This document shows positions 1 to 64,000 of a stretch of 64,000 nt of DNA, piece after piece. This stretch comes from Comamonadaceae bacterium. GTDB taxonomy: Bacteria; Pseudomonadota; Gammaproteobacteria; Burkholderiales; Burkholderiaceae_C. The notes under the pieces are model-generated. The model did no database searches and was not told the origin of the DNA. It saw nothing but the letters and a program-made list of their open reading frames with translations. Every line of letters starts with the position of its first letter. Positions within the stretch are counted from its first letter, which is position 1. A program made the position numbers and the translations under genes. The stretch is from assembly GCA_947447985.1 (NCBI GenBank), contig CANFLX010000001.1:1-64000 (forward strand). The letters run 5' to 3'.

Positions 1-1
1 A

Positions 2-1549
2 TCGGTGGCCCGCATCGTGTTCCAAAGCGGCGACGTCACCGAAGCGCTGCAGGTGCGCAAGGCGGGCGAGGGCGACCGCAAATCGGGCACCACGGTGCGC
101 GTCTGGCCGGATGCCAAATACTTTGAGTCGGCGGCCCTGCCCATGGCCGAGCTGGTGCACCTGCTGCGCAGCAAGGCGGTGCTGATGCCCGGCGTGAGCG
201 TCTCGCTGCTCAATGAAAAGACCAAAGACAGCCAAACCTGGCTCTACAAAGGCGGCCTGGCGGACTACCTGATGCAGTCCCTGCAAGCCGACCCGGTGAT
301 TCCGCTGTTCAGCGGCGAAGGCTTTGCCGATGCCCAGCACGACAGTTTTGCCGAAGGCGAGGGCGCCATGTGGTGCGTGGCCTTTACCGAAGACGGCAGT
401 CCGGTGCGTGAGAGCTATGTCAACCTGATTCCCACCAGCGCAGGCGGCACGCATGAGAGCGGTTTGCGCGATGGCTTGTTTACCGCGGTCAAAAGCTTTA
501 TTGACATGCACAGCCTGCTGCCCAAGGGCGTCAAGCTGATGCCCGAGGACGTGTTTGCCCGCGCCAGCTATGTGCTGTCGGCCAAAGTGCTTGATCCGCA
601 GTTTCAAGGCCAGATCAAAGAGCGCCTCAATTCGCGCGACGCCGTGCGCCTGGTCTCGGGCTTTGTGCGCCCGGCGCTGGAGCTGTGGCTCAACCAGCAT
701 GTGGACTACGGAAAAAAGCTGGCCGAGCTGGCCATCAAGGCGGCGCAAACCCGCCAGCGCGCCGGACAAAAAGTCGAGAAACGCAAGAGCTCGGGCGTGG
801 CGGTCTTGCCCGGCAAGCTGACCGACTGCGAAAGCCGCGACCTGGCCTACAACGAAGTGTTTCTGGTCGAGGGTGACTCGGCCGGTGGCAGCGCCAAGAT
901 GGGCCGCGACAAAGAAAACCAGGCCATCCTGCCCCTGCGCGGCAAGGTGCTCAACACCTGGGAAGTGGACCGTGACCGCTTGTTTGCCAACACCGAAATC
1001 CACGATATTTCGGTGGCCATCGGTGTCGACCCCCATGGCCCCAATGACACGCCTGACATGAGCGGTCTGCGCTACGGCAAGGTCTGCATTCTGAGCGACG
1101 CCGATGTGGACGGCTCGCACATCCAGGTGCTCTTGTTGACGCTGTTTTTCCGCCACTTTCCCAAGCTCATTGAAGCCGGTCATGTGTTTGTGGCGCGCCC
1201 TCCGCTGTTTCGGGTGGACGCTCCGGCACGTGGCAAAAAGCCCGCGTCCAAGGCCTATGCGCTGGACGAGGGCGAGCTCACCGCCATCCTGGACAAACTG
1301 CGCAAAGAAGGCGTGCGCGAAGGCGCCTGGAGCATCAGCCGCTTCAAGGGCCTGGGCGAGATGAACGCCGAGCAACTGTGGGACACCACGCTCAACCCCG
1401 ACACGCGCCGTTTGCTGCCTGTCGCATTGGGCGCAATCGACTTCGGCCAGACAGAGGCCTTGATCACCAAGCTCATGGGCAAAGGCGAGGCCGCCGCCCG
1501 CCGCGAGCTCATGGAAATCCACGGGGATTCGGTTGAAATTGACGTCTGA
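2..1549 (+). CDS. parE: DNA topoisomerase IV subunit B, 5'-truncated by window edge
   Basis: Open frame runs in from the window start; GyrB/ParE motifs (LIPTSAGGTHESGLRDGL, VEGDSAGGSAKMGRDKENQAILPLRGKVLN, SDADVDGSHI, RFKGLGEMNAEQLW); parC lies downstream. Confidence 0.93.
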   Translation, partial: SVARIVFQSGDVTEALQVRKAGEGDRKSGTTVRVWPDAKYFESAALPMAELVHLLRSKAVLMPGVSVSLLNEKTKDSQTWLYKGGLADYLMQSLQADPVIPLFSGEGFADAQHDSFAEGEGAMWCVAFTEDGSPVRESYVNLIPTSAGGTHESGLRDGLFTAVKSFIDMHSLLPKGVKLMPEDVFARASYVLSAKVLDPQFQGQIKERLNSRDAVRLVSGFVRPALELWLNQHVDYGKKLAELAIKAAQTRQRAGQKVEKRKSSGVAVLPGKLTDCESRDLAYNEVFLVEGDSAGGSAKMGRDKENQAILPLRGKVLNTWEVDRDRLFANTEIHDISVAIGVDPHGPNDTPDMSGLRYGKVCILSDADVDGSHIQVLLLTLFFRHFPKLIEAGHVFVARPPLFRVDAPARGKKPASKAYALDEGELTAILDKLRKEGVREGAWSISRFKGLGEMNAEQLWDTTLNPDTRRLLPVALGAIDFGQTEALITKLMGKGEAAARRELMEIHGDSVEIDV

Positions 1550-1567
1550 GTTTGAAACTCCATTGAA

Positions 1568-1588
1568 GTACACACATTTTGGATGTAC
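1568..1588. promoter_or_regulatory. Candidate VapBC operator (inverted repeat GTACA-N11-TGTAC)
   Basis: Inverted repeat in the short AT-richer gap between the parE stop and the vapB start. Confidence 0.35.
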
Positions 1589-1614
1589 ATTAAGATGATT
1601 CAGTCCCACGGAGA

Positions 1615-1878
1615 GTGATGATGGATACCACTGCCAAAGTGTTCACCAATGGCAACAGCCAGGCCGTGCGCCTGCCCAAGCTGTTTCGCCTCGATGCGTC
1701 GGAGGTGTGGATCCGCCGCGACGAAAGCACGGGCGAGCTCATTCTTCGCCCCAAACCCAGCGACGCCGAGCGCCAAGCGCAATTGCGTGAGCTGCTGGCC
1801 TTGGTGGACAGCAACACCGACCGCACTGAATTCCTGCCACCACGCGCGCCGGAGCTGCCGCGCAACCCCTTGGCCTGA
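1615..1878 (+). CDS. Antitoxin, VapB/VagC-like (AbrB/SpoVT fold)
   Basis: Small protein with TAKVFTNGNSQAVRLPKLFRL motif typical of VapB/VagC antitoxins; immediately upstream of a PIN-domain gene. Confidence 0.85.
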   Translation: MMMDTTAKVFTNGNSQAVRLPKLFRLDASEVWIRRDESTGELILRPKPSDAERQAQLRELLALVDSNTDRTEFLPPRAPELPRNPLA

Positions 1879-1894
1879 TTCAAAGCCATAGAAC

Positions 1895-2314
1895 ATGACA
1901 GCGCGTTACCTGGCCGACAGCAACATCCTGAGCGACTTCATTCGCGGCGGCTATGCGGACTTGCGGGCCCGCATGGCCGAAGAGTTGGCGCGCCAGACCG
2001 TGGTCACCTCCGCCATTTGCCGTGCCGAACTGCGCTTCGGTCAAAGCGCTCTGGACGCGCCTGACAAGCGCCGCCGCATGATCGACCTGTGCCTGCAGCA
2101 AGTGCCCGCCTTGCCCTGGACCGACGCGGTGGCCGATGCCTATGGCCCCTTGGCGCACAAACTGCGCCAGCTGGGGCGCCCGATTGGCGCGATGGACACC
2201 TTGATTGCCGCCCACGCCCTGGCCGAAGGCCTGGTGCTGGTCACCCACAACACCCGGCACTTTGACGGTGTCGAGGGCTTGCGTGTTGAAGACTGGGCGG
2301 CGACGCCTCCCTGA
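1895..2314 (+). CDS. vapC: PIN-domain toxin, VapC family ribonuclease
   Basis: YLADSNILSDFI N-terminus, conserved acidic residues (ICRAELRFG, GAMDTLIAAHAL, VTHNTRHFDGVEGL); paired with VapB-like gene. Confidence 0.88.
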   Translation: MTARYLADSNILSDFIRGGYADLRARMAEELARQTVVTSAICRAELRFGQSALDAPDKRRRMIDLCLQQVPALPWTDAVADAYGPLAHKLRQLGRPIGAMDTLIAAHALAEGLVLVTHNTRHFDGVEGLRVEDWAATPP

Positions 2315-2361
2315 GGCTCGCGCTTTCCGAATTTGTTTCGTTCCCCTTTGAACCCTACTGA

Positions 2362-4764
2362 ATGACCGACCAACCTATTCTCGACCTCGCGCCCGCATCT
2401 GAAGGCGACGACCAGCTCAACCTTGCCAACTATGCGCAGCGCGCTTATTTGGAATACGCCCTCAGCGTGGTCAAAGGCCGCGCCTTGCCCGATGTGTGCG
2501 ACGGCCAAAAGCCGGTGCAGCGCAGAATTTTGTACAGCATGTCGCGCATGGGCCTGGGCTTTGGCGGGGCCAATGGCAATACCGGCGCCAAGCCCGTCAA
2601 AAGCGCCCGCGTGGTGGGCGATGTGCTGGGCCGCTTCCATCCCCATGGCGACCAGGCGGCCTATGACGCCCTGGTGCGCATGGCCCAGGATTTTTCGCAG
2701 CGCTATCCGCTGATTGACGGGCAGGGCAATTTTGGTTCGCGTGACGGCGACGGCGCGGCCGCCATGCGGTACACCGAGGCGCGGCTGGCCAAAATCACCA
2801 GCCTCTTGCTCGACGAGATTGACCAGGGCACGGTGGACTTCCAGCCCAATTACGACGGCTCTACCGAAGAGCCGCGTCAGTTGCCAGCCCGTCTGCCGTT
2901 TTCCTTGCTCAATGGCGCCAGCGGCATTGCAGTGGGCTTGGCCACCGAGATTCCCAGCCACAACCTGCGCGAGATTGCCGACGCCTGTGTGGCGCTGGTC
3001 AAGTCCCCCAAGCTGTCGGACGCTGAGCTTTATGCCTTGGTACCAGGGCCGGACTACCCTGGGGGCGCACAAGTCATCAGCCCGGCATCAGACATTGCCG
3101 AGGCCTACCGCACGGGACGTGGCTCGCTAAAAGTGCGGGCGCGCTGGAAAATTGAAGATCTGGCGCGCGGCCAGTGGCAACTGGTGGTTACCGAGCTGCC
3201 GCCGGGTGTGAGCAGCCAGCGCGTGCTCGAAGAAATTGAAGAGCTGACCAACCCCAAGGTCAAGGCCGGCAAAAAAGCCCTGTCGCTGGACCAGACCCAG
3301 CTCAAGGCCAGCATGCTGGCGGTGCTGGACGTGGTGCGCGACGAATCGGGCAAAGAAAACGCGGTGCGTCTGGTGTTCGAGCCCAAGACCAGCCGCATTG
3401 AGCAACAAGAACTCATCACCGCGCTGCTGGCCCATACCAGCCTGGAAACCTCCAGCCCCATCAACCTGACCATGGTGGGCTTGGACGGGCGGCCCACCCA
3501 GAAGTCGTTCCGGCAAATGCTGACCGAGTGGATTGCGTTTCGCCAAAGCACGATTGAAAAGCGCTCGCGCCACCGCCTGGGCAAGGTGCTGGACCGCATC
3601 CATATTCTGGAGGGACGCCAGCTGGTGCTGCTCAATATCGACGAGGTGATTGCCATTATTCGCCAGTCGGACGAGCCCAAGTCTGCACTGATGGCGCGCT
3701 TCAACTTGAGCGAGCGCCAGGCCGAAGACATTTTGGAAATCCGCCTGCGCCAGTTGGCACGGCTGGAGGCGATCAAGATCGAGCAAGAGCTCTCGGAGCT
3801 GCGCAGCGAGCAGCAAAAACTCGAAGAAATTTTGGGCAATCCGTCGGCCCTGCGTCGTCTGATGGTCAAAGAGATCGAGGCCGACGCCAAGACCTTTGCC
3901 GACCCCCGCCGCACCCTGATTCAGGAAGAGAAAAAAGCGGTGGCCGAGGTCAAGATCATGGACGAACCGGTGACCGTGGTGGTCAGCGACAAAGGTTGGG
4001 TGCGTGCCCGCAGCGGCCACGGCCACGAGGCGGCCAGCTTTGCCTTCAAAGCGGGCGATGCGCTGTACGGCACCTTTGAGTGCCGCAGCGTGGACACCCT
4101 GTTGGCTTTTGGCTCAAACGGGCGCGTGTATTCGGTCGCTGTGTCTTTGCTGCCCGGCGGGCGGGGCGATGGCCAGCCGCTGACCAGCCTGATTGAGCTC
4201 GAATCCGGCACCCGGGTGCTGCACTACTTTGCCGGTGCGGGGAGCGCGCAATTGCTGCTCTCGGGCAGCGGCGGCTATGGCTTTATCGCCTCGGTGGAGC
4301 ACATGGTGTCGCGCCAAAAGGCGGGCAAGGCGTTTATCAGTTGCAATGACGGTGAAACCGTGTGTGCGCCATCTCTGGTGTCGGGGGCCAGTCTGCCCCA
4401 AGGGCCCGCTTCCGCACCAACGGTTGCCGCGCCCAATACCACGCGTGCGGCTGTGCTGCCGGCCACAGACGTGGCCTGTGCCTCCACGCTGGGGCGCATC
4501 TTGACCTTCAAGTTGTCCGAACTCAAAACCATGGAAAAAGGCGGTCGCGGCCTGATGCTGCTGGCGCTGGAAGACAAAGACACTTTGGCAGGTGCCGCAG
4601 CCTACACCCGCAGTGTGCGCATTGCAGGCCTGGGGCGGGGCGGCAAGCAGCGCGAAGAAACGCTGGAAATCCGCAGCCTCAACAATGCCCGTTCACCCCG
4701 GGCTCGCAAAGGAAAAGCCGCCGACCTCGGCTTCAAACCACAATCGGTAACGCGCGTCGAATAG
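2362..4764 (+). CDS. parC: DNA topoisomerase IV subunit A
   Basis: 800 aa; [38 protein letters not shown] and RYTEARL active-site region; partner parE upstream. Confidence 0.95.
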
Positions 4765-4794
4765 CACGCCGTACCGCAGAAAAAAAGGCACGCC

Positions 4795-6267
4795 ATGTAC
4801 CTCGGAATGGACCTCGGCACCTCCGGCATCAAAGTGCTGTTGCTGGACGACCAAAACCGCATATGCGCCACGGCCGATGCGCCTTTGACCGTGCAGCAGC
4901 CACAGCCTCACTGGAGTGAGCAGGCCCCTGCGGCCTGGTGGAGTGCGCTGGAGCAGGCCGTGGGCAAGTTGCGTGCCACAGCGCCCCAGGCCTGGGCGCA
5001 AGTGCGTGCGATCGGTTTGTCCGGCCAAATGCACGGTGCGGTGGTGCTCGACGCCGCAGGCAAAGTGCTGCGCCCCGCGATTTTGTGGAACGATGGCCGG
5101 TCTGCGGCCGAATGCGTGGCGCTGGAGGCGGCCGTGCCGAATTCGCGCCAGATCACTGGCAACCTGGCCATGCCCGGATTCACTGCGCCCAAGCTCCTGT
5201 GGTTGCGCAGCCATGAGGCGGCGCTCTTTTCCCAGATCCGCCAGGTGCTGTTGCCCAAAGATTGGCTCGGTTTGCAACTCACCGGCGAAGCCGTGAGCGA
5301 GATGTCTGACGCCGCAGGCACGCTCTGGCTGGATGTCGCCCGCCGCCAATGGAGCGCCGAGATGCTGGCGGCCTGTGGGCTGAATGCGTCGCACATGCCG
5401 CGCTTGGTCGAGGGCAGCGCGTCGCGTGGCGCGTTGTTGCCCGCCTTGGCCCAGCGCTGGGGCCTGCCCGAAGGTATCTGCGTGGCAGGCGGGGGCGGTG
5501 ACAACGCCGCCAGCGCCGTGGGCGTCGGTGCGGTGCAGGCAGGCCAGGGCTTCGTGTCCCTGGGCACCTCGGGGGTGCTGTTTTTGGTCGGGGCGTCCTA
5601 CCAGGCAGCGCCGGAATTGGCGGTGCATGCTTTTGCCCATGCGCTGCCGCAGCGCTGGCACCAGATGGCGGTCATGCTCAGCGCAGCCAGCGCCATCGGT
5701 TGGGTCGCGCAGCTCACCGGCAGCGCCAGTGAGGCGGATTTGTCAGCGGCGGTGGATGCACTCAGCCCGGCCCAGCGTGCCCGTGCACCGATTTTTTTGC
5801 CCTACCTGAGTGGCGAGCGCACGCCGCACAACAACCCGCAGGCCAGTGGCACTTTCATCGGTTTGCGCAGCGACCATGGCGCGGCCGATCTGGGTTATGC
5901 GGTGATGGAAGGCGTGTGTTTCGGCCTGATGGATGGCCAAGCCGCCATGGCCCAGGGCGCAGCGGCCAGCCAAGCCCCGGGGCCCACACTGAGCTTGGTC
6001 GGCGGCGGCGCCCGCAGTGACGCCTGGGGCCAGATGCTGGCCAGTGGTTTGAACTGTTCGCTCCAACGTCCTATCGGTGCGCATGCCGCTGCCGCGCTGG
6101 GCGCAGCACGCCTGGCCTGGATGGCCGACGGCGGCACTCTGGAAGAAGTTTGCCAAGCCCTGCCCGCAAGCCACACCTTTGTGCCCGACGCTGAGCAGCG
6201 TGCCTTGCTCCTGACGCGCTATGCACGCTTTCGTGCGCTGTATCCGGCCTTGCGCGCTTTGTTTTAA
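4795..6267 (+). CDS. xylB: Xylulokinase (FGGY carbohydrate kinase)
   Basis: MYLGMDLGTSGIKVLLLDDQ, GLSGQMHGAV, LWNDGRSAAEC, YLSGERTPHNNP. Confidence 0.87.
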   Translation: MYLGMDLGTSGIKVLLLDDQNRICATADAPLTVQQPQPHWSEQAPAAWWSALEQAVGKLRATAPQAWAQVRAIGLSGQMHGAVVLDAAGKVLRPAILWNDGRSAAECVALEAAVPNSRQITGNLAMPGFTAPKLLWLRSHEAALFSQIRQVLLPKDWLGLQLTGEAVSEMSDAAGTLWLDVARRQWSAEMLAACGLNASHMPRLVEGSASRGALLPALAQRWGLPEGICVAGGGGDNAASAVGVGAVQAGQGFVSLGTSGVLFLVGASYQAAPELAVHAFAHALPQRWHQMAVMLSAASAIGWVAQLTGSASEADLSAAVDALSPAQRARAPIFLPYLSGERTPHNNPQASGTFIGLRSDHGAADLGYAVMEGVCFGLMDGQAAMAQGAAASQAPGPTLSLVGGGARSDAWGQMLASGLNCSLQRPIGAHAAAALGAARLAWMADGGTLEEVCQALPASHTFVPDAEQRALLLTRYARFRALYPALRALF

Positions 6268-6276
6268 GCCCCAGCC

Positions 6277-7452
6277 ATGCAAAAAAAGATACTGGTGGTG
6301 GGTGGCGGCATCGGCGGCTTGGCCACGGCCTTGGCCTGCGGCGCGCGGGGAATGGGCGTGCAGCTCATCGAGAAAAAGCCGCTGTTTTCCGAAGTGGGTG
6401 CGGGCATTCAGCTCAGCCCCAACGTGGTGCGGCTGTTGGAAGGCTGGGGCCTGGGGCCCGGGCTGGACGCGCTGGCTTGCTTTCCGCCATTGCTGCAGGT
6501 GCGCAGCGCCGAGTCCGCTGCTCTGTTGGGGCAGCTTGCGCTGGGTGCGCGCGCGGTGCAGCGCTATGGCGCGCGTTACGCCACCATCGCCCGGGCCGAT
6601 CTGCACCAGCTCTTGCTGACGGCTGTGGAAGCCCAAGGGACGACCCAGCTGATGTTGAACAACGCCATGCTCCACGCCAGCCAGGACAGCAACGCGGTGC
6701 AAATCAACTCCACCGACGGCCACCAACGCCGCAGCAATGTGCTGATCGGTGCCGACGGCTTGTGGAGCAACGTGCGCGACTTTGTGCGCAGCGATGCCCA
6801 GCCCACATTCACAGGCCACCTGGCCTACCGCGCCATGGTGCCGCAGGCTGGTTTGCCGCAGGCGCTGCGCAGCGAAGTGGTGACTGCCTGGCTCGGTCCC
6901 CGGTTTCATGCGGTGCAGTACCCCGTGCATGGCGGTCAATGGCTGAACGTGGTGGTCATCGTCGAAGGTCCTGCGCCTGACGACAGGGCGCATTGGGACC
7001 ACGAGGCCACCGCCCTCGACCTGAGCACACACCTGAAGGAGGCGGCCACGCCGCTGCAAGACCTCGTGGCTGCCATCAAGACCTGGCGGCTCTGGCCGCT
7101 CAACGGCCTGCCCCCTGTGCGCGGCCCCCAGGAGTTGGCGTTCGGACGCATTGCGCTGATGGGCGACGCGGCCCACCCCATGCTGCCCTACCTGGCCCAA
7201 GGGGCCGGCATGGCGATCGAAGATGCGGCCAGCCTCGCCGAGAGCCTGTCCACGCCCGGTCTGGGTGATGTGGCTGCGCTGGAACACTATGCCCACACCC
7301 GCTGGCGGCGCAACGCGCGGGTGCAAGTGCGAGCACAGCGCAACGGCGAGATTTTTCACGCAAGCGGCGTGCAGCGCTGGGGCCGCGATGTGGCAATGCG
7401 TGTGTTGGGCCAGCGCTTGCTGGATGTGCCTTGGCTGTACGCGGGCGGCTGA
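6277..7452 (+). CDS. FAD-dependent aromatic-ring monooxygenase (UbiH/salicylate hydroxylase-like)
   Basis: N-terminal GGGIGGLATAL Rossmann motif, LIGADGLWSNVR, GDAAHPMLPYLAQGAGMAIEDA. Confidence 0.85.
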   Translation: MQKKILVVGGGIGGLATALACGARGMGVQLIEKKPLFSEVGAGIQLSPNVVRLLEGWGLGPGLDALACFPPLLQVRSAESAALLGQLALGARAVQRYGARYATIARADLHQLLLTAVEAQGTTQLMLNNAMLHASQDSNAVQINSTDGHQRRSNVLIGADGLWSNVRDFVRSDAQPTFTGHLAYRAMVPQAGLPQALRSEVVTAWLGPRFHAVQYPVHGGQWLNVVVIVEGPAPDDRAHWDHEATALDLSTHLKEAATPLQDLVAAIKTWRLWPLNGLPPVRGPQELAFGRIALMGDAAHPMLPYLAQGAGMAIEDAASLAESLSTPGLGDVAALEHYAHTRWRRNARVQVRAQRNGEIFHASGVQRWGRDVAMRVLGQRLLDVPWLYAGG

Positions 7453-7467
7453 GGCAGCCGGCGCGTT

Positions 7468-8778
7468 TTAAGTCACCGCGTGCTGCCGATTGAACTGCGG
7501 CTGCTTCCATTCTTCACTGGCTAATACCTGGCGCAGTTGCTCGACCGCATTCCAAACCTCTTCAAAGCCGATGTACAGCGGCGTCAGGCCGAAGCGCAAG
7601 ATGTCTTTGTGCACGCCGCCATCGCCCGCGCGGAAGTCGCCAATTACGCCGCGCGCGATCAGCGCTTGCATGATGGCAAACGCGCCGGAGCCTAAAGTGC
7701 CGCCCGCTGCATGTTCGCGTGTCAGGCAGACTTGCGAGCCCCGCTGGCTATGGTCGCGCGGAGTGGCCAGTCCCAGCCCAAAGCCCCGGCAGCGTTCTTC
7801 CACCAGAGCAATGAACAAGTCGGTCAAGGCCAGTGATTTGGCGCGCAGCGCGGCCATGCCGCCCAGGGGCTCTGCGGCTTTGAAGCCGTCCAAACCGCAC
7901 TCCAGCAGCGACAGGCTCACGATGGGTTGGGTGCCGCACTGGTAGCGCTGAATGCCCGCTGCAGGCTGGTAGTCGGATGTGAAGGCAAACGGCGCGGCGT
8001 GGCCCCACCAGCCGGAGAGTGGCTGCACAAACGGCAGGTCGGTGCGCTGGGCGTGTGTGGGGTGAACCCACACAAAAGCAGGCGCGCCGGGCCCGCCATT
8101 GAGGTATTTGTAGCCGCAACCCACCGCGAAGTCTGCACCAGCGCCGGTTAAATCGACGGGCACCGCGCCTGCGCTGTGGGCCAGGTCCCACGCCACCATC
8201 CCGCCAGCCGCATGGGCGGCTTGGGTCAGGGCGGCCATGTCGTGCATGGCCCCTGTGCGGTAGTTCACATGGGTGAGCATCAGCACCGCCAGGTCGTGGT
8301 TCAGGTGCGCCGCAATCTCGTGCGGCTCCACCAGCACCAACGTGTAGCCGCGCTGGGCGCACAGGCCTTCGGCGATGTACAGGTCGGTCGGAAAGTTGCT
8401 GCGCTCGCTCAGCACCACGCGGCGCGCGGGGCGGTCGGCATGCGCGATGGACAGCGCGGCGGACAGCACTTTGTACAGGTTGATCGACGTGGTGTCGGTG
8501 GCCACCACTTCGCCGGGGCCTGCGCCAATCAGCGGCGCAATCTGGTCGCCCAGGCGCTGGGGCAGGTCAAACCAGCCCGCCGTGTTCCAGGAACGAATCA
8601 GGCCCTGGCCCCATTCCTGGCTCACCACCTGGGCGGCGCGGGCAGCGGCGGTCTTGGGGCTCACGCCCAGCGAGTTGCCGTCGAGATAAATCAGGCCCTC
8701 GGGTATCGAAAACAGATCGCGCAATGAGCGCAGCGGGTCAGCGGCGTCGCGCGCCTGGCAGTCTTGCAATGTGGTCAT
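7468..8778 (-). CDS. kynU: Kynureninase
   Basis: [49 protein letters not shown]-lysine region. Confidence 0.92.
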
Positions 8779-8785
8779 GCAGGTC

Positions 8786-9697
8786 TTAGTCCAAGCGGCC
8801 GAGCAGCAGGTATTCCATCAGCGCTTTTTGCACATGCATGCGGTTTTCTGCCTCGTCCCAGACCACGCTCTGCGGCCCGTCAATCACGTCGGCGTCTACC
8901 TCTTCACCCCGGTGCGCAGGCAGGCAGTGCATGAACAAGGCGTCGCTGGCGGCGGCAGCCATCATGGTGTTGCTCACGCGCCAGGAGGCAAATGCTTTCA
9001 TACGCGCCTCGTTTTCAGCCTCGTAGCCCATGCTGGTCCACACATCGGTGGTCACCAGATCGGCGCCCGCGCAGGCGCTCAAGGGGTCGTCAAACACGCG
9101 GTAGCTGTCGGCGGAGCGCAGTCCTGCAACCGATTGGTCAATTTCATAGCCGCTGGGCGTGCTTACATGCACGGTAAAGCCCAGCAAATCCGCCGCTTGT
9201 AGCCAGGTGTTGGCCATGTTGTTGCCATCGCCCACCCAGGCCACAGTCTTGCCCGCAATCGAGCCACGGTGTTCTATGTAGGTAAAGATGTCCGCCAAAA
9301 TTTGGCAAGGATGGAACTCATTGGTCAGGCCGTTGATCACCGGCACGCGCGAGTGGGCGGCAAAGCGCTCAATCTTGGTTTGCTCGTAGGTGCGGATCAT
9401 CACCAAGTCGGTCATGCGGCTGATGACTTTGGCGCTGTCTTCGATCGGTTCGGCCCGACCCAGCTGGCTATCGCCGGTGGTCAGATGCACCACGCTGCCA
9501 CCCAGCTGGTACATGCCGGCCTCAAAACTCACACGGGTGCGGGTCGATGCTTTCTCAAAAATCATGGCCAGCGTGCGGTCGGCCAGCGTGTGGTGCTTTT
9601 CGTAGGACTTGAACTTCTTTTTGATCAGCGCGGCGCGGGCAAAAACGTAGTTGCATTCGTCTGCGCTCAGGTCATTGAATTGCAGGTAGTGCTTCAT
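8786..9697 (-). CDS. argF: Ornithine carbamoyltransferase
   Basis: [47 protein letters not shown]. Confidence 0.95.
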
Positions 9698-9719
9698 GGG
9701 TGGAGCTTTCCAAAGACGT

Positions 9720-10934
9720 TCAGGCCGCCAAAAACGCGCGGATCAGGGGGCACAAAATGGCCACGATTTCATCGGCCTCGGCGGAGGTCAGGATGAGCGA
9801 GGGCACCAGGCGCACCACCGAGTCCGCCGTCACGCTGATCAAGAGCCCGTGGTCGGCGCATTGCTGGGTGAGGGCGCCGCAAGGCTTGGACAACTCAATG
9901 CCCAGCATCAGGCCCTGGCCGCGCACTTCTTTGACCGCGCCACTGGCCAGTTCTGCGCTCAAGGCCGCCTTCAGTCCGGCCTGCAGATGGGCGCCCACGG
10001 TGGCCGCGTTGGCCAGCAAACCATCGCGCTCCATGATGCGGATGGTCTCCACCCCGGCACGCATGGCCAAGGGGTTGCCCCCAAACGTGGTGCCATGGTT
10101 GCCCACGCCAAAAATATGCGCTGCGCGCGGGCCCGCCACCACGGCGCCGACCGGCACGCCGGAGCCCAGGCCTTTGGCCAGGGGCATCACGTCCGGCACG
10201 ATGCCTGCCCACTGGTGGGCAAACCACTTGCCGGTGCGGCCCATGCCGCACTGCACTTCGTCAATCATCAAGAGCCAATCGCGCTCGTCACACAGGGCGC
10301 GCAATTGGCGCAGGTAGTCCATGTGCAAGGGGTTGACGCCGCCTTCGCCTTGAATGGCTTCGACAAACACGGCCACCACGTTGTTATTGCCCGCAGTGGC
10401 GGTTTGCAGGGCGGTGATGTCGTTGAGCGGTACACGGACAAAGCCTTCGACCAGCGGGCCAAACCCCGCCTGCACTTTGGGGTTGCCCGTGGCGCTCAGG
10501 GTGGCAATGCTGCGGCCATGAAAGGCCTTGTCAAACACCACGACTTCGGGCCGCTCAATGCCCTTGTCATGGCCAAATTTGCGCGCGAGCTTGAGTGCGG
10601 CCTCGTTGGCCTCCAGGCCCGTAGAGCAGAAAAACACGTTTGTCATGCCCGAGAGCGCGACCAGCTTGGCGGCCAGCGCTTCTTGCAGGGGGACGTGGTA
10701 GTAATTGGAGGTGTGGATCAGTTGGGTGAGCTGGTGCTGCAAGGCCGGCACCAAATCGGGGTGGTTGTGGCCCAAGGTGTTGACCGCAATGCCGCCCAGC
10801 GCGTCGAGGTATTGCTTGCCCTGCGTGTCCCACACCCGGCAGCCCTGGCCGTGGCTGAGCGCGATGGGCAAACGGCCATAGGTGGTCATCACATGGGGCG
10901 AAGAAGCGGCGGGGACGGACGTGGCGGCGGTCAT
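9720..10934 (-). CDS. argD: Acetylornithine aminotransferase-type class III aminotransferase
   Basis: GGIAVNTLGHNHP, FCSTGLEANEAALKLARK, DEVQCGMGRTGKWFA; adjacent to argF. Start placed at MTAATSVPAASS rather than the longest ORF start at 11105. Confidence 0.88.
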   Translation of the reverse strand: MTAATSVPAASSPHVMTTYGRLPIALSHGQGCRVWDTQGKQYLDALGGIAVNTLGHNHPDLVPALQHQLTQLIHTSNYYHVPLQEALAAKLVALSGMTNVFFCSTGLEANEAALKLARKFGHDKGIERPEVVVFDKAFHGRSIATLSATGNPKVQAGFGPLVEGFVRVPLNDITALQTATAGNNNVVAVFVEAIQGEGGVNPLHMDYLRQLRALCDERDWLLMIDEVQCGMGRTGKWFAHQWAGIVPDVMPLAKGLGSGVPVGAVVAGPRAAHIFGVGNHGTTFGGNPLAMRAGVETIRIMERDGLLANAATVGAHLQAGLKAALSAELASGAVKEVRGQGLMLGIELSKPCGALTQQCADHGLLISVTADSVVRLVPSLILTSAEADEIVAILCPLIRAFLAA

Positions 10935-11085
10935 GGTCAAACTCCGGGGAGGGCTCAAAACAAAGCAGCCCAACGCAGGTTGGGCCGTGACCGGTAATTT
11001 TAGGCGCTGGCGAGCAGGTAAAATGATGGTGCAGCGCAGCACGCGGGGCGTGACGCCCAGCGTTTGGGCCTTTTCACCACACTCC

Positions 11086-11406
11086 ATGGCAATCACACCC
11101 TCCAAAGAAATCTACATCCTGGGCATCAACAGCCAGGGTCGTACCTTTCGTCCGAGCGACTGGTCTGAGCGCCTGGCGGGGGTGATGAGCCAATTCCGCC
11201 CCGGCGGGCCGCAGCCCGGCAGCCATTTGGGTTATTCGCCTTGGTGTGTGCCCACCTCGTTTGGCGAGACCAAGTGCGTCATCATCCACCCCGATTTGCG
11301 GGAGTACGACGTCATGGCCTGGGAGTTCTGCATAAACTTCGCGCGCGACAACGACCTGCAAACCAGCGAAGGCCCCCCCAGCCTGCCCGAACGCGCCCCC
11401 CGATAG
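11086..11406 (+). CDS. DUF3579 family protein
   Basis: MAITPSKEIYILGINSQGRTFRPSDWSERLAGVMSQF...YDVMAWEFCINFARDN recognised as the DUF3579 pattern. Confidence 0.75.
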   Translation: MAITPSKEIYILGINSQGRTFRPSDWSERLAGVMSQFRPGGPQPGSHLGYSPWCVPTSFGETKCVIIHPDLREYDVMAWEFCINFARDNDLQTSEGPPSLPERAPR

Positions 11407-11436
11407 CGGCTTTTGCCGTGGCGCTAGGATGGCGCC

Positions 11437-12057
11437 ATGAGCACTTCGATTCACTCCTACGAGCCGCGCCTGGGCCACGGCCTGCCGCACGATCCATTTA
11501 ACGCCATCGTCGGCCCGCGCCCCATTGGCTGGATATCGACCCGCAGCGGCCAGGGCATCAACAACCTGGCGCCCTACAGTTTTTTCAACGCCTTCAATTA
11601 CGTCCCGCCCATCATCGGCTTTGCCAGCATTGGCTACAAAGACACGCTGCGCAACATCGAGGAAACCGGTGAATTCGTCTGGAACCTCACCACCCGCGCG
11701 CTGGCCGAGGCCATGAACCAGAGCTGCATCGCCGCCGACCCCGGGGTCAGCGAGTTTGACCTGACAGGCCTCACGCCCTTGGCCTCCACCCTGGTCGCGC
11801 CGCCGCGCGTGGCCGAGAGCCCGGTCACCTTTGAGTGCCGAAAAACCCAAATTCTGCAGTTGCAGGGGCTCGATGGAGTGCACGTGCCCACTTGGCTGGT
11901 GCTGGGCGAGGTGCTAGCCGTTCACATCGACAAAGCCTTGCTCCAGGACGGCGTGTACAACACGGCTGCGGCTGGCCATGTGCTGCGCGGTGGCGGAGCG
12001 GCCGATTACTTTGCCATGGGCCCGGAGCAGTTGTTCCAAATGCACCGGCCGCGCTGA
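11437..12057 (+). CDS. Flavin reductase family protein
   Basis: DPFNAIVGPRPIGWISTRSGQGINNLAPYSFFNAFNYVPPIIGF: FMN-binding split-barrel flavoprotein motif. Confidence 0.85.
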   Translation: MSTSIHSYEPRLGHGLPHDPFNAIVGPRPIGWISTRSGQGINNLAPYSFFNAFNYVPPIIGFASIGYKDTLRNIEETGEFVWNLTTRALAEAMNQSCIAADPGVSEFDLTGLTPLASTLVAPPRVAESPVTFECRKTQILQLQGLDGVHVPTWLVLGEVLAVHIDKALLQDGVYNTAAAGHVLRGGGAADYFAMGPEQLFQMHRPR

Positions 12058-12074
12058 TGCGATGGCCAGACGCA

Positions 12075-12100
12075 AAAAAGCCGTCTTGCGACGGCTTTTT
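12075..12100. terminator. Bidirectional rho-independent terminator
   Basis: AAAAAGCCGTC-TTGC-GACGGCTTTTT perfect stem with A/T tracts on both sides. Confidence 0.88.
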
Positions 12101-12131
12101 GCTTTGCTGGTAGCGCACCCGTTTCAAACGG

Positions 12132-12153
12132 CGAATCCTGCGTGCAGGATTCG
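12132..12153. other. Perfect inverted repeat/hairpin CGAATCCTGC-GT-GCAGGATTCG
   Basis: 10-bp perfect arms in the region downstream of rpsT. Confidence 0.7.
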
Positions 12154-12171
12154 TGCGGTTGCCTAAAAGAT

Positions 12172-12471
12172 TTAGGCTGCGAGTGCCAAGGCTTTCACCT
12201 TGGTGGCCAAACGGCTCTTGTCGCGTGCTGCTTTGTTTTTGTGGAAGATGCCCTTGTCCGCAATGGTGTCCACCACGGCTTGCATCTTGCCAAACAGTTC
12301 GCTGGCTTTGGTCTTGTCACCGGCCAACACTGCTTTTTCGACGTTCTTCACCGCAGTGCGGTATTTGGAACGCAGCGAGGTGTTCGCGGCGTTGATTTTG
12401 ATGTCCTGGCGGACGCGTTTACGGCCCGACGCCAGGCGCGGGTTCTTTTTCTTGGGTTTTCCAGATGCCAT
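12172..12471 (-). CDS. rpsT: 30S ribosomal protein S20
   Basis: [53 protein letters not shown]. Confidence 0.96.
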
Positions 12472-12575
12472 GATTGAGTTTCCTTGTGTCTGTGGATGAT
12501 GCCAGCAAAGCCCATGATTATAGCCGCCACGGGTTTCGGGTCTGCCAGCGCCTAGGCTACGGCTAAACTTGGCCC

Positions 12576-14141
12576 GTGAGTCTTCTCAAATCCGCTTCCA
12601 CCGTGTCCCTTTGGACCTTGGCGTCTCGCGTGACCGGTCTGGTGCGCGAATCGCTTTTGGCAGCGTTTTTTGGCGCCAGCGCCATGACCGACGCGTTCAA
12701 CGTCGCGTTTCGCATTCCCAATTTGTTTCGCCGCCTGTTCGCCGAAGGGGCGTTCAGCCAGGCCTTTGTGCCGGTGCTGGCCGCGTCCAAAGCCCAGCAC
12801 GGCGATGCCGCGACCCAGCGGGTGGTCGATCGGGTGGCGACCGTATTGGCTTGGGCACTGCTGCTGACCTGTGTGTTGGGCGTGCTGGCCGCGCCCTGGA
12901 TGGTCTGGGCCATGGCCAGCGGCATGCAAAAAGACCCGCGTGGCTACGACGCTGCCGTGGTCATGACGCGATTCATGTTTCCTTACATCGGCTTTATGTC
13001 GCTGGTGGCGCTGTCCTCGGGCATTCTGAATACCTACAAACGCTTTGCCGTGCCTGCGGCCACGCCGGTACTGCTCAATCTGTCGACCATCGCGGCCGCT
13101 TGGGGCCTCGCGCCGTGGCTGGCGCAGCAGGGTGTGGAGCCGATCTATGCCATGGCGGTGGGGGTGATGGTGGGCGGGTGCTTGCAGTTGGCGGTGCAAA
13201 TACCAGCCCTGCGTGCCATCGGCATGCTGCCGCGCATCGGTCTGGGGCTTGCGGCCTTGCGCGCGGCCTGGGCCGACCCTGCCACCCGCGACATCGCCCG
13301 CTTGATGGCGCCGGCCTTGCTGGGCGTGAGCGTGGCGCAGATTTCCTTGCTTATCAACACCCAGATCGCCTCGCACCTGCCCGCAGGCAGCGTGAGCTGG
13401 TTGAGCTATGCCGACCGCTTGATGGAGTTTCCGACCGCCATGCTGGGCGTGGCCCTGGGCGTGGTGCTGACGCCGCAGCTGGCCGCCGCGCGTGCGTCAG
13501 GCGACGCGCAAGACTACTCGGCTTCGCTGGACTGGGGCTTGCGTATCGTGGTGCTGCTGGCCGTGCCTTGTGCGGTGGCGCTCTTGGTATTTGCGCAACC
13601 GTTGGTGGCGGTGCTGTTCCAGTACAAAGCGTTTACCGCCTTCGATGTGGCGCAAACCGCGCGTGCCTTGCAGGGCTGGGGTGTGGGCCTGGTGGGCATT
13701 GTGGCGATCAAGGTGCTCGCGCCTGGCTATTACGCCAACCAGGACATCAAAACCCCGGTGCGCATTGCGATTGCCGTGCTCCTCATCACCCAGCTGCTCA
13801 ATCTGGCGCTGGTGCCCTTGTTCCAGCACGCGGCGCTGTCTTTGTCGATCGGCTTGGGCGCGGTCGTGAACGCGTTGTGGCTGCTGGCGGGCTTGCGCAA
13901 GCGCGGGAGCTACCGACCGTCGCCAGGCTGGGCGCGGTTTTTTCTGCAAGTGGCAATCGCCGCAGCCCTGCTGTGTGCGTACCTGCTGTGGGCCGCACAA
14001 GCGGTCGATTGGCTGCACATGGCGGGTCAGCATCTGCTGCGTGTGGGCCTGGTGGCGGCGGCGGTACTGGGCGGGGCGCTGCTTTATCTGTTGACCGTGA
14101 CTGTGCTGGGCCTGAAGCTGCGGCAATTTTTGCGGCGCTAG
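12576..14141 (+). CDS. murJ: Lipid II flippase MurJ
   Basis: Multi-[58 protein letters not shown]. Confidence 0.95.
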
Positions 14142-14168
14142 ACTGCACGCAGTTGCGACCTGGATGCC

Positions 14169-15026
14169 ATGAATTTGAATTTTGAAACCCCCGACCCGCT
14201 GGAGTTTTTTGCGACCCTGGTGGAGAGTGATCAAGACTTTGCGCTTTTGGAAGCCGCTATTTGTATCGGGCATATTCAGCAGCCGACCCTGGATGTCCAA
14301 GGGGTGTTGTCCGAGATCGACACCTTGCAACAGCGCCTGAGCCAGCGCGTGGCAGCTGACGCGGCGCCCATGGCCAAGTTGCTGCACCTGAACCAGTATT
14401 TCTACAAAGAGCTGGGTTTTGGCGGCAACGTGAACGACTACTACGCGCCCGACAACAGTTTTATCCACCAGTTGTTGCAGACGCGCCGCGGCATACCCAT
14501 TTCTTTGGCGGTGCTGTGGTTGGAGTTGGCCCAGGGGCTGAGCCTGGACGCGCGCGGGGTGAGTTTCCCCGGCCACTTTTTGATCAAGGTCAGCCTGCCC
14601 GTGGGGATGGCAGTGATGGACCCGATGACGGGACAATCCTTTAGCCGCGAAGATTTATTGGAGAAGCTGGAGCCCTACCGGATCCAGGACGTCAGCGACG
14701 ATTTTGAGACGCTCCTGGGCCTGTATTTGCAGTCGGCACCCCGCCGCGACATCGTGGTGCGCATGCTTCGCAATCTGAAAGAAATCTACAAAAACCAAGC
14801 TGCGGGTACGCAGTGGCTGGCGGTTCAGGAACGGCTGGTGGTTTTGCTGCCGCAAGACTGGGCCGAATACCGCGACCGCGGCCTGGCCCACGCGCTCTTG
14901 GGTCAGCACGAGCAGGCCTTGGCGGATTTGGAGTGCTACAGCGTGTACGCCCATGACGCGGTCGATGCCCCCGCCATTGAAGTGCAGATGGACGCCTTGC
15001 GCGGACAGCTCAAACCCGCGCGCTAA
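14169..15026 (+). CDS. SirB1-family transglutaminase-like/TPR protein
   Basis: LNQYFYKELGFGGNVNDYYAPDNSFIHQLLQTRRGIPISLAVLWLELAQ. Confidence 0.82.
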   Translation: MNLNFETPDPLEFFATLVESDQDFALLEAAICIGHIQQPTLDVQGVLSEIDTLQQRLSQRVAADAAPMAKLLHLNQYFYKELGFGGNVNDYYAPDNSFIHQLLQTRRGIPISLAVLWLELAQGLSLDARGVSFPGHFLIKVSLPVGMAVMDPMTGQSFSREDLLEKLEPYRIQDVSDDFETLLGLYLQSAPRRDIVVRMLRNLKEIYKNQAAGTQWLAVQERLVVLLPQDWAEYRDRGLAHALLGQHEQALADLECYSVYAHDAVDAPAIEVQMDALRGQLKPAR

Positions 15027-15044
15027 ACGGCGCCCCGCGCGCTC

Positions 15045-15872
15045 TCAGAATTCCAGGTTGTCGATCAGGCGGGTGCTGCCCAAACGGGCGGCTGCCAGCA
15101 CCACAAGTGCGTCGGCAGTTTGCGGCAATTGCAAATCGCTTTGGCGGCGCACCGCCACATAGTCGGGCTGCCAGCCCTTGGTGCGCAAGGCCTGCATCGC
15201 CTGTGCCTCCAGCGCCGCAAAGTCGGTATGGCCTGCGCGCACGGCGTGGGCAATGCCTTGCAATTGGGCATGCAGTTCACCCGCCTTGGCGCGCTCCGAT
15301 TCGTTCAGGTAGCCGTTGCGGGACGACAGGGCCAGTCCGTCGCTGGCGCGGCAGGTGTCACCACCCACGATGTCGACCGGCAGATTGAACTGGCGCACCA
15401 TATGGCGGATCACCATCAGCTGCTGGTAGTCCTTTTTGCCAAACACGGCGGTGCGGGCTCGGGTGCAGCTCAGCAGCTTGAGTACCACCGTGCACACACC
15501 AGCGAAAAAACCGGGGCGAAACGCGCCTTCAAGCACATCGGTCAGTGCTTCTGGCGGGGTGACACGAAAAGTCTGGGGCTCGGGGTAGAACTCTTGTTCG
15601 GTGGGTGCAAACACCAGGTCGCAGCCCGCTGCCTCGAGTTGGGCGCAATCGGCGGCCAAGGTGCGCGGGTAGGTGTCAAAGTCGTCTTGCGGACCGAATT
15701 GCAGGCGGTTCACAAAAATCGTGGCCACCGTGACATCGCCCAGTGGCTTGGCCTGGCGCACCAGCGCCAAGTGGCCGTCGTGCAAATTGCCCATGGTGGG
15801 CACCACGGCAGGGTGGCGGTAGTGCGTGAGTGCTTCAGCCAGCGCGGGCAGGGTGTGGACGATGTGCATCAA
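15045..15872 (-). CDS. panC: Pantothenate synthetase
   Basis: [54 protein letters not shown]. Confidence 0.95.
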
Positions 15873-15905
15873 TGGCGAAGCCGTAAAGAAAACAAAGGTC
15901 TTGAG

Positions 15906-16811
15906 TTACCAGGCATGCACGCCATTGACCGGAAAGCTGCCGTCTTTGACAGCCGCCACATAGGCCTCCATGGCGCCGCGGATCGAGTCGGAGTCTGCCA
16001 TAAAGTTGCGCACAAACTTGGGCATCTTGCCCAGGTTCATACCCAGCATGTCGTGCAAGACCAGCACTTGCCCGGCTGTGTCTTTGCCCGCGCCAATGCC
16101 AATCGTGGCACAGCGTGTCAGTGAGCGGGTCAGCTCCGCCGAGAGTTGCGCGGGCACCATCTCCAGCACCAGCATGGAGGCACCGGCGTCTTGCAGCGCA
16201 TGGGCCTCTTGCGTGAGCAGTTCGGCGCTAGCGAGCGACTTGCCTTGCACCCGGTAGCCGCCCAGCGCATGCACCGTTTGGGGCGTCAGACCCAGGTGGG
16301 CACACACGGGTATGCCGCGCTGCACCAGGAAGTGCACGATCTCGGTCGTCCAACCGCCGCCCTCGAGCTTGATCATGTGGGCACCGGCCTGCATCAGCAC
16401 AGCGGCACTGCGAAAGGCTTGTTCCTTGGATTCCTGGTAAGTGCCAAAGGGCAGGTCGGCCACCACCCAGGCGGTGCCCTGGGCCCGGCGGATGCCGCGC
16501 GACACGCTCTCGGTGTGGTAACGCATATCGTCCAGCGTTACGCCAACGGTGCTGTGCAGGCCCTGGCAGACCATGCCCAGCGAATCGCCGATCAAAATGC
16601 ACTCCACACCGGCGGCATCGGCCACCGCGGCAAAGGTGGCGTCATAGGCCGTGAGCATGGTGATTTTTTCGCCGCGCGCGTGCATCTCCAGCAGGCGGGG
16701 CAGGCTGATCGGGCGGCGCGTGGCCATGGGCGAAGCCGGTGGCAAGGTGCCGTAGGGTGTGCCTCCCAGTTGGCTGGCAGCGTGAAGGTCAGGGCTTGCA
16801 GGTGTGGCCAT
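15906..16811 (-). CDS. panB: 3-methyl-2-oxobutanoate hydroxymethyltransferase
   Basis: [65 protein letters not shown]. Confidence 0.95.
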
Positions 16812-16856
16812 GGTGGGGACTCCTCGGGGGGCAAAACGCGCCGTTGAAAGAAGGTG

Positions 16857-17702
16857 CTAGCTGGCGGTGTACGCCAGGCGCACGTAGATGGGCGCAAAGG
16901 CCTCGGCCTGGGTGATTTCTACCAAGGTTTCCTTGGCCAATTCCAGCAGTGCAATAAAGGTCACGACCAGCACCCCCATGCTGCTGCCTGATTCGAACAA
17001 GTCTTCAAAACCCACAAAACGCCGGCCTTGCAATTTTTTGAGCACCATGCTCATGTGTTCGCGCACCGAGAGCTCTTCGCGGCTGATTTTGTGGTGCTGC
17101 ACCAGACGGGCACGCTGCAAAATAGCGGCCCAGGCTTCGCGCAAATCAAGCACATGAACCTCGGGAAAACGGGGTTGCAGGCTTTGTTCGATGTAGACGG
17201 CGGCTTGCAAAAAATCACGGCCGAATTGCGGCACCGCATTCAGGCGCGCGGCGCCGAGCTTGATCTGCTCGTATTCCAAGAGGCGGCGCACCAGTTCGGC
17301 GCGCGGGTCTTCGGCCTCTTCGCCCTCAGCCACCTTTTTGGGCGGCAGCAGCATGCGCGATTTGATCTCGATCAGCATGGCGGCCATCAGCAAATACTCA
17401 GCCGCCAACTCCAGGTTGCGCTTGCGGATCTGGTCCACATAGACCAAGTACTGCTTGGTCACGCTGAGCATGGGAATGTCCAGGATATTGAAGTTTTGCT
17501 TGCGGATCAGGTAGAGCAAAAAATCCAGCGGCCCCTCAAACGCCTCTAAAAAAACCTCCAGCGCATCCGGCGGGATATAGAGGTCGTGCGGCATGGCAAA
17601 CAGCGGCTCGCCATACAAGCGGGCGACTGCCACGTGGTCGACCACGGGTAGCGTCAGGGACTGATCCGCGGCCGGGGCCTCGGGAAGGAGCGAATGCTGC
17701 AT
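16857..17702 (-). CDS. scpA: Segregation and condensation protein A
   Basis: FEGPLDFLLYLIRKQNFNILDIPMLSVTKQYLVYV; start set at MQHSLLPEAP. Confidence 0.9.
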   Translation of the reverse strand: MQHSLLPEAPAADQSLTLPVVDHVAVARLYGEPLFAMPHDLYIPPDALEVFLEAFEGPLDFLLYLIRKQNFNILDIPMLSVTKQYLVYVDQIRKRNLELAAEYLLMAAMLIEIKSRMLLPPKKVAEGEEAEDPRAELVRRLLEYEQIKLGAARLNAVPQFGRDFLQAAVYIEQSLQPRFPEVHVLDLREAWAAILQRARLVQHHKISREELSVREHMSMVLKKLQGRRFVGFEDLFESGSSMGVLVVTFIALLELAKETLVEITQAEAFAPIYVRLAYTAS

Positions 17703-17725
17703 CAAAGGCCGCAGAACGCAAAGGT

Positions 17726-17935
17726 TCAGTGGTCCGAATGGGTTTGGTAGACGTAGGCACCCTGAGCGACTTTGGCGCTTTTGAACTCCTGCTGCTCGCT
17801 GCGGTCCAGGTTTTTGTCCCACAACAAGGCACGGCCGGCGCGCTGCTGCGCCTCAAGCTGGGGCTTGGCGGCCTTGAGCTGGTCAATGAACTGCGTGGCT
17901 TCGGAGTGGTAATCGGGACGGCGGAAGATGGGCAT
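17726..17935 (-). CDS. DUF3460 family protein
   Basis: MPIFRRPDYHSEATQFIDQLKAAKPQLEAQQRAGRALLWDK. Confidence 0.72.
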   Translation of the reverse strand: MPIFRRPDYHSEATQFIDQLKAAKPQLEAQQRAGRALLWDKNLDRSEQQEFKSAKVAQGAYVYQTHSDH

Positions 17936-18031
17936 GGTGAATCCTTGTTGCTGCGGATTTTACTGGCAGCGCCCAAGGCCACCAGCGGCGGGCCTGCGCG
18001 CTGCGGTGCCTGCCGCTATGCTACGCGCCCT

Positions 18032-18901
18032 ATGACGCAATTTGACTTTTCTCCCCAAGCTATCGCGGCGCTTGCGCAAGCGGATGTGCAACGGGCTTTA
18101 TCCGAAGACGTGGGCAGCGGCGACCTGACCGCCGGTTTGATTGACCCCAGCCGGCGCGCCCGCGCCCGCGTGCTGGTGCGCGAGTCTGCTGTGCTGTGCG
18201 GCAGCGCCTGGGCCAGCGCAGCGGTGTCGGCGCTGGACCCCAGCGCCACGCTGAGCTGGCTGGTGGCCGAGGGCCAACGGGCACATGCCGACCAGGTCGT
18301 ACTGCAAATCGAAGGCCAAGCGCAGGCGTTGCTGACGGCCGAACGCACGGCGCTGAATTTTTTGCAGCTGCTCAGCGCCGTGGCCACCCACACAGCCACC
18401 TTTGTGCAGGCTGTTGGGCAGGTGCTCGGCAATCGGGCCGTGATTGTGGATACCCGCAAAACCTTGCCAGGCCTGCGTCTGGCCCAAAAATATGCCGTGC
18501 GCGCGGGCGGTGGCACCAACCACCGCATCGGCCTGTACGACGCGGTGCTGATCAAAGAGAACCACATTGCCGCTGCGGGCGGTGTACGCCAGGCCTTGGA
18601 GCGTGCCCAAGGCGTCGCCGCACAAGCGCAGTTCATTGAGATCGAGGTGGAAACCTTGGCCCAGCTGGACGAAGCGCTGACTGCGGGGGCCCGCATGGTG
18701 CTGCTGGACAACATGAGCTTTGCGCAAATGCGCGAGGCGGTGGCGCTCAACGCCGGGCGCGCGATTTTGGAAGTGTCCGGTGGCGTCAACATGAATACGG
18801 TGCGTGAGATTGCCGCCACTGGCGTTGACCGGATTTCGATCGGGGCACTGACCAAAGATGTGCGGGCCACCGATTTTTCTATGCGTTTTGAGGAATTGTG
18901 A
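18032..18901 (+). CDS. nadC: Quinolinate phosphoribosyltransferase (carboxylating)
   Basis: [60 protein letters not shown]. Confidence 0.95.
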
Positions 18902-20016
18902 TGGCCCACGCTGAACTGGACCCTGCGGTCATTGACGTCGAATACGAGCAGCCCGCCTGCAGCACCCGCCACGCTTGGGCTCGGGTGCCCGTCGAGCCCT
19001 CGCAGAGCGAACGTGCCTTGCTCAAAGAAAAGATTGCCCGTCTGCTGCACGAAAAAAACGCCGTCATGGTGTCGCACTACTACGTGCATCCCGACTTGCA
19101 AGACCTGGCGGAGGCCACCGGCGGCCTGGTGAGTGACTCCCTGGAGATGGCGCGCTTCGGGCGCGACCACGCAGCGCAGACCCTGGTGGTCTCGGGCGTG
19201 CGTTTCATGGGTGAAACCGCCAAAATTTTGAGCCCCGAAAAGCGGGTGCTGATGCCTGACCTGGACGCCACCTGCTCGCTGGATTTGGGCTGCCCGATCG
19301 AGGAGTTCAGTGCCTTTTGCGACGCGCACCCCGACCGCACCGTGGTGGTGTATGCCAATACCAGCGCCGCCGTCAAAGCCCGTGCCGACTGGGTCGTGAC
19401 CTCGAGCTGTGCGCTGGATATCGTCCGCGCGCTCAAAGCCGCAGGGCAGAAGATTCTTTGGGCGCCCGACAAACACCTGGGTGCCTACATTCAGCGCGAA
19501 ACCGGCGCCGACATGGTGTTCTGGCAGGGTGCGTGCATCGTGCACGACGAATTCAAGGCCTTTGAGCTGCAGGCGCTGATGGCCGAACACCCCAAGGCCA
19601 AGGTGCTGGTGCACCCCGAATCGCCTGCCGATGTCGTGGCGCTGGCCGATGCCGTGGGCTCTACCTCGGCCATTTTGAAAGCCGCGCAAACGCTGGATGC
19701 CGACACCTTTATCGTGGCCACCGACAACGGCATGTTGCACAAATTGCGCACGCTCAACCCTGGCAAAACCTTTATCGAAGCACCCACGGCGGGCAACAGT
19801 GCCACCTGCAAGAGCTGCGCCCACTGCCCGTGGATGGCCATGAATGGCCTGGCCGGTGTGGCACGCGTGCTGGAAACCGGTGTGAACGAGGTGTTTGTCG
19901 ATCCGACGCTGGGCCTGCGCGCGCGCTTGCCGATTGACCGCATGCTGGCCTTTACCGCCGCGCTGAAAAATGGCCAGCCCACCACTGGGCTGGTGCCACA
20001 CATCGGGGCGGCTTAA
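18901..20016 (+). CDS. nadA: Quinolinate synthase
   Basis: [63 protein letters not shown]; cysteines for the 4Fe-4S cluster. Confidence 0.94.
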
Positions 20017-20672
20017 ACCGCCGCGCTTGCTGCGCTCAAGCCCCGCGCGCTCAAGCGTAGCACCCGGTCGGCTTTTTCTGTGGCCGCTGCCGAGTGCGTG
20101 ACCAGCACCAAGGACGCACCATGCAGCCGCGTTTGCGCCACCAATGCGTCCATCACCACCGCTGCCGTCTCGGGGTCCAGGTTGCCAGTGGGCTCATCGG
20201 CCAGTATCAGGCGCGGGCTGTGGACAAGCGCACGCGCAATGGCCACGCGCTGCAACTGCCCGCCGCTGAGCTGTTGCGGCAAACGCGCGCCCAAGCCCTC
20301 CAAGCCCACCGCCTTCAGCATGGCGGCCACGCGCGCTGCGTCGGGCCGGCCCAGCAGCAGCAAGGGCAGGGCCACGTTTTGCGTCACGTCCAAGTGGGGC
20401 AGCACGTGAAAGGCCTGAAACACAAACCCGATTTTTTCCCGCCGCAGTGCGGCGCGTTGGTCGTCGCTTAAAGCGCCCACATCGACGCCGTCCAGCTGCA
20501 CGCTGCCGCTGTCCCAGGGGTCCAGCCCTGCCATGCAATTGAGCAAGGTCGATTTGCCCACGCCCGATTCGCCCATGAGCGCCACAAATTCGCCCGCCGC
20601 CACGTCCAGGCTCACGTGGCTGAATACAGCGGTGCTGCCGTAGTGCTTGGACAGGTCTTTGACTTGCAGCAT
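20013..20672 (-). CDS. ABC transporter ATP-binding protein, LolD/MacB-like
   Basis: Walker [44 protein letters not shown]; start set at [12 protein letters not shown]. Confidence 0.87.
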
Positions 20673-21634
20673 CAGGGCGCACGCTCCAGCAAGTGCCGCA
20701 CGGTTTGCAGCACCTGCGTTAGCGCCTCGGGCTGGTCGCAGGCAATCACGTGGCGCTGCGGCATGGAGCGCAGCCAGGTGATCTGGCGCTTGGCCAGTTG
20801 GCGGGTGGCAAAAATGCCTTTGTCGCGCAACTCGGCCTGGGGCGATTGGCCGTCGAGCACCTCCCACACCTGGCGGTAGCCCACACAGCGCATGGACGGC
20901 AGGTCGGGGTGCAGATCGCCCCGCGCGCGCAGGGTTTGCACTTCTTCCACCAGGCCTGCCGCCAGCATCTGGTCAAAGCGCTCGGCGATGCGTGTGTGCA
21001 GCCAGGCGCGGTCCATGGGTTCCAGCGAAATGAGGGGGCCTGCATCGGCCACCGCATCGTCAGAGGCGCGGCGCTGGCGGGCATGAAAGTGCGACAAAGG
21101 CAAGCCCGAGATGCGAAACACCTCCAGCGCGCGTTGGATGCGCTGGCTGTCGGCGGGCGCCAGTCGCGCGGCCGTCACGGGGTCCACCTGCGCCAGCTCA
21201 GCATGCATCGCGGGCCAGCCTTGGGTCTGCGCCTGCGCTTCAATCTCGGCACGGATGCTGGCGTTGGCGGCGGGCATGGGGTCGATGCCGTCCAGGAGGG
21301 CTTTGAAATACAGCATGGTGCCGCCCACCAGCAGCGGCAGTTTGCCGCGTGCGCTGATGGCGTGAATCAAGGCGCTGGCGTCGGTCACAAATTCGGCCGC
21401 GCTGTAGGCCTGCAGCGGGTCGCGGATGTTGATCAGATGGTGCGGCACCGACGCCAGTTCGGCCGCGCTCGGTTTGGCCGTGCCCACGTCCATGCCGCGG
21501 TAGACCAGTGCCGAGTCCACGCTGATGATTTCGCAGTCGTGGACTTGCGCAATCGCCAGTGCCGCAGCCGTTTTGCCTGCCGCCGTGGGGCCTGCCAGGC
21601 AGAGGTGAAAGGGCAGTGCTGACACCGCGCTCAT
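20672..21634 (-). CDS. miaA: tRNA dimethylallyltransferase
   Basis: [53 protein letters not shown]; start set at [10 protein letters not shown]. Confidence 0.94.
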
Positions 21635-23088
21635 AGGGGGGGCGCCTGAGCCGCGTCGCTGGGCGCGTCGGCGAGGTGGGCATGCGCCACCTGCCGCAAG
21701 AGAAGCAGCAAGCCCGCGCCCGCCACGGTCAGGCCTAACACCAGCGCCACCCAAAAACCGGCGGCCTGCATGGGCTGGGCTGGAAACCACGGCAGCGCAC
21801 GCAGCCAGTCGGGCGCCCATTGCGGCGCAATGCCCAAGACATAGCCCAGCGGCAGCGACACCACCCAAAACGCCAGCAATTGCACCCGCATGGGTGCGCG
21901 GGTGATTTTGTAACCGCGAATCGCACCGGCAGTCACCACCTGCGCCGCGTCGGAGAGCTGAAACACTGCCGCCAGCAGCAAGAGTTCTGCGGTCAGCGAG
22001 ACCACGACCGCGTTGTCGGTGTACAGACCCGCAATCTCAAAGCGCCACCAGGCGATGAGGGTGGCCGATACCAATGCAAATGCCAGCGCCAGTACCACCC
22101 CAATCCAGGCACGAAACTGGGCGGCACGGGCGTCACCCGCGCCCAGTGCGTGGCCCACGCGCGTTAAAACGGCCACCCCCACGCTCAGTGGCACCATAAA
22201 AATCAGCGAGGTGAAATTCAGCGCAATTTGGTGGGCGGCTACCTGATTGCTGCCAAAGCGTGCCACCAGCAGGGCGATCAGGGCAAAGGCGCTGGTCTCG
22301 GCAAAATACGTCACGCCAATTGGCAAGCCCAGGGTCAGCAGGCTGCGCACCTTGGTCGAATGCGGCCATTCCCATTGGGTAAATGGCCAGGTGCTGGCAA
22401 AAGCAGGGCTGCGGCGCAGCCACCACAGCAGGCCACCCAGGTTGGCCCAGACGCACAGCATGGTGGCCCAGGCGCTGCCCAAGCCGCCTTGCGGCGCAAA
22501 GCCCCCGTGCCCGAACACCAGCAACCAGTTGATGAAAATGTTGAGCACCAGCGCACCGAGTGCCACCACCATCATGGGTTTGGTCTGCCCCAAGCTGGCG
22601 CTGTAGCCATAGAGCACGCGGTAGGCTGCAAAGGCGGGCAGGGCCCAACTGGTGATGCGCACAAAGCCCACGGCCACCCGGTGGGTTTCAGGCTCGAGTG
22701 CCATCCAGTCAAACACCAGCACGCTGAGCTGCAAAATACCCGCGCCGATCAAGCCCAGAAACAGGCCTTTCCACAAGGCCTGTCGCACCAGGTGGGGGAT
22801 CTCGTCCATTTCCTGGGCACCGACATGGTGGGCCACCAGTGGGTTGACTGACATCATGACGCCCATCAGGGTGATGATGACCATGTTCCACACCGACACC
22901 CCCAAGGAGACGCCGGCCAGGTCTTGGGCGGATGTATGGCCCACCATGGCCACGTCGGCCACCGACATGCCCACATTGGCCAGTTGCCCGACCAGAATCG
23001 GCCAGGCCAACAACCATAAAGCCCCAGTTTCCGCCCGCACTGCGTGCGCATTGAAGGCGGAAAAGGAGCGCTCGCGCAGCTTCGACAT
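21631..23088 (-). CDS. MATE family multidrug efflux transporter
   Basis: 12-TM pattern; [23 protein letters not shown]. Confidence 0.9.
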
Positions 23089-23106
23089 AGCTATTGCGGC
23101 GACGGC

Positions 23107-25023
23107 TCAGCGTCCGCGCAAAAAGAGTTTGTCGAGGTCGGCCACTGTCACGGTGCGCCAGGTCGGGCGGCCGTGGTTGCACTGGTCGCTGCGCTCGGTG
23201 CATTCCATGTCGCGCAGCAGGGCGTTCATTTCATCGAGTGTGAGGCGGCGGTTGGCGCGCACGGCACCGTGGCAGGCCATGGTGGCCAGCAGCGCGTTGT
23301 GGGCGCGCTGCACCACGGTGCTGGCCTCGTGCTGCTCCAATTCGGACAGCACGCTGCGCGCCAAGGCCACCGCATCGCCTTGCGCCAAGGTGGTCGGCAC
23401 GGCCCGCACGGCCAGGGTGCGTGGAGAAAAAGCGCTGATCTCCAGGCCCAGCGCATGCAAGGTGTCGGCATGCGCTTCGGCGGTGGCGGCTTCGGCGTCG
23501 CTGCAGGCAAAGGTGGCGGGAATCAGCAGGGGCTGGCTGGCAATGCGGTGGCTTGTGCCACCGCCTTCTGCGTCTGCCCATTGGTTTTTCAGGCGCTCGT
23601 AGACGATGCGCTCGTGGGCGGCGTGCATGTCCACCACCACCAGGCCCTGGGCGTTTTCCGCCAGGATGTAAATGCCTTGCAGTTGCGCCAGTGCGCGGCC
23701 CAGCGGCCAGTCGCCCTCGGGCGCAGCGGCGGCTTGGGCGGTTTGGGTTTCAAGCCGCGGGCTATCGATGGGCTGCCAGAGTGCAGCCAGGTCGCTCACG
23801 CGTTGGCCCGGCAGGGATTCCTGCACATGAAAGGCGATCGGGCTCTGGCTTGGGTAGGGGCCGGGTGCGCGCTGCGGTGTGCTTTGCAGGGCTTGGGTCC
23901 ACAAGGGTGCAGACGAGGCTTGATCGACGGCAGTGGCTGCAATAGCACTGGCTGGCACGACGGCACCTGCGGCTTGCGCGCGCGGGGCCGACAGCGCGTC
24001 CTCGGTGGCGTGGCGCACGGCCTGGTGCACCTCGCGGCTGTCGCGAAAACGCACTTCGATTTTGGTCGGGTGCACATTGACGTCGACCCGCGTGGGGTCC
24101 ATCTCCAGATAGAGCGCGTAGACGGGCTGGCGCTGGCCGTGCAGCACATCTTCGAACGCGCTGCGGGCGGCGTGGGTGAGTACCTTGTCGCGCACAAAGC
24201 GGCCGTTGACATAGCAAAACTGCTGGTCGGCACGGGCCCGCGCTGCATCCGGAATCCCGACCCGCCCCCAGACCCGCATGCGCCGGGCTTCCAGCCCTGC
24301 GCCGTCTGCGCGCGGGTCGGCGCTCTGCCATTCCACGGCGACCGAGCGCGCCAAAAAGTCAGGGCCCAGCACGTCAGCCAGGCGCCGGTCCAAATCGCTG
24401 CCGCAGGCACGCCACTGCTCGACCACTTTGCCTTCATGCCAAATGGCAAAGCCCACGTCGGGACGGGCCAGCGCATGGCGGCGCACCGCTTCAATGCAGT
24501 GGGCCAGTTCGGTGGCGTCGGTTTTTAAGAATTTGCGCCGCGCGGGGGTGCTGTAGAAAAGCTCTTTGACTTCGACCGTGGTGCCTTGGGCTCGCGCAAT
24601 TTGGCGCAACTCGCCGGTGCGGCCGTCCAGCAAAAAAGCCTCCGATTGGCCGCTGGCGCGCGACAGGATGGCGCAGTCGGCAATCGAGTTGATGGCGGCC
24701 AAGGCTTCGCCGCGAAAGCCCATAGTGCTGACCGACTCCAGGTCGTTCAAATCGCTGATCTTGCTGGTGGCGTGGCGTTTGAAGGCAATCGGCAACTCGC
24801 CCGGCAGGATGCCCATGCCGTCGTCTTCCACCGAGATCAGGCGTACGCCCCCGGCTTGCAGGCGCAGCGTGATGTTCTGGGCCCCCGCGTCCAGGGCGTT
24901 GTCCACCAGTTCGCGCACCACCGAGGCCGGGCGCTCCACCACTTCGCCCGCCGCGATCTGGCTGATCAGCGCATCGGGCAGTTCACGGATGGGGCGGCGG
25001 GGGGGCAGGGCGGGGGCGTTCAC
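23107..25023 (-). CDS. mutL: DNA mismatch repair protein MutL
   Basis: IRELPDALISQIAAGEVVERPASVVRELVDNALDAGA, DDGMGI, GFRGEALAAI, CHGAVRANRRL C-terminus. Confidence 0.95.
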   Translation of the reverse strand: MNAPALPPRRPIRELPDALISQIAAGEVVERPASVVRELVDNALDAGAQNITLRLQAGGVRLISVEDDGMGILPGELPIAFKRHATSKISDLNDLESVSTMGFRGEALAAINSIADCAILSRASGQSEAFLLDGRTGELRQIARAQGTTVEVKELFYSTPARRKFLKTDATELAHCIEAVRRHALARPDVGFAIWHEGKVVEQWRACGSDLDRRLADVLGPDFLARSVAVEWQSADPRADGAGLEARRMRVWGRVGIPDAARARADQQFCYVNGRFVRDKVLTHAARSAFEDVLHGQRQPVYALYLEMDPTRVDVNVHPTKIEVRFRDSREVHQAVRHATEDALSAPRAQAAGAVVPASAIAATAVDQASSAPLWTQALQSTPQRAPGPYPSQSPIAFHVQESLPGQRVSDLAALWQPIDSPRLETQTAQAAAAPEGDWPLGRALAQLQGIYILAENAQGLVVVDMHAAHERIVYERLKNQWADAEGGGTSHRIASQPLLIPATFACSDAEAATAEAHADTLHALGLEISAFSPRTLAVRAVPTTLAQGDAVALARSVLSELEQHEASTVVQRAHNALLATMACHGAVRANRRLTLDEMNALLRDMECTERSDQCNHGRPTWRTVTVADLDKLFLRGR

Positions 25024-25076
25024 CTCGGCATTCTAGGGTGCAGCCCTGTCGCTGCAGGAGACGCCAGCCCTGGCCC

Positions 25077-27098
25077 TTAGAGCAACTGGCGCTTGATTTT
25101 TTTGTTCCAGGTGCGCACCAGAATTTGGGTGTCGCCCTCGTAAGCCTCCAGGCGTCCCGTGATATGCCAGTGGGTAGCGCTGGCGGTCATGGCGGAATAG
25201 GTCTCGGTGCGCGTGACCCAGTCGCCGCGCGAGGTTTCCATGGACCAGTGGCACTCCTGGCGGGCCGAGAGCGGGTCGTGCGGCAGGATGCGGTAGCTCT
25301 CGCGGCCCCGGCCCCAGGTGCTCAGGCCGTGTTCGGTGCTGGTGCTACGACCGAAGTCGTCCTCGATCACCATGCGGCGCTCGCCGGTGGCTTGGTCGAT
25401 GGTGACTTCGCGCCGGTTCCAGGGCTTGTCAATGGTGCGCAGTTTGACCGGGGGAGCCGCTTCGGCCGGCGCAAACACAGGCGCTTTTTCGCCACGCACT
25501 TTGGCGCGCTGGGGAATGTCGATAAAGCTCTTTGCCGTGTGCACCGTGAGCTGCACCGGCTGGGGTGCGGGCCAGATCAGCGGCCAATAGCTGGTGGACA
25601 AGGACACCCGCAGGCGGTGGCCTTTGGGCACGTGGTAGGCCACGTCGTCGAGCTGAATTTGCACCGTGTAGCGCTTGCCTGGCTCCAGCGCCTGGGGATG
25701 CTCGTGGCTGCTGCTGCCGTGCAAATGCGTGAGGTTGGCCACTGCGTAAGTGAGCCGCGAGACCCGGCCATCGGGCCAGATGCTGTTGAGCCGCACGGCC
25801 ACATGCGCGACCGGCTGGTCCACGCTGAATTGCAAGGTAAGCACCGGCGCGCCCACCAGGTCAAAGCCTTGTTGGAGCGCCTCGGCGTCAAAAGTGAGCG
25901 AGCCCGCGTCGTCCTGGCGCTGGTCGCCAGGAAACTCGGGGCCCATCCAAATGATGCAGTACTCGCCGCTGTCGGCACCGGTGTACTGCGGTGACGTGAT
26001 GGTTTGTTTGGACGTGCCGTGTGCCTGCGGTGCCAGGCCGGTGGCATTGAGGTACAGGCGTTGGCTCTGGCTGTGCGCGCTGGGCCACACCGTGTCGCTC
26101 ACCCAGCGCCCGGGGATGTGGCTGATGCTCGCACCCGGCGGCTGCACGTCCATGATGTAGGTGCGAAACGCGGGGTCGTTCTCCACACCGGTGGGCGCGT
26201 CTTTGAGCCAGCGGTCCCACCAGCGCAGGGCCTCTTGCAGAAAGCCGATGCGCGGCTCGGGCACCGCGAAGTGGGGGTATTTGTGCGCCCAGGGCCCGAT
26301 GATGCCCTTGACCGGCGACTGCACGCTGCCCACCAGGCGTGGCACGGCATTGGTGTAGGCGTCGTTCCAGCCGCCAATGGCCAGCACCGCGGCCTGGATG
26401 GCGACAATGTCTTCGCACACCGAGCCACGTTTCCAATAGGCATCGCGGTGCGGATGCTGCAGCCAGTCGATGGCCAGCAGGGGCTCGGCGTTGAGCCGCT
26501 CCAACCACATGCTGCGCCATTTGTCGCCGACCAAGGCGGGGTCTGGCGGACGCGAGGAATAGCCAAACATGGTGGCCGACCAGCCCAGGTTTTCACTCAG
26601 CAGGCAACCGCCTTTGAAATGGATGTCGTCGCTGTAACGGTCGTCGGTGGAGCACAGGGTGATGACGGCGTCCAAGCCCTGGGGTTGGCGCGCGGCCACC
26701 TGCAAGCCGTTAAAGCCGCCCCAGGAGATACCCATCATGCCCACCCGTCCGGTGCTCCAGGGTTGGGCCACCAACCAGGCAATCACTTCTTCGGCGTCTT
26801 GCAGCTCTTGCTCGCTGTATTCGTCCAGCATCAGGCCGTCGGAGTCGCCGTTGCCGCGCATATCGACGCGCACACAGGCGTATCCGTGGCCAGCCAGATA
26901 GGGGTGGGTGAGGGCGTCGCGCACCACGGTGCCGTCGCGCTTGCGGTAGGGCAGGTATTCCAAAATCACCGGCACCGGGTTCTTGGCGGCGTCGGTGGGC
27001 ATCCACAGCCGCGCCGCGAGTTGGGTGGCGTCGCGCAGCGGAATAAAGAGGTTGGGCGTTTCTTTGACTTTGCGGGGGAAGGATTTAACGGTTTTCAT
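25077..27098 (-). CDS. CocE/NonD family hydrolase (X-Pro dipeptidyl-peptidase-like)
   Basis: VPVILEYLPYRKRDGT, VRVDMRGNGDSDGLM, GMMGISWGGFNGLQVA nucleophile elbow; start set at MKTVKSFPRK. Confidence 0.88.
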   Translation of the reverse strand: MKTVKSFPRKVKETPNLFIPLRDATQLAARLWMPTDAAKNPVPVILEYLPYRKRDGTVVRDALTHPYLAGHGYACVRVDMRGNGDSDGLMLDEYSEQELQDAEEVIAWLVAQPWSTGRVGMMGISWGGFNGLQVAARQPQGLDAVITLCSTDDRYSDDIHFKGGCLLSENLGWSATMFGYSSRPPDPALVGDKWRSMWLERLNAEPLLAIDWLQHPHRDAYWKRGSVCEDIVAIQAAVLAIGGWNDAYTNAVPRLVGSVQSPVKGIIGPWAHKYPHFAVPEPRIGFLQEALRWWDRWLKDAPTGVENDPAFRTYIMDVQPPGASISHIPGRWVSDTVWPSAHSQSQRLYLNATGLAPQAHGTSKQTITSPQYTGADSGEYCIIWMGPEFPGDQRQDDAGSLTFDAEALQQGFDLVGAPVLTLQFSVDQPVAHVAVRLNSIWPDGRVSRLTYAVANLTHLHGSSSHEHPQALEPGKRYTVQIQLDDVAYHVPKGHRLRVSLSTSYWPLIWPAPQPVQLTVHTAKSFIDIPQRAKVRGEKAPVFAPAEAAPPVKLRTIDKPWNRREVTIDQATGERRMVIEDDFGRSTSTEHGLSTWGRGRESYRILPHDPLSARQECHWSMETSRGDWVTRTETYSAMTASATHWHITGRLEAYEGDTQILVRTWNKKIKRQLL

Positions 27099-27178
27099 CA
27101 GGCGGCTCCCGGTGGGCGTTGAACAAGCGGCTCTCCGCCGCCAAGTATGGCGCAAGAGCATGGGGGACAATGTCGCCC

Positions 27179-29206
27179 ATGCCCCAAATCAAGCCAGTTT
27201 CCCAGCCGCCCGCCGTTCCCCATGCCAGGACATACCTGATCGGTGTGGACACCGGCGGCACCTATACCGACGCCGCCATCATCGAAGCCCAAGGCCACAA
27301 GGTCGTGGCCTCGGCCAAGTCCATCACCACCAAAGGCGATTTGTCGATTGGCGTGACCGGCGCCATCACCGACGCGATCGCCAAGTTGCCGCAAGGCCTG
27401 GCCGCCAAAGACATTTCCTTGGTCTCGGTCTCGACGACCTTGGCGACCAACGCGGTGGTCGAAGGCCATGGCAGCGCGGTCGGCGTGGTGCTGATCGGAT
27501 TCGATGCCGCCATGGTGGAACGCACCGGCATTGCCAAGGCCTTTCCCGGCATTGCCTTGGCCGTGATTGATGGCGGCCATGACCACAACGGCGACGCCCG
27601 TGTGCCGCTGGACACCGACGCCTTGCGCGCCGCGCTGGTGGCCATGGCATCCAAGGTCGATGCGATTGCCGTGGCCTCGGCCTTTGCGGTACGCAATGCG
27701 GCGCATGAACTGCAGGCACGCGACCTGATCGTGGCCGAAACCGGCAAGCCCGTGACTTTGTCCACCGAGTTGTCCTCCTCGCTGGACGCGCCCCGGCGCG
27801 CACTGACCGCCACGCTCAACGCCCGGTTGATTGCACGGGTCTCAGGCCTGATTGACGCGGTCGGCCGTGCCATGGCGCAGCTGGGCATTGCCTGCCCGCT
27901 GATGATCGTCAAAGGCGACGGCAGCCTGGCCTTGGCGCAAAGTGTGGCCATGCGGCCGATTGAGACTGTGCTCTCGGGCCCCGCCGCGAGTTTGGTCGGC
28001 GCGCAGTGGCTCTCGGGCTTGCAAAGCTTCATCATGTCCGACATGGGCGGCACCACCACCGACCTCGGGGTGCTGCTTAACGGCCGCCCCCGTGTGAACG
28101 AAGAGGGTGCTGAAGTGGGCGGTTGGCGCACCATGGTGCGCGCCATTGATGTGCGCACGATCGGCCTGGGGGGCGACAGCGAAGTGGCGCTGGGCGCAGC
28201 GGGCAAGCTGACGATCAACCCGCAGCGCATCGTGCCGGTGTCCTTGCTGGGCGCGCGCTACCCCCAGGTCATCACCCTGCTGCAGGCCGACATGGCCGAT
28301 GTGGACGGCGGTGGTGCCATGCACGGCCGCTTTGTTCTGCTGCCCTTTGGTGCGCGCGCAGGCGCTGCCACGGCCGAATTGCCGCCGCGCGAGGCCGAGG
28401 TTTTGCGCCTGGTGACCGAAGCGCCCCAGCCCCTGCGCAAGCTGGCGACCTCGCTGCACGCCCAGCGCGCGATTGCGGCCTTGCAAAAAAAGGGGCTGGT
28501 GCAGGTGGCGGGCTTCACGCCGTCCGATGCCGCCCACGTGCTCGACTTGCAAGCCAACTGGTCCAAACCCGCAGCGGTGCTGGCCGCGCAACTGGGTTGC
28601 CGCTTGCGTGAGATGAAACTACCCACGCCCGAGCGCACCCAGGCCTATGCCCAGCTGGTGTGGAGCGAGACCGTGCGCTTGACCGCCAAAGCCATTTTGG
28701 ACACCGCCTGCGGCTACACCTTGCCCGACGACAAGCTGGTGCAAGCCGTGTGCAACGGCGTGAGTGCCGTCGGTCTCACGCAAGTCAGCCTGCGTCCGAA
28801 TGTGCCCGTGGTGGCGGTGGGCGGCCCGGTCAAGGTCTACTACGGCGAAGTGGCTCAGCGATTGGGCTGCGACATGGTGTTTCCCGACTACTGCGACGTG
28901 GCCAACGCCGTGGGCGCAGCCACGGGTGTCGTGGCCCATGCGGTGCGGGTGGAAGTGCATGGCGACGGCAGCGGGGTGTTTCGCCTGCACTCCACTGTGG
29001 GCACCCAGCAGTTCACCAATGCGGCGCTGGCGCTCGAAGCCGCCACGGCCCTGGCGCGCCAAAGCGCCATGGACGCCGTGCGCGCGATGGGCGCGGCGGA
29101 TCCGCAAGTGCAAATTCAGGTCAACAAAAGCTACTTCCCGAATGCGGTGGACGACCGGGGCCTGATGGAAGCGGTGGTGCTGGCCGAAGGCATAGGACGG
29201 CCCTGA
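27179..29206 (+). CDS. Hydantoinase/oxoprolinase family protein (HyuA-type)
   Basis: LIGVDTGGTYTDAAI, SVSTTLATNAVVEG, SDMGGTTTDLGVL; start set at MPQIKPVSQ. Confidence 0.85.
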   Translation: MPQIKPVSQPPAVPHARTYLIGVDTGGTYTDAAIIEAQGHKVVASAKSITTKGDLSIGVTGAITDAIAKLPQGLAAKDISLVSVSTTLATNAVVEGHGSAVGVVLIGFDAAMVERTGIAKAFPGIALAVIDGGHDHNGDARVPLDTDALRAALVAMASKVDAIAVASAFAVRNAAHELQARDLIVAETGKPVTLSTELSSSLDAPRRALTATLNARLIARVSGLIDAVGRAMAQLGIACPLMIVKGDGSLALAQSVAMRPIETVLSGPAASLVGAQWLSGLQSFIMSDMGGTTTDLGVLLNGRPRVNEEGAEVGGWRTMVRAIDVRTIGLGGDSEVALGAAGKLTINPQRIVPVSLLGARYPQVITLLQADMADVDGGGAMHGRFVLLPFGARAGAATAELPPREAEVLRLVTEAPQPLRKLATSLHAQRAIAALQKKGLVQVAGFTPSDAAHVLDLQANWSKPAAVLAAQLGCRLREMKLPTPERTQAYAQLVWSETVRLTAKAILDTACGYTLPDDKLVQAVCNGVSAVGLTQVSLRPNVPVVAVGGPVKVYYGEVAQRLGCDMVFPDYCDVANAVGAATGVVAHAVRVEVHGDGSGVFRLHSTVGTQQFTNAALALEAATALARQSAMDAVRAMGAADPQVQIQVNKSYFPNAVDDRGLMEAVVLAEGIGRP

Positions 29207-29227
29207 GGCGCCAGGACCCAAATCGCC

Positions 29228-29665
29228 CTATATCGAGTTGTTAGACGCCCCGTCGTAGGATTTGCAAAGGTAATTGATCCGCATTTCACCCGGCGTCCCG
29301 GCCCGGGGGGGAGCGAAATTGAGTTCGGTCAGCGGCAGTTCCGGTTCTTGGTGGACCGGCTCGCTGGTCGACTCGAAATCACTGAAATAGGTATTGGCCG
29401 TGTAGGCGAGTAGCCGCTTGTTGCAGTCCACGTAGCTGATGTAAGTGGTTGACAGGTAGCCGGTGTTATCGGGCCCGAACTGCATTTGCGACCATGCGGT
29501 TCGCAGCTGGGCCTTGATCAGTTTGGAGTGAGATACCACGCTGGAGTTATCGACGTACCAGTAAGTGACTTTTTTGAGGTCGGTGCTGGTGGTCAGGAGC
29601 GTCCAGTCAGCGGCCTGCACGGAGAGTACCAATGCCCACAGGGATAAGCTTGCCAGCAGACGCAC
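29228..29665 (-). CDS. Surface-adhesin E-like small exported protein
   Basis: Signal peptide (VRLLASLSLWALVLSVQA, GTG start), WTLLTTSTDLKKVTYWYVDNSSV...YVDCNKRLLAY pattern; orphan gene on - strand. Confidence 0.55.
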   Translation of the reverse strand: MRLLASLSLWALVLSVQAADWTLLTTSTDLKKVTYWYVDNSSVVSHSKLIKAQLRTAWSQMQFGPDNTGYLSTTYISYVDCNKRLLAYTANTYFSDFESTSEPVHQEPELPLTELNFAPPRAGTPGEMRINYLCKSYDGASNNSI

Positions 29666-29743
29666 ATTGCGCTCCTTTGATTGAGACTGCCCCCGGTCCG
29701 GGCTGCCTTGTTTGCGACGCACTTGTATTTTGACAGCCATTGC

Positions 29744-29759
29744 AGGGGGCGGTCCCCCT
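29744..29759. other. Hairpin AGGGGG-CGGT-CCCCCT
   Basis: 6-bp GC stem with tetraloop upstream of the adhesin-E-like gene. Confidence 0.5.
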
Positions 29760-29922
29760 TGCGCCGATATGCACTGATTTGGGGCGTTTTATCCAGGTCG
29801 TTTGGCTCATCTCTTGCTTTGCTCGAACGACAACTGCGATGTGGGGGAAAAGTCGCTCTTTTCCCTTATGCTGAAGACTCGACCTCGCCTCTCACTGTTC
29901 CTGACCGCCAACCAAGCCACTT

Positions 29923-32900
29923 ATGTCCATCCACGTAGCCCTGCACCACGTTACCCATTACCGCTACGACCGTCCTGTGCAGCTCGGCCCGCAGGTGGTG
30001 CGCCTGCGTCCGGCGCCGCACTGCCGCAGCCGCATCTTGTCGTACAGCCTGCGCATTGAGCCCGAAGAACATTTCATCAACTGGCAGCAGGACCCGTTTG
30101 CCAACTACCGGGCACGCTTGGTGTTTCCCAAGAAAACCACCGAATTCAAGGTCACGGTGGATTTGGTCACCGAGATGGCGGTGTTCAACCCCTTTGACTT
30201 TTTTGTCGAGCCCTCGGCTAAAGAAGTGCCCTTCAAGTACAGCGAGGCCTTGCAAGACGAATTGCAGTCGTATTTGGTCAAATTGCCGCGCACACCGCAG
30301 TTCAAAAAATACCTGTCCGCTCTGGACCGCAAACGCCAGCGCAGCATTGACTTTCTGGTGCAGACCAACCAGCGTTTGCACCAGGACATCCGCTACCTGA
30401 TCCGCATGGAGCCCGGTGTGCAAACGCCCGAGGAAACGCTGACCCTGCGCAGCGGCTCCTGCCGCGACTCGGCGTGGTTGTTGGTGCAGCTGTTTCGCCA
30501 CATGGGGCTGGCCTCGCGCTTTGTGTCGGGCTACCTGATTCAGCTCACACCCGACGTCAAGTCGCTCGACGGCCCCAGTGGCACCGAAGTCGATTTCACC
30601 GACCTGCATGCCTGGTGCGAGGTCTATCTGCCCGGTGCGGGCTGGATCGGCTTGGATCCGACTTCGGGCCTTCTGGCCGGCGAGGGCCACATTCCCTTGG
30701 CCTGCACGCCCCAGCCTTCCGCCGCAGCACCCATCGAGGGGCTGATGGACGAGGCGGAGGTGAGCTTTGACCACGAGATGTCCATTACCCGTATTTACGA
30801 GTCGCCCCGTGTGACCCGTCCCTATAGCGACGCGCAGTGGGCGGCCGTGTTGACGCTGGGTGAGTCGGTGGACGACAAACTCGAGGCGGGTGACGTGCGC
30901 CTGACCATGGGCGGTGAGCCGACCTTTGTGGCCGTCAACGACCGCGACGCGCCCGAGTGGAACACCGACGCCCTGGGCCCCACCAAACGAGGGCTGGCCA
31001 CCGAGCTGGTGCACAAGCTGCGCCAGGAATATGGGCAGGGTGGCTTTTTGCATTTCGGCCAGGGCAAGTGGTACCCCGGCGAGCAGTTGCCGCGCTGGGC
31101 CTTGAGCATTTACTGGCGCACCGACGGACAAGCCTGCTGGAGCGACCCCGCGCTGTTCGCTGACGAACGCGAGCCCAGCCACTACACCGCCGCGGATGCG
31201 CGCCGCTTCATTGACACGCTGGCCCAGCGCGTGGGCGTGTCGGACGCGCACATCCTGGCCGGGCATGAAGACGCCTGGTACTACCTGTGGCGCGAGCGTC
31301 GCCTGCCCGTCAATGTCGACCCGTTTGACGCACGGCTGGACGACGAGCTCGAACGTGCCCGCCTGCGCCGCGTTTTTTCGCAAGGTTTGCAGGCCGAGGT
31401 GGGTTATGTGCTGCCGCTGCGCCCCAGCGAAGCGGGCAAGGCGCAGTGGGAGACTGGCCGCTGGTTTGTGCGCGATGAGCGCCTCTACCTCATGCCGGGT
31501 GACTCCCCCATGGGCTGGCGTTTGCCCTTGGACTCTTTGCCCTGGGTAGCACCTACCGAGCGCCCTCAGCTGATGGAGCAAGATCCGTTTGCGCCGCGCA
31601 GCGCGCTCAAACCGACGACTGTGGCGCCTGCCCTGCAAATGCGCAGCGCGTCCGCCGCAGCCTCTGCGCCGCAGGCCGCGCCCGAGAAATTCAAGTCCGA
31701 CCCCACGCTCGTGCGCACGGCCGTCTGTGTGGAAGTGCGCGACCCGCGCCGCGCCAACGGCCCCAAGGCCGAAGAGCAGGGCACGGCCAGCGGCGTGTTG
31801 TACGTGTTCATGCCGCCCTTGCCGCGGCTGGACGATTACCTGGACCTGGTGGCTGCGGTGGAAGCTACGGCTCGGGAGCTGGGCGTCAAGATCGTGATGG
31901 AAGGCTATCCGCCAACGCGCGATCCGCGCCTCAAGCTGCTGCAAGTCACACCCGACCCGGGCGTGATTGAGGTCAACATCCACCCCGCGCACCACTGGGG
32001 CGAGGTGGTGGCGCACACCGAATTTTTGTACCAGGCGGCCTTTGAGACGCGCCTGTCGGCTGAGAAGTTCATGACCGACGGCCGCCACACCGGTACCGGC
32101 GGCGGCAACCATGTGGTGATGGGCGGCGCCACCCCGGCAGACAGCCCCTTTTTGCGCCGCCCCACGCTTCTGGCCAGCTTGCTGCTCTACTGGCACAACC
32201 ACCCCAGCCTGAGCTATTTGTTCAGCGGCATGTTCATTGGCCCCACCAGCCAGGCGCCGCGCGTGGACGAAGCGCGCAACGACCAGATCTATGAGCTGGA
32301 AATTGCGCTGCGAGAGATTCACCGCCTGAGCGAACAGGCCAAGGGCGTGCCAGGTGATGCCAACGCCACCGAGACCTACATGGCGCCGTGGCTGGTGGAC
32401 CGTACCTTGCGCAACATCCTGGTGGACGTGACCGGCAACACGCACCGCAGCGAGTTTTGCATCGACAAAATGTACTCACCGGATTCATCCACCGGGCGCT
32501 TAGGCTTGCTCGAGCTGCGTGCGTTCGAGATGCCACCGCACGCCCGCATGAGCGTGGTGCAGCAACTGCTGCTGCGTGCGCTGGTGGCGCGCTTTTGGGA
32601 GAAGCCTTACCTGGCCCCGGTCACCCGCTGGGGCACTGAGTTGCACGACCGCTTTTTGCTGCCGCATTGCGTGCAAGAGGACTTCAACGACGTGATCACC
32701 GAGCTGCAAGAGGCGGGCTTTGCGTTCGACGCGGCCTGGTTTGCACCGCATTTTGAGTTCCGCTTTCCGCTGGTGGGACAGATCCACACCAAGGGGGTTC
32801 GCTTGAGCCTGCGCCAGGCACTGGAGCCCTGGCATGTGATGGGCGAAGAAGGCACGTCGGGCGGCACGGCACGCTATGTGGACTCGTCGCTCGAGCGCAT

Positions 32901-33321
32901 TGAAGTCAAGGTCAACGGCCTCAACAGCAGCCGCTACACCGTCACCGTGAACGGCCACCCCGTACCCTTGCAAGCCACCGGCGTGGTCGGCGAGTATGTG
33001 GCCAGCGTGCGCTACAAGGCCTGGAACCCGCCGTCCTCTTTGCATCCGTCCATCGGCGTGCATGCGCCACTCACGTTTGACGTGGTGGACACCTGGATGC
33101 AGCGCTCGCTGGGGGGCTGCCAGTATTTTGTGTCGCACCCTGGCGGACTCGCCTACGACACCTTGCCGGTGAATGCCTACGAGGCAGAAAGCCGCCGCCT
33201 GGCGCGCTTTGCCCGCATGGGCCACACGCCGGGTAGCATGCAGGTGCCGCCGCCCAACAGCGCCGTGGTGCCCAGTGCAGAGTTTCCTTTCACCTTGGAC
33301 TTGCGCCGCTGTGTTGGGTGA
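29923..33321 (+). CDS. Large transglutaminase family protein (transglutaminase-like N-domain + DUF2126-type C-region)
   Basis: MSIHVALHHVTHYRYDRPVQLGPQVVRLRPAPHCR; catalytic GSCRDSAWLLV...DLHAWCEVYLPGAGWIGLDPTSGL; 1132 aa. Confidence 0.88.
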   Translation: MSIHVALHHVTHYRYDRPVQLGPQVVRLRPAPHCRSRILSYSLRIEPEEHFINWQQDPFANYRARLVFPKKTTEFKVTVDLVTEMAVFNPFDFFVEPSAKEVPFKYSEALQDELQSYLVKLPRTPQFKKYLSALDRKRQRSIDFLVQTNQRLHQDIRYLIRMEPGVQTPEETLTLRSGSCRDSAWLLVQLFRHMGLASRFVSGYLIQLTPDVKSLDGPSGTEVDFTDLHAWCEVYLPGAGWIGLDPTSGLLAGEGHIPLACTPQPSAAAPIEGLMDEAEVSFDHEMSITRIYESPRVTRPYSDAQWAAVLTLGESVDDKLEAGDVRLTMGGEPTFVAVNDRDAPEWNTDALGPTKRGLATELVHKLRQEYGQGGFLHFGQGKWYPGEQLPRWALSIYWRTDGQACWSDPALFADEREPSHYTAADARRFIDTLAQRVGVSDAHILAGHEDAWYYLWRERRLPVNVDPFDARLDDELERARLRRVFSQGLQAEVGYVLPLRPSEAGKAQWETGRWFVRDERLYLMPGDSPMGWRLPLDSLPWVAPTERPQLMEQDPFAPRSALKPTTVAPALQMRSASAAASAPQAAPEKFKSDPTLVRTAVCVEVRDPRRANGPKAEEQGTASGVLYVFMPPLPRLDDYLDLVAAVEATARELGVKIVMEGYPPTRDPRLKLLQVTPDPGVIEVNIHPAHHWGEVVAHTEFLYQAAFETRLSAEKFMTDGRHTGTGGGNHVVMGGATPADSPFLRRPTLLASLLLYWHNHPSLSYLFSGMFIGPTSQAPRVDEARNDQIYELEIALREIHRLSEQAKGVPGDANATETYMAPWLVDRTLRNILVDVTGNTHRSEFCIDKMYSPDSSTGRLGLLELRAFEMPPHARMSVVQQLLLRALVARFWEKPYLAPVTRWGTELHDRFLLPHCVQEDFNDVITELQEAGFAFDAAWFAPHFEFRFPLVGQIHTKGVRLSLRQALEPWHVMGEEGTSGGTARYVDSSLERIEVKVNGLNSSRYTVTVNGHPVPLQATGVVGEYVASVRYKAWNPPSSLHPSIGVHAPLTFDVVDTWMQRSLGGCQYFVSHPGGLAYDTLPVNAYEAESRRLARFARMGHTPGSMQVPPPNSAVVPSAEFPFTLDLRRCVG

Positions 33322-33367
33322 GCGGGCGCACCGCCAGCACCGCACTGCTGGGCAATAATCCAAGACC

Positions 33368-36109
33368 GTGGAAAACTACAAAACGCTCTCGCCCCAGCCA
33401 GGAATGGCGCGCAGCGCGTTGCCAGCAGCCAAGCTGAGCACTGCTGAATTGCTGCAACAGGCTCAAACGGCGCCGGATGGCGTCTGGGACGAATTGCGTG
33501 GGGGCGTTGACGGCAGCTTGCCCGCCCCGCACCCCGGCGTGGTGCCACTGAGCGCGCCCTGGGACGCGTTTTTGCAGCATCTCGGGCCGCAGGGGCTGGA
33601 GAGCCTCACCCCGCGCGTGGCCCAGTTGGAGCGCCAGGTGCGCGACAACGGCATCTCCTACAACGTCTATGCCGATGCCGACCGGCCGCAGCGCCCCTGG
33701 GCGCTAGACCTGCTGCCCCTGATGGTGGATGCGCTCAGCTGGCAGCAAATTGAATCGGGGGTGCTGCAGCGCATGCGCTTGCTCGAGCACATCATGGCCG
33801 ACACCTACGGCCCGCAGCGTTTGCTCAAGACCGGCATGCTGCCCACGGCACTGGTGCAAGGCCACCCCGGCTATTTGCACGCCATGCAGGGCGTGGCCCC
33901 AGTGGGCGGCCAGCACTTGGCCTTGGCGGCCTTTGACTTGGCACGGGGCCCGGACGGCTGTTGGTGGATGCTGTCGCAGCGCACCGAGGCGCCTTCCGGC
34001 CTGGGCTATTTGCTGGAAAACCGGCTGCTGATATCGCGCCAGTTTCCGCAGGCCTTTGAGGCCATGCCAGTACAGCGCCTGGCCAATGCCTATAGGGCGC
34101 TGGTCGATGGCATCAAGCAGCGCTCGCCCGCTGGCGCCGATGCCCACATCGCGCTGCTGACTCCAGGCCCCTACAACGAGACCTATTTTGAGCACGCCTA
34201 CCTGGCGCGCTACCTGGGCCTCACCTTGGTGCAAGGTGGTGACTTGCTGGTGCGCCACCAAAAGCTTTACCTCAAAACCCTGCAAGGGCTGCAGCGCGTG
34301 CACGGCCTGCTCAAGCGGGTGGACGATGCCTGGCTGGACCCGCTGGAGTTGCGTGCCGAATCCACCCTGGGCGTGCCCGGTTTGCTGCAGGTGGTGCGCG
34401 CGGGCAATGTGCTGGTGGCCAATGCGCCAGGCTCGGGCTTTTTGGAATCGAGCGCCTTGCTGGGCTTTATGCCGGCCTTGGCCAAATCGGTGTTGGGCGA
34501 AGAGCTGCGCCTGCCCGCCATTCCAAGCTGGTGGTGCGGTGAGCGCAGTGCCATGCAGCAGGTACTGCCGCGCATGGCCGATTGCGTGATCAAGCCGAGC
34601 TACCCCGCGTTTTCGAGCCGCCCGAGCTTTGAGCCAGTGCTGGGGCGCAACCTGTCGCAGCGGGAACGCGACGAGTGGTCGGGGCGCATTTTTCGGGACG
34701 GTGCAGCGCACACGCTGCAAGCCTTTTTGCCGATTTCGCACACTCCGGTCTGGCAGACCCACGCGGCGCAAGCCTCGATCGGCGCGCGCCCGGTGATTCT
34801 GCGGGTGTTTGCCCTGGCCAATACCCAAGGCGGCTGGGACGTGCTGCCCGGTGGCTTGGCGCGCTTGGGCACGCGCGAGGGCATTGCGTCCATGCAGCGT
34901 GGCGGCAGCAGCGCCGATGTGTGGGTGCTGACCGGGCGCTCTGGCACCGATGCCGAAGCCGCTGTGCCGCCCACGCAAAATCCATTGCAATCTCAGTTTC
35001 AGTCTCAGTCTCAGTCCCAGTCCCAGACTTCTTTGCCGCAGGCGCCAGACGCCTCCGTTGCGACCGGACTGCCCCCCTTGCCGGGCATGCCCTGGCTGAT
35101 GCCCGGCGTGGCAGGCACCGCCCAACGACAGCGCATCGTGACCAGCCGGGCCGCAGAAAACTTGTTTTGGATGGGCCGCTACACCGAGCGCAGCGAAAAC
35201 TTGTTGCGCCTCACACGCTTGTCGCTGGATGTGCTGGGCAGCGAAGACCAGACTTGTGCCCCCCTCATTGCCTGGCTCAACCAACTGGCCGTCACGCATG
35301 GCATGGTGGTGGCTGGCGTGCCTGCGGCACAGCAGTCGCGCCGCGTGTTTGAGCGCTCGCTGGTGGCAGGGCTGTGGGACACGCAACACACCACCGGCGT
35401 GGGCTTCAATCTCAAGGCCGTGTATTTGGCAGCCTCGTGCGTGCGGGAGCGGCTCTCACCTGAGCACTGGAGTTTGATCGAGCAGGCCCAAGCCACGCTG
35501 CTGCAGCCCGATGTCACCGACCGCCATGATCCGGTGCAAGCCCAGCGCGTGCTGGTGCGCACCAGCCAGCTGATGGCAGCGCTCACCGGTGCCCAAACCG
35601 ACCGCATGACGCGCGACGACGGATGGCGGCTGCTCTCGATTGGTCGCCACATTGAGCGGCTGGACTTCTTGGCCCATGCGCTGGCCAGCGCGGTCAGCGC
35701 AGGCGCATTGCAAGAGCAGGCGGGCTTTGATGCGGTGCTGGCACTCTTTGACAGCACCATCAGCTTTCATGCCCAGTACCAGCAGTCGCGCACCGTGGCC
35801 GCCTTGCTGGAGCTGGTGCTAACCAACGCGGACAACCCGCGCTCGCTCGCCTGGGTGGCCCACACCTTGCGCGCGCGCTTGGCGCGTATGGGCGGCCTCG
35901 CAGAAGGGGGAACCGAAGCGCTGGCCGCGAAAGTGCCGACATTGGCCAATGCCGATCTGCGCGCCCTGTGCCCGGACGGCATGCACACCACGCCTGAGCT
36001 GCTGGCCTTGCTGCAAGACTGCCGCAACACGGCGCGTGCGACCTCCGACAGCCTGAATACCTTGTTCTTTACTCATAGCGGTGAATCTTCTCAAAGCGTG
36101 GGGGCCTGA
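33368..36109 (+). CDS. Circularly permuted ATP-grasp protein fused to alpha-E domain
   Basis: N-part: LTPGPYNETYFEHAYLARYLGLTLVQGGDLLVRHQKLYLKTL, NAPGSGFLESSALLGFMP; C-part: SRAAENLFWMGRYTERSENLLRLTRL (alpha-E/DUF403); Q/S-rich linker between them. Confidence 0.88.
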   Translation: MENYKTLSPQPGMARSALPAAKLSTAELLQQAQTAPDGVWDELRGGVDGSLPAPHPGVVPLSAPWDAFLQHLGPQGLESLTPRVAQLERQVRDNGISYNVYADADRPQRPWALDLLPLMVDALSWQQIESGVLQRMRLLEHIMADTYGPQRLLKTGMLPTALVQGHPGYLHAMQGVAPVGGQHLALAAFDLARGPDGCWWMLSQRTEAPSGLGYLLENRLLISRQFPQAFEAMPVQRLANAYRALVDGIKQRSPAGADAHIALLTPGPYNETYFEHAYLARYLGLTLVQGGDLLVRHQKLYLKTLQGLQRVHGLLKRVDDAWLDPLELRAESTLGVPGLLQVVRAGNVLVANAPGSGFLESSALLGFMPALAKSVLGEELRLPAIPSWWCGERSAMQQVLPRMADCVIKPSYPAFSSRPSFEPVLGRNLSQRERDEWSGRIFRDGAAHTLQAFLPISHTPVWQTHAAQASIGARPVILRVFALANTQGGWDVLPGGLARLGTREGIASMQRGGSSADVWVLTGRSGTDAEAAVPPTQNPLQSQFQSQSQSQSQTSLPQAPDASVATGLPPLPGMPWLMPGVAGTAQRQRIVTSRAAENLFWMGRYTERSENLLRLTRLSLDVLGSEDQTCAPLIAWLNQLAVTHGMVVAGVPAAQQSRRVFERSLVAGLWDTQHTTGVGFNLKAVYLAASCVRERLSPEHWSLIEQAQATLLQPDVTDRHDPVQAQRVLVRTSQLMAALTGAQTDRMTRDDGWRLLSIGRHIERLDFLAHALASAVSAGALQEQAGFDAVLALFDSTISFHAQYQQSRTVAALLELVLTNADNPRSLAWVAHTLRARLARMGGLAEGGTEALAAKVPTLANADLRALCPDGMHTTPELLALLQDCRNTARATSDSLNTLFFTHSGESSQSVGA
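34994..35026 (+). repeat. Degenerate hexanucleotide tandem repeat (CAGTYY)5, encodes a Q/S-rich linker
   Basis: cagttt cagtct cagtct cagtcc cagtcc cag read directly. Confidence 0.85.
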
Positions 36110-37092
36110 TGCTGCTGCACATTACCCACGAAACGCTCTACGACTACGCACCCGGGGTCGATACGGCGCAGCACATGGCGCATTTGCAGCCACCGGACAC
36201 GCCGTACCAAAGCTGCCTCAGCCACCAGTTGGAGGTGGATCCGCCGTGTTCTGACCTGGACACCCAGCGGGATGCGTTTGGCAACTTTCGCAGCTATTGG
36301 TCCATGTCCAGCTTTCACCAGCAACTGCGCGTGCGGGCGCACAGTGTGCTTCGCACCCATAGCCCGCAAGGCGACCTGTTGGATGCCATGGCCTTGGAGG
36401 ACCTGGGTGGAGACGCTTCCTCAGCGCCGCAACTCGCACAGGCCCAGCGTGCGGGCAGGGCCTGGGAGGCAGCGCGTGATGCTTATCTCTATGCCTCGGG
36501 CCAAGCGGGCGATGCCGCCAGCGAGTTCAGCTATGCCTCGCACCATGCCCCCATTGCACAGGCCTTTGCCGCTTATGCGGCCTCGAGCTTTAGCGAGGGC
36601 AGGCCCTTGGCCGCAGCCGCCTGTGAGTTGATGGCGCGCATCCACAGCGATTTCACTTACGAGGCCTTGAGTACTGAAATCAGCACGCCCGCCCTGGAGG
36701 TGCTACAAGAGCGCCGGGGCGTCTGCCAGGACTTCGCCCATGTGCTGCTGGCCTGCCTGCGCTCGCTGGGTTTGGCCGCGCGCTACGTGAGTGGTTACCT
36801 GCTCACCGAGCCGCCGCCCGGCCAGCCCCGGCTGACGGGTGCGGATGCCTCGCATGCCTGGGTTTCGGTGTACCTGCCCGACTTGGGGGGCAGTCGCGGC
36901 TTGCCCCATGGCGGCTGGCTGGACCTGGATCCGACCAACAAGCGCGCAGGCCTGGGAACGCCTGGCCCGGACTATGTGCGTTTGGCGGTGGGACGGGACT
37001 TTGCCGATGTGTCGCCCTTGCGTGGGGTCTTGCAAGGCGGGGCGAACCACACCTTGACGGTGCGGGTGACGGTGGCGCCGGTGTCCGTCTGA
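36109..37092 (+). CDS. Transglutaminase family protein; 3' end partly duplicated downstream
   Basis: MLLHITHETLYDYAPGVDTAQHMAHLQPPDTPYQ; catalytic RRGVCQDFAHVLLACLRSLGLAARYVSGYL, DASHAWVSVYLP...GWLDLDPTNK. Confidence 0.88.
   Translation: MLLHITHETLYDYAPGVDTAQHMAHLQPPDTPYQSCLSHQLEVDPPCSDLDTQRDAFGNFRSYWSMSSFHQQLRVRAHSVLRTHSPQGDLLDAMALEDLGGDASSAPQLAQAQRAGRAWEAARDAYLYASGQAGDAASEFSYASHHAPIAQAFAAYAASSFSEGRPLAAAACELMARIHSDFTYEALSTEISTPALEVLQERRGVCQDFAHVLLACLRSLGLAARYVSGYLLTEPPPGQPRLTGADASHAWVSVYLPDLGGSRGLPHGGWLDLDPTNKRAGLGTPGPDYVRLAVGRDFADVSPLRGVLQGGANHTLTVRVTVAPVSV
36943..37083 (+). repeat. 141-bp direct repeat, copy 1 (3' end of transglutaminase gene)
   Basis: Base-for-base identical to 38208-38348 by direct reading; offset 1265 bp. 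Confidence 0.95.
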
Positions 37093-38123
37093 TGAATTTC
37101 TTTGCAATGTGCAACGGTATGTTCTCGGGGAGCAAAAACATACCGGCACGCAACAACTTCGACCTGGTCCGCTTTTGCTTGGCCATGGTGGTTTGTTGGG
37201 TCCACGCGAGCATCCTGTCTGGGCAGCCGGCGCTGGCCCCTATCCAGGATTTCTTGAGCTCGGAGATTGCCGTTCAAGGATTTTTCGCCGTCAGCGGGTT
37301 TCTGATTTTAATGAGCTACGAGCGCTCAAGCTCGATGAAGTCTTACGTCGAAAAGCGGGTGCGCCGTCTGGTGCCTGCCTACGTCACTGTCATTGTTTTG
37401 AGTGCTTTGCTGCTCAGTGCCTTTAGCAGTGCGCAAGACTTTTTCTTCACCCGCGAATGGTGGGCCTACCTGGCGGCCAATCTGAGCTACTTGAATTTTC
37501 TGCATCCGGAACTTCCGGGTCTGTTTCAAGGCAATGTGGTTCACGCGGTCAACGGTGCCCTTTGGACCTTGAAGGTGGAGATTGCGTTTTACCTCTCGGT
37601 ACCTGCATTGGTCTGGATCATCGGGCGGGTGGGGGCGGCGCCCGTGTTGCTCAGTACCTTTGTCCTGTCATCGATCTATGCAAGCTTCGTCGGTGGACCG
37701 CTTCAGCATCAATTGCCGGGCGAGTTGCGCTACTTCATGGCGGGGGCAGCCTGCTACTACGGGTGGCCTTATCTGCAAAACCGGTGGAAGCTCGTGGCCG
37801 CAATCTGCGTGGCGCTTTTTGTTATCGGAAAATTTATCCCGCTCGGATTCATCATGCCTGCGGTCGTCGGCACCTTGGTGATTTGTACAGGGTTCGCCCT
37901 CTACTTGGGAGACTTTGGCAAATATGGCGATTTCTCCTATGGCGTTTACATCTTGCATTTCCCCATCATCCAAACTTTGACCCAGACGGGCGTGTTCGAG
38001 CGCAGCCCGTGGGGCGGTCTGTTGCTTGCGGTTGCTCTGACGCTGGCTGGCGCTGTCATTTTGTGGAAACTCATTGAGAGCCGGTTCTTGCGCCGTCGCA
38101 ACAGTAATCTAGACATGGCATAG
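37092..38123 (+). CDS. Acyltransferase 3 family membrane protein (OafA-like O-acyltransferase)
   Basis: NNFDLVRFCLAMVVCWVHASIL, IAVQGFFAVSGFLI, VEKRVRRLVPAYVTV, VNGALWTLKVEIAFYLSVP; ~10 TM. Confidence 0.87.
   Translation: MNFFAMCNGMFSGSKNIPARNNFDLVRFCLAMVVCWVHASILSGQPALAPIQDFLSSEIAVQGFFAVSGFLILMSYERSSSMKSYVEKRVRRLVPAYVTVIVLSALLLSAFSSAQDFFFTREWWAYLAANLSYLNFLHPELPGLFQGNVVHAVNGALWTLKVEIAFYLSVPALVWIIGRVGAAPVLLSTFVLSSIYASFVGGPLQHQLPGELRYFMAGAACYYGWPYLQNRWKLVAAICVALFVIGKFIPLGFIMPAVVGTLVICTGFALYLGDFGKYGDFSYGVYILHFPIIQTLTQTGVFERSPWGGLLLAVALTLAGAVILWKLIESRFLRRRNSNLDMA
37115..37145. other. 9-bp perfect inverted repeat CGGTATGTT-N13-AACATACCG
   Basis: Read directly; about 30 bp inside the left boundary of the inserted segment. 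Confidence 0.65.
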
Positions 38124-38152
38124 ACCTAGCGCGGCCGCAAATGTTCCGTGGC

Positions 38153-38171
38153 CACACCGATGAGCGGTGTG
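38153..38171. other. Hairpin CACACCG-ATGAG-CGGTGTG
   Basis: 7-bp perfect arms, 5-nt loop. Confidence 0.75.
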
Positions 38172-38179
38172 CTCGGGGC

Positions 38180-38200
38180 AACCCGACCTGCAGTCGGGTT
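38180..38200. other. Hairpin AACCCGAC-CTGCA-GTCGGGTT
   Basis: 8-bp perfect arms, 5-nt loop; 8 nt after the preceding hairpin and 7 nt before the direct repeat. Confidence 0.8.
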
Positions 38201-38207
38201 ATGTGCC

Positions 38208-38348
38208 CGCGCAGGCCTGGGAACGCCTGGCCCGGACTATGTGCGTTTGGCGGTGGGACGGGACTTTGCCGATGTGTCGCCCTTGCGTGGGGTCTTGCAA
38301 GGCGGGGCGAACCACACCTTGACGGTGCGGGTGACGGTGGCGCCGGTG
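38208..38348 (+). repeat. 141-bp direct repeat, copy 2
   Basis: Identical to 36943-37083. Confidence 0.95.
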
Positions 38349-38357
38349 GCGCAGTAG
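38208..38357 (+). pseudogene. 3' fragment of the transglutaminase gene (probably the original native end, ...VTVAPVAQ*)
   Basis: Encodes AGLGTPGPDYVRLAVGRDFADVSPLRGVLQGGANHTLTVRVTVAPVAQ*, matching the C-terminus of 36109-37092 except for the last residues. Confidence 0.85.
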
Positions 38358-38395
38358 GCCCCGAGAACCCCTTCTGCTACAGTGGTCTTTTAGGC

Positions 38396-38413
38396 AGCCT
38401 CGGCAACGAGGCT
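38396..38413. other. Hairpin AGCCTCG-GCAA-CGAGGCT (GNRA-type tetraloop) upstream of sensor kinase gene
   Basis: 7-bp perfect stem with GCAA loop. Confidence 0.6.
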
Positions 38414-38465
38414 TTGCGCTCGGACCGCGTATTGGCGCTTGGGCGGGCCTTTTGGGATCACCTTT

Positions 38466-40487
38466 ATGCGTTTTGTCATCCGGCCCAACCAGGCAGTCAG
38501 CGTCTTTGCAGCGCTCACCATTGTGGCGGTACTGGCCACCACGGCCTTGCTGTTGTGGAGCCTGCGTGCCGGAGAGTTGCGCCATTCCCGGCTTGAGACC
38601 ATCAGCCTCACCGAAATGCTGATGGAGCAAACCCACAAGCAACTGGATACGGTTGACCAGGTGATGATCGATGTACAGGAGCGGCTGGCATCCAACTACG
38701 GCAGCCAATTGGCGCTCGATAGCGAGTTGACCCGGCTCCTGTTGGCCACGCGGGTTGCCGGACACCCCCAAATCCATTCGCTGTTTTTACTGGACGCACA
38801 CGGTCAGGTGGTCAATGCATCCAAGACGCCGGACGCCGACACAAGCCACGCGCCTCTGGCTGCCTACTTCACCGCGTTTGGCGTGGGGCGAACCAAGGGC
38901 GTTGCGCTGGATCGACCCAGCCGCCACCCTGGCGATGGCCGCTGGACGGTGCGAATGTCGCGCGCCCTGGAGGCGGCCGATGGCCAGTTCCGCGGTGTCA
39001 TGGTGGCCGAGGTCGATTTGGCAGATGTGGAGGCGTCCTTCGTCCGCGCCCGGCTCGACTTTGTGCGGCCGATCACGATGTACCTGGAAGACGGGACCCT
39101 GCTCGCCAGTTGGCCCCACCGCGAAAACGACCTGGGCGCCAAGGCCATGGAGTTGAACCAGCAGCATGTCCCCACCAGCGCAGACGGAGTGCATACGCTG
39201 GTGCATGCAGGTGGTGACGGTGCGCGCGCCGTGTTTGCCTTGGGGCACTTGCAAGAGTTTCCTATCCTGCTTGCCGTGAGTGACGACGAGGAGCAAAGCC
39301 TGGCCTCGTGGCGCGAGGTGGCCATTCCCATTCTTATTGCCGTGGTGTTGCTGTGTGTGTTTACCCTGTTCGTGGCCTATTTTTTGAGCCAAAAGTTGCT
39401 GCGCGAGGCCGCCTTGGCCACGGCATTGACGGATGCGGACAACCTCTATGTGCATACGGTGGAGTCGGTTAAAGATGCGATCGTGGCGGTGGATGAAGCC
39501 TTGAACATTCGCCTCTTCAATCCGGCAGCAGAAGCCATGTTTGGATTTAGCCAAGCGCAGGCGCTGGGCCAACCGCTGTCCCTGTTGCTGCCGTCGCAAG
39601 CGCGCCCGCACCACGACCAATTGGCTACGGCGTTTGGCAAAACACAGGACAGCCCGCGCGCGATGGCCGGGCAGCTGGAGATCTTCGGCCAGAGGCGTGA
39701 CGGCACCGAGTTTCCGATCGAATCGTCCATCTCTAAAACAGAAATTGGCGGCAAGCTGCAAATGACCGCTGTGCTGCGCGACGTGACCGAGCAGCGCCGC
39801 GCCAAGTTAGAGCTGCAAACCATCAACTCCCAGCTGCGCGCTTTGTATGTCGACCAACAAACGGTGCGCGAGGACGAACGCACCCGCATATCGCGCGAGT
39901 TGCACGACGACCTGGGCCAGCAGCTCACCGGCTTGAAGCTCAATTTGCTGTGGCTGGTGGGGCGGATGAAAGAAGGGCGTGGCGTGGACCAGGAGCACTT
40001 GGATGGCATGCGCCAAACGCTCAACGGCGCCATCAGTTCGGTGCGACGCATCAGCTCTGAACTGCGCCCAGCCATCCTGGACGAGCTGGGTTTTGCGGAT
40101 GCGGTGGCCTGGCAAACCCGCGAACTCGCCAAGCACAGTGGCTTGCAAGTCGACCTCAGCCTCGGCAGCCCGAATCTGGTACAGGGCGAGGTGTTGTCGA
40201 CCGCCTTGTTTCGCATCGTGCAAGAGTCGCTGACCAATGTGGTTCGTCATGCCCAGGCCACAGCGGTCCAGGTCTCGCTAGAGCAGGTTCCCCATCGATT
40301 GGTACTGCGCATCGTGGACAACGGCATCGGTGTGCCGGACACGCCGAACCTGGGTGGTATTGGCATGGTCAGCATGCGCGAGCGTGCCCGCGCCGTCGGT
40401 GCCAATTTGCGCGTTTTTCGCCACGACGGCGGTGGCACGACGGTGGAAGTCACCATGGACCTGGCGCAACAGGAGGCGCACGCATGA
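38466..40487 (+). CDS. Membrane sensor histidine kinase (periplasmic sensor between two TMs, PAS, HisKA_3, HATPase)
   Basis: ALTIVAVLATTALLLWSL and VAIPILIAVVLLCVFTLFVAYFL TMs; EDERTRISRELHDDLGQQLTGLKLNLLWL; VDNGIGVPDTPNLGGIGMVSMRERA. Confidence 0.92.
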   Translation: MRFVIRPNQAVSVFAALTIVAVLATTALLLWSLRAGELRHSRLETISLTEMLMEQTHKQLDTVDQVMIDVQERLASNYGSQLALDSELTRLLLATRVAGHPQIHSLFLLDAHGQVVNASKTPDADTSHAPLAAYFTAFGVGRTKGVALDRPSRHPGDGRWTVRMSRALEAADGQFRGVMVAEVDLADVEASFVRARLDFVRPITMYLEDGTLLASWPHRENDLGAKAMELNQQHVPTSADGVHTLVHAGGDGARAVFALGHLQEFPILLAVSDDEEQSLASWREVAIPILIAVVLLCVFTLFVAYFLSQKLLREAALATALTDADNLYVHTVESVKDAIVAVDEALNIRLFNPAAEAMFGFSQAQALGQPLSLLLPSQARPHHDQLATAFGKTQDSPRAMAGQLEIFGQRRDGTEFPIESSISKTEIGGKLQMTAVLRDVTEQRRAKLELQTINSQLRALYVDQQTVREDERTRISRELHDDLGQQLTGLKLNLLWLVGRMKEGRGVDQEHLDGMRQTLNGAISSVRRISSELRPAILDELGFADAVAWQTRELAKHSGLQVDLSLGSPNLVQGEVLSTALFRIVQESLTNVVRHAQATAVQVSLEQVPHRLVLRIVDNGIGVPDTPNLGGIGMVSMRERARAVGANLRVFRHDGGGTTVEVTMDLAQQEAHA

Positions 40488-41155
40488 ACACCCCCAAATG
40501 GCAAGTGCTGATTGCCGATGACCATGCCATCATTCGCAACGGTTTAAAAAACATTCTGGCCGATACGCCTGATTTCGAAGTCGCTGGCGAGGCTGGTAAC
40601 GGCAATGCGGTGCTGGACTTGGTGCGCCAGCGTGACTGGTCGCTGGTGGTGCTCGATATTTCGATGCCAGGGCGCAATGGCTTGGAGTTGATCAAGCTGA
40701 TCCAGGCCGAGCGGCCGCGCTTGCCGGTACTGATCTTCAGCATGCACCACGAGGAGCAATACGCGGTGCGCGCCATCCGGGCCGGGGCGCGGGGCTATTT
40801 GTCCAAGGAGGGGGACATGGATTTGCTGTTGCCGGCCATGCGTCGTCTGGCGCAGGGCGGCCGGTACATCAGCCCCAAAGTGGCTGAGCTGTTGGCGATG
40901 GACGTATCACCGGTGGGCCACGACCTGCCGCACACGGCGCTCAGCAACCGGGAGTTTGAGGTGTTCAGCCGCATTGTGCGCGGCGTCAGCATGACAGCCA
41001 TCGCCGATGAACTGTCGCTGAGCATCAAGACCGTCAGCACCCACAAAACCAACATCCTGCACAAAATGGGCATGGCGGGACAGGTGGAGCTGGTGCGCTA
41101 TGCCTTAGAGCATCACCTGCTGGACGATACGCCCACCCATCCGCCTCAGGCCTGA
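40484..41155 (+). CDS. NarL/FixJ-type response regulator (REC + LuxR HTH)
   Basis: VLIADDHAIIRNGLKNIL, VVLDISMPGRNGLELI, LSNREFEVFSRIVRGVSMTAIADELSLSIKTVSTHKTNILHKMG; ATGA overlap with the kinase gene. Confidence 0.94.
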   Translation: MNTPKWQVLIADDHAIIRNGLKNILADTPDFEVAGEAGNGNAVLDLVRQRDWSLVVLDISMPGRNGLELIKLIQAERPRLPVLIFSMHHEEQYAVRAIRAGARGYLSKEGDMDLLLPAMRRLAQGGRYISPKVAELLAMDVSPVGHDLPHTALSNREFEVFSRIVRGVSMTAIADELSLSIKTVSTHKTNILHKMGMAGQVELVRYALEHHLLDDTPTHPPQA

Positions 41156-41191
41156 GCCGCCGCGTCGCGCTCCCACCTTCATTGCAGGATC

Positions 41192-41211
41192 GCCTAGGAA
41201 TTTTCCGAGGC
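41192..41211. promoter_or_regulatory. Candidate response-regulator operator, imperfect palindrome GCCTAGGAA-TT-TTCCGAGGC
   Basis: 9-bp arms with one mismatch, located in the gap between the regulator and the cytochrome operon. Confidence 0.45.
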
Positions 41212-41252
41212 CTGCTTTCATCGCTGTCCGATGGTATTGGGCGGCCACCTTG

Positions 41253-41258
41253 TTGACA
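41253..41258 (+). promoter_or_regulatory. Candidate -35 box TTGACA upstream of cytochrome operon
   Basis: Exact TTGACA 69 bp upstream of the start codon; no strong -10 was seen at 16-18 bp, so an activator-dependent promoter is possible. Confidence 0.3.
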
Positions 41259-41326
41259 CTTGGTTCCAGTCTTAGGCAGGCATGCGTCTGTCAAAGCCGA
41301 ATCCAACTTTTGACAAGGTGAACACC

Positions 41327-41686
41327 ATGGCACAACGAAATTCTTATCGTTTCACGACACTCGCAGCGGGCGCTGCACTGTGTTTCGCAGCGTTTTCGGC
41401 CCACGCGGAAGTGGACGTGGAAGCGGCCAAGGCCCTGGCCCGACAGAACAACTGCCTGAAATGCCACGCCATTGACAAAGACAAAGACGGCCCCTCGTAC
41501 AAGAGCGTGGCTGAAAAATTCAAGGGCAAGGCGGGTGCTGAAGCCCGCTTGATCGAGCACATCATGTCCGGTGAAAAAGCCAAGTTCCCTGACGGACACG
41601 AAGAAGAGCACAAGATCGTCAAGACGTCTCCGCCCAAAGACATGGCCCAGATCAAGAACCTGGTGCAGTGGATCTTGTCGCAGTAA
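41327..41686 (+). CDS. Monoheme class I-like c-type cytochrome (MtoD-like position)
   Basis: Signal peptide MAQRNSYRFTTLAAGAALCFAAFSAHA; single CLKCH. Confidence 0.85.
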   Translation: MAQRNSYRFTTLAAGAALCFAAFSAHAEVDVEAAKALARQNNCLKCHAIDKDKDGPSYKSVAEKFKGKAGAEARLIEHIMSGEKAKFPDGHEEEHKIVKTSPPKDMAQIKNLVQWILSQ

Positions 41687-41725
41687 TTACCCACCCCGAA
41701 GCACTACCTTTTGCTGGGAATCGTC

Positions 41726-42733
41726 ATGAAAAACATCTCCAAACTGCTCGCTGCCTGCGCCATGTTGGCAGGCCTGTTCGCTGCACCCGCCTGGGCGCAG
41801 GTCAACAACTTGCCCGAACTCGCGGCGGGCGCCACCAAATCTGCCCTGGCGCAAGAAGCTTTGAAAAAAGACGCGGTGTGCACCAAGTGCCATGACGAGA
41901 GCGAAAACGCGCCCATCCTCAGTCTGTACCAGACCAAACACGGGGTGCGCGGTGACTCCCGCACACCGACATGCCAGTCCTGCCATGGCTCCAGCGCAGA
42001 CCACTTGAAGGGCGACACTGGCGGCAAAGGCCGCCCCGCACCCGACCATGTGTTCAAAAAAGGGGTGTATTCAGCCTCTGCTGACAAAGAGCGCGCCGAC
42101 CAGTGCCTGAGTTGCCACAAGGGCGGCAAGCGCAACAACTGGGACGGCGGACAACACCAAAACGCCGGAGTGGCATGCAACGACTGCCACGTGGTGCACC
42201 GTCCTAAAGACAAACTGCAAGACAAGAAAACCCAATCTGAAGTCTGCTACAGCTGCCACAAAGACCAGCGCGCCGACGGCAAAAAACTCTCGCACCATCC
42301 TGTGGCTGAAGGCAAAGTCGCCTGCGCCGACTGCCACAACCCGCACGGCTCTACGGGCCCCAAGATGCTGAAGAAAAACACCGTGACCGAGACCTGCTAC
42401 CAATGCCATGCAGAAAAACGCGGCCCCTTCCTGTTTGAGCACCAACCGGTGAGCGAAGACTGCGCCAATTGCCATACGCCCCATGGTTCGAACATCACAC
42501 CTTTGCTGAAATCGCGTCCCCCCTTCCTGTGCCAGGAGTGCCATGACGGCACCCATGCCAGCGGCACTCCTGCCGGTCCCAACGCCGCAGGACGCCAAGG
42601 CGGGCTCTCAACGGTCGGTCCCTCAGGCGCCGCGCTGTACCCCAGCAAGAACCTGGTGGGCAACGCATGCATGAACTGCCATCGGCAGGTTCACGGAACC
42701 AACAGCCCAGCGGGCGGTTACCTCCAACGCTAA
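41726..42733 (+). CDS. Periplasmic decaheme c-type cytochrome, MtrA/MtoA/PioA/DmsE family
   Basis: Signal peptide MKNISKLLAACAMLAGLFAAPAWA; ten CXXCH motifs: CTKCH, CQSCH, CLSCH, CNDCH, CYSCH, CADCH, CYQCH, CANCH, CQECH, CMNCH; ~335 aa. Confidence 0.93.
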   Translation: MKNISKLLAACAMLAGLFAAPAWAQVNNLPELAAGATKSALAQEALKKDAVCTKCHDESENAPILSLYQTKHGVRGDSRTPTCQSCHGSSADHLKGDTGGKGRPAPDHVFKKGVYSASADKERADQCLSCHKGGKRNNWDGGQHQNAGVACNDCHVVHRPKDKLQDKKTQSEVCYSCHKDQRADGKKLSHHPVAEGKVACADCHNPHGSTGPKMLKKNTVTETCYQCHAEKRGPFLFEHQPVSEDCANCHTPHGSNITPLLKSRPPFLCQECHDGTHASGTPAGPNAAGRQGGLSTVGPSGAALYPSKNLVGNACMNCHRQVHGTNSPAGGYLQR

Positions 42734-42749
42734 TTCAAGGGGATTCATC

Positions 42750-45077
42750 ATGAAATCTAACCAGGAACTTTTTACCCGCAGTCGCGTGGCTGCGGCCGCA
42801 TTGGCAGTCTGTTTGGCGCCCGCCATGGCGTTTGCGCAAGAAGAGGGCGCCGAGGAATTGACCCGCGCCCACAGCATGGTTGAAATCGGTATTCAAGCCC
42901 CATCGGTGGCTACGGCCAAATTTGGCGAATACAACGGTTTGAACAAGGCCGAAGGCGGTATCGTGCTCAATGCCAACATCCGTGGCGGTGACGCTTACGG
43001 GGCGGGCACGGGTACCCAGCGCTGGGAAATCAAGGCGAGCGAACTGGGCACGACCTCACGCGAATTGGGCGCTAATTACAGCGACCAAGGCCAATGGAAT
43101 ATAGGTGCCAATTTCGACGCGCTTACGCACAGGCTCTCGGACAGCTACCAAACACCCTACAGCGGCGCAGCGGGATCGAATAGCTTTACCTTGCCAGGTT
43201 TTGGTTTGGTACCGAACACCACCACGCTTAGCGCTCCACAGCTTGGGGCGTATCACAATGTCAACATTGACTCGACGCGTGAAAATACCTCGGTCAATGC
43301 GGGCCTGGAAATCAACGCACGCCTCGGCCTGAAGTTTGACTACAACCATCTCGAGCAAACCGGCTCTAAACTGATGGCCTTCGGCTCAGCAGGTTTTGCC
43401 GCTTCCGGCACGGCGCCCGCGGGTGAAGCGGTCTCGATACTGCCCAATCCCACCCAGTACCAGACGGACACCATCAACCTGGCGCTCAACTGGACAGGCG
43501 ACAACGCGAACCTGACCGCTGCCTACTTCGGCTCCATCTTCCGGGATGGCTTTGACCGGGTGAATTTCACCACCTATGCCACGGCCAATAACCTGCAGAC
43601 CATGAGCACCGCGCCGGGCAATGACTTTCACCAACTCAGTCTCAGCGGCGGCTACGGACTCACACCGACGACAAAACTGACCGGCTCGGTGTCCACGGCC
43701 CGAAATACGCAGAACGACGCCTTTGTCGTCGATTCATTCATGTACGTCAACACCGGAGTCGCGCCAGGCAATGCCAATACATCGCTGGGCGGTGTTGTGG
43801 TGACACAGCACGCCGACCTGAAACTGACGGACCAAACCACGCATGATTTGACCTTGTCGGCCAGTTACAAGTACGACTTGCGCGATAACCAGACGGCCTC
43901 GGCGATTTACAACTTCCAGGCGATTGGTACTGGCAATATCGCCTATTACCCTAACACCCCCCTGAGCTTTAAGAAGAACCAGGCTGAATTGGCAGGCGAC
44001 TACCGCATTGACAAGACACAGCGGGTTCGCTTGGCCTATAACCGCGAAGATGTGTCGCGCTGGTGTGACCAGTACGCGGTGGGCGGTAGCAATTACCCCG
44101 CGGGCACCAACTGTGTGGTGGCGGTGTCGAGCAACGATGACAAACTCACCGCCACCTACCGCGCCATGGCCACCGAAGAACTGGCTACCAACCTGGCTTA
44201 TTCCTACAGCAAACGGTCTACCAACTCGGACCCCAACGCCATTGTTTCCATGATCGGTGTGCGCGGCGGCGACACCGGCAGTACGGTGGGGACGATCAAG
44301 GGGCTCAATGGGGGCGACTACATCGGGTTCTACCCATTCTTCGACGCGTCCCGTACACAGCAAATGACCAAGGCGGGCATCAATTGGCAAGCCAATGAGG
44401 CATTGACAGTGGGCATTAGCGCCCGCTACACCGATGACCGCTATGACTCGAACTATGGCGTGCAATGGGGCAACGGTCGTGGCTTGAACCTGGATGCGAC
44501 CTATGCCTACAGCGAAAACAGTTCGGTCTCGGCCTATGTGACACAACAGTCCAACGAGCGCCAGCTGACTGATCAGCAGCGCTCGCTCGCACAGGGCGCT
44601 GGTGCGGCGTCTGCCACCGCCATTGCCATTCCAGCGGGCGCAACCTGGACCAACAACCTCAAAACAGAAGACCTGACCGTCGGCATCAGCTCTAAAAAAG
44701 GCGGTTTGCTGGGCGGTCAATTGGAATTGGTTGGAGACCTGAGCTATTCGCTCGGCCGGTCGAACTACGGCACCTTTCTGAACTACAGCACCGCGACCAC
44801 TGGTGGCGTGGTGTGCAGTGACCCGCGGATTCTGTCCTGCGGCACCTTGCCGGAAATCAAGGCCGAGGTCATCAGCTTCAAGCTTACCGGCAACTACCGG
44901 GTGGACAAAGCCAGCAAGGTGGCCGTGGCCTATCTGTTCCAAAAACTGGCCAGCGACGACTACTACTACAACGGCTTGCAATATGGAACGAATCCGAGCT
45001 CCATGTTGGCGACCAACCAGACCGCGCCCAACTATTCGCTCAACGTGGTCACCCTGACCTATATCTACAACTTCTAG
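42750..45077 (+). CDS. MtrB/PioB-family decaheme-associated outer membrane beta-barrel protein
   Basis: Signal peptide, 775 aa with alternating aromatic beta-strand pattern, C-terminal ...LTYIYNF* (terminal Phe), directly downstream of the decaheme gene. Confidence 0.9.
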   Translation: MKSNQELFTRSRVAAAALAVCLAPAMAFAQEEGAEELTRAHSMVEIGIQAPSVATAKFGEYNGLNKAEGGIVLNANIRGGDAYGAGTGTQRWEIKASELGTTSRELGANYSDQGQWNIGANFDALTHRLSDSYQTPYSGAAGSNSFTLPGFGLVPNTTTLSAPQLGAYHNVNIDSTRENTSVNAGLEINARLGLKFDYNHLEQTGSKLMAFGSAGFAASGTAPAGEAVSILPNPTQYQTDTINLALNWTGDNANLTAAYFGSIFRDGFDRVNFTTYATANNLQTMSTAPGNDFHQLSLSGGYGLTPTTKLTGSVSTARNTQNDAFVVDSFMYVNTGVAPGNANTSLGGVVVTQHADLKLTDQTTHDLTLSASYKYDLRDNQTASAIYNFQAIGTGNIAYYPNTPLSFKKNQAELAGDYRIDKTQRVRLAYNREDVSRWCDQYAVGGSNYPAGTNCVVAVSSNDDKLTATYRAMATEELATNLAYSYSKRSTNSDPNAIVSMIGVRGGDTGSTVGTIKGLNGGDYIGFYPFFDASRTQQMTKAGINWQANEALTVGISARYTDDRYDSNYGVQWGNGRGLNLDATYAYSENSSVSAYVTQQSNERQLTDQQRSLAQGAGAASATAIAIPAGATWTNNLKTEDLTVGISSKKGGLLGGQLELVGDLSYSLGRSNYGTFLNYSTATTGGVVCSDPRILSCGTLPEIKAEVISFKLTGNYRVDKASKVAVAYLFQKLASDDYYYNGLQYGTNPSSMLATNQTAPNYSLNVVTLTYIYNF

Positions 45078-45118
45078 GGCACTGGCCAGGAGCACCCACC
45101 CTCAGTCATTAAAAAGGA

Positions 45119-45138
45119 CGGGACCGCGATCAGTCCCG
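45119..45138. other. Hairpin CGGGAC-N8-GTCCCG between barrel and tetraheme genes
   Basis: 6-bp perfect stem in the intergenic gap. Confidence 0.45.
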
Positions 45139-45171
45139 AACCTCTTGGATCAACAGCAAGGAGCCAGACCA

Positions 45172-45765
45172 ATGGACAGCAACCCCGGTGCCCTCAAGCG
45201 CTTTTGGACTTTTATCAAAAAACCCAGCGCCAAATATTCGCTGCTGGCGATTTCCAGCCTGTCCTTTGTGGTGGGAATTTTGTTCTGGGGCGGCTTCAAC
45301 ACCGGGATGGAAATGACCAACACCCTGGAGTTCTGCACCACATGCCATGAAATGCGGGACAACGTGTACCAGGAATACAAAGAGACGATCCATTATTCCA
45401 ACCGGACCGGCGTGCGGGCTATTTGCTCGGACTGCCATGTGCCCAAGGAATGGACGCATAAAATGATCCGCAAGGCGAAGGCCAGCTTTGAGGTGTGGGG
45501 TAAGCTCACCGGTTATATCGATACCAAGGAAAAATTCGAGGAAAAACGCATGGAACTTGCGACCCACGAGTGGGCCCGCATGAAAGAGACCAATTCCCGC
45601 GAATGCCGCAACTGCCACGCTTTCGAGGCCATGAGCCCCGAGTTGCAAAAGCAGACGCCCTATAAAAAGCACATGAAGGCCAAGGAAGAAGGCAAAACCT
45701 GTATTGACTGCCACAAAGGCATTGCCCACCACCTGCCCAAAGAGTACGTAGACCCCGACGAATAA
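45172..45765 (+). CDS. NapC/NirT-family tetraheme cytochrome c (CymA-like quinol dehydrogenase)
   Basis: One N-terminal TM anchor (LLAISSLSFVVGILFWGGF), four CXXCH: CTTCHEM, CSDCH, CRNCH, CIDCH; start set at MDSNPGALK. Confidence 0.92.
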   Translation: MDSNPGALKRFWTFIKKPSAKYSLLAISSLSFVVGILFWGGFNTGMEMTNTLEFCTTCHEMRDNVYQEYKETIHYSNRTGVRAICSDCHVPKEWTHKMIRKAKASFEVWGKLTGYIDTKEKFEEKRMELATHEWARMKETNSRECRNCHAFEAMSPELQKQTPYKKHMKAKEEGKTCIDCHKGIAHHLPKEYVDPDE

Positions 45766-45776
45766 ACTAGCACTGC

Positions 45777-46391
45777 ATGCTTTCTGTTTCTGACCTGACT
45801 TGCGTTCGCGGCGATCAAACCCTGTTCTCGGGGGTGAGTTTCGACTTGAACGCAGGCCAGTGGCTGCATTTGGAAGGCGCCAATGGCTCGGGAAAAACCA
45901 GTTTGTTGCGGATTGCCACGGGCTTCACGCCGCCTGCACAGGGTGAGGTTCGCTGGAAGGGCCAACTCTTGACGCAGGCGCCTGACAGCTTTCACGAGGA
46001 TCTCCTTTACCTCGGCCATGCGCTGGCACTGAAGGACGAGCTTTCCGCTGTCGAAAATCTGGAGGCTGACGCGGCCATCGCGGGTCGCGGCTTTGTGAAG
46101 CGCGACGCCGTCTCCGCTTTGCACAACCTGGGTTTGCGTGGCCGCACCCAATTGCCGGTACGCGTGCTGTCGCAGGGGCAGAAGCGCCGGGTTGCCTTGG
46201 CGCGCCTGACACTGCAGTCAGCACCCCTGTGGGTGCTGGACGAGCCTTTTGTCGCCTTGGATGCCCAGGCCCAGGCTTGGGTAGCGGATGCCATTTCAGC
46301 CCATGTTCAAGGTGGCGGCATGGCCTTGTTCACCAGCCACCAGAGTGTGGATTTGCAGGGACGGGGCGCAAGCTACCGGCTGACACCATGA
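45777..46391 (+). CDS. ccmA: Heme exporter ATP-binding protein CcmA
   Basis: GANGSGKTSLLRI Walker A, LSQGQKRRVALARL; first gene of a complete ccm operon. Confidence 0.92.
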   Translation: MLSVSDLTCVRGDQTLFSGVSFDLNAGQWLHLEGANGSGKTSLLRIATGFTPPAQGEVRWKGQLLTQAPDSFHEDLLYLGHALALKDELSAVENLEADAAIAGRGFVKRDAVSALHNLGLRGRTQLPVRVLSQGQKRRVALARLTLQSAPLWVLDEPFVALDAQAQAWVADAISAHVQGGGMALFTSHQSVDLQGRGASYRLTP

Positions 46392-47053
46392 ATGCTTTTT
46401 TGGCGGTGGTGCAACGCGATATGCGTTTGGCCATGCGGCGCAAGAGCGAAGTGTTGACCGCTTTGTTCTTCTTTGTCGTGGTGGCCACACTGTTCCCGCT
46501 GGGCATTGGCCCAGAGCTGGATGTGTTGCGAAAAATCGCCCCTGGCATTTTGTGGGTGGGCGCATTGTTGGCCAGCCTCTTGTCGCTAGGGCGCTTGTTT
46601 TCAGTGGACTTTCAGGATGGCACTCTGGAGCAAATGGCACTGTCCACCACACCCTTGCCGGTGCTGGTAGGCGCCAAAATTTTGGCGCACTGGCTGTTGT
46701 CGGGCCTGCCGCTGGCCTTATTGGCGCCAATATTGGCGCTGCAATTTGACTTGGACGCCGGGGCCATGCGGGTGCTGGTTCTCAGTTTGTTGGTGGGCAC
46801 GCCGCTGTTGTCGCTGATCGGTGCCATTGGCGCCGCCCTGACGCTGGGAGTGCGTGGCGGCGAGGTGTTACTGTCCTTGCTGGTGCTGCCTCTGTATATT
46901 CCAGCCTTGGTGTTTGGTGCGGGGGCTGTCGAGGCACATATCAGCGGAGTCGGTTACGGCGCCCACCTGTCAATTTTGATGGCTATGCTGGTGTTGGCCG
47001 CCTTTTTTGGTCCCTGGATGTGTTCGGCCGCGCTGCGTGTTGCCCTTGAATAA
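46388..47053 (+). CDS. ccmB: Heme exporter permease CcmB
   Basis: MNAFLAVVQRDMRLAMRRKSEVLTALFFFVVVATLFPLGIGPE. Confidence 0.94.
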   Translation: MNAFLAVVQRDMRLAMRRKSEVLTALFFFVVVATLFPLGIGPELDVLRKIAPGILWVGALLASLLSLGRLFSVDFQDGTLEQMALSTTPLPVLVGAKILAHWLLSGLPLALLAPILALQFDLDAGAMRVLVLSLLVGTPLLSLIGAIGAALTLGVRGGEVLLSLLVLPLYIPALVFGAGAVEAHISGVGYGAHLSILMAMLVLAAFFGPWMCSAALRVALE

Positions 47054-47794
47054 ATGAACTTCAACAAACTTCACTGGTTCCATTGGGCTGCGCCCCAAAC
47101 CTTTTACCCCTTGGCGGGCAAGCTGTGGCGTCCGTTTGCGGTGGTGGCGGCGGTGCTGGCCATCGTGGCGCTGTACCTGGGTTTTTTCGTGGCGCCCACC
47201 GATTTTCAGCAAGGCGAGGGATACCGCATCATTTTTGTGCATGTGCCCGCCTCGTGGATGTCCATGGTGATTTATCTGGCCATGGCGTTTTGGGCTTTTT
47301 TGGGGTTTACCTTCAACACGCGCCTGTCGGGCATGATGACCCAGGCGCTGGCACCGACCGGTGCGCTTTTCACCTTTTTGTCGCTGTGGACTGGCGCGCT
47401 ATGGGGCAAGCCCATGTGGGGCGCCTGGTGGGTGTGGGATGCGCGCCTCACGTCTGAGCTGATTTTGTTTTTTCTGTACATGGGCTACATCGCTTTGACG
47501 AGCGCCATTGACGACCCGCGTCGCGCCGACAAGGCCGGTGGCCTGTTGGCTATGGTTGGCGCTGTCAACGTTCCCATCATTTATTTCTCGGTGAAGTGGT
47601 GGAACACCCTGCACCAAGGCGCCTCGGTCTCCATCACCAAAGGCTCCAGCATGGCGCAAACCATGTTGTGGGCCATGCTGCTGATGGCCTTGGCGTTTTG
47701 GGCCTACACCATTGCCATGGCCCTTTACCGGGTGCGCAGCATTATTTTGGAGCGCGAGCGCCACACGCGCTGGGCGCAGGAGGTAATCGCATGA
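47054..47794 (+). CDS. ccmC: Heme ABC transporter permease/heme handling protein CcmC
   Basis: [52 protein letters not shown] (WWD motif). Confidence 0.95.
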
Positions 47795-47964
47795 TCTGGG
47801 CCAGTTGGAGCGATTTTTGGAATATGGGGGGCTACGGCCTGTATGTCTGGGGCTCGTATGGCGTGGTCGCGCTCGGGCTGCTGTGGGAAGTTCAAAGCGC
47901 CGCCCAACGCCAGCGCAGGGCGCTTGCCCAGATTCACGAAGAAACACAGGACAACGATCTATGA
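47791..47964 (+). CDS. ccmD: Heme exporter protein CcmD
   Basis: 57 aa, [34 protein letters not shown]; overlaps ccmC and ccmE. Confidence 0.9.
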
Positions 47965-48416
47965 CGCCACGGCGCAAACGCATGGCCATTGCTTTAGGAA
48001 TCATCGCCGTGGTGGGTGCTGCCACGGCCTTGGTGCTGAATGCCTTTCAAAGCAACCTGGTGTTTTTTTACACCCCCACGCAAATCGCTGCCAAAGAGGC
48101 GCCCAGCGGACGGACCTTCCGCTTGGGCGGCTTGGTGGTGGCGGGCAGCGTCAAGCGCGAGGGCGTGAGTGTGCGCTTTGAGGTGACCGACACCGCCCAA
48201 ACCGTGCCGGTGCAGTTTTCGGGCATCCTGCCCGACCTCTTTAAAGAGGGCAAAGGCGTGGTCGCTCAAGGCCAACTGGAAAACGGTGTTTTCCAAGCCA
48301 AAGAGGTGCTGGCCAAACACGACGAAAACTACATGCCGCCCGAAGCCGCCCAGGCTTTGAAAAATGCGGCCAAGGCCAATCAAAAAGCGGCCGCAACCTT
48401 GGTAACCGGCCCATGA
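47961..48416 (+). CDS. ccmE: Heme chaperone CcmE
   Basis: [19 protein letters not shown]; heme-binding HDENY motif ([12 protein letters not shown]). Confidence 0.95.
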
Positions 48417-50371
48417 CACTGCTTCCTGAATTAGGTCACTTTGCTCTGTGGCTGGCGCTGGGCGTGGCCCTGGCGCTTGGCACATTTCCGCTGGCGGGGG
48501 CGTCTTCCGGCCGCGAGGACTGGATGGGCCTGGCCCGTCCCGGCGCTTACGTACTTTTTGTGCTGGTCACATTCGCGTTCGTCTGCTTAATGGCGTCCTT
48601 CGTGCGCAATGATTTTTCGGTGTTGTACGTGGCGTCTAACTCCAACAGCGCTCTGCCCTTGCAATACCGTATCGCCGCCGTGTGGGGCGGACACGAGGGT
48701 TCTTTGCTTTTGTGGGTGCAAATGCTGTGCCTTTGGACCTTGGCGGTGGCATGGTTCAGTCGCCATTTGCCGCAAGCGGTGGTGGCGCGCATCCTGGCGG
48801 TGATGGGTCTGGTCAGCGTCGGTTTTTTGCTGTTCATGTTGCTGACCTCCAACCCCTTTGACCGCCTGTTTCCTGCACCGCCGGACGGACGGGATTTGAA
48901 TCCTTTGCTGCAAGACCCCGGTATGGTGATCCACCCGCCCATGCTGTACATGGGTTATGTGGGTTTCTCGGTGGCCTTTGCCTTTGCGATTGCGGCGCTT
49001 CTGGGTGGCAATTTGGACTCCACGTGGGCGCGCTGGACGCGTCCGTGGACCACCGTGGCCTGGATGTTCCTGACCATCGGCATTGCCCTGGGCAGCTCCT
49101 GGGCGTATTACGAACTGGGCTGGGGTGGCTGGTGGTTTTGGGATCCGGTGGAAAACGCCTCGCTCATGCCCTGGCTGCTGGGCACGGCACTGATCCACTC
49201 CCTGGCTGTGACAGAGAAGCGCAACAGCTTCAAGTCCTGGACCGTGTTGCTGGCGATATTGGCCTTCTCGTTCTCGCTGCTGGGTACTTTCCTGGTGCGT
49301 TCGGGCGTGTTGTCGTCGGTGCATGCATTTGCCACAGACCCCCGCCGCGGCTTGTTTATCTTGGCGTTCCTGACGGTGGTGGTGGGCTCCTCCTTCGCCT
49401 TGTATGCCTGGCGTGCCCCGACCGTCGGATTGGGCAAGCGCTTTGCCTTGTGGTCCAAAGAATCGGCGCTGCTGGGCAATAACGTGTTACTGCTGGTGGC
49501 AGCACTTGCCGTGTTGCTGGGCACTTTGTACCCCTTGCTGCTGGACGCTTTAGGGATGGGAAAAATTTCGGTCGGCCCACCGTATTTCGATGCGGTGTTT
49601 ATGCCGCTGATGGCGCCCACCGTGTTCTTGATGGGTTTGGGCCCCTTGGCGCGCTGGAAGGAAACTGAGTTGCCCTCCTTGGCCCTGCGCCTGCGCTGGG
49701 CTGCGGGTGTGACGGTGATGGCGTCCATCGCAACCGGCGCGCTGGCCGGTGAAGTGCGTCTTGTCTCCACCTTGGGATTGATGATGGCCTATTGGGTGGC
49801 AGCCTCGGTAGCGACCGACGTCTGGGAGCGCATCCATCCCGCGGGTTCCGCTTGGGCTGACGCCCCAGCCAAAGCGCGTCAAATTCCCCGCGCCTTGCTT
49901 GGCATGATGGTGGCGCACCTGGGTATTGCGGCGTTTTGTTTTGGCGTGGTGATGGTCAAAACCTACGAGGTCGAGCGCGACGTCAAGATGTCGGTGGGCG
50001 ATACCACCACGGTGCGGGGCTATACCTTTACCTTTGGTGGTGTGACTGAGCGCCAGGGGCCCAATTACATGGCGATGCAAGGCCAAATGCAGGTCGCTCG
50101 CAACGGCGGCGCGCCAATCGAAATGCGGCCAGAAAAGCGCGTGTACCGCGTGCAGCAAAACCCGATGACCGAAGCGTCGATCGACGCAGGCGTGACCCGC
50201 GATTTGTATGTGTCGCTGGGTGAGGAAGTGGAGGGCGGCGCCTGGATCGTGCGGGTGTACGTCAAACCTTTTATCGATTGGATTTGGGGAGGGTGCCTGT
50301 TGATGGCGCTGGGCGGCTTGCTGGCTGTTAGCGATCGCCGCTACCGCCGCAAAACGGGAGACGTGGCGTGA
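48413..50371 (+). CDS. ccmF: Cytochrome c heme lyase subunit CcmF
   Basis: [36 protein letters not shown] (WWD domain); 652 aa multi-TM. Confidence 0.96.
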
Positions 50372-50898
50372 AGTACCTCAAGTTTTTGCTGCCCATGGGC
50401 ATTTTTTTGGTGCTGGTGCTGTTTCTGGGCGCCGGACTCCATCTAGACCCGAAAGAAGTCCCGTCGCCTTTGATCGGCAAGCCTGCACCTGCTTTTGCGC
50501 TGGCCCGATTGGATGACCCGACGCACACCATGCGCCGCGACGACTTGCTCGGTCAGGTGTGGATGCTCAATGTCTGGGCCTCCTGGTGTGTGGCCTGCCG
50601 TGAAGAGCATCCGCTGCTGGTCGAATTTGCCAAATCCAAAATGCTGCCGATCTATGGCCTGAATTACAAAGACCAGGCGGCCGCCGGGCAAAAGTGGCTG
50701 GCGGATTTTGGCAATCCGTATACCGCATCCCTCTCCGACACCGATGGTCGGGTCGGTATCGATTTCGGTGTTTATGGCGTGCCTGAGACCTTCATCATTG
50801 ACCGTCAGGGCGTGGTGCGTTTCAAGCAAATCGGCCCGATTACCCCTGAAGTGATCCGTACAAAAATTGAACCTTTGGTGAGGCAACTCAATGGCTAA
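50368..50898 (+). CDS. ccmG: Thiol:disulfide interchange protein CcmG/DsbE
   Basis: NVWASWCVACREEHPLL thioredoxin-like motif; YGVPETFIIDRQG. Confidence 0.94.
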   Translation: MKYLKFLLPMGIFLVLVLFLGAGLHLDPKEVPSPLIGKPAPAFALARLDDPTHTMRRDDLLGQVWMLNVWASWCVACREEHPLLVEFAKSKMLPIYGLNYKDQAAAGQKWLADFGNPYTASLSDTDGRVGIDFGVYGVPETFIIDRQGVVRFKQIGPITPEVIRTKIEPLVRQLNG

Positions 50899-51337
50899 AT
50901 GGATGTTGCAGACCCTTGTGCTGTCTGCGCTGGTCTGGGCACAGAGCGCTGCCTGGGGCGGTGAAGCTGCGTCCGCCAGCAATGATCCTGTACTCGAAGC
51001 CCGCATGATGACCATTACCAGCGAGTTGCGCTGCTTGGTCTGCCAAAACCAAACCATTGCCGACTCCCATGCTGAACTGGCCGTTGATTTGCGCAATCAA
51101 GTGCGAGAGATGCTGCTGGCAGGCAAGTCAGAGCAAGACATCACCGATTACATGACTGCGCGCTATGGCGATTTTGTGCTGTACCGCCCGCCCTTCAAAG
51201 CACAGACCGCCCTGCTGTGGATCGGCCCGGCCGCCATGGTCCTCATCGGTTTGGGCGCCTTGTTTGTCGTGCTTCGTCGTCGCAGCCGCATGGACGCCAA
51301 CCAGTTTGAACCCGAAGAGCCGGAATCTACGGTCTGA
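50891..51337 (+). CDS. ccmH: Cytochrome c maturation protein CcmH (CcmL-type)
   Basis: LRCLVCQNQTIADSHAELAVDLRNQVREML. Confidence 0.95.
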   Translation: MAKWMLQTLVLSALVWAQSAAWGGEAASASNDPVLEARMMTITSELRCLVCQNQTIADSHAELAVDLRNQVREMLLAGKSEQDITDYMTARYGDFVLYRPPFKAQTALLWIGPAAMVLIGLGALFVVLRRRSRMDANQFEPEEPESTV

Positions 51338-51417
51338 GTCAGGGTTTGCGGTCGCCGCGCTGACGCGCTGGAAGGCGTGCGCACACCCCCTCAGCAATTA
51401 CCAGGAATCACGCCAAC

Positions 51418-52614
51418 ATGTCCGCACACCGCCCCTCTCTTATCGATCCGTTCAAGCGTCAGCTAGCCGAACTCAAAGACCAGCATGCTGCGGGTGTTAT
51501 CGCGCGGGCGGAGTTTGAGCGCCAAACTGCGGCGCTGGAGCGCCAGATTCTGGACGCCTTGTTGCACGAACCCGCTGACCTGGCCCGCGTGCCAGCGGCG
51601 CGCAAAGTGTCCGGGCGATTCCTGGCGGGTTTGGCCTTGGGTATTGTGCTGATTGCAGCTGCCGGTTATTGGTTCACCGCGGTACCAGCGCTGCAATCCC
51701 ACATGGCCACCGAAGGCGAGGGCGGCGGACAGCCCAGCTCTGCGCAAATTATTGCGATGGTGGACAAACTGGCCGAGCGCCTGAAACAAGACCCCAATGA
51801 CGGCGAAGGCTGGGCGATGCTGGCACGTTCTTACAGCGTGATGGAGCGCAACGACGAGGCGCTGGATGCCTACGCCCACGCCGCGGCCTTGCGAAAAGGC
51901 GATCCTGGCATTCTGGTGGACTACGCCGACGCGCTCGGGGTTAAAAATAATCACAGCCTGGCGGGTGAGCCGATCAAGCTGATCCAGCAGGCCTTGGCCA
52001 TCGATCCGAGCAATATCAAAGGTCTGGCACTTGCCGGTACCGACGCTTTTGTGCGTAAGGACTTTGCGCAAGCCCTGCGCTATTGGAGTGAGGTGGAACG
52101 TGTCGGCCCGCCGGACAACCCCTTGGTACAGCAGGTGGTCGCCAGCTTGCCAGAGGCGCGCAGTCGCGCCGGGCTTCCTCCAGCGCCCGCGGCAAGCGCA
52201 CCAACCGCGCCAACCGCACCAACCGCCCCCGCGCAAACCAAGGCGCCTGTCGACAAGACGGCCATAGCCCCATCCGTCTCAGGAACCCTCACACTTGCGC
52301 CCGCCTTGCTATCGCGCACCAGCCCGCAAGACACCGTGTTCATTTTTGCCCGGCCTGGCAATGGGGGGCGCATGCCACTGGCTGCACTGCGTATTCAGGT
52401 GAAAGACTTGCCTTACCGCTTCACCTTGGACGACAGCAACTCCATGTCGCCGTCCATGCCGCTGTCCTCCTCGGCGCAGGTGATCGTGGGTGCGCGCATC
52501 AGCAAGTCGGGCGATGCCATCGGGCAGCCGGGTGATTTGACGGGCCAGGTCGGCCCTGTCGCCATGGGCAGTCAAGGTCTGATCTTGGAAATCAACGCGA
52601 CGCGCGGGCCCTGA
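51418..52614 (+). CDS. ccmI: Cytochrome c maturation protein CcmI (TPR)
   Basis: Two TM/TPR architecture, DPNDGEGWAMLARSYSVMERNDEALDAYAHA; end of ccm operon. Confidence 0.88.
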   Translation: MSAHRPSLIDPFKRQLAELKDQHAAGVIARAEFERQTAALERQILDALLHEPADLARVPAARKVSGRFLAGLALGIVLIAAAGYWFTAVPALQSHMATEGEGGGQPSSAQIIAMVDKLAERLKQDPNDGEGWAMLARSYSVMERNDEALDAYAHAAALRKGDPGILVDYADALGVKNNHSLAGEPIKLIQQALAIDPSNIKGLALAGTDAFVRKDFAQALRYWSEVERVGPPDNPLVQQVVASLPEARSRAGLPPAPAASAPTAPTAPTAPAQTKAPVDKTAIAPSVSGTLTLAPALLSRTSPQDTVFIFARPGNGGRMPLAALRIQVKDLPYRFTLDDSNSMSPSMPLSSSAQVIVGARISKSGDAIGQPGDLTGQVGPVAMGSQGLILEINATRGP

Positions 52615-52638
52615 GGCCGCGCGGCTTGTGCCGGGTGT

Positions 52639-53115
52639 TCAGCTCAGCCATTGCAAGCCGCCAAAAAACGCCGCCGTCATCACCACGTAGCGCAAAAATT
52701 TGCCGATCAGCATGTAGGCGACGCAGGGCCAGAAGGGCAGTTTGAGCCAGCCGGCCAGTGTGCACAAGGGGTCGCCCACCAGGGGCAGCCATGCCAGCAG
52801 GCAAGCCTTGGGCCCAAGCTTGACCAGCCAGGCCAGCGCGCGGCTATGCGCAGAATCTGGGGCATCGTGGCGCGTCATTCGGTTTGCGCCATAGCCCGTC
52901 CACCAGTCCACGGCACCCCCTAGGGTGTTGCCAAGGGTGGCGACAAAAATCACAGGCCAGTACTGGGTCGGATTGATTTGAATCAGCCCGAGGACGGCCG
53001 GCTCCGAACCCAAGGGCAGCAGGGTCGCCGATACGAACGACACCACAAAAATGGTGCTCAGCCCGTAGTGGGGCAGTGCCAGCAGGTGCAGGATGGTTTG
53101 CAGGAGAGCTTCCAT
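52639..53115 (-). CDS. YqaA/VTT-domain small membrane protein
   Basis: FVVSFVSATLLPLGSEPAVLGL, ATLGNTLGGAVDWWTGYGA. Confidence 0.82.
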   Translation of the reverse strand: MEALLQTILHLLALPHYGLSTIFVVSFVSATLLPLGSEPAVLGLIQINPTQYWPVIFVATLGNTLGGAVDWWTGYGANRMTRHDAPDSAHSRALAWLVKLGPKACLLAWLPLVGDPLCTLAGWLKLPFWPCVAYMLIGKFLRYVVMTAAFFGGLQWLS

Positions 53116-53187
53116 GGACGCGTCAGTATAGGCAGCTAGAATCCACAGCCCACTGTGCTGCGCACCTCCACCCGTTTTCGTTTATCC

Positions 53188-54273
53188 ATGTTCATCGGCC
53201 CCTTTGCTTTAGACAACGGTCTGTTTGTCGCGCCGATGGCTGGTGTGACCGACCGCCCCTTTCGCCAGCTGTGCAAACGCTTGGGCGCAGGCTACGCGGT
53301 CAGTGAAATGGTGACTTCGCGCCCTGATCTGTGGAATACCCTCAAGACCTCGCGCCGTGCCAACCATGACGGCGAGCCCGGCCCTATTGCCGTGCAAATT
53401 GCAGGCACCGATGCGGCCATGATGGCCGAGGCCGCGCGCTACAACGTGGACCGTGGGGCGCAAATCATTGACATCAACATGGGCTGCCCCGCCAAAAAAG
53501 TGTGTAACAAATGGGCGGGCTCGGCGCTCATGCAGGACGAATCGCTGGCGCTGTCCATCATTGACGCTGTGGTGCAGGCCTGCGCCCCGTCCAATGTGCC
53601 GGTGACGCTCAAGATGCGCACCGGGTGGTGCCAAAGCCACAAAAACGCCCTGTCGATTGCCCTCGCGGCGCAAGACGCCGGCGTGCAGATGGTGACGGTG
53701 CACGGGCGCACCCGCGAGCAAGGCTACAAAGGCCATGCCGAATACGACACGATTGCAGCGGTCAAAGCGGCGCTGCGCATTCCGGTCGTGGCCAATGGCG
53801 ACATCAGCAGCCCCGAGAAGGCGCGCGCGGTGTTGCAGCGCACCGGTGCGGACGCCATCATGATCGGCCGTGCGGCCCAGGGCCAGCCCTGGATTTTTCG
53901 CGAAATCGCCCATTTCCTGTCCACCGGCGAACACCTCGCACCGCCGCTGGTGAGCGAAGTCAAACGCCTCTTGATTGAGCATTTGCACGACCACTACAGC
54001 CTGTACGGCGAGTTCATCGGCGTGCGCAGCGCGCGCAAACACATAGGCTGGTATGTGCACAGCCTGCCCGGCGCAGAGGCCTTTCGCCAGGAGATGAACG
54101 CGCTCGAAGACAGTGCCAGCCAGCTGGCTGCAGTCGGCCACTACTTGGATCGTTTGAATACCGAGATGGACCGCATCCCAGTGCGTGGCGCTGATGCGAC
54201 ATGCGCCAAGGAAAACAGGGGTGCGACAGGGGCCGACCGGACAAGTGCACCCCGCATGGAAGTGGCTTTATGA
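53188..54273 (+). CDS. dusB: tRNA-dihydrouridine synthase B
   Basis: VAPMAGVTDRPFRQLCKRLGAGYAVSEMV, INMGCPAKKVCNKWAGSALM; start set at MFIGPFALDNG. Confidence 0.95.
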   Translation: MFIGPFALDNGLFVAPMAGVTDRPFRQLCKRLGAGYAVSEMVTSRPDLWNTLKTSRRANHDGEPGPIAVQIAGTDAAMMAEAARYNVDRGAQIIDINMGCPAKKVCNKWAGSALMQDESLALSIIDAVVQACAPSNVPVTLKMRTGWCQSHKNALSIALAAQDAGVQMVTVHGRTREQGYKGHAEYDTIAAVKAALRIPVVANGDISSPEKARAVLQRTGADAIMIGRAAQGQPWIFREIAHFLSTGEHLAPPLVSEVKRLLIEHLHDHYSLYGEFIGVRSARKHIGWYVHSLPGAEAFRQEMNALEDSASQLAAVGHYLDRLNTEMDRIPVRGADATCAKENRGATGADRTSAPRMEVAL

Positions 54274-54503
54274 GCAAGCAACAACTCGATGAATGTGTGC
54301 GCGCAAGCCTGGAGGCTTATTTGCGTGATTTGGATGGCATCGAGCCCCACGGCATGCACGACATGCTGGTGCGCGCCGTAGAAAAACCGCTGCTGGAGAT
54401 GGTCATGGTCGCCTCCGACAACAACCAGTCCAAGGCCGCCAAATGGCTGGGCCTGAACCGCAACACGCTTCGCAAAAAACTTTTGGAACACCAGCTCTTA
54501 TGA
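54270..54503 (+). CDS. fis: Fis family nucleoid/transcription factor
   Basis: [44 protein letters not shown]; dusB-fis arrangement. Confidence 0.94.
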
Positions 54504-56086
54504 ATGCACTGCTCTCCGTCTCGGACAAAACCGGTATCGTCGAATTGGCGAGGGCGCTGCATGGATTGGGCATTGCGCTCTTGTCTACCGGGGGAACCGC
54601 CAAACTGCTCGCGGACAACGGCTTGCCCGTGACCGAAGTGGCAGACATGACGGGCTTTCCTGAAATGCTGGACGGCCGGGTCAAGACTTTGCATCCCCGC
54701 GTGCACGGCGGCCTGCTGGCCCGTCGCGATGTGCCGGCCCACATGGCTGCATTGGCCGAGCACGGCATTGACACCATTGACCTGCTGGTCGTGAACCTTT
54801 ATCCCTTTGAGGCCACGGTCGCCAAGCCTGGCTGCACGCTGGAAGACGCGATTGAAAACATCGACATCGGCGGCCCGGCCATGGTGCGCAGCGCCGCCAA
54901 GAATTGGAAAGACGTGGCGGTGCTGACCGACGCGTCGCAGTACGCCACGGTGGTGGCTGAATTGCAGTCCAGCGGCTCCGTCAGTGAGAAAACCAAGTTT
55001 GCTTTGTCGGTGGCGGCGTTCAACCGCATCAGCCAGTACGACGGCGCCATCAGCGATTACTTGTCCTGCATCCAGCCGGACGGAAGCATGTCGGCGTTCC
55101 CGGCGCAGTCCAACGGCCGCTTCATCAAGCTGCAAGACCTGCGCTACGGCGAGAACCCGCACCAGCAGGCCGCTTTTTACCGCGATCTGTACCCCGCGCC
55201 CGGCTCGCTGGTGACCGCGCAGCAGCTGCAGGGCAAAGAGCTGAGCTTTAACAATATTGCCGATGCCGATGCTGCCTGGGAGTGTGTGAAAAGCTTTGAC
55301 ACACCGGCCTGCGTCATCGTTAAGCATGCCAACCCCTGCGGTGTGGCCATTGCCGCAGACGCCTTGTCGGCATACGCCAAAGCCTTTGCGACCGACCCGA
55401 CCTCGGCATTTGGCGGCATCATTGCCTTCAATTGCACGGTGGACGAGGCGGCTGCCGCGCAAATCTCCAAGCAGTTTGTCGAAGTGTTGATGGCGCCCGC
55501 CTTCACGCCTCAGGCACTGGCCATTTTTCAGGCCAAAGCCAACGTGCGGGTGCTGCAAATTGCCTTGCCCCAGCCCTTGGGTCAGCCTGCTGGCGCAAGC
55601 GCCTGGGAGCGCGGCCGCAATGCGGTGGACGCCAAGCGCATCGGCTCCGGTCTGCTGCTGCAAACGGCCGACAACCACACACTGACACTGGCCGACCTGC
55701 GGGTCGTCACCAGGGTGCAACCCACGCCAGCCCAACTGCAGGACATGCTGTTTGCCTGGACGGTCGCTCAGTATGTGAAATCCAACGCGATTGTGTTTTG
55801 CCTGGACGGGCAAACGCGCGGCGTGGGCGCCGGTCAAATGAGCCGTTTGGATTCGGCCCGCATTGCCAGCATCAAGGCCGAACATGCTGGCCTGACGCTC
55901 TCAGGCACGGTGGTGGCCAGCGACGCGTTTTTCCCCTTCCGCGATGGCCTGGATGTCGTGGTGGATGCGGGTGCCACCTGCATCATCCAACCCGGCGGCA
56001 GCATGCGCGACGACGAAGTCGTGGCCGCAGCGGATGAGCGTGGCGTCGCCATGGTCTACACCGGCGTGCGCCACTTCCGCCACTGA
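54500..56086 (+). CDS. purH: Bifunctional AICAR formyltransferase/IMP cyclohydrolase
   Basis: [50 protein letters not shown]; start at 54500 overlapping fis. Confidence 0.95.
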
Positions 56087-56089
56087 GTT

Positions 56090-57064
56090 TTAGTTCACCA
56101 TCACCAGCTTGCCCATCACGCCGCGCGAGCCCATGTGGGCGAATGCGGCCTTGAGCTCGGCCATGGGCATGGCGCGGTCAATAACGGGTTTGATCTTGCC
56201 CTGGCCGTACCACTGCGCCAAGGCCATCATCATGGCTGCGTTGGCTTGGGGTTCGCGCTTGGCAAAGTCACCCCAGAACACGCCGACGATAGACGCGCCT
56301 TTGAGCAAGGCCAAATTGAACGGCAGGGCGGGAATAGGGCCAGCGGCAAAGCCAACCACCAGATAGCGCCCACGCCAGGCAATCGAGCGGAAGGCCGGTT
56401 CGGCAAAGTCGCCGCCTACGGGGTCGTAAATCACATCGGGGCCTTTGCCGCCGGTCAAAGTTTTGAGGGCATCCCGCAGGTTCTCAGTGCTGTAGTTGAT
56501 GGTCTCATCTGCGCCAATCGATTTGCACAGTGCGCATTTTTCGTCGGTGGAAGCTGCCGCGATCACGCGCGCACCGGCGGCTTTGGCAATCTGAATCGCC
56601 GAGGTGCCCACGCCGCCTGCCGCGCCGAGCACCAGCACGGTTTCACCGGCCTTGAGCGCCGCACGGTCGATCAAGGCGTGGTACGACGTCGCATAAATCA
56701 TGATGAAGGCCGCGGCGTCCACCATCGGAAAGCCCGGCGGCAGCGGCATGCACAGCGCTGCAGGCGCAATCGTGTGGCTGGCAAAGCCTCCAGTGCCGCT
56801 CAGGCAGGCCACAGCCTGGCCCACCTGCAGGTGTTTGACGCCTTCGCCCACGGCTTGCACGATGCCGGCGTATTCCGAACCCGGTACAAAGGGCAGAGGC
56901 GGCTTCATTTGGTATTTGTTCTGCACGATCAGCAGGTCCGGGAAATTCAGGCTGGCGGCCTTGATTTCAATCAGGACTTCGCCCGCTTTGGGTTGGGGCG
57001 TCGGGAGTTCAGTCCAGGTCAGGGCGTCAACGCCCACGGGGTTTTCACATAGCCAAGCGTGCAT
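56090..57064 (-). CDS. NADPH:quinone oxidoreductase-like zinc-type alcohol dehydrogenase family protein
   Basis: MHAWLCENPVGVDALTWTELPTPQPKAGEVLIEIKA, ETVLVLGAAGGVGTSAIQIAKA. Confidence 0.88.
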   Translation of the reverse strand: MHAWLCENPVGVDALTWTELPTPQPKAGEVLIEIKAASLNFPDLLIVQNKYQMKPPLPFVPGSEYAGIVQAVGEGVKHLQVGQAVACLSGTGGFASHTIAPAALCMPLPPGFPMVDAAAFIMIYATSYHALIDRAALKAGETVLVLGAAGGVGTSAIQIAKAAGARVIAAASTDEKCALCKSIGADETINYSTENLRDALKTLTGGKGPDVIYDPVGGDFAEPAFRSIAWRGRYLVVGFAAGPIPALPFNLALLKGASIVGVFWGDFAKREPQANAAMMMALAQWYGQGKIKPVIDRAMPMAELKAAFAHMGSRGVMGKLVMVN

Positions 57065-57192
57065 GGGAAGGTCTCCAAAAAAAGTAGGCCGATCATAGGG
57101 CCCGGCCCTGTAGCCCGAGGCACGCACTCTGTCTCAGGCGTGACCTCGGCGGGGTGGGCGCACCTACAATCGACGTTTAATCCGCCGCCCTT

Positions 57193-57972
57193 ATGAAAAT
57201 TCTGATCTCCAACGACGACGGCTACCAAGCCCCCGGCTTAGCTGCACTGTTCAATGCCCTCAAAGACGTGGCCGAGGTCGAGGTGATTGCGCCCGAGCAC
57301 AACAACAGTGCCAAGTCCAACGCACTCACCCTCAACGCCCCTTTGTATGTGCACCGCGGTGCCAATGGATTTCGCTACGTGAACGGCACCCCCGCCGATT
57401 GTGTGCACATTGCGCTCTCGGGCTTGCTGGACTACCGCCCCGATCTGGTGGTGTCTGGCATCAACAACGGCGCCAACATGGGTGACGACACGATTTACTC
57501 CGGCACCGTGGGTGCGGCCATGGAGGGTTACTTGTTTGGCATTCCGTCGCTGGCTTTTTCGCAGGTGCACAAAGACTGGCTGGAGATCGAATCTGCTGCC
57601 CGCAAAGCGCGCGACCTGGTGCTGTCCATGGTGCAGCACAACATGCTGGGCAAAGCGCCCTGGCTCTTGAATGTGAATATTCCCAATTTGCCGTATTCGC
57701 AGATCGGAGCGACCAAGCTCTGCCGCCTGGGCAAGCGCCACGCCGCCGAACCGGTCATTCAACAAACCAGCCCCCGCGGCGAGACCATGTACTGGATTGG
57801 CGCTGCCGGTCCGGCCAAAGACGATGCCGAAGGCACCGACTTCCACGCCACCACGCTGGGCCATATGTCGATCACGCCGCTCAAGATTGACTTGACCGAC
57901 CACCAGAGCCTGGCAACCTGGTCGCAAACCGCTGCGCTGTTTGCGCCGCCCATGGAGCCGGGCGCCGCATGA
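57193..57972 (+). CDS. surE: 5'/3'-nucleotidase SurE
   Basis: [57 protein letters not shown]. Confidence 0.96.
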
Positions 57973-58730
57973 AAGAGCGGCCCTCGTTCCCGGCGCGATT
58001 GGGCAGCAGTGCGCCCCCTGCCAAGGCCAAAAGCCCACCAAGCACCAATGTGCCACAGGGTCTGGGCATGGACTCCTCTGCCGTGCGCCAGCGCATGGTG
58101 CAAAAGCTGGCAGGGCAGGGCCTGACTGACCCCCGCGTCCTGGCGGCCATGGGCAAGGTGGAGCGCCACCGCTTTGTGGATAGCGCTTTGGTCAACCAGG
58201 CCTACGAAGACACCAGTCTGCCCATCGGTTTGGGCCAAACCATTTCCAAACCGGGCGTGGTCTCACGCATGGTGGAATTGCTGTGCAACGGTGTGAGCGG
58301 CAAGCTCGGGCGGGTGTTGGAAATCGGCACCGGTTGTGGCTACCAAGCCGCGGTGCTGAGTGAAGTAGCGAGCGAGGTCTACACCATCGAGCGTTTGCGT
58401 GGCCTGAATGAAAAAGCCCGCGAGAACTTGCGCTATCTTCGCCTGGCCCATGTTCACCTGCTTTTGGGTGACGGCATGTTGGGCTATCCGCAGGGCGCGC
58501 CCTACGCCGCCATCATTGCCGCAGCCGGAGGCGAGGCCCTGCCCACAGCCTGGACCGACCAGCTGGCCGTAGGCGGGCGCTTGGTGGCGCCCGTCGCCCA
58601 GCCGACGGGGCGCGGGGTGGGCACTGCCGTAGCGCAAGCCTTGGTTGTGGTGGACAAAACCAGCCAAGGACTGCGGCACACGGTGCTCGAAGCAGTGCAC
58701 TTCGTACCCCTAAAATCGGGCTTGGCGTAA
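57969..58730 (+). CDS. pcm: Protein-L-isoaspartate O-methyltransferase
   Basis: [60 protein letters not shown]. Confidence 0.94.
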
Positions 58731-58732
58731 AG

Positions 58733-59650
58733 TTGACTATGGGAATGAATGCAATGGTAAATAGCCTGCTTCGGGGTGCTGCGACGTTGCTCGCAATCGG
58801 CTTGCTGGGCTTGGCCGCTTGCAGTTCCAAGTCAGGCTTTCGACCCCCCGTGGAGGATTTAGGCCGCACGGCACACTCCGCGTCGACCCGCGCTGCGGAA
58901 TCCTCGAAGGCTGCGCCCGCACCCGCCCCTGCGCCGGCGTCGCAGGTCCCCAATGTCGTGGTCGATCCCAATGCTGGCAAGCCCGGTTACTACACCGTCA
59001 AGCAAGGCGATACCCTGATCAAAATTGGCCTGGAGACAGGCCAAAGCTACCGGGACATCGCACGCTGGAGTGCGTTGGAAAACCCCAATCGGATTGAAAT
59101 CGGCCAAGCCTTGCGGGTGGTTCCTCCGGAAGATGCGGTGGTGGTCAAGCCCGTCACAAGCGCGAAAGTGACATCCACCGCCCTGCCGCCTGCTGGCGTG
59201 GCATCTGCACCCGCCAAAGCCGCTTCGGCCCCAGCGACTAGCACCGCTCCCGCGCCAGCTGCAAGTTCCGCCAGTGAAGACGACATCGCGTTCTCCTGGC
59301 CCGCCAAGGGCGAGGTCATCGATGGTTTTGATGAGTCCAAAAACCGCAAGGGATTGGACATCGGCGGCTCCAATGGCGATGCCGTGCTGGCTGCTGCGGA
59401 TGGCAAAGTGGTCTACGCCGACGCTGGTTTGCGCGGCTACGGCAAGCTCATCATCATCAAGCACAACAGCCAATTTCTGACGGCGTATGCGCACAACCAG
59501 ACACTGCTGGTCAAAGAAGACCAAACCGTGAAAAAAGGCCAAAAAATCGCGGAGATGGGCAGCACCGACAGTGACCGCACCAAGCTGCACTTTGAGGTGC
59601 GCAAACAGGGCAAGCCGGTCGATCCGTCCAAGTACTTGCCCGCGCGCTGA
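58733..59650 (+). CDS. nlpD: LysM/M23 peptidoglycan-binding lipoprotein, NlpD-like
   Basis: Lipobox LLGLAACSS; LysM YYTVKQGDTLIKIGLETGQSYRDIARWS; degenerate M23 GLDIGGSNGDAVLAAADGKVVYAD; surE-pcm-nlpD order. Exact start uncertain. Confidence 0.88.
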   Translation: MTMGMNAMVNSLLRGAATLLAIGLLGLAACSSKSGFRPPVEDLGRTAHSASTRAAESSKAAPAPAPAPASQVPNVVVDPNAGKPGYYTVKQGDTLIKIGLETGQSYRDIARWSALENPNRIEIGQALRVVPPEDAVVVKPVTSAKVTSTALPPAGVASAPAKAASAPATSTAPAPAASSASEDDIAFSWPAKGEVIDGFDESKNRKGLDIGGSNGDAVLAAADGKVVYADAGLRGYGKLIIIKHNSQFLTAYAHNQTLLVKEDQTVKKGQKIAEMGSTDSDRTKLHFEVRKQGKPVDPSKYLPAR

Positions 59651-59667
59651 CCTGAGACAATCGGGGG

Positions 59668-61122
59668 ATGCATGAAGCTCCCCTGACCGAATCCACGACC
59701 GCCGCCTTGCCTGAGGGTTGGCTGGCGGTCAAATCCCTCGACCTCGAAGCCCAGGGCGTGGCACACCGCGCCGATGGCAAAGTCGTTTTTATCGACGGTG
59801 CGCTGCCCTTTGAGGTGGTCAGTGCCCATATCCACCGCAGCAAAAGCAGCTTTGACAAAGGCACGCTGACGGACATTCATGTGGAGTCGTCGCAGCGTGT
59901 GCGCCCCGCGTGTGCGCATTTCGGCCTGCAGCCCAATTCCTGCGGCGGCTGCAAGATGCAGCACATGCACGCCAGCGCCCAGGTGGCCGTCAAACAGCGC
60001 GTGCTCGAAGACAACCTCTGGCACATCGGAAAAATCAAGCCCGAAACCGTGCTCCGCCCCATTGAAGGCCCGACCTGGGGCTACCGTTACCGCGCGCGCT
60101 TGTCGGTGCGCTTTGTGCGCAAGAAGGGCGAGGTATTGATCGGTTTTCACGAGCGCAAAAGCCACTTCGTCGCCGATATCAAATCCTGCCAGGTGCTGGC
60201 ACCGCACGTGAGTGCCATGTTGCTGCCTCTGCGCGCTTTGGTGGGGTCGATGGATGCGGTCGAGCAGATACCGCAGATCGAATTGGCCGTGGGCGACATG
60301 GCCACGGTAGGGGGTGCACCCGCGCAAGGGGATGTGACCGCGCTGGTGTTGCGCCATATGGTGCCGCTCAGCGACGGTGATCTGGCCAAGCTTCGGCAGT
60401 TTGCGGTTGCACACCCCGGGGTGCAGTGGTGGCTGCAAGCCAAGGGCCCTGACACCATCGTGCGTCTGGACGAATTGCCAGGCCACGAGACGGGTGCGCT
60501 GGCCTATTGCCTGCCGCAATTTGGTATCACCATGCCATTTAGGCCTACCGATTTCACGCAGGTCAATCCGCACATCAACCGGGTGCTGGTGTCCCGTGCG
60601 CTGGGCTTGTTACAAGTCCAGAAGACCGAGCGCGTGATTGATTGGTTCTGTGGGCTGGGCAACTTCACACTCCCACTGGCGACCCAGGCGCGCGAGGTGC
60701 TGGGGATCGAAGGCGCGGAGTCGCTGGTGGCCCGCTCTCGGGACAATTTGGCGCTGAATGCACAGCGACAAGGCGCGCCGTACCTTGCGCCCACCACTTT
60801 TGCCGCCCGCAATTTGTTTGAAATGACGCCTTCGTTGTTGGTGGCCGACGGCAGTGCCGACAAATGGCTGATCGACCCGCCGCGCGAAGGCGCATTTGCC
60901 TTGGTGCAGGCCTTGGCGGAGTTGCAGGCAACTCCAGAACTGCGTGGCACTTGGACGCCACCGCAGCGCATTGTCTACGTCAGCTGCAACCCGGCGACGC
61001 TTGCCAGGGACGCCGGGGTGCTGGTGACCCAAGCCGGATACCGCTGCACGGCGGCGGGCGTGGTGAATATGTTTCCTCACACGGCCCACGTCGAGAGCAT
61101 TGCGGTGTTTGAGCGGGCATAA
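59668..61122 (+). CDS. rlmD: 23S rRNA (uracil-5-)-methyltransferase RlmD
   Basis: [60 protein letters not shown]. Confidence 0.92.
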
Positions 61123-61146
61123 AAAAAGGCCCTTGCGGGCCTTTTT
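61123..61146. terminator. Bidirectional rho-independent terminator
   Basis: AAAAAGGCCC-TTGC-GGGCCTTTTT between convergent rlmD and Bax inhibitor-like gene. Confidence 0.9.
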
Positions 61147-61167
61147 CATTGGGAGCCAAGAGGACGC

Positions 61168-61863
61168 TTAGTCGCGCTCGCCGCCGAAGATTCCCAGCAG
61201 GGCCAGCAGGTTCTGGAACACATTGATGATGTCCAGGTACAGCGCCAAGGTAGCAGAGATGTAGTTGGTTTCACCGCCGTCAATGATCTGCTTGAGGTCG
61301 TACAGCATGTAGGCGCTGAAGATGCCGATGGCCGCCAAAGACATGACCAGCATGCCGGTCGAAGACCCGACAAAAATATTGATGATGCTGCCCACCATCA
61401 ATACGATCACGCCGACAAACAGCCATTGGCCCATGCCCGAGAGGTCACGTTTGATGACGGACGCCAGACTGGCCATCAGAAAAAAGACGCCAGCCGTGCC
61501 ACCAAAGGCCGTCATGATCAGCTCAGGCCCGTTTTTGAAGCCCAGCGTATGCGCAATCAAGCGCGAGAGCATGAGGCCCATGAAGAAGGTAAAGCCCAGC
61601 AGCACGGGCACGCCAGCAGCCGAGTTTTTGGTTCGTTCGATGGCATAAATGAAGCCAAAAGCACCGGCCAGGAACAGCACGATGCCCAGGCCGCCGCTGA
61701 ATACTTGCCCCATGCCCAGCGCCACGCCCATCCAAGCGCCCAGCACGGTCGGAATCATGCTCAGCGAGAGCAGCCAGTATGTATTGCGCAAAACGCGGTT
61801 GCGCTCTTGCGCCGACAGGCCATAGCCCAGGCCGGCGTCCATCAGGGTTGCGTGTTCATTCAT
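61168..61863 (-). CDS. Bax inhibitor-1/YccA family membrane protein
   Basis: NRVLRNTYWLLSLSMIPTVLGAWMG; seven-TM; start chosen for spacing from AAGGAG. Confidence 0.9.
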   Translation of the reverse strand: MNEHATLMDAGLGYGLSAQERNRVLRNTYWLLSLSMIPTVLGAWMGVALGMGQVFSGGLGIVLFLAGAFGFIYAIERTKNSAAGVPVLLGFTFFMGLMLSRLIAHTLGFKNGPELIMTAFGGTAGVFFLMASLASVIKRDLSGMGQWLFVGVIVLMVGSIINIFVGSSTGMLVMSLAAIGIFSAYMLYDLKQIIDGGETNYISATLALYLDIINVFQNLLALLGIFGGERD

Positions 61864-62045
61864 GGTCATACTCCTTGAAAACCTGAATAGCAGGTGCGGC
61901 GATTTTAGGCATTTACAAGCGCAATTCCCAAAAAAATAGCAATTGCCCCGATTTTGCGTGGGGCTGTCGCTGCGCCCTGCGAGGGCCACGTGGCAGGTCA
62001 GGCGCGGTATGCTTGCGGGCTGGTTCCATTAACAGACTTGATCTC

Positions 62046-62453
62046 ATGAAAACAAAACCGTATTTAGAACTCGCCGACCTCAAAGCCATCGCTGCTGCTG
62101 CTGAAGCGGAGGCGCTGGCCAACCACTGGGCGGTCACCATTGCCATCGTGGATGACGGCGGTCATTTGCTCTGGTTGCAGCGCCTGGACGGTGCCGCAGC
62201 GATTTCTTCCTTGATCGCCCCCGCCAAAGCGCGTACCTCTGCGATGGGGCGCCGCGAGTCCAAGGTCTACGAAGAGATCATCAATGGCGGACGCTTCTCG
62301 TTTTTGAGCGCGCCCACCCTGGACGGCATGCTCGAAGGCGGTGTGCCCATCGTCAAAGACGGCCAATGCCTGGGCGCGGTGGGTGTGAGCGGCGTGAAAT
62401 CGACCGAAGACGCGCAAATTGCGCGGGCCGGTTTGGCTGCCATCGGCCTCTAA
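62046..62453 (+). CDS. GlcG/HbpS-type heme-degrading/binding family protein
   Basis: VTIAIVDDGGHLLWLQRLDGAAAIS, GGVPIVKDGQCLGAVGVSGVKSTEDAQIARAGLAA. Confidence 0.85.
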   Translation: MKTKPYLELADLKAIAAAAEAEALANHWAVTIAIVDDGGHLLWLQRLDGAAAISSLIAPAKARTSAMGRRESKVYEEIINGGRFSFLSAPTLDGMLEGGVPIVKDGQCLGAVGVSGVKSTEDAQIARAGLAAIGL

Positions 62454-62465
62454 GGACGCAGCACC

Positions 62466-63287
62466 TCAGTAAGCCAGTCGCTCGGGGTGCAACTCCTGCA
62501 GGATGGTGGTTGCAATTTCCTCGATCGACTTGGTGGTCGTCGATAGCCAGCGAATGCCGGCACGGCGCATCATGCTTTCACCTTCGCTCACCTCCATGCG
62601 GCAGTTTTCGATGGACGCGTACTTGGAGCCGGGGCGGCGCTCGTTGCGGATTTCGCTCAGGCGTTCGGCCTGAATCGTCAGGCCAAAGATTTTTTTCTTG
62701 TGCGCCAGCAGAGCCACAGGCAACTGGCGGCGCTCAAAATCTTCGGGAATCAGCGGGTAATTGGACGCTTTGAGGCCGTACTGCATCGCAAGGTACAGAG
62801 AGGTTGGCGTCTTTCCGCTGCGGCTGATGCCGACCAGGATGACGTCAGACTGTTCCAGATCGCGGTTGCTTTGGCCGTCGTCGTGTGACAGCGAGAAGTT
62901 GATCGCTTCAATGCGGTCGTGGTATTCCTTGCTCTTGCTCGCATCGCTGAAGCGGCCGATGCGGTGGTTGGACTTGAGGTTGAGTTCCTGCTCCAGCGGA
63001 TGCACAAACATGCCGAACATGTCCAAAAGCATGCCCTGGCAGCCTTCTTGGATCACTTTGAGCACCTCCATATTCACCAGCGTCGTAAAAACAATGGGCT
63101 TTTCACCGTCGACCACACCTGCATGGTTGATTTGTCGCACCACTTGGTGCGCCTTGTCGGCAGTATCGATAAACGGCAGCCGGTGGTGGCGCACCGTGGT
63201 TTCAAACTGGGCCAGGATGGCCTTGCCAAAGGTTTCGGCGGTGATGCCGGTGCCATCCGAGACAAAAAAAACGCTGCGTTGGGACAT
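62466..63287 (-). CDS. ppsR: Phosphoenolpyruvate synthase regulatory protein (bifunctional kinase/pyrophosphorylase, DUF299)
   Basis: VFFVSDGTGITAETFGKAILAQF, VILVGISRSGKTPTSLYLAMQYGLKASNYPL; divergent from ppsA. Confidence 0.95.
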   Translation of the reverse strand: MSQRSVFFVSDGTGITAETFGKAILAQFETTVRHHRLPFIDTADKAHQVVRQINHAGVVDGEKPIVFTTLVNMEVLKVIQEGCQGMLLDMFGMFVHPLEQELNLKSNHRIGRFSDASKSKEYHDRIEAINFSLSHDDGQSNRDLEQSDVILVGISRSGKTPTSLYLAMQYGLKASNYPLIPEDFERRQLPVALLAHKKKIFGLTIQAERLSEIRNERRPGSKYASIENCRMEVSEGESMMRRAGIRWLSTTTKSIEEIATTILQELHPERLAY

Positions 63288-63558
63288 GGTGCTACGACGC
63301 TAGAGATAGAACAAAGAGGGCGGGCCAGAGGCTCTGAGCCACCTGACCCGCATTGTGTGCCAAAGACGGGCCTACCAGCTTCGGGCCCCGCGGTAGGGGA
63401 GACCTACAATTGCCGCGTGGCCAGCCAACGACGAGCCGCGAGACCGCCAGAACGACAACAACAAGCCCCGAGTTTCGCAACACCGAGCCGCCACCACCGC
63501 CAAATCGGGATCCGTACGCCGTTCCGAGAGAGGCCCCGTTTTTAACTTTGGAGTCTGT

Positions 63559-64000
63559 ATGTCTGAACTATTTAGTGACACCGCTTGGGTCGTCCCGTTT
63601 GAGCACTTGCGCATGACGGACGTCGAGTCCGTGGGAGGCAAAAATGCCAGCCTGGGCGAGATGATTTCGCAACTGCCCCAGGGCGTGAAAGTGCCGACCG
63701 GTTTTGCCACGACGGCCCACGCCTTCCGGGCGTTCCTGGCCCATGGTGATTTGAGCGGTCGTATCAATGCACGGCTTGCCGCATTGGACATCGAGGATGT
63801 TCGCGCCCTGGCCGTCGCAGGCGCCGAAATCCGCGCCATGGTGGAAGTGCAGCCCTTTCCCGCCGCCTTGGAACAGGCGATTCGTGACGCCTTCCAAACA
63901 CTGAGCGCAGGCAACACCACGGCCTCGTTTGCCGTGCGCTCTTCGGCCACGGCCGAAGACCTGCCCGATGCCTCGTTTGCAGGCCAACAAGAGACCTTTT
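63559..64000 (+). CDS. ppsA: Phosphoenolpyruvate synthase, 3'-truncated by window edge
   Basis: Open frame to window end, absent from the ORF track because no stop is reached: [60 protein letters not shown]...[24 protein letters not shown]. Confidence 0.93.

Follow-up and report, generated by a model that had tools for sequence, protein, structure and literature searches.

The genome of a Comamonadaceae bacterium contains an acyltransferase gene bracketed by two copies of the 3′ end of its upstream neighbour, a transglutaminase-like gene, raising the questions of how a single gene came to be placed at this site and whether it moves as a unit. The locus was analyzed within a window of 64,000 nucleotides (contig CANFLX010000001.1, positions 1 to 64,000), with further comparisons against the remainder of the genome, related genomes, phages, viral contigs and plasmids. 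The features of the locus are listed in Table 1.

Table 1. Features of the acyltransferase locus (positions within the window)
Feature	Positions	Strand	Description
Transglutaminase-like protein	36109..37092	+	327 aa through copy 1, tail APVSV-stop; Bact_transglu_N, Transglut_core
Direct repeat copy 1	36943..37083	+	141 bp; 3′ end of the transglutaminase gene
Tract shared with CANBQX010000076.1 (G112)	36994..38512		99.74% identical inside 94-95% identical flanks
Foreign segment between the copies	37084..38207	+	1,124 bp, GC 55.5%; missing in empty-site relatives; single copy in the genome
Acyltransferase-3 (AT3) membrane O-acyltransferase	37119..38123	+	334 aa; Acyl_transf_3, E = 6.5e-27; start from homologs
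Non-coding 3′ end of the foreign segment	38124..38207	+	Two hairpins, fold z = -3.85, inverted repeats; no T-run
Direct repeat copy 2	38208..38348	+	Joined to ancestral downstream DNA; native tail APVAQ-stop
PAS/HisKA_3 histidine kinase	38469..40487	+	Ancestral right neighbour (Pfam); directly after the transglutaminase gene in 8 relatives

A perfect repeat and the question of misassembly

The two copies of the repeat are identical at 141 of 141 positions, and their starts lie 1,265 bp apart. The bases flanking the copies differ at both edges, copy 1 lying between AAG and TCC and copy 2 between TGCC and GCG. At the left junction, GCGCCGGTG at the end of copy 1 is followed by TCCGTCTGATG of the insert, and at the right junction GTTATGTGCC of the insert is followed by CGCGCAGGCC of copy 2. 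Copy 1 closes the transglutaminase reading frame with the residues APVSV, while copy 2 would close the same frame with APVAQ. The sharply bounded identity, the two tails and the lower GC content of the acyltransferase insert (55.5% versus 62.5% for the window) had all been described in the initial annotation and were confirmed. A scan of 2.37 Mb of the 2.85-Mb genome (83%) identified this pair as the longest exact direct repeat within 20 kb, the runner-up being 78 bp, and no similar repeats were found in this portion of the genome. No other direct repeat of at least 30 bp was present in the 64-kb window, and no further copy of the insert was found in the genome. Tandem repeats of 294 bp, perhaps belonging to a repeat-protein gene, were noted where one contig begins (G000:C24, positions 1-3200; L109).

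A length of 141 is also the largest k used by a common assembler, MEGAHIT. As the repeat length equals this value, independent support for the structure was sought. The window genome is a draft of 86 contigs, and an artefact, or a mixture of strains, could have caused two contigs to be misjoined over a 141-bp overlap. The contig ends of this assembly, however, overlap by 66-75 and 147 bp and not by 141 bp. Furthermore, the same structure was detected, collinear and gap-free, in contig CANBQX010000076.1 of a separately named genome that is ∼94% identical (Comamonadaceae bacterium JR-DAM-100519-1, termed G112). The junctions in this second assembly are the same within flanks of 94-95% identity, but the two repeat copies are not identical, with 3 mismatches over the 141 sites, each within the first 51 bp. 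This contig was represented more than once among the sequences compared (L049 is apparently the same as L112/L141, with the same start and a length of 8,935 bp each) and was counted once. A k-mer artefact, one form of the assembly artefact that the initial annotation had named as a possible refutation, was rejected on the basis of the second assembly and the end overlaps, and a misjoin is considered highly improbable. These observations support the proposal that positions 36943 to 38348 contain a genuine, recent insertion of foreign DNA that restored the host reading frame.

The foreign segment and its single gene

The acyltransferase gene was the only open reading frame in the 1,124-bp segment. 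The product scored 94.9 bits against the Acyl_transf_3 profile, relative to a curated cut-off of 31, and the alignment covered profile positions 2 to 325 of 326, indicative of a full-length domain. Matches in the PHROG collection were to an O-acetyltransferase and an O-antigen acetylase. By homology, the enzyme probably O-acylates a surface polysaccharide in the manner of phage-borne O-antigen acetylases.

Two ATG codons could serve as the start of this gene. The first, at 37092, would give a protein of 343 aa and overlaps the TGA of the transglutaminase gene (37090-37094), an arrangement that had been read as translational coupling. The second, at 37119, has the support of homologs, with MFSGSKNIPARNNFDL aligning without gaps to MNSNSMQIPAHNNFDL of a 72% identical homolog. 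Because the N-termini of homologs point to this ATG, 27 bp downstream, as the native start, the overlap is probably fortuitous and coupling is doubtful. The ATG at 37119 is preceded by 35 bp of foreign leader. No promoter-like site was seen for the acyltransferase gene, so transcription from upstream is likely. Neither a terminator-like nor a promoter-like site was called in the non-coding 3′ end of the segment. The end of the insert, from 38118 to 38215, folds unusually well (z = -3.85), and in the outer stem it pairs with the beginning of copy 2.

In searches of ∼1,000 genomes from the genus, family and order, a close copy of the acyltransferase was detected only in G112, all others being at most 51% identical. 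The best other homolog, 72% identical in amino acids, was found on a 4.3-kb IMG/VR contig (IMGVR_UViG_3300038405_000349, positions 1-4337). On this contig, termed L159, the acyltransferase gene adjoins terminase and portal genes and a transposase, which reads as IS30-like. By eye, the end of L159 resembles a truncated selC-like tRNA, but no tRNA was called by ARAGORN on this truncated end. The edge of a prophage is the usual place of lysogenic-conversion genes, and the position of the 72% homolog suggests that it is probably such a gene, near a prophage edge. More-distant homologs are carried by named phages, including oac of Sf6 (∼29% identical). Two small plasmids, NZ_CP092402.1 (7.9 kb, Klebsiella) and NC_011316.1 (4.3 kb, Aliivibrio), also contain distant homologs (35-40%), and very small plasmids are possibly another vehicle for this family. 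Sequence comparison marks the acyltransferase segment of the window as foreign to the host lineage.

An empty site and a variable junction in relatives

Matches to the transglutaminase were detected in 51 of 61 genomes searched. In eight genomes of the genus (G010, G023, G027, G096, G105, G114, G117 and G123) the site is empty, the transglutaminase gene being separated from the histidine kinase gene by about 85-170 bp. The occurrence of such an empty site in related strains had been proposed as a check on the insertion. As the transglutaminase gene directly precedes the kinase gene in these relatives, the ancestral DNA is that upstream of copy 1 and that downstream of copy 2, confirming the initial assignment of copy 2 as the native end. 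In addition, the stretch ENPFCYSGLL downstream of copy 2 is conserved in one of the empty-site relatives (G023, locus L003). Both neighbours of the insert are intact, with a complete transglutaminase reading frame and a kinase gene that retains 141 bp of native upstream DNA. The insertion altered the last two residues of the transglutaminase from AQ to SV. This change is probably neutral, since the C-terminal tails of relatives vary and include ADA, VAE, AVE, VLD, VVD and others.

Other genes occupy this junction elsewhere in the genus. In the two next-closest relatives, G094 (L131, contig G094:C475) and G097 (L132, contig G097:C158), a xanthine/uracil permease gene of ∼1.7 kb is present on the opposite strand, and no flanking repeats were found around it in either genome. 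In the window, positions 38469-45762 encode the histidine kinase and a response regulator, cytochromes c, an MtrB/PioB-type porin and a NapC/NirT cytochrome, and lie between the transglutaminase gene and the ABC-transporter gene at 45777. This whole block is missing at this place in five genomes (G034, G110, G111, G119 and G122), in which the transglutaminase gene directly adjoins an ABC-transporter (ccm-type) operon. The acyltransferase gene was present at the junction in two genomes, that of the window and G112. Taken together, these comparisons suggest a variable and recurrent insertion spot at the transglutaminase 3′ junction in the genus, where an acyltransferase, a permease and a cytochrome/MtrB block appear to have been placed.

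Exchange of the finished block between two species

The distribution of differences between the window and G112 was informative as to how the second genome obtained this structure. Only 4 mismatches were detected in the 1,519 sites of the shared tract, while divergence was 5.0% in the left flank (36752-36993) and 5.9% in the right flank (38513-45686), and a further 20 kb of G112 context was 92-96% identical. The fewest mismatches in any 1,406-bp window of the right flank was 32, compared with 3 in the core. The recombination switch points were located to 36994-37083 on the left and 38400-38513 on the right. The left switch was placed inside copy 1, as the three differences between the repeat copies of G112 are all in the first 51 bp. 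One condition put forward for refuting a recent origin was the finding of relatives with the same arrangement but diverged repeats. In form, G112 matches this description, but its differences mark a recombination boundary and not age.

A tract with 4 differences in 1,519 sites within flanks diverged by ∼6% indicates that the block was shared after the lineages split. Vertical inheritance from a common ancestor with G112 was rejected, core divergence being 0.2% versus ∼6%. On this sequence evidence, the finished block was exchanged recently between the two species by ordinary homologous recombination. Linear homologous replacement of 36994 to 38400-38512 is the favoured explanation for spread to G112, because re-integration of a bare circle would have left native downstream DNA with an expected divergence of ∼6%. 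Between repeat position 51 and 38512, a stretch of 255 bp, there was 1 mismatch against ∼15 expected for native DNA, and no 255-bp window of the flanks had fewer than 2. Although overlapping windows and uneven rates limit this test, it speaks against a bare circle having re-integrated in G112. Copy 2 of G112 matches the window sequence, which suggests that transfer may have been from the window lineage to G112. The alleles of outgroups at the three differing repeat sites were uninformative on polarity and direction, these sites being variable.

These results bear on whether the 1,265-bp unit could be a minimal mobile cassette without a recombinase of its own. Such a cassette would leave as a circle, through recombination between its host-gene repeats, and enter the same gene end again and again in other strains and species. 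The initial annotation had spoken of a recombination-ready cassette left by the insertion. The only spread observed, to G112, fits linear homologous replacement better, and movement of such a cassette as a circle is very unlikely.

Origin of the insertion

How the block first arose is a separate question. We lean towards an insertion-duplication through a single crossover, by which one accessory gene was recently gained horizontally. The donor would have been of the same or a near species, with a transglutaminase gene already followed by the acyltransferase gene. A linear fragment of ∼1.27 kb, in which the terminal 141 bp of the transglutaminase gene were joined to the acyltransferase gene, would have been circularized by ligation of its ends, and the circle would then have entered the 3′ end of the transglutaminase gene by a RecA-type single crossover, duplicating the 141 bp. 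Neither an integrase nor a transposase would be required for this founding insertion, and later recombination between the repeats would recreate the exact empty site. There is an experimental precedent for these steps in lacZ of Escherichia coli, where incoming linear molecules homologous to the target at one end were in most cases ligated and then inserted by a RecA-dependent single crossover (PMC3240628). The target duplications in 14 sequenced clones ranged from 109 to 950 bp (PMC3240628).

Several features of the locus are consistent with this model: a foreign segment lies between direct copies of the target in an otherwise intact locus, the 141-bp repeats are exact, the insert is of lower GC content and single copy, and the site is empty in eight relatives. 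The initial annotation had proposed a Campbell-type crossover, and the duplication is of a size left by single-crossover integration, but the origin of a circle joining the host's own gene end to a foreign gene was left unexplained. A donor in which the transglutaminase gene is directly followed by the acyltransferase gene, without the second repeat, was not found among 103 genomes of the genus; hence, the fragment is hypothetical and we infer the founding step. Perfect identity of the repeats fits any duplicating mechanism equally, and the prophage-like contig of the nearest homolog fits an origin from integrase attachment sites too.

This latter origin is the main rival to a single crossover. 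The repeats would be attL and attR at the transglutaminase 3′ end of a prophage or integrative element that had brought a replacement gene end and then shrunk, with everything deleted except a conversion gene at its edge, or of a minimal element acted on by an integrase in trans. The 72% homolog lies between terminase and portal genes and the contig end with the selC-like tRNA seen by eye, the distant homologs in named phages such as Sf6 point in the same direction, and six matches to tyrosine recombinases were detected in the genome. Islands at gene ends also commonly restore the target reading frame (PMC8409611). Against this origin, neither an integrase nor an excisionase nor any other phage gene was found between the repeats (1,124 bp, searched by open reading frames and Pfam), and no integrase was located downstream of the transglutaminase gene in the relatives inspected. 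No attP-like copy of the gene end, or fragment resembling the 141 bp, was detected in the phages or viral contigs searched, and the failure of ARAGORN to call a tRNA on L159 weakens the tRNA assignment. Plasmid matches to the gene end were to distant transglutaminase-type genes on very large replicons. Finally, the repeat is fully identical to the species' own gene, whereas sister species are ∼84-85% identical in this region, which would be unusual for a phage-carried attP. An attachment-site origin is judged unlikely.

A third possibility is capture during break repair or replication, in which the gene end was duplicated by a staggered break, or by two switches of template 141 bp apart, and a foreign acyltransferase fragment was trapped between the copies without any pre-joined molecule. 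Capture of this kind would account for the repeat being exactly the species' own sequence, and illegitimate recombination is regarded as one of the main origins of small variable segments (PMC2884548). A weak lead in the same direction is the location of the copy 2 junction at the foot of the hairpin that pairs the insert end with the start of copy 2, but this hairpin could belong merely to the 3′ end of the acquired gene. Two illegitimate junctions would also be required, and we regard this mechanism as improbable to a similar degree. Single-crossover insertion-duplication was retained as the preferred reading.

Comparison with known systems

The hallmarks of transposons and insertion sequences were absent from the segment, which has no transposase reading frame and no inverted repeats at its ends and is associated with a duplication of 141 bp rather than a short one. 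At the right end, inspection by eye showed GTTATGTGCC instead of the GTTRRRY of an integron attC site. Gene-end and intragenic islands and phages, such as those in trmE, dusA, yicC and sbcB, resemble the locus in restoring the reading frame and in having direct repeats at their edges. Unlike the locus, these elements carry an integrase and short repeats, the repeats of dusA islands being 21 bp and imperfect (PMC8409611) and the attP sequence of Sf101 being 13 bp (PMC4159516), while the repeat described here is 141 bp of own-species sequence. Cis-mobilizable elements, which have only att sites, similarly consist of repeat-bracketed cargo with no recombination gene, but no related integrase element was found at this site, so that att status of its repeats is unsupported. 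The AT3 O-antigen acetylases of serotype-converting phages, Oac of Sf6 and OacB of Sf101, belong to the same family as the acyltransferase described here, which differs in having no adjacent phage genes and is ∼29% identical to Sf6 Oac.

No directly comparable natural example of this architecture was found in the literature. The locus reveals no new type of mobile system and is an ordinary, known kind of gene acquisition, apparently element-free. It does provide an unusually clear snapshot of a single gene apparently entering a genome without a mobile element, with the empty site, the filled site, an exact duplication and a mapped exchange between species all available for comparison. A close parallel is the single-crossover insertion-duplication observed in E. 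coli next to homology-facilitated illegitimate recombination (PMC3240628), in which foreign DNA likewise came to lie between direct duplications of the target gene. The range of those duplications (109-950 bp) spans the 141 bp of the locus, and no mobile-element gene is needed in either case. Unlike the E. coli experiments, the event described here was natural, occurred in an environmental bacterium and kept the target reading frame, and its donor fragment is hypothetical. This parallel suggests that single-crossover insertions that duplicate a short part of the target, known as a laboratory by-product, arise in nature as well.
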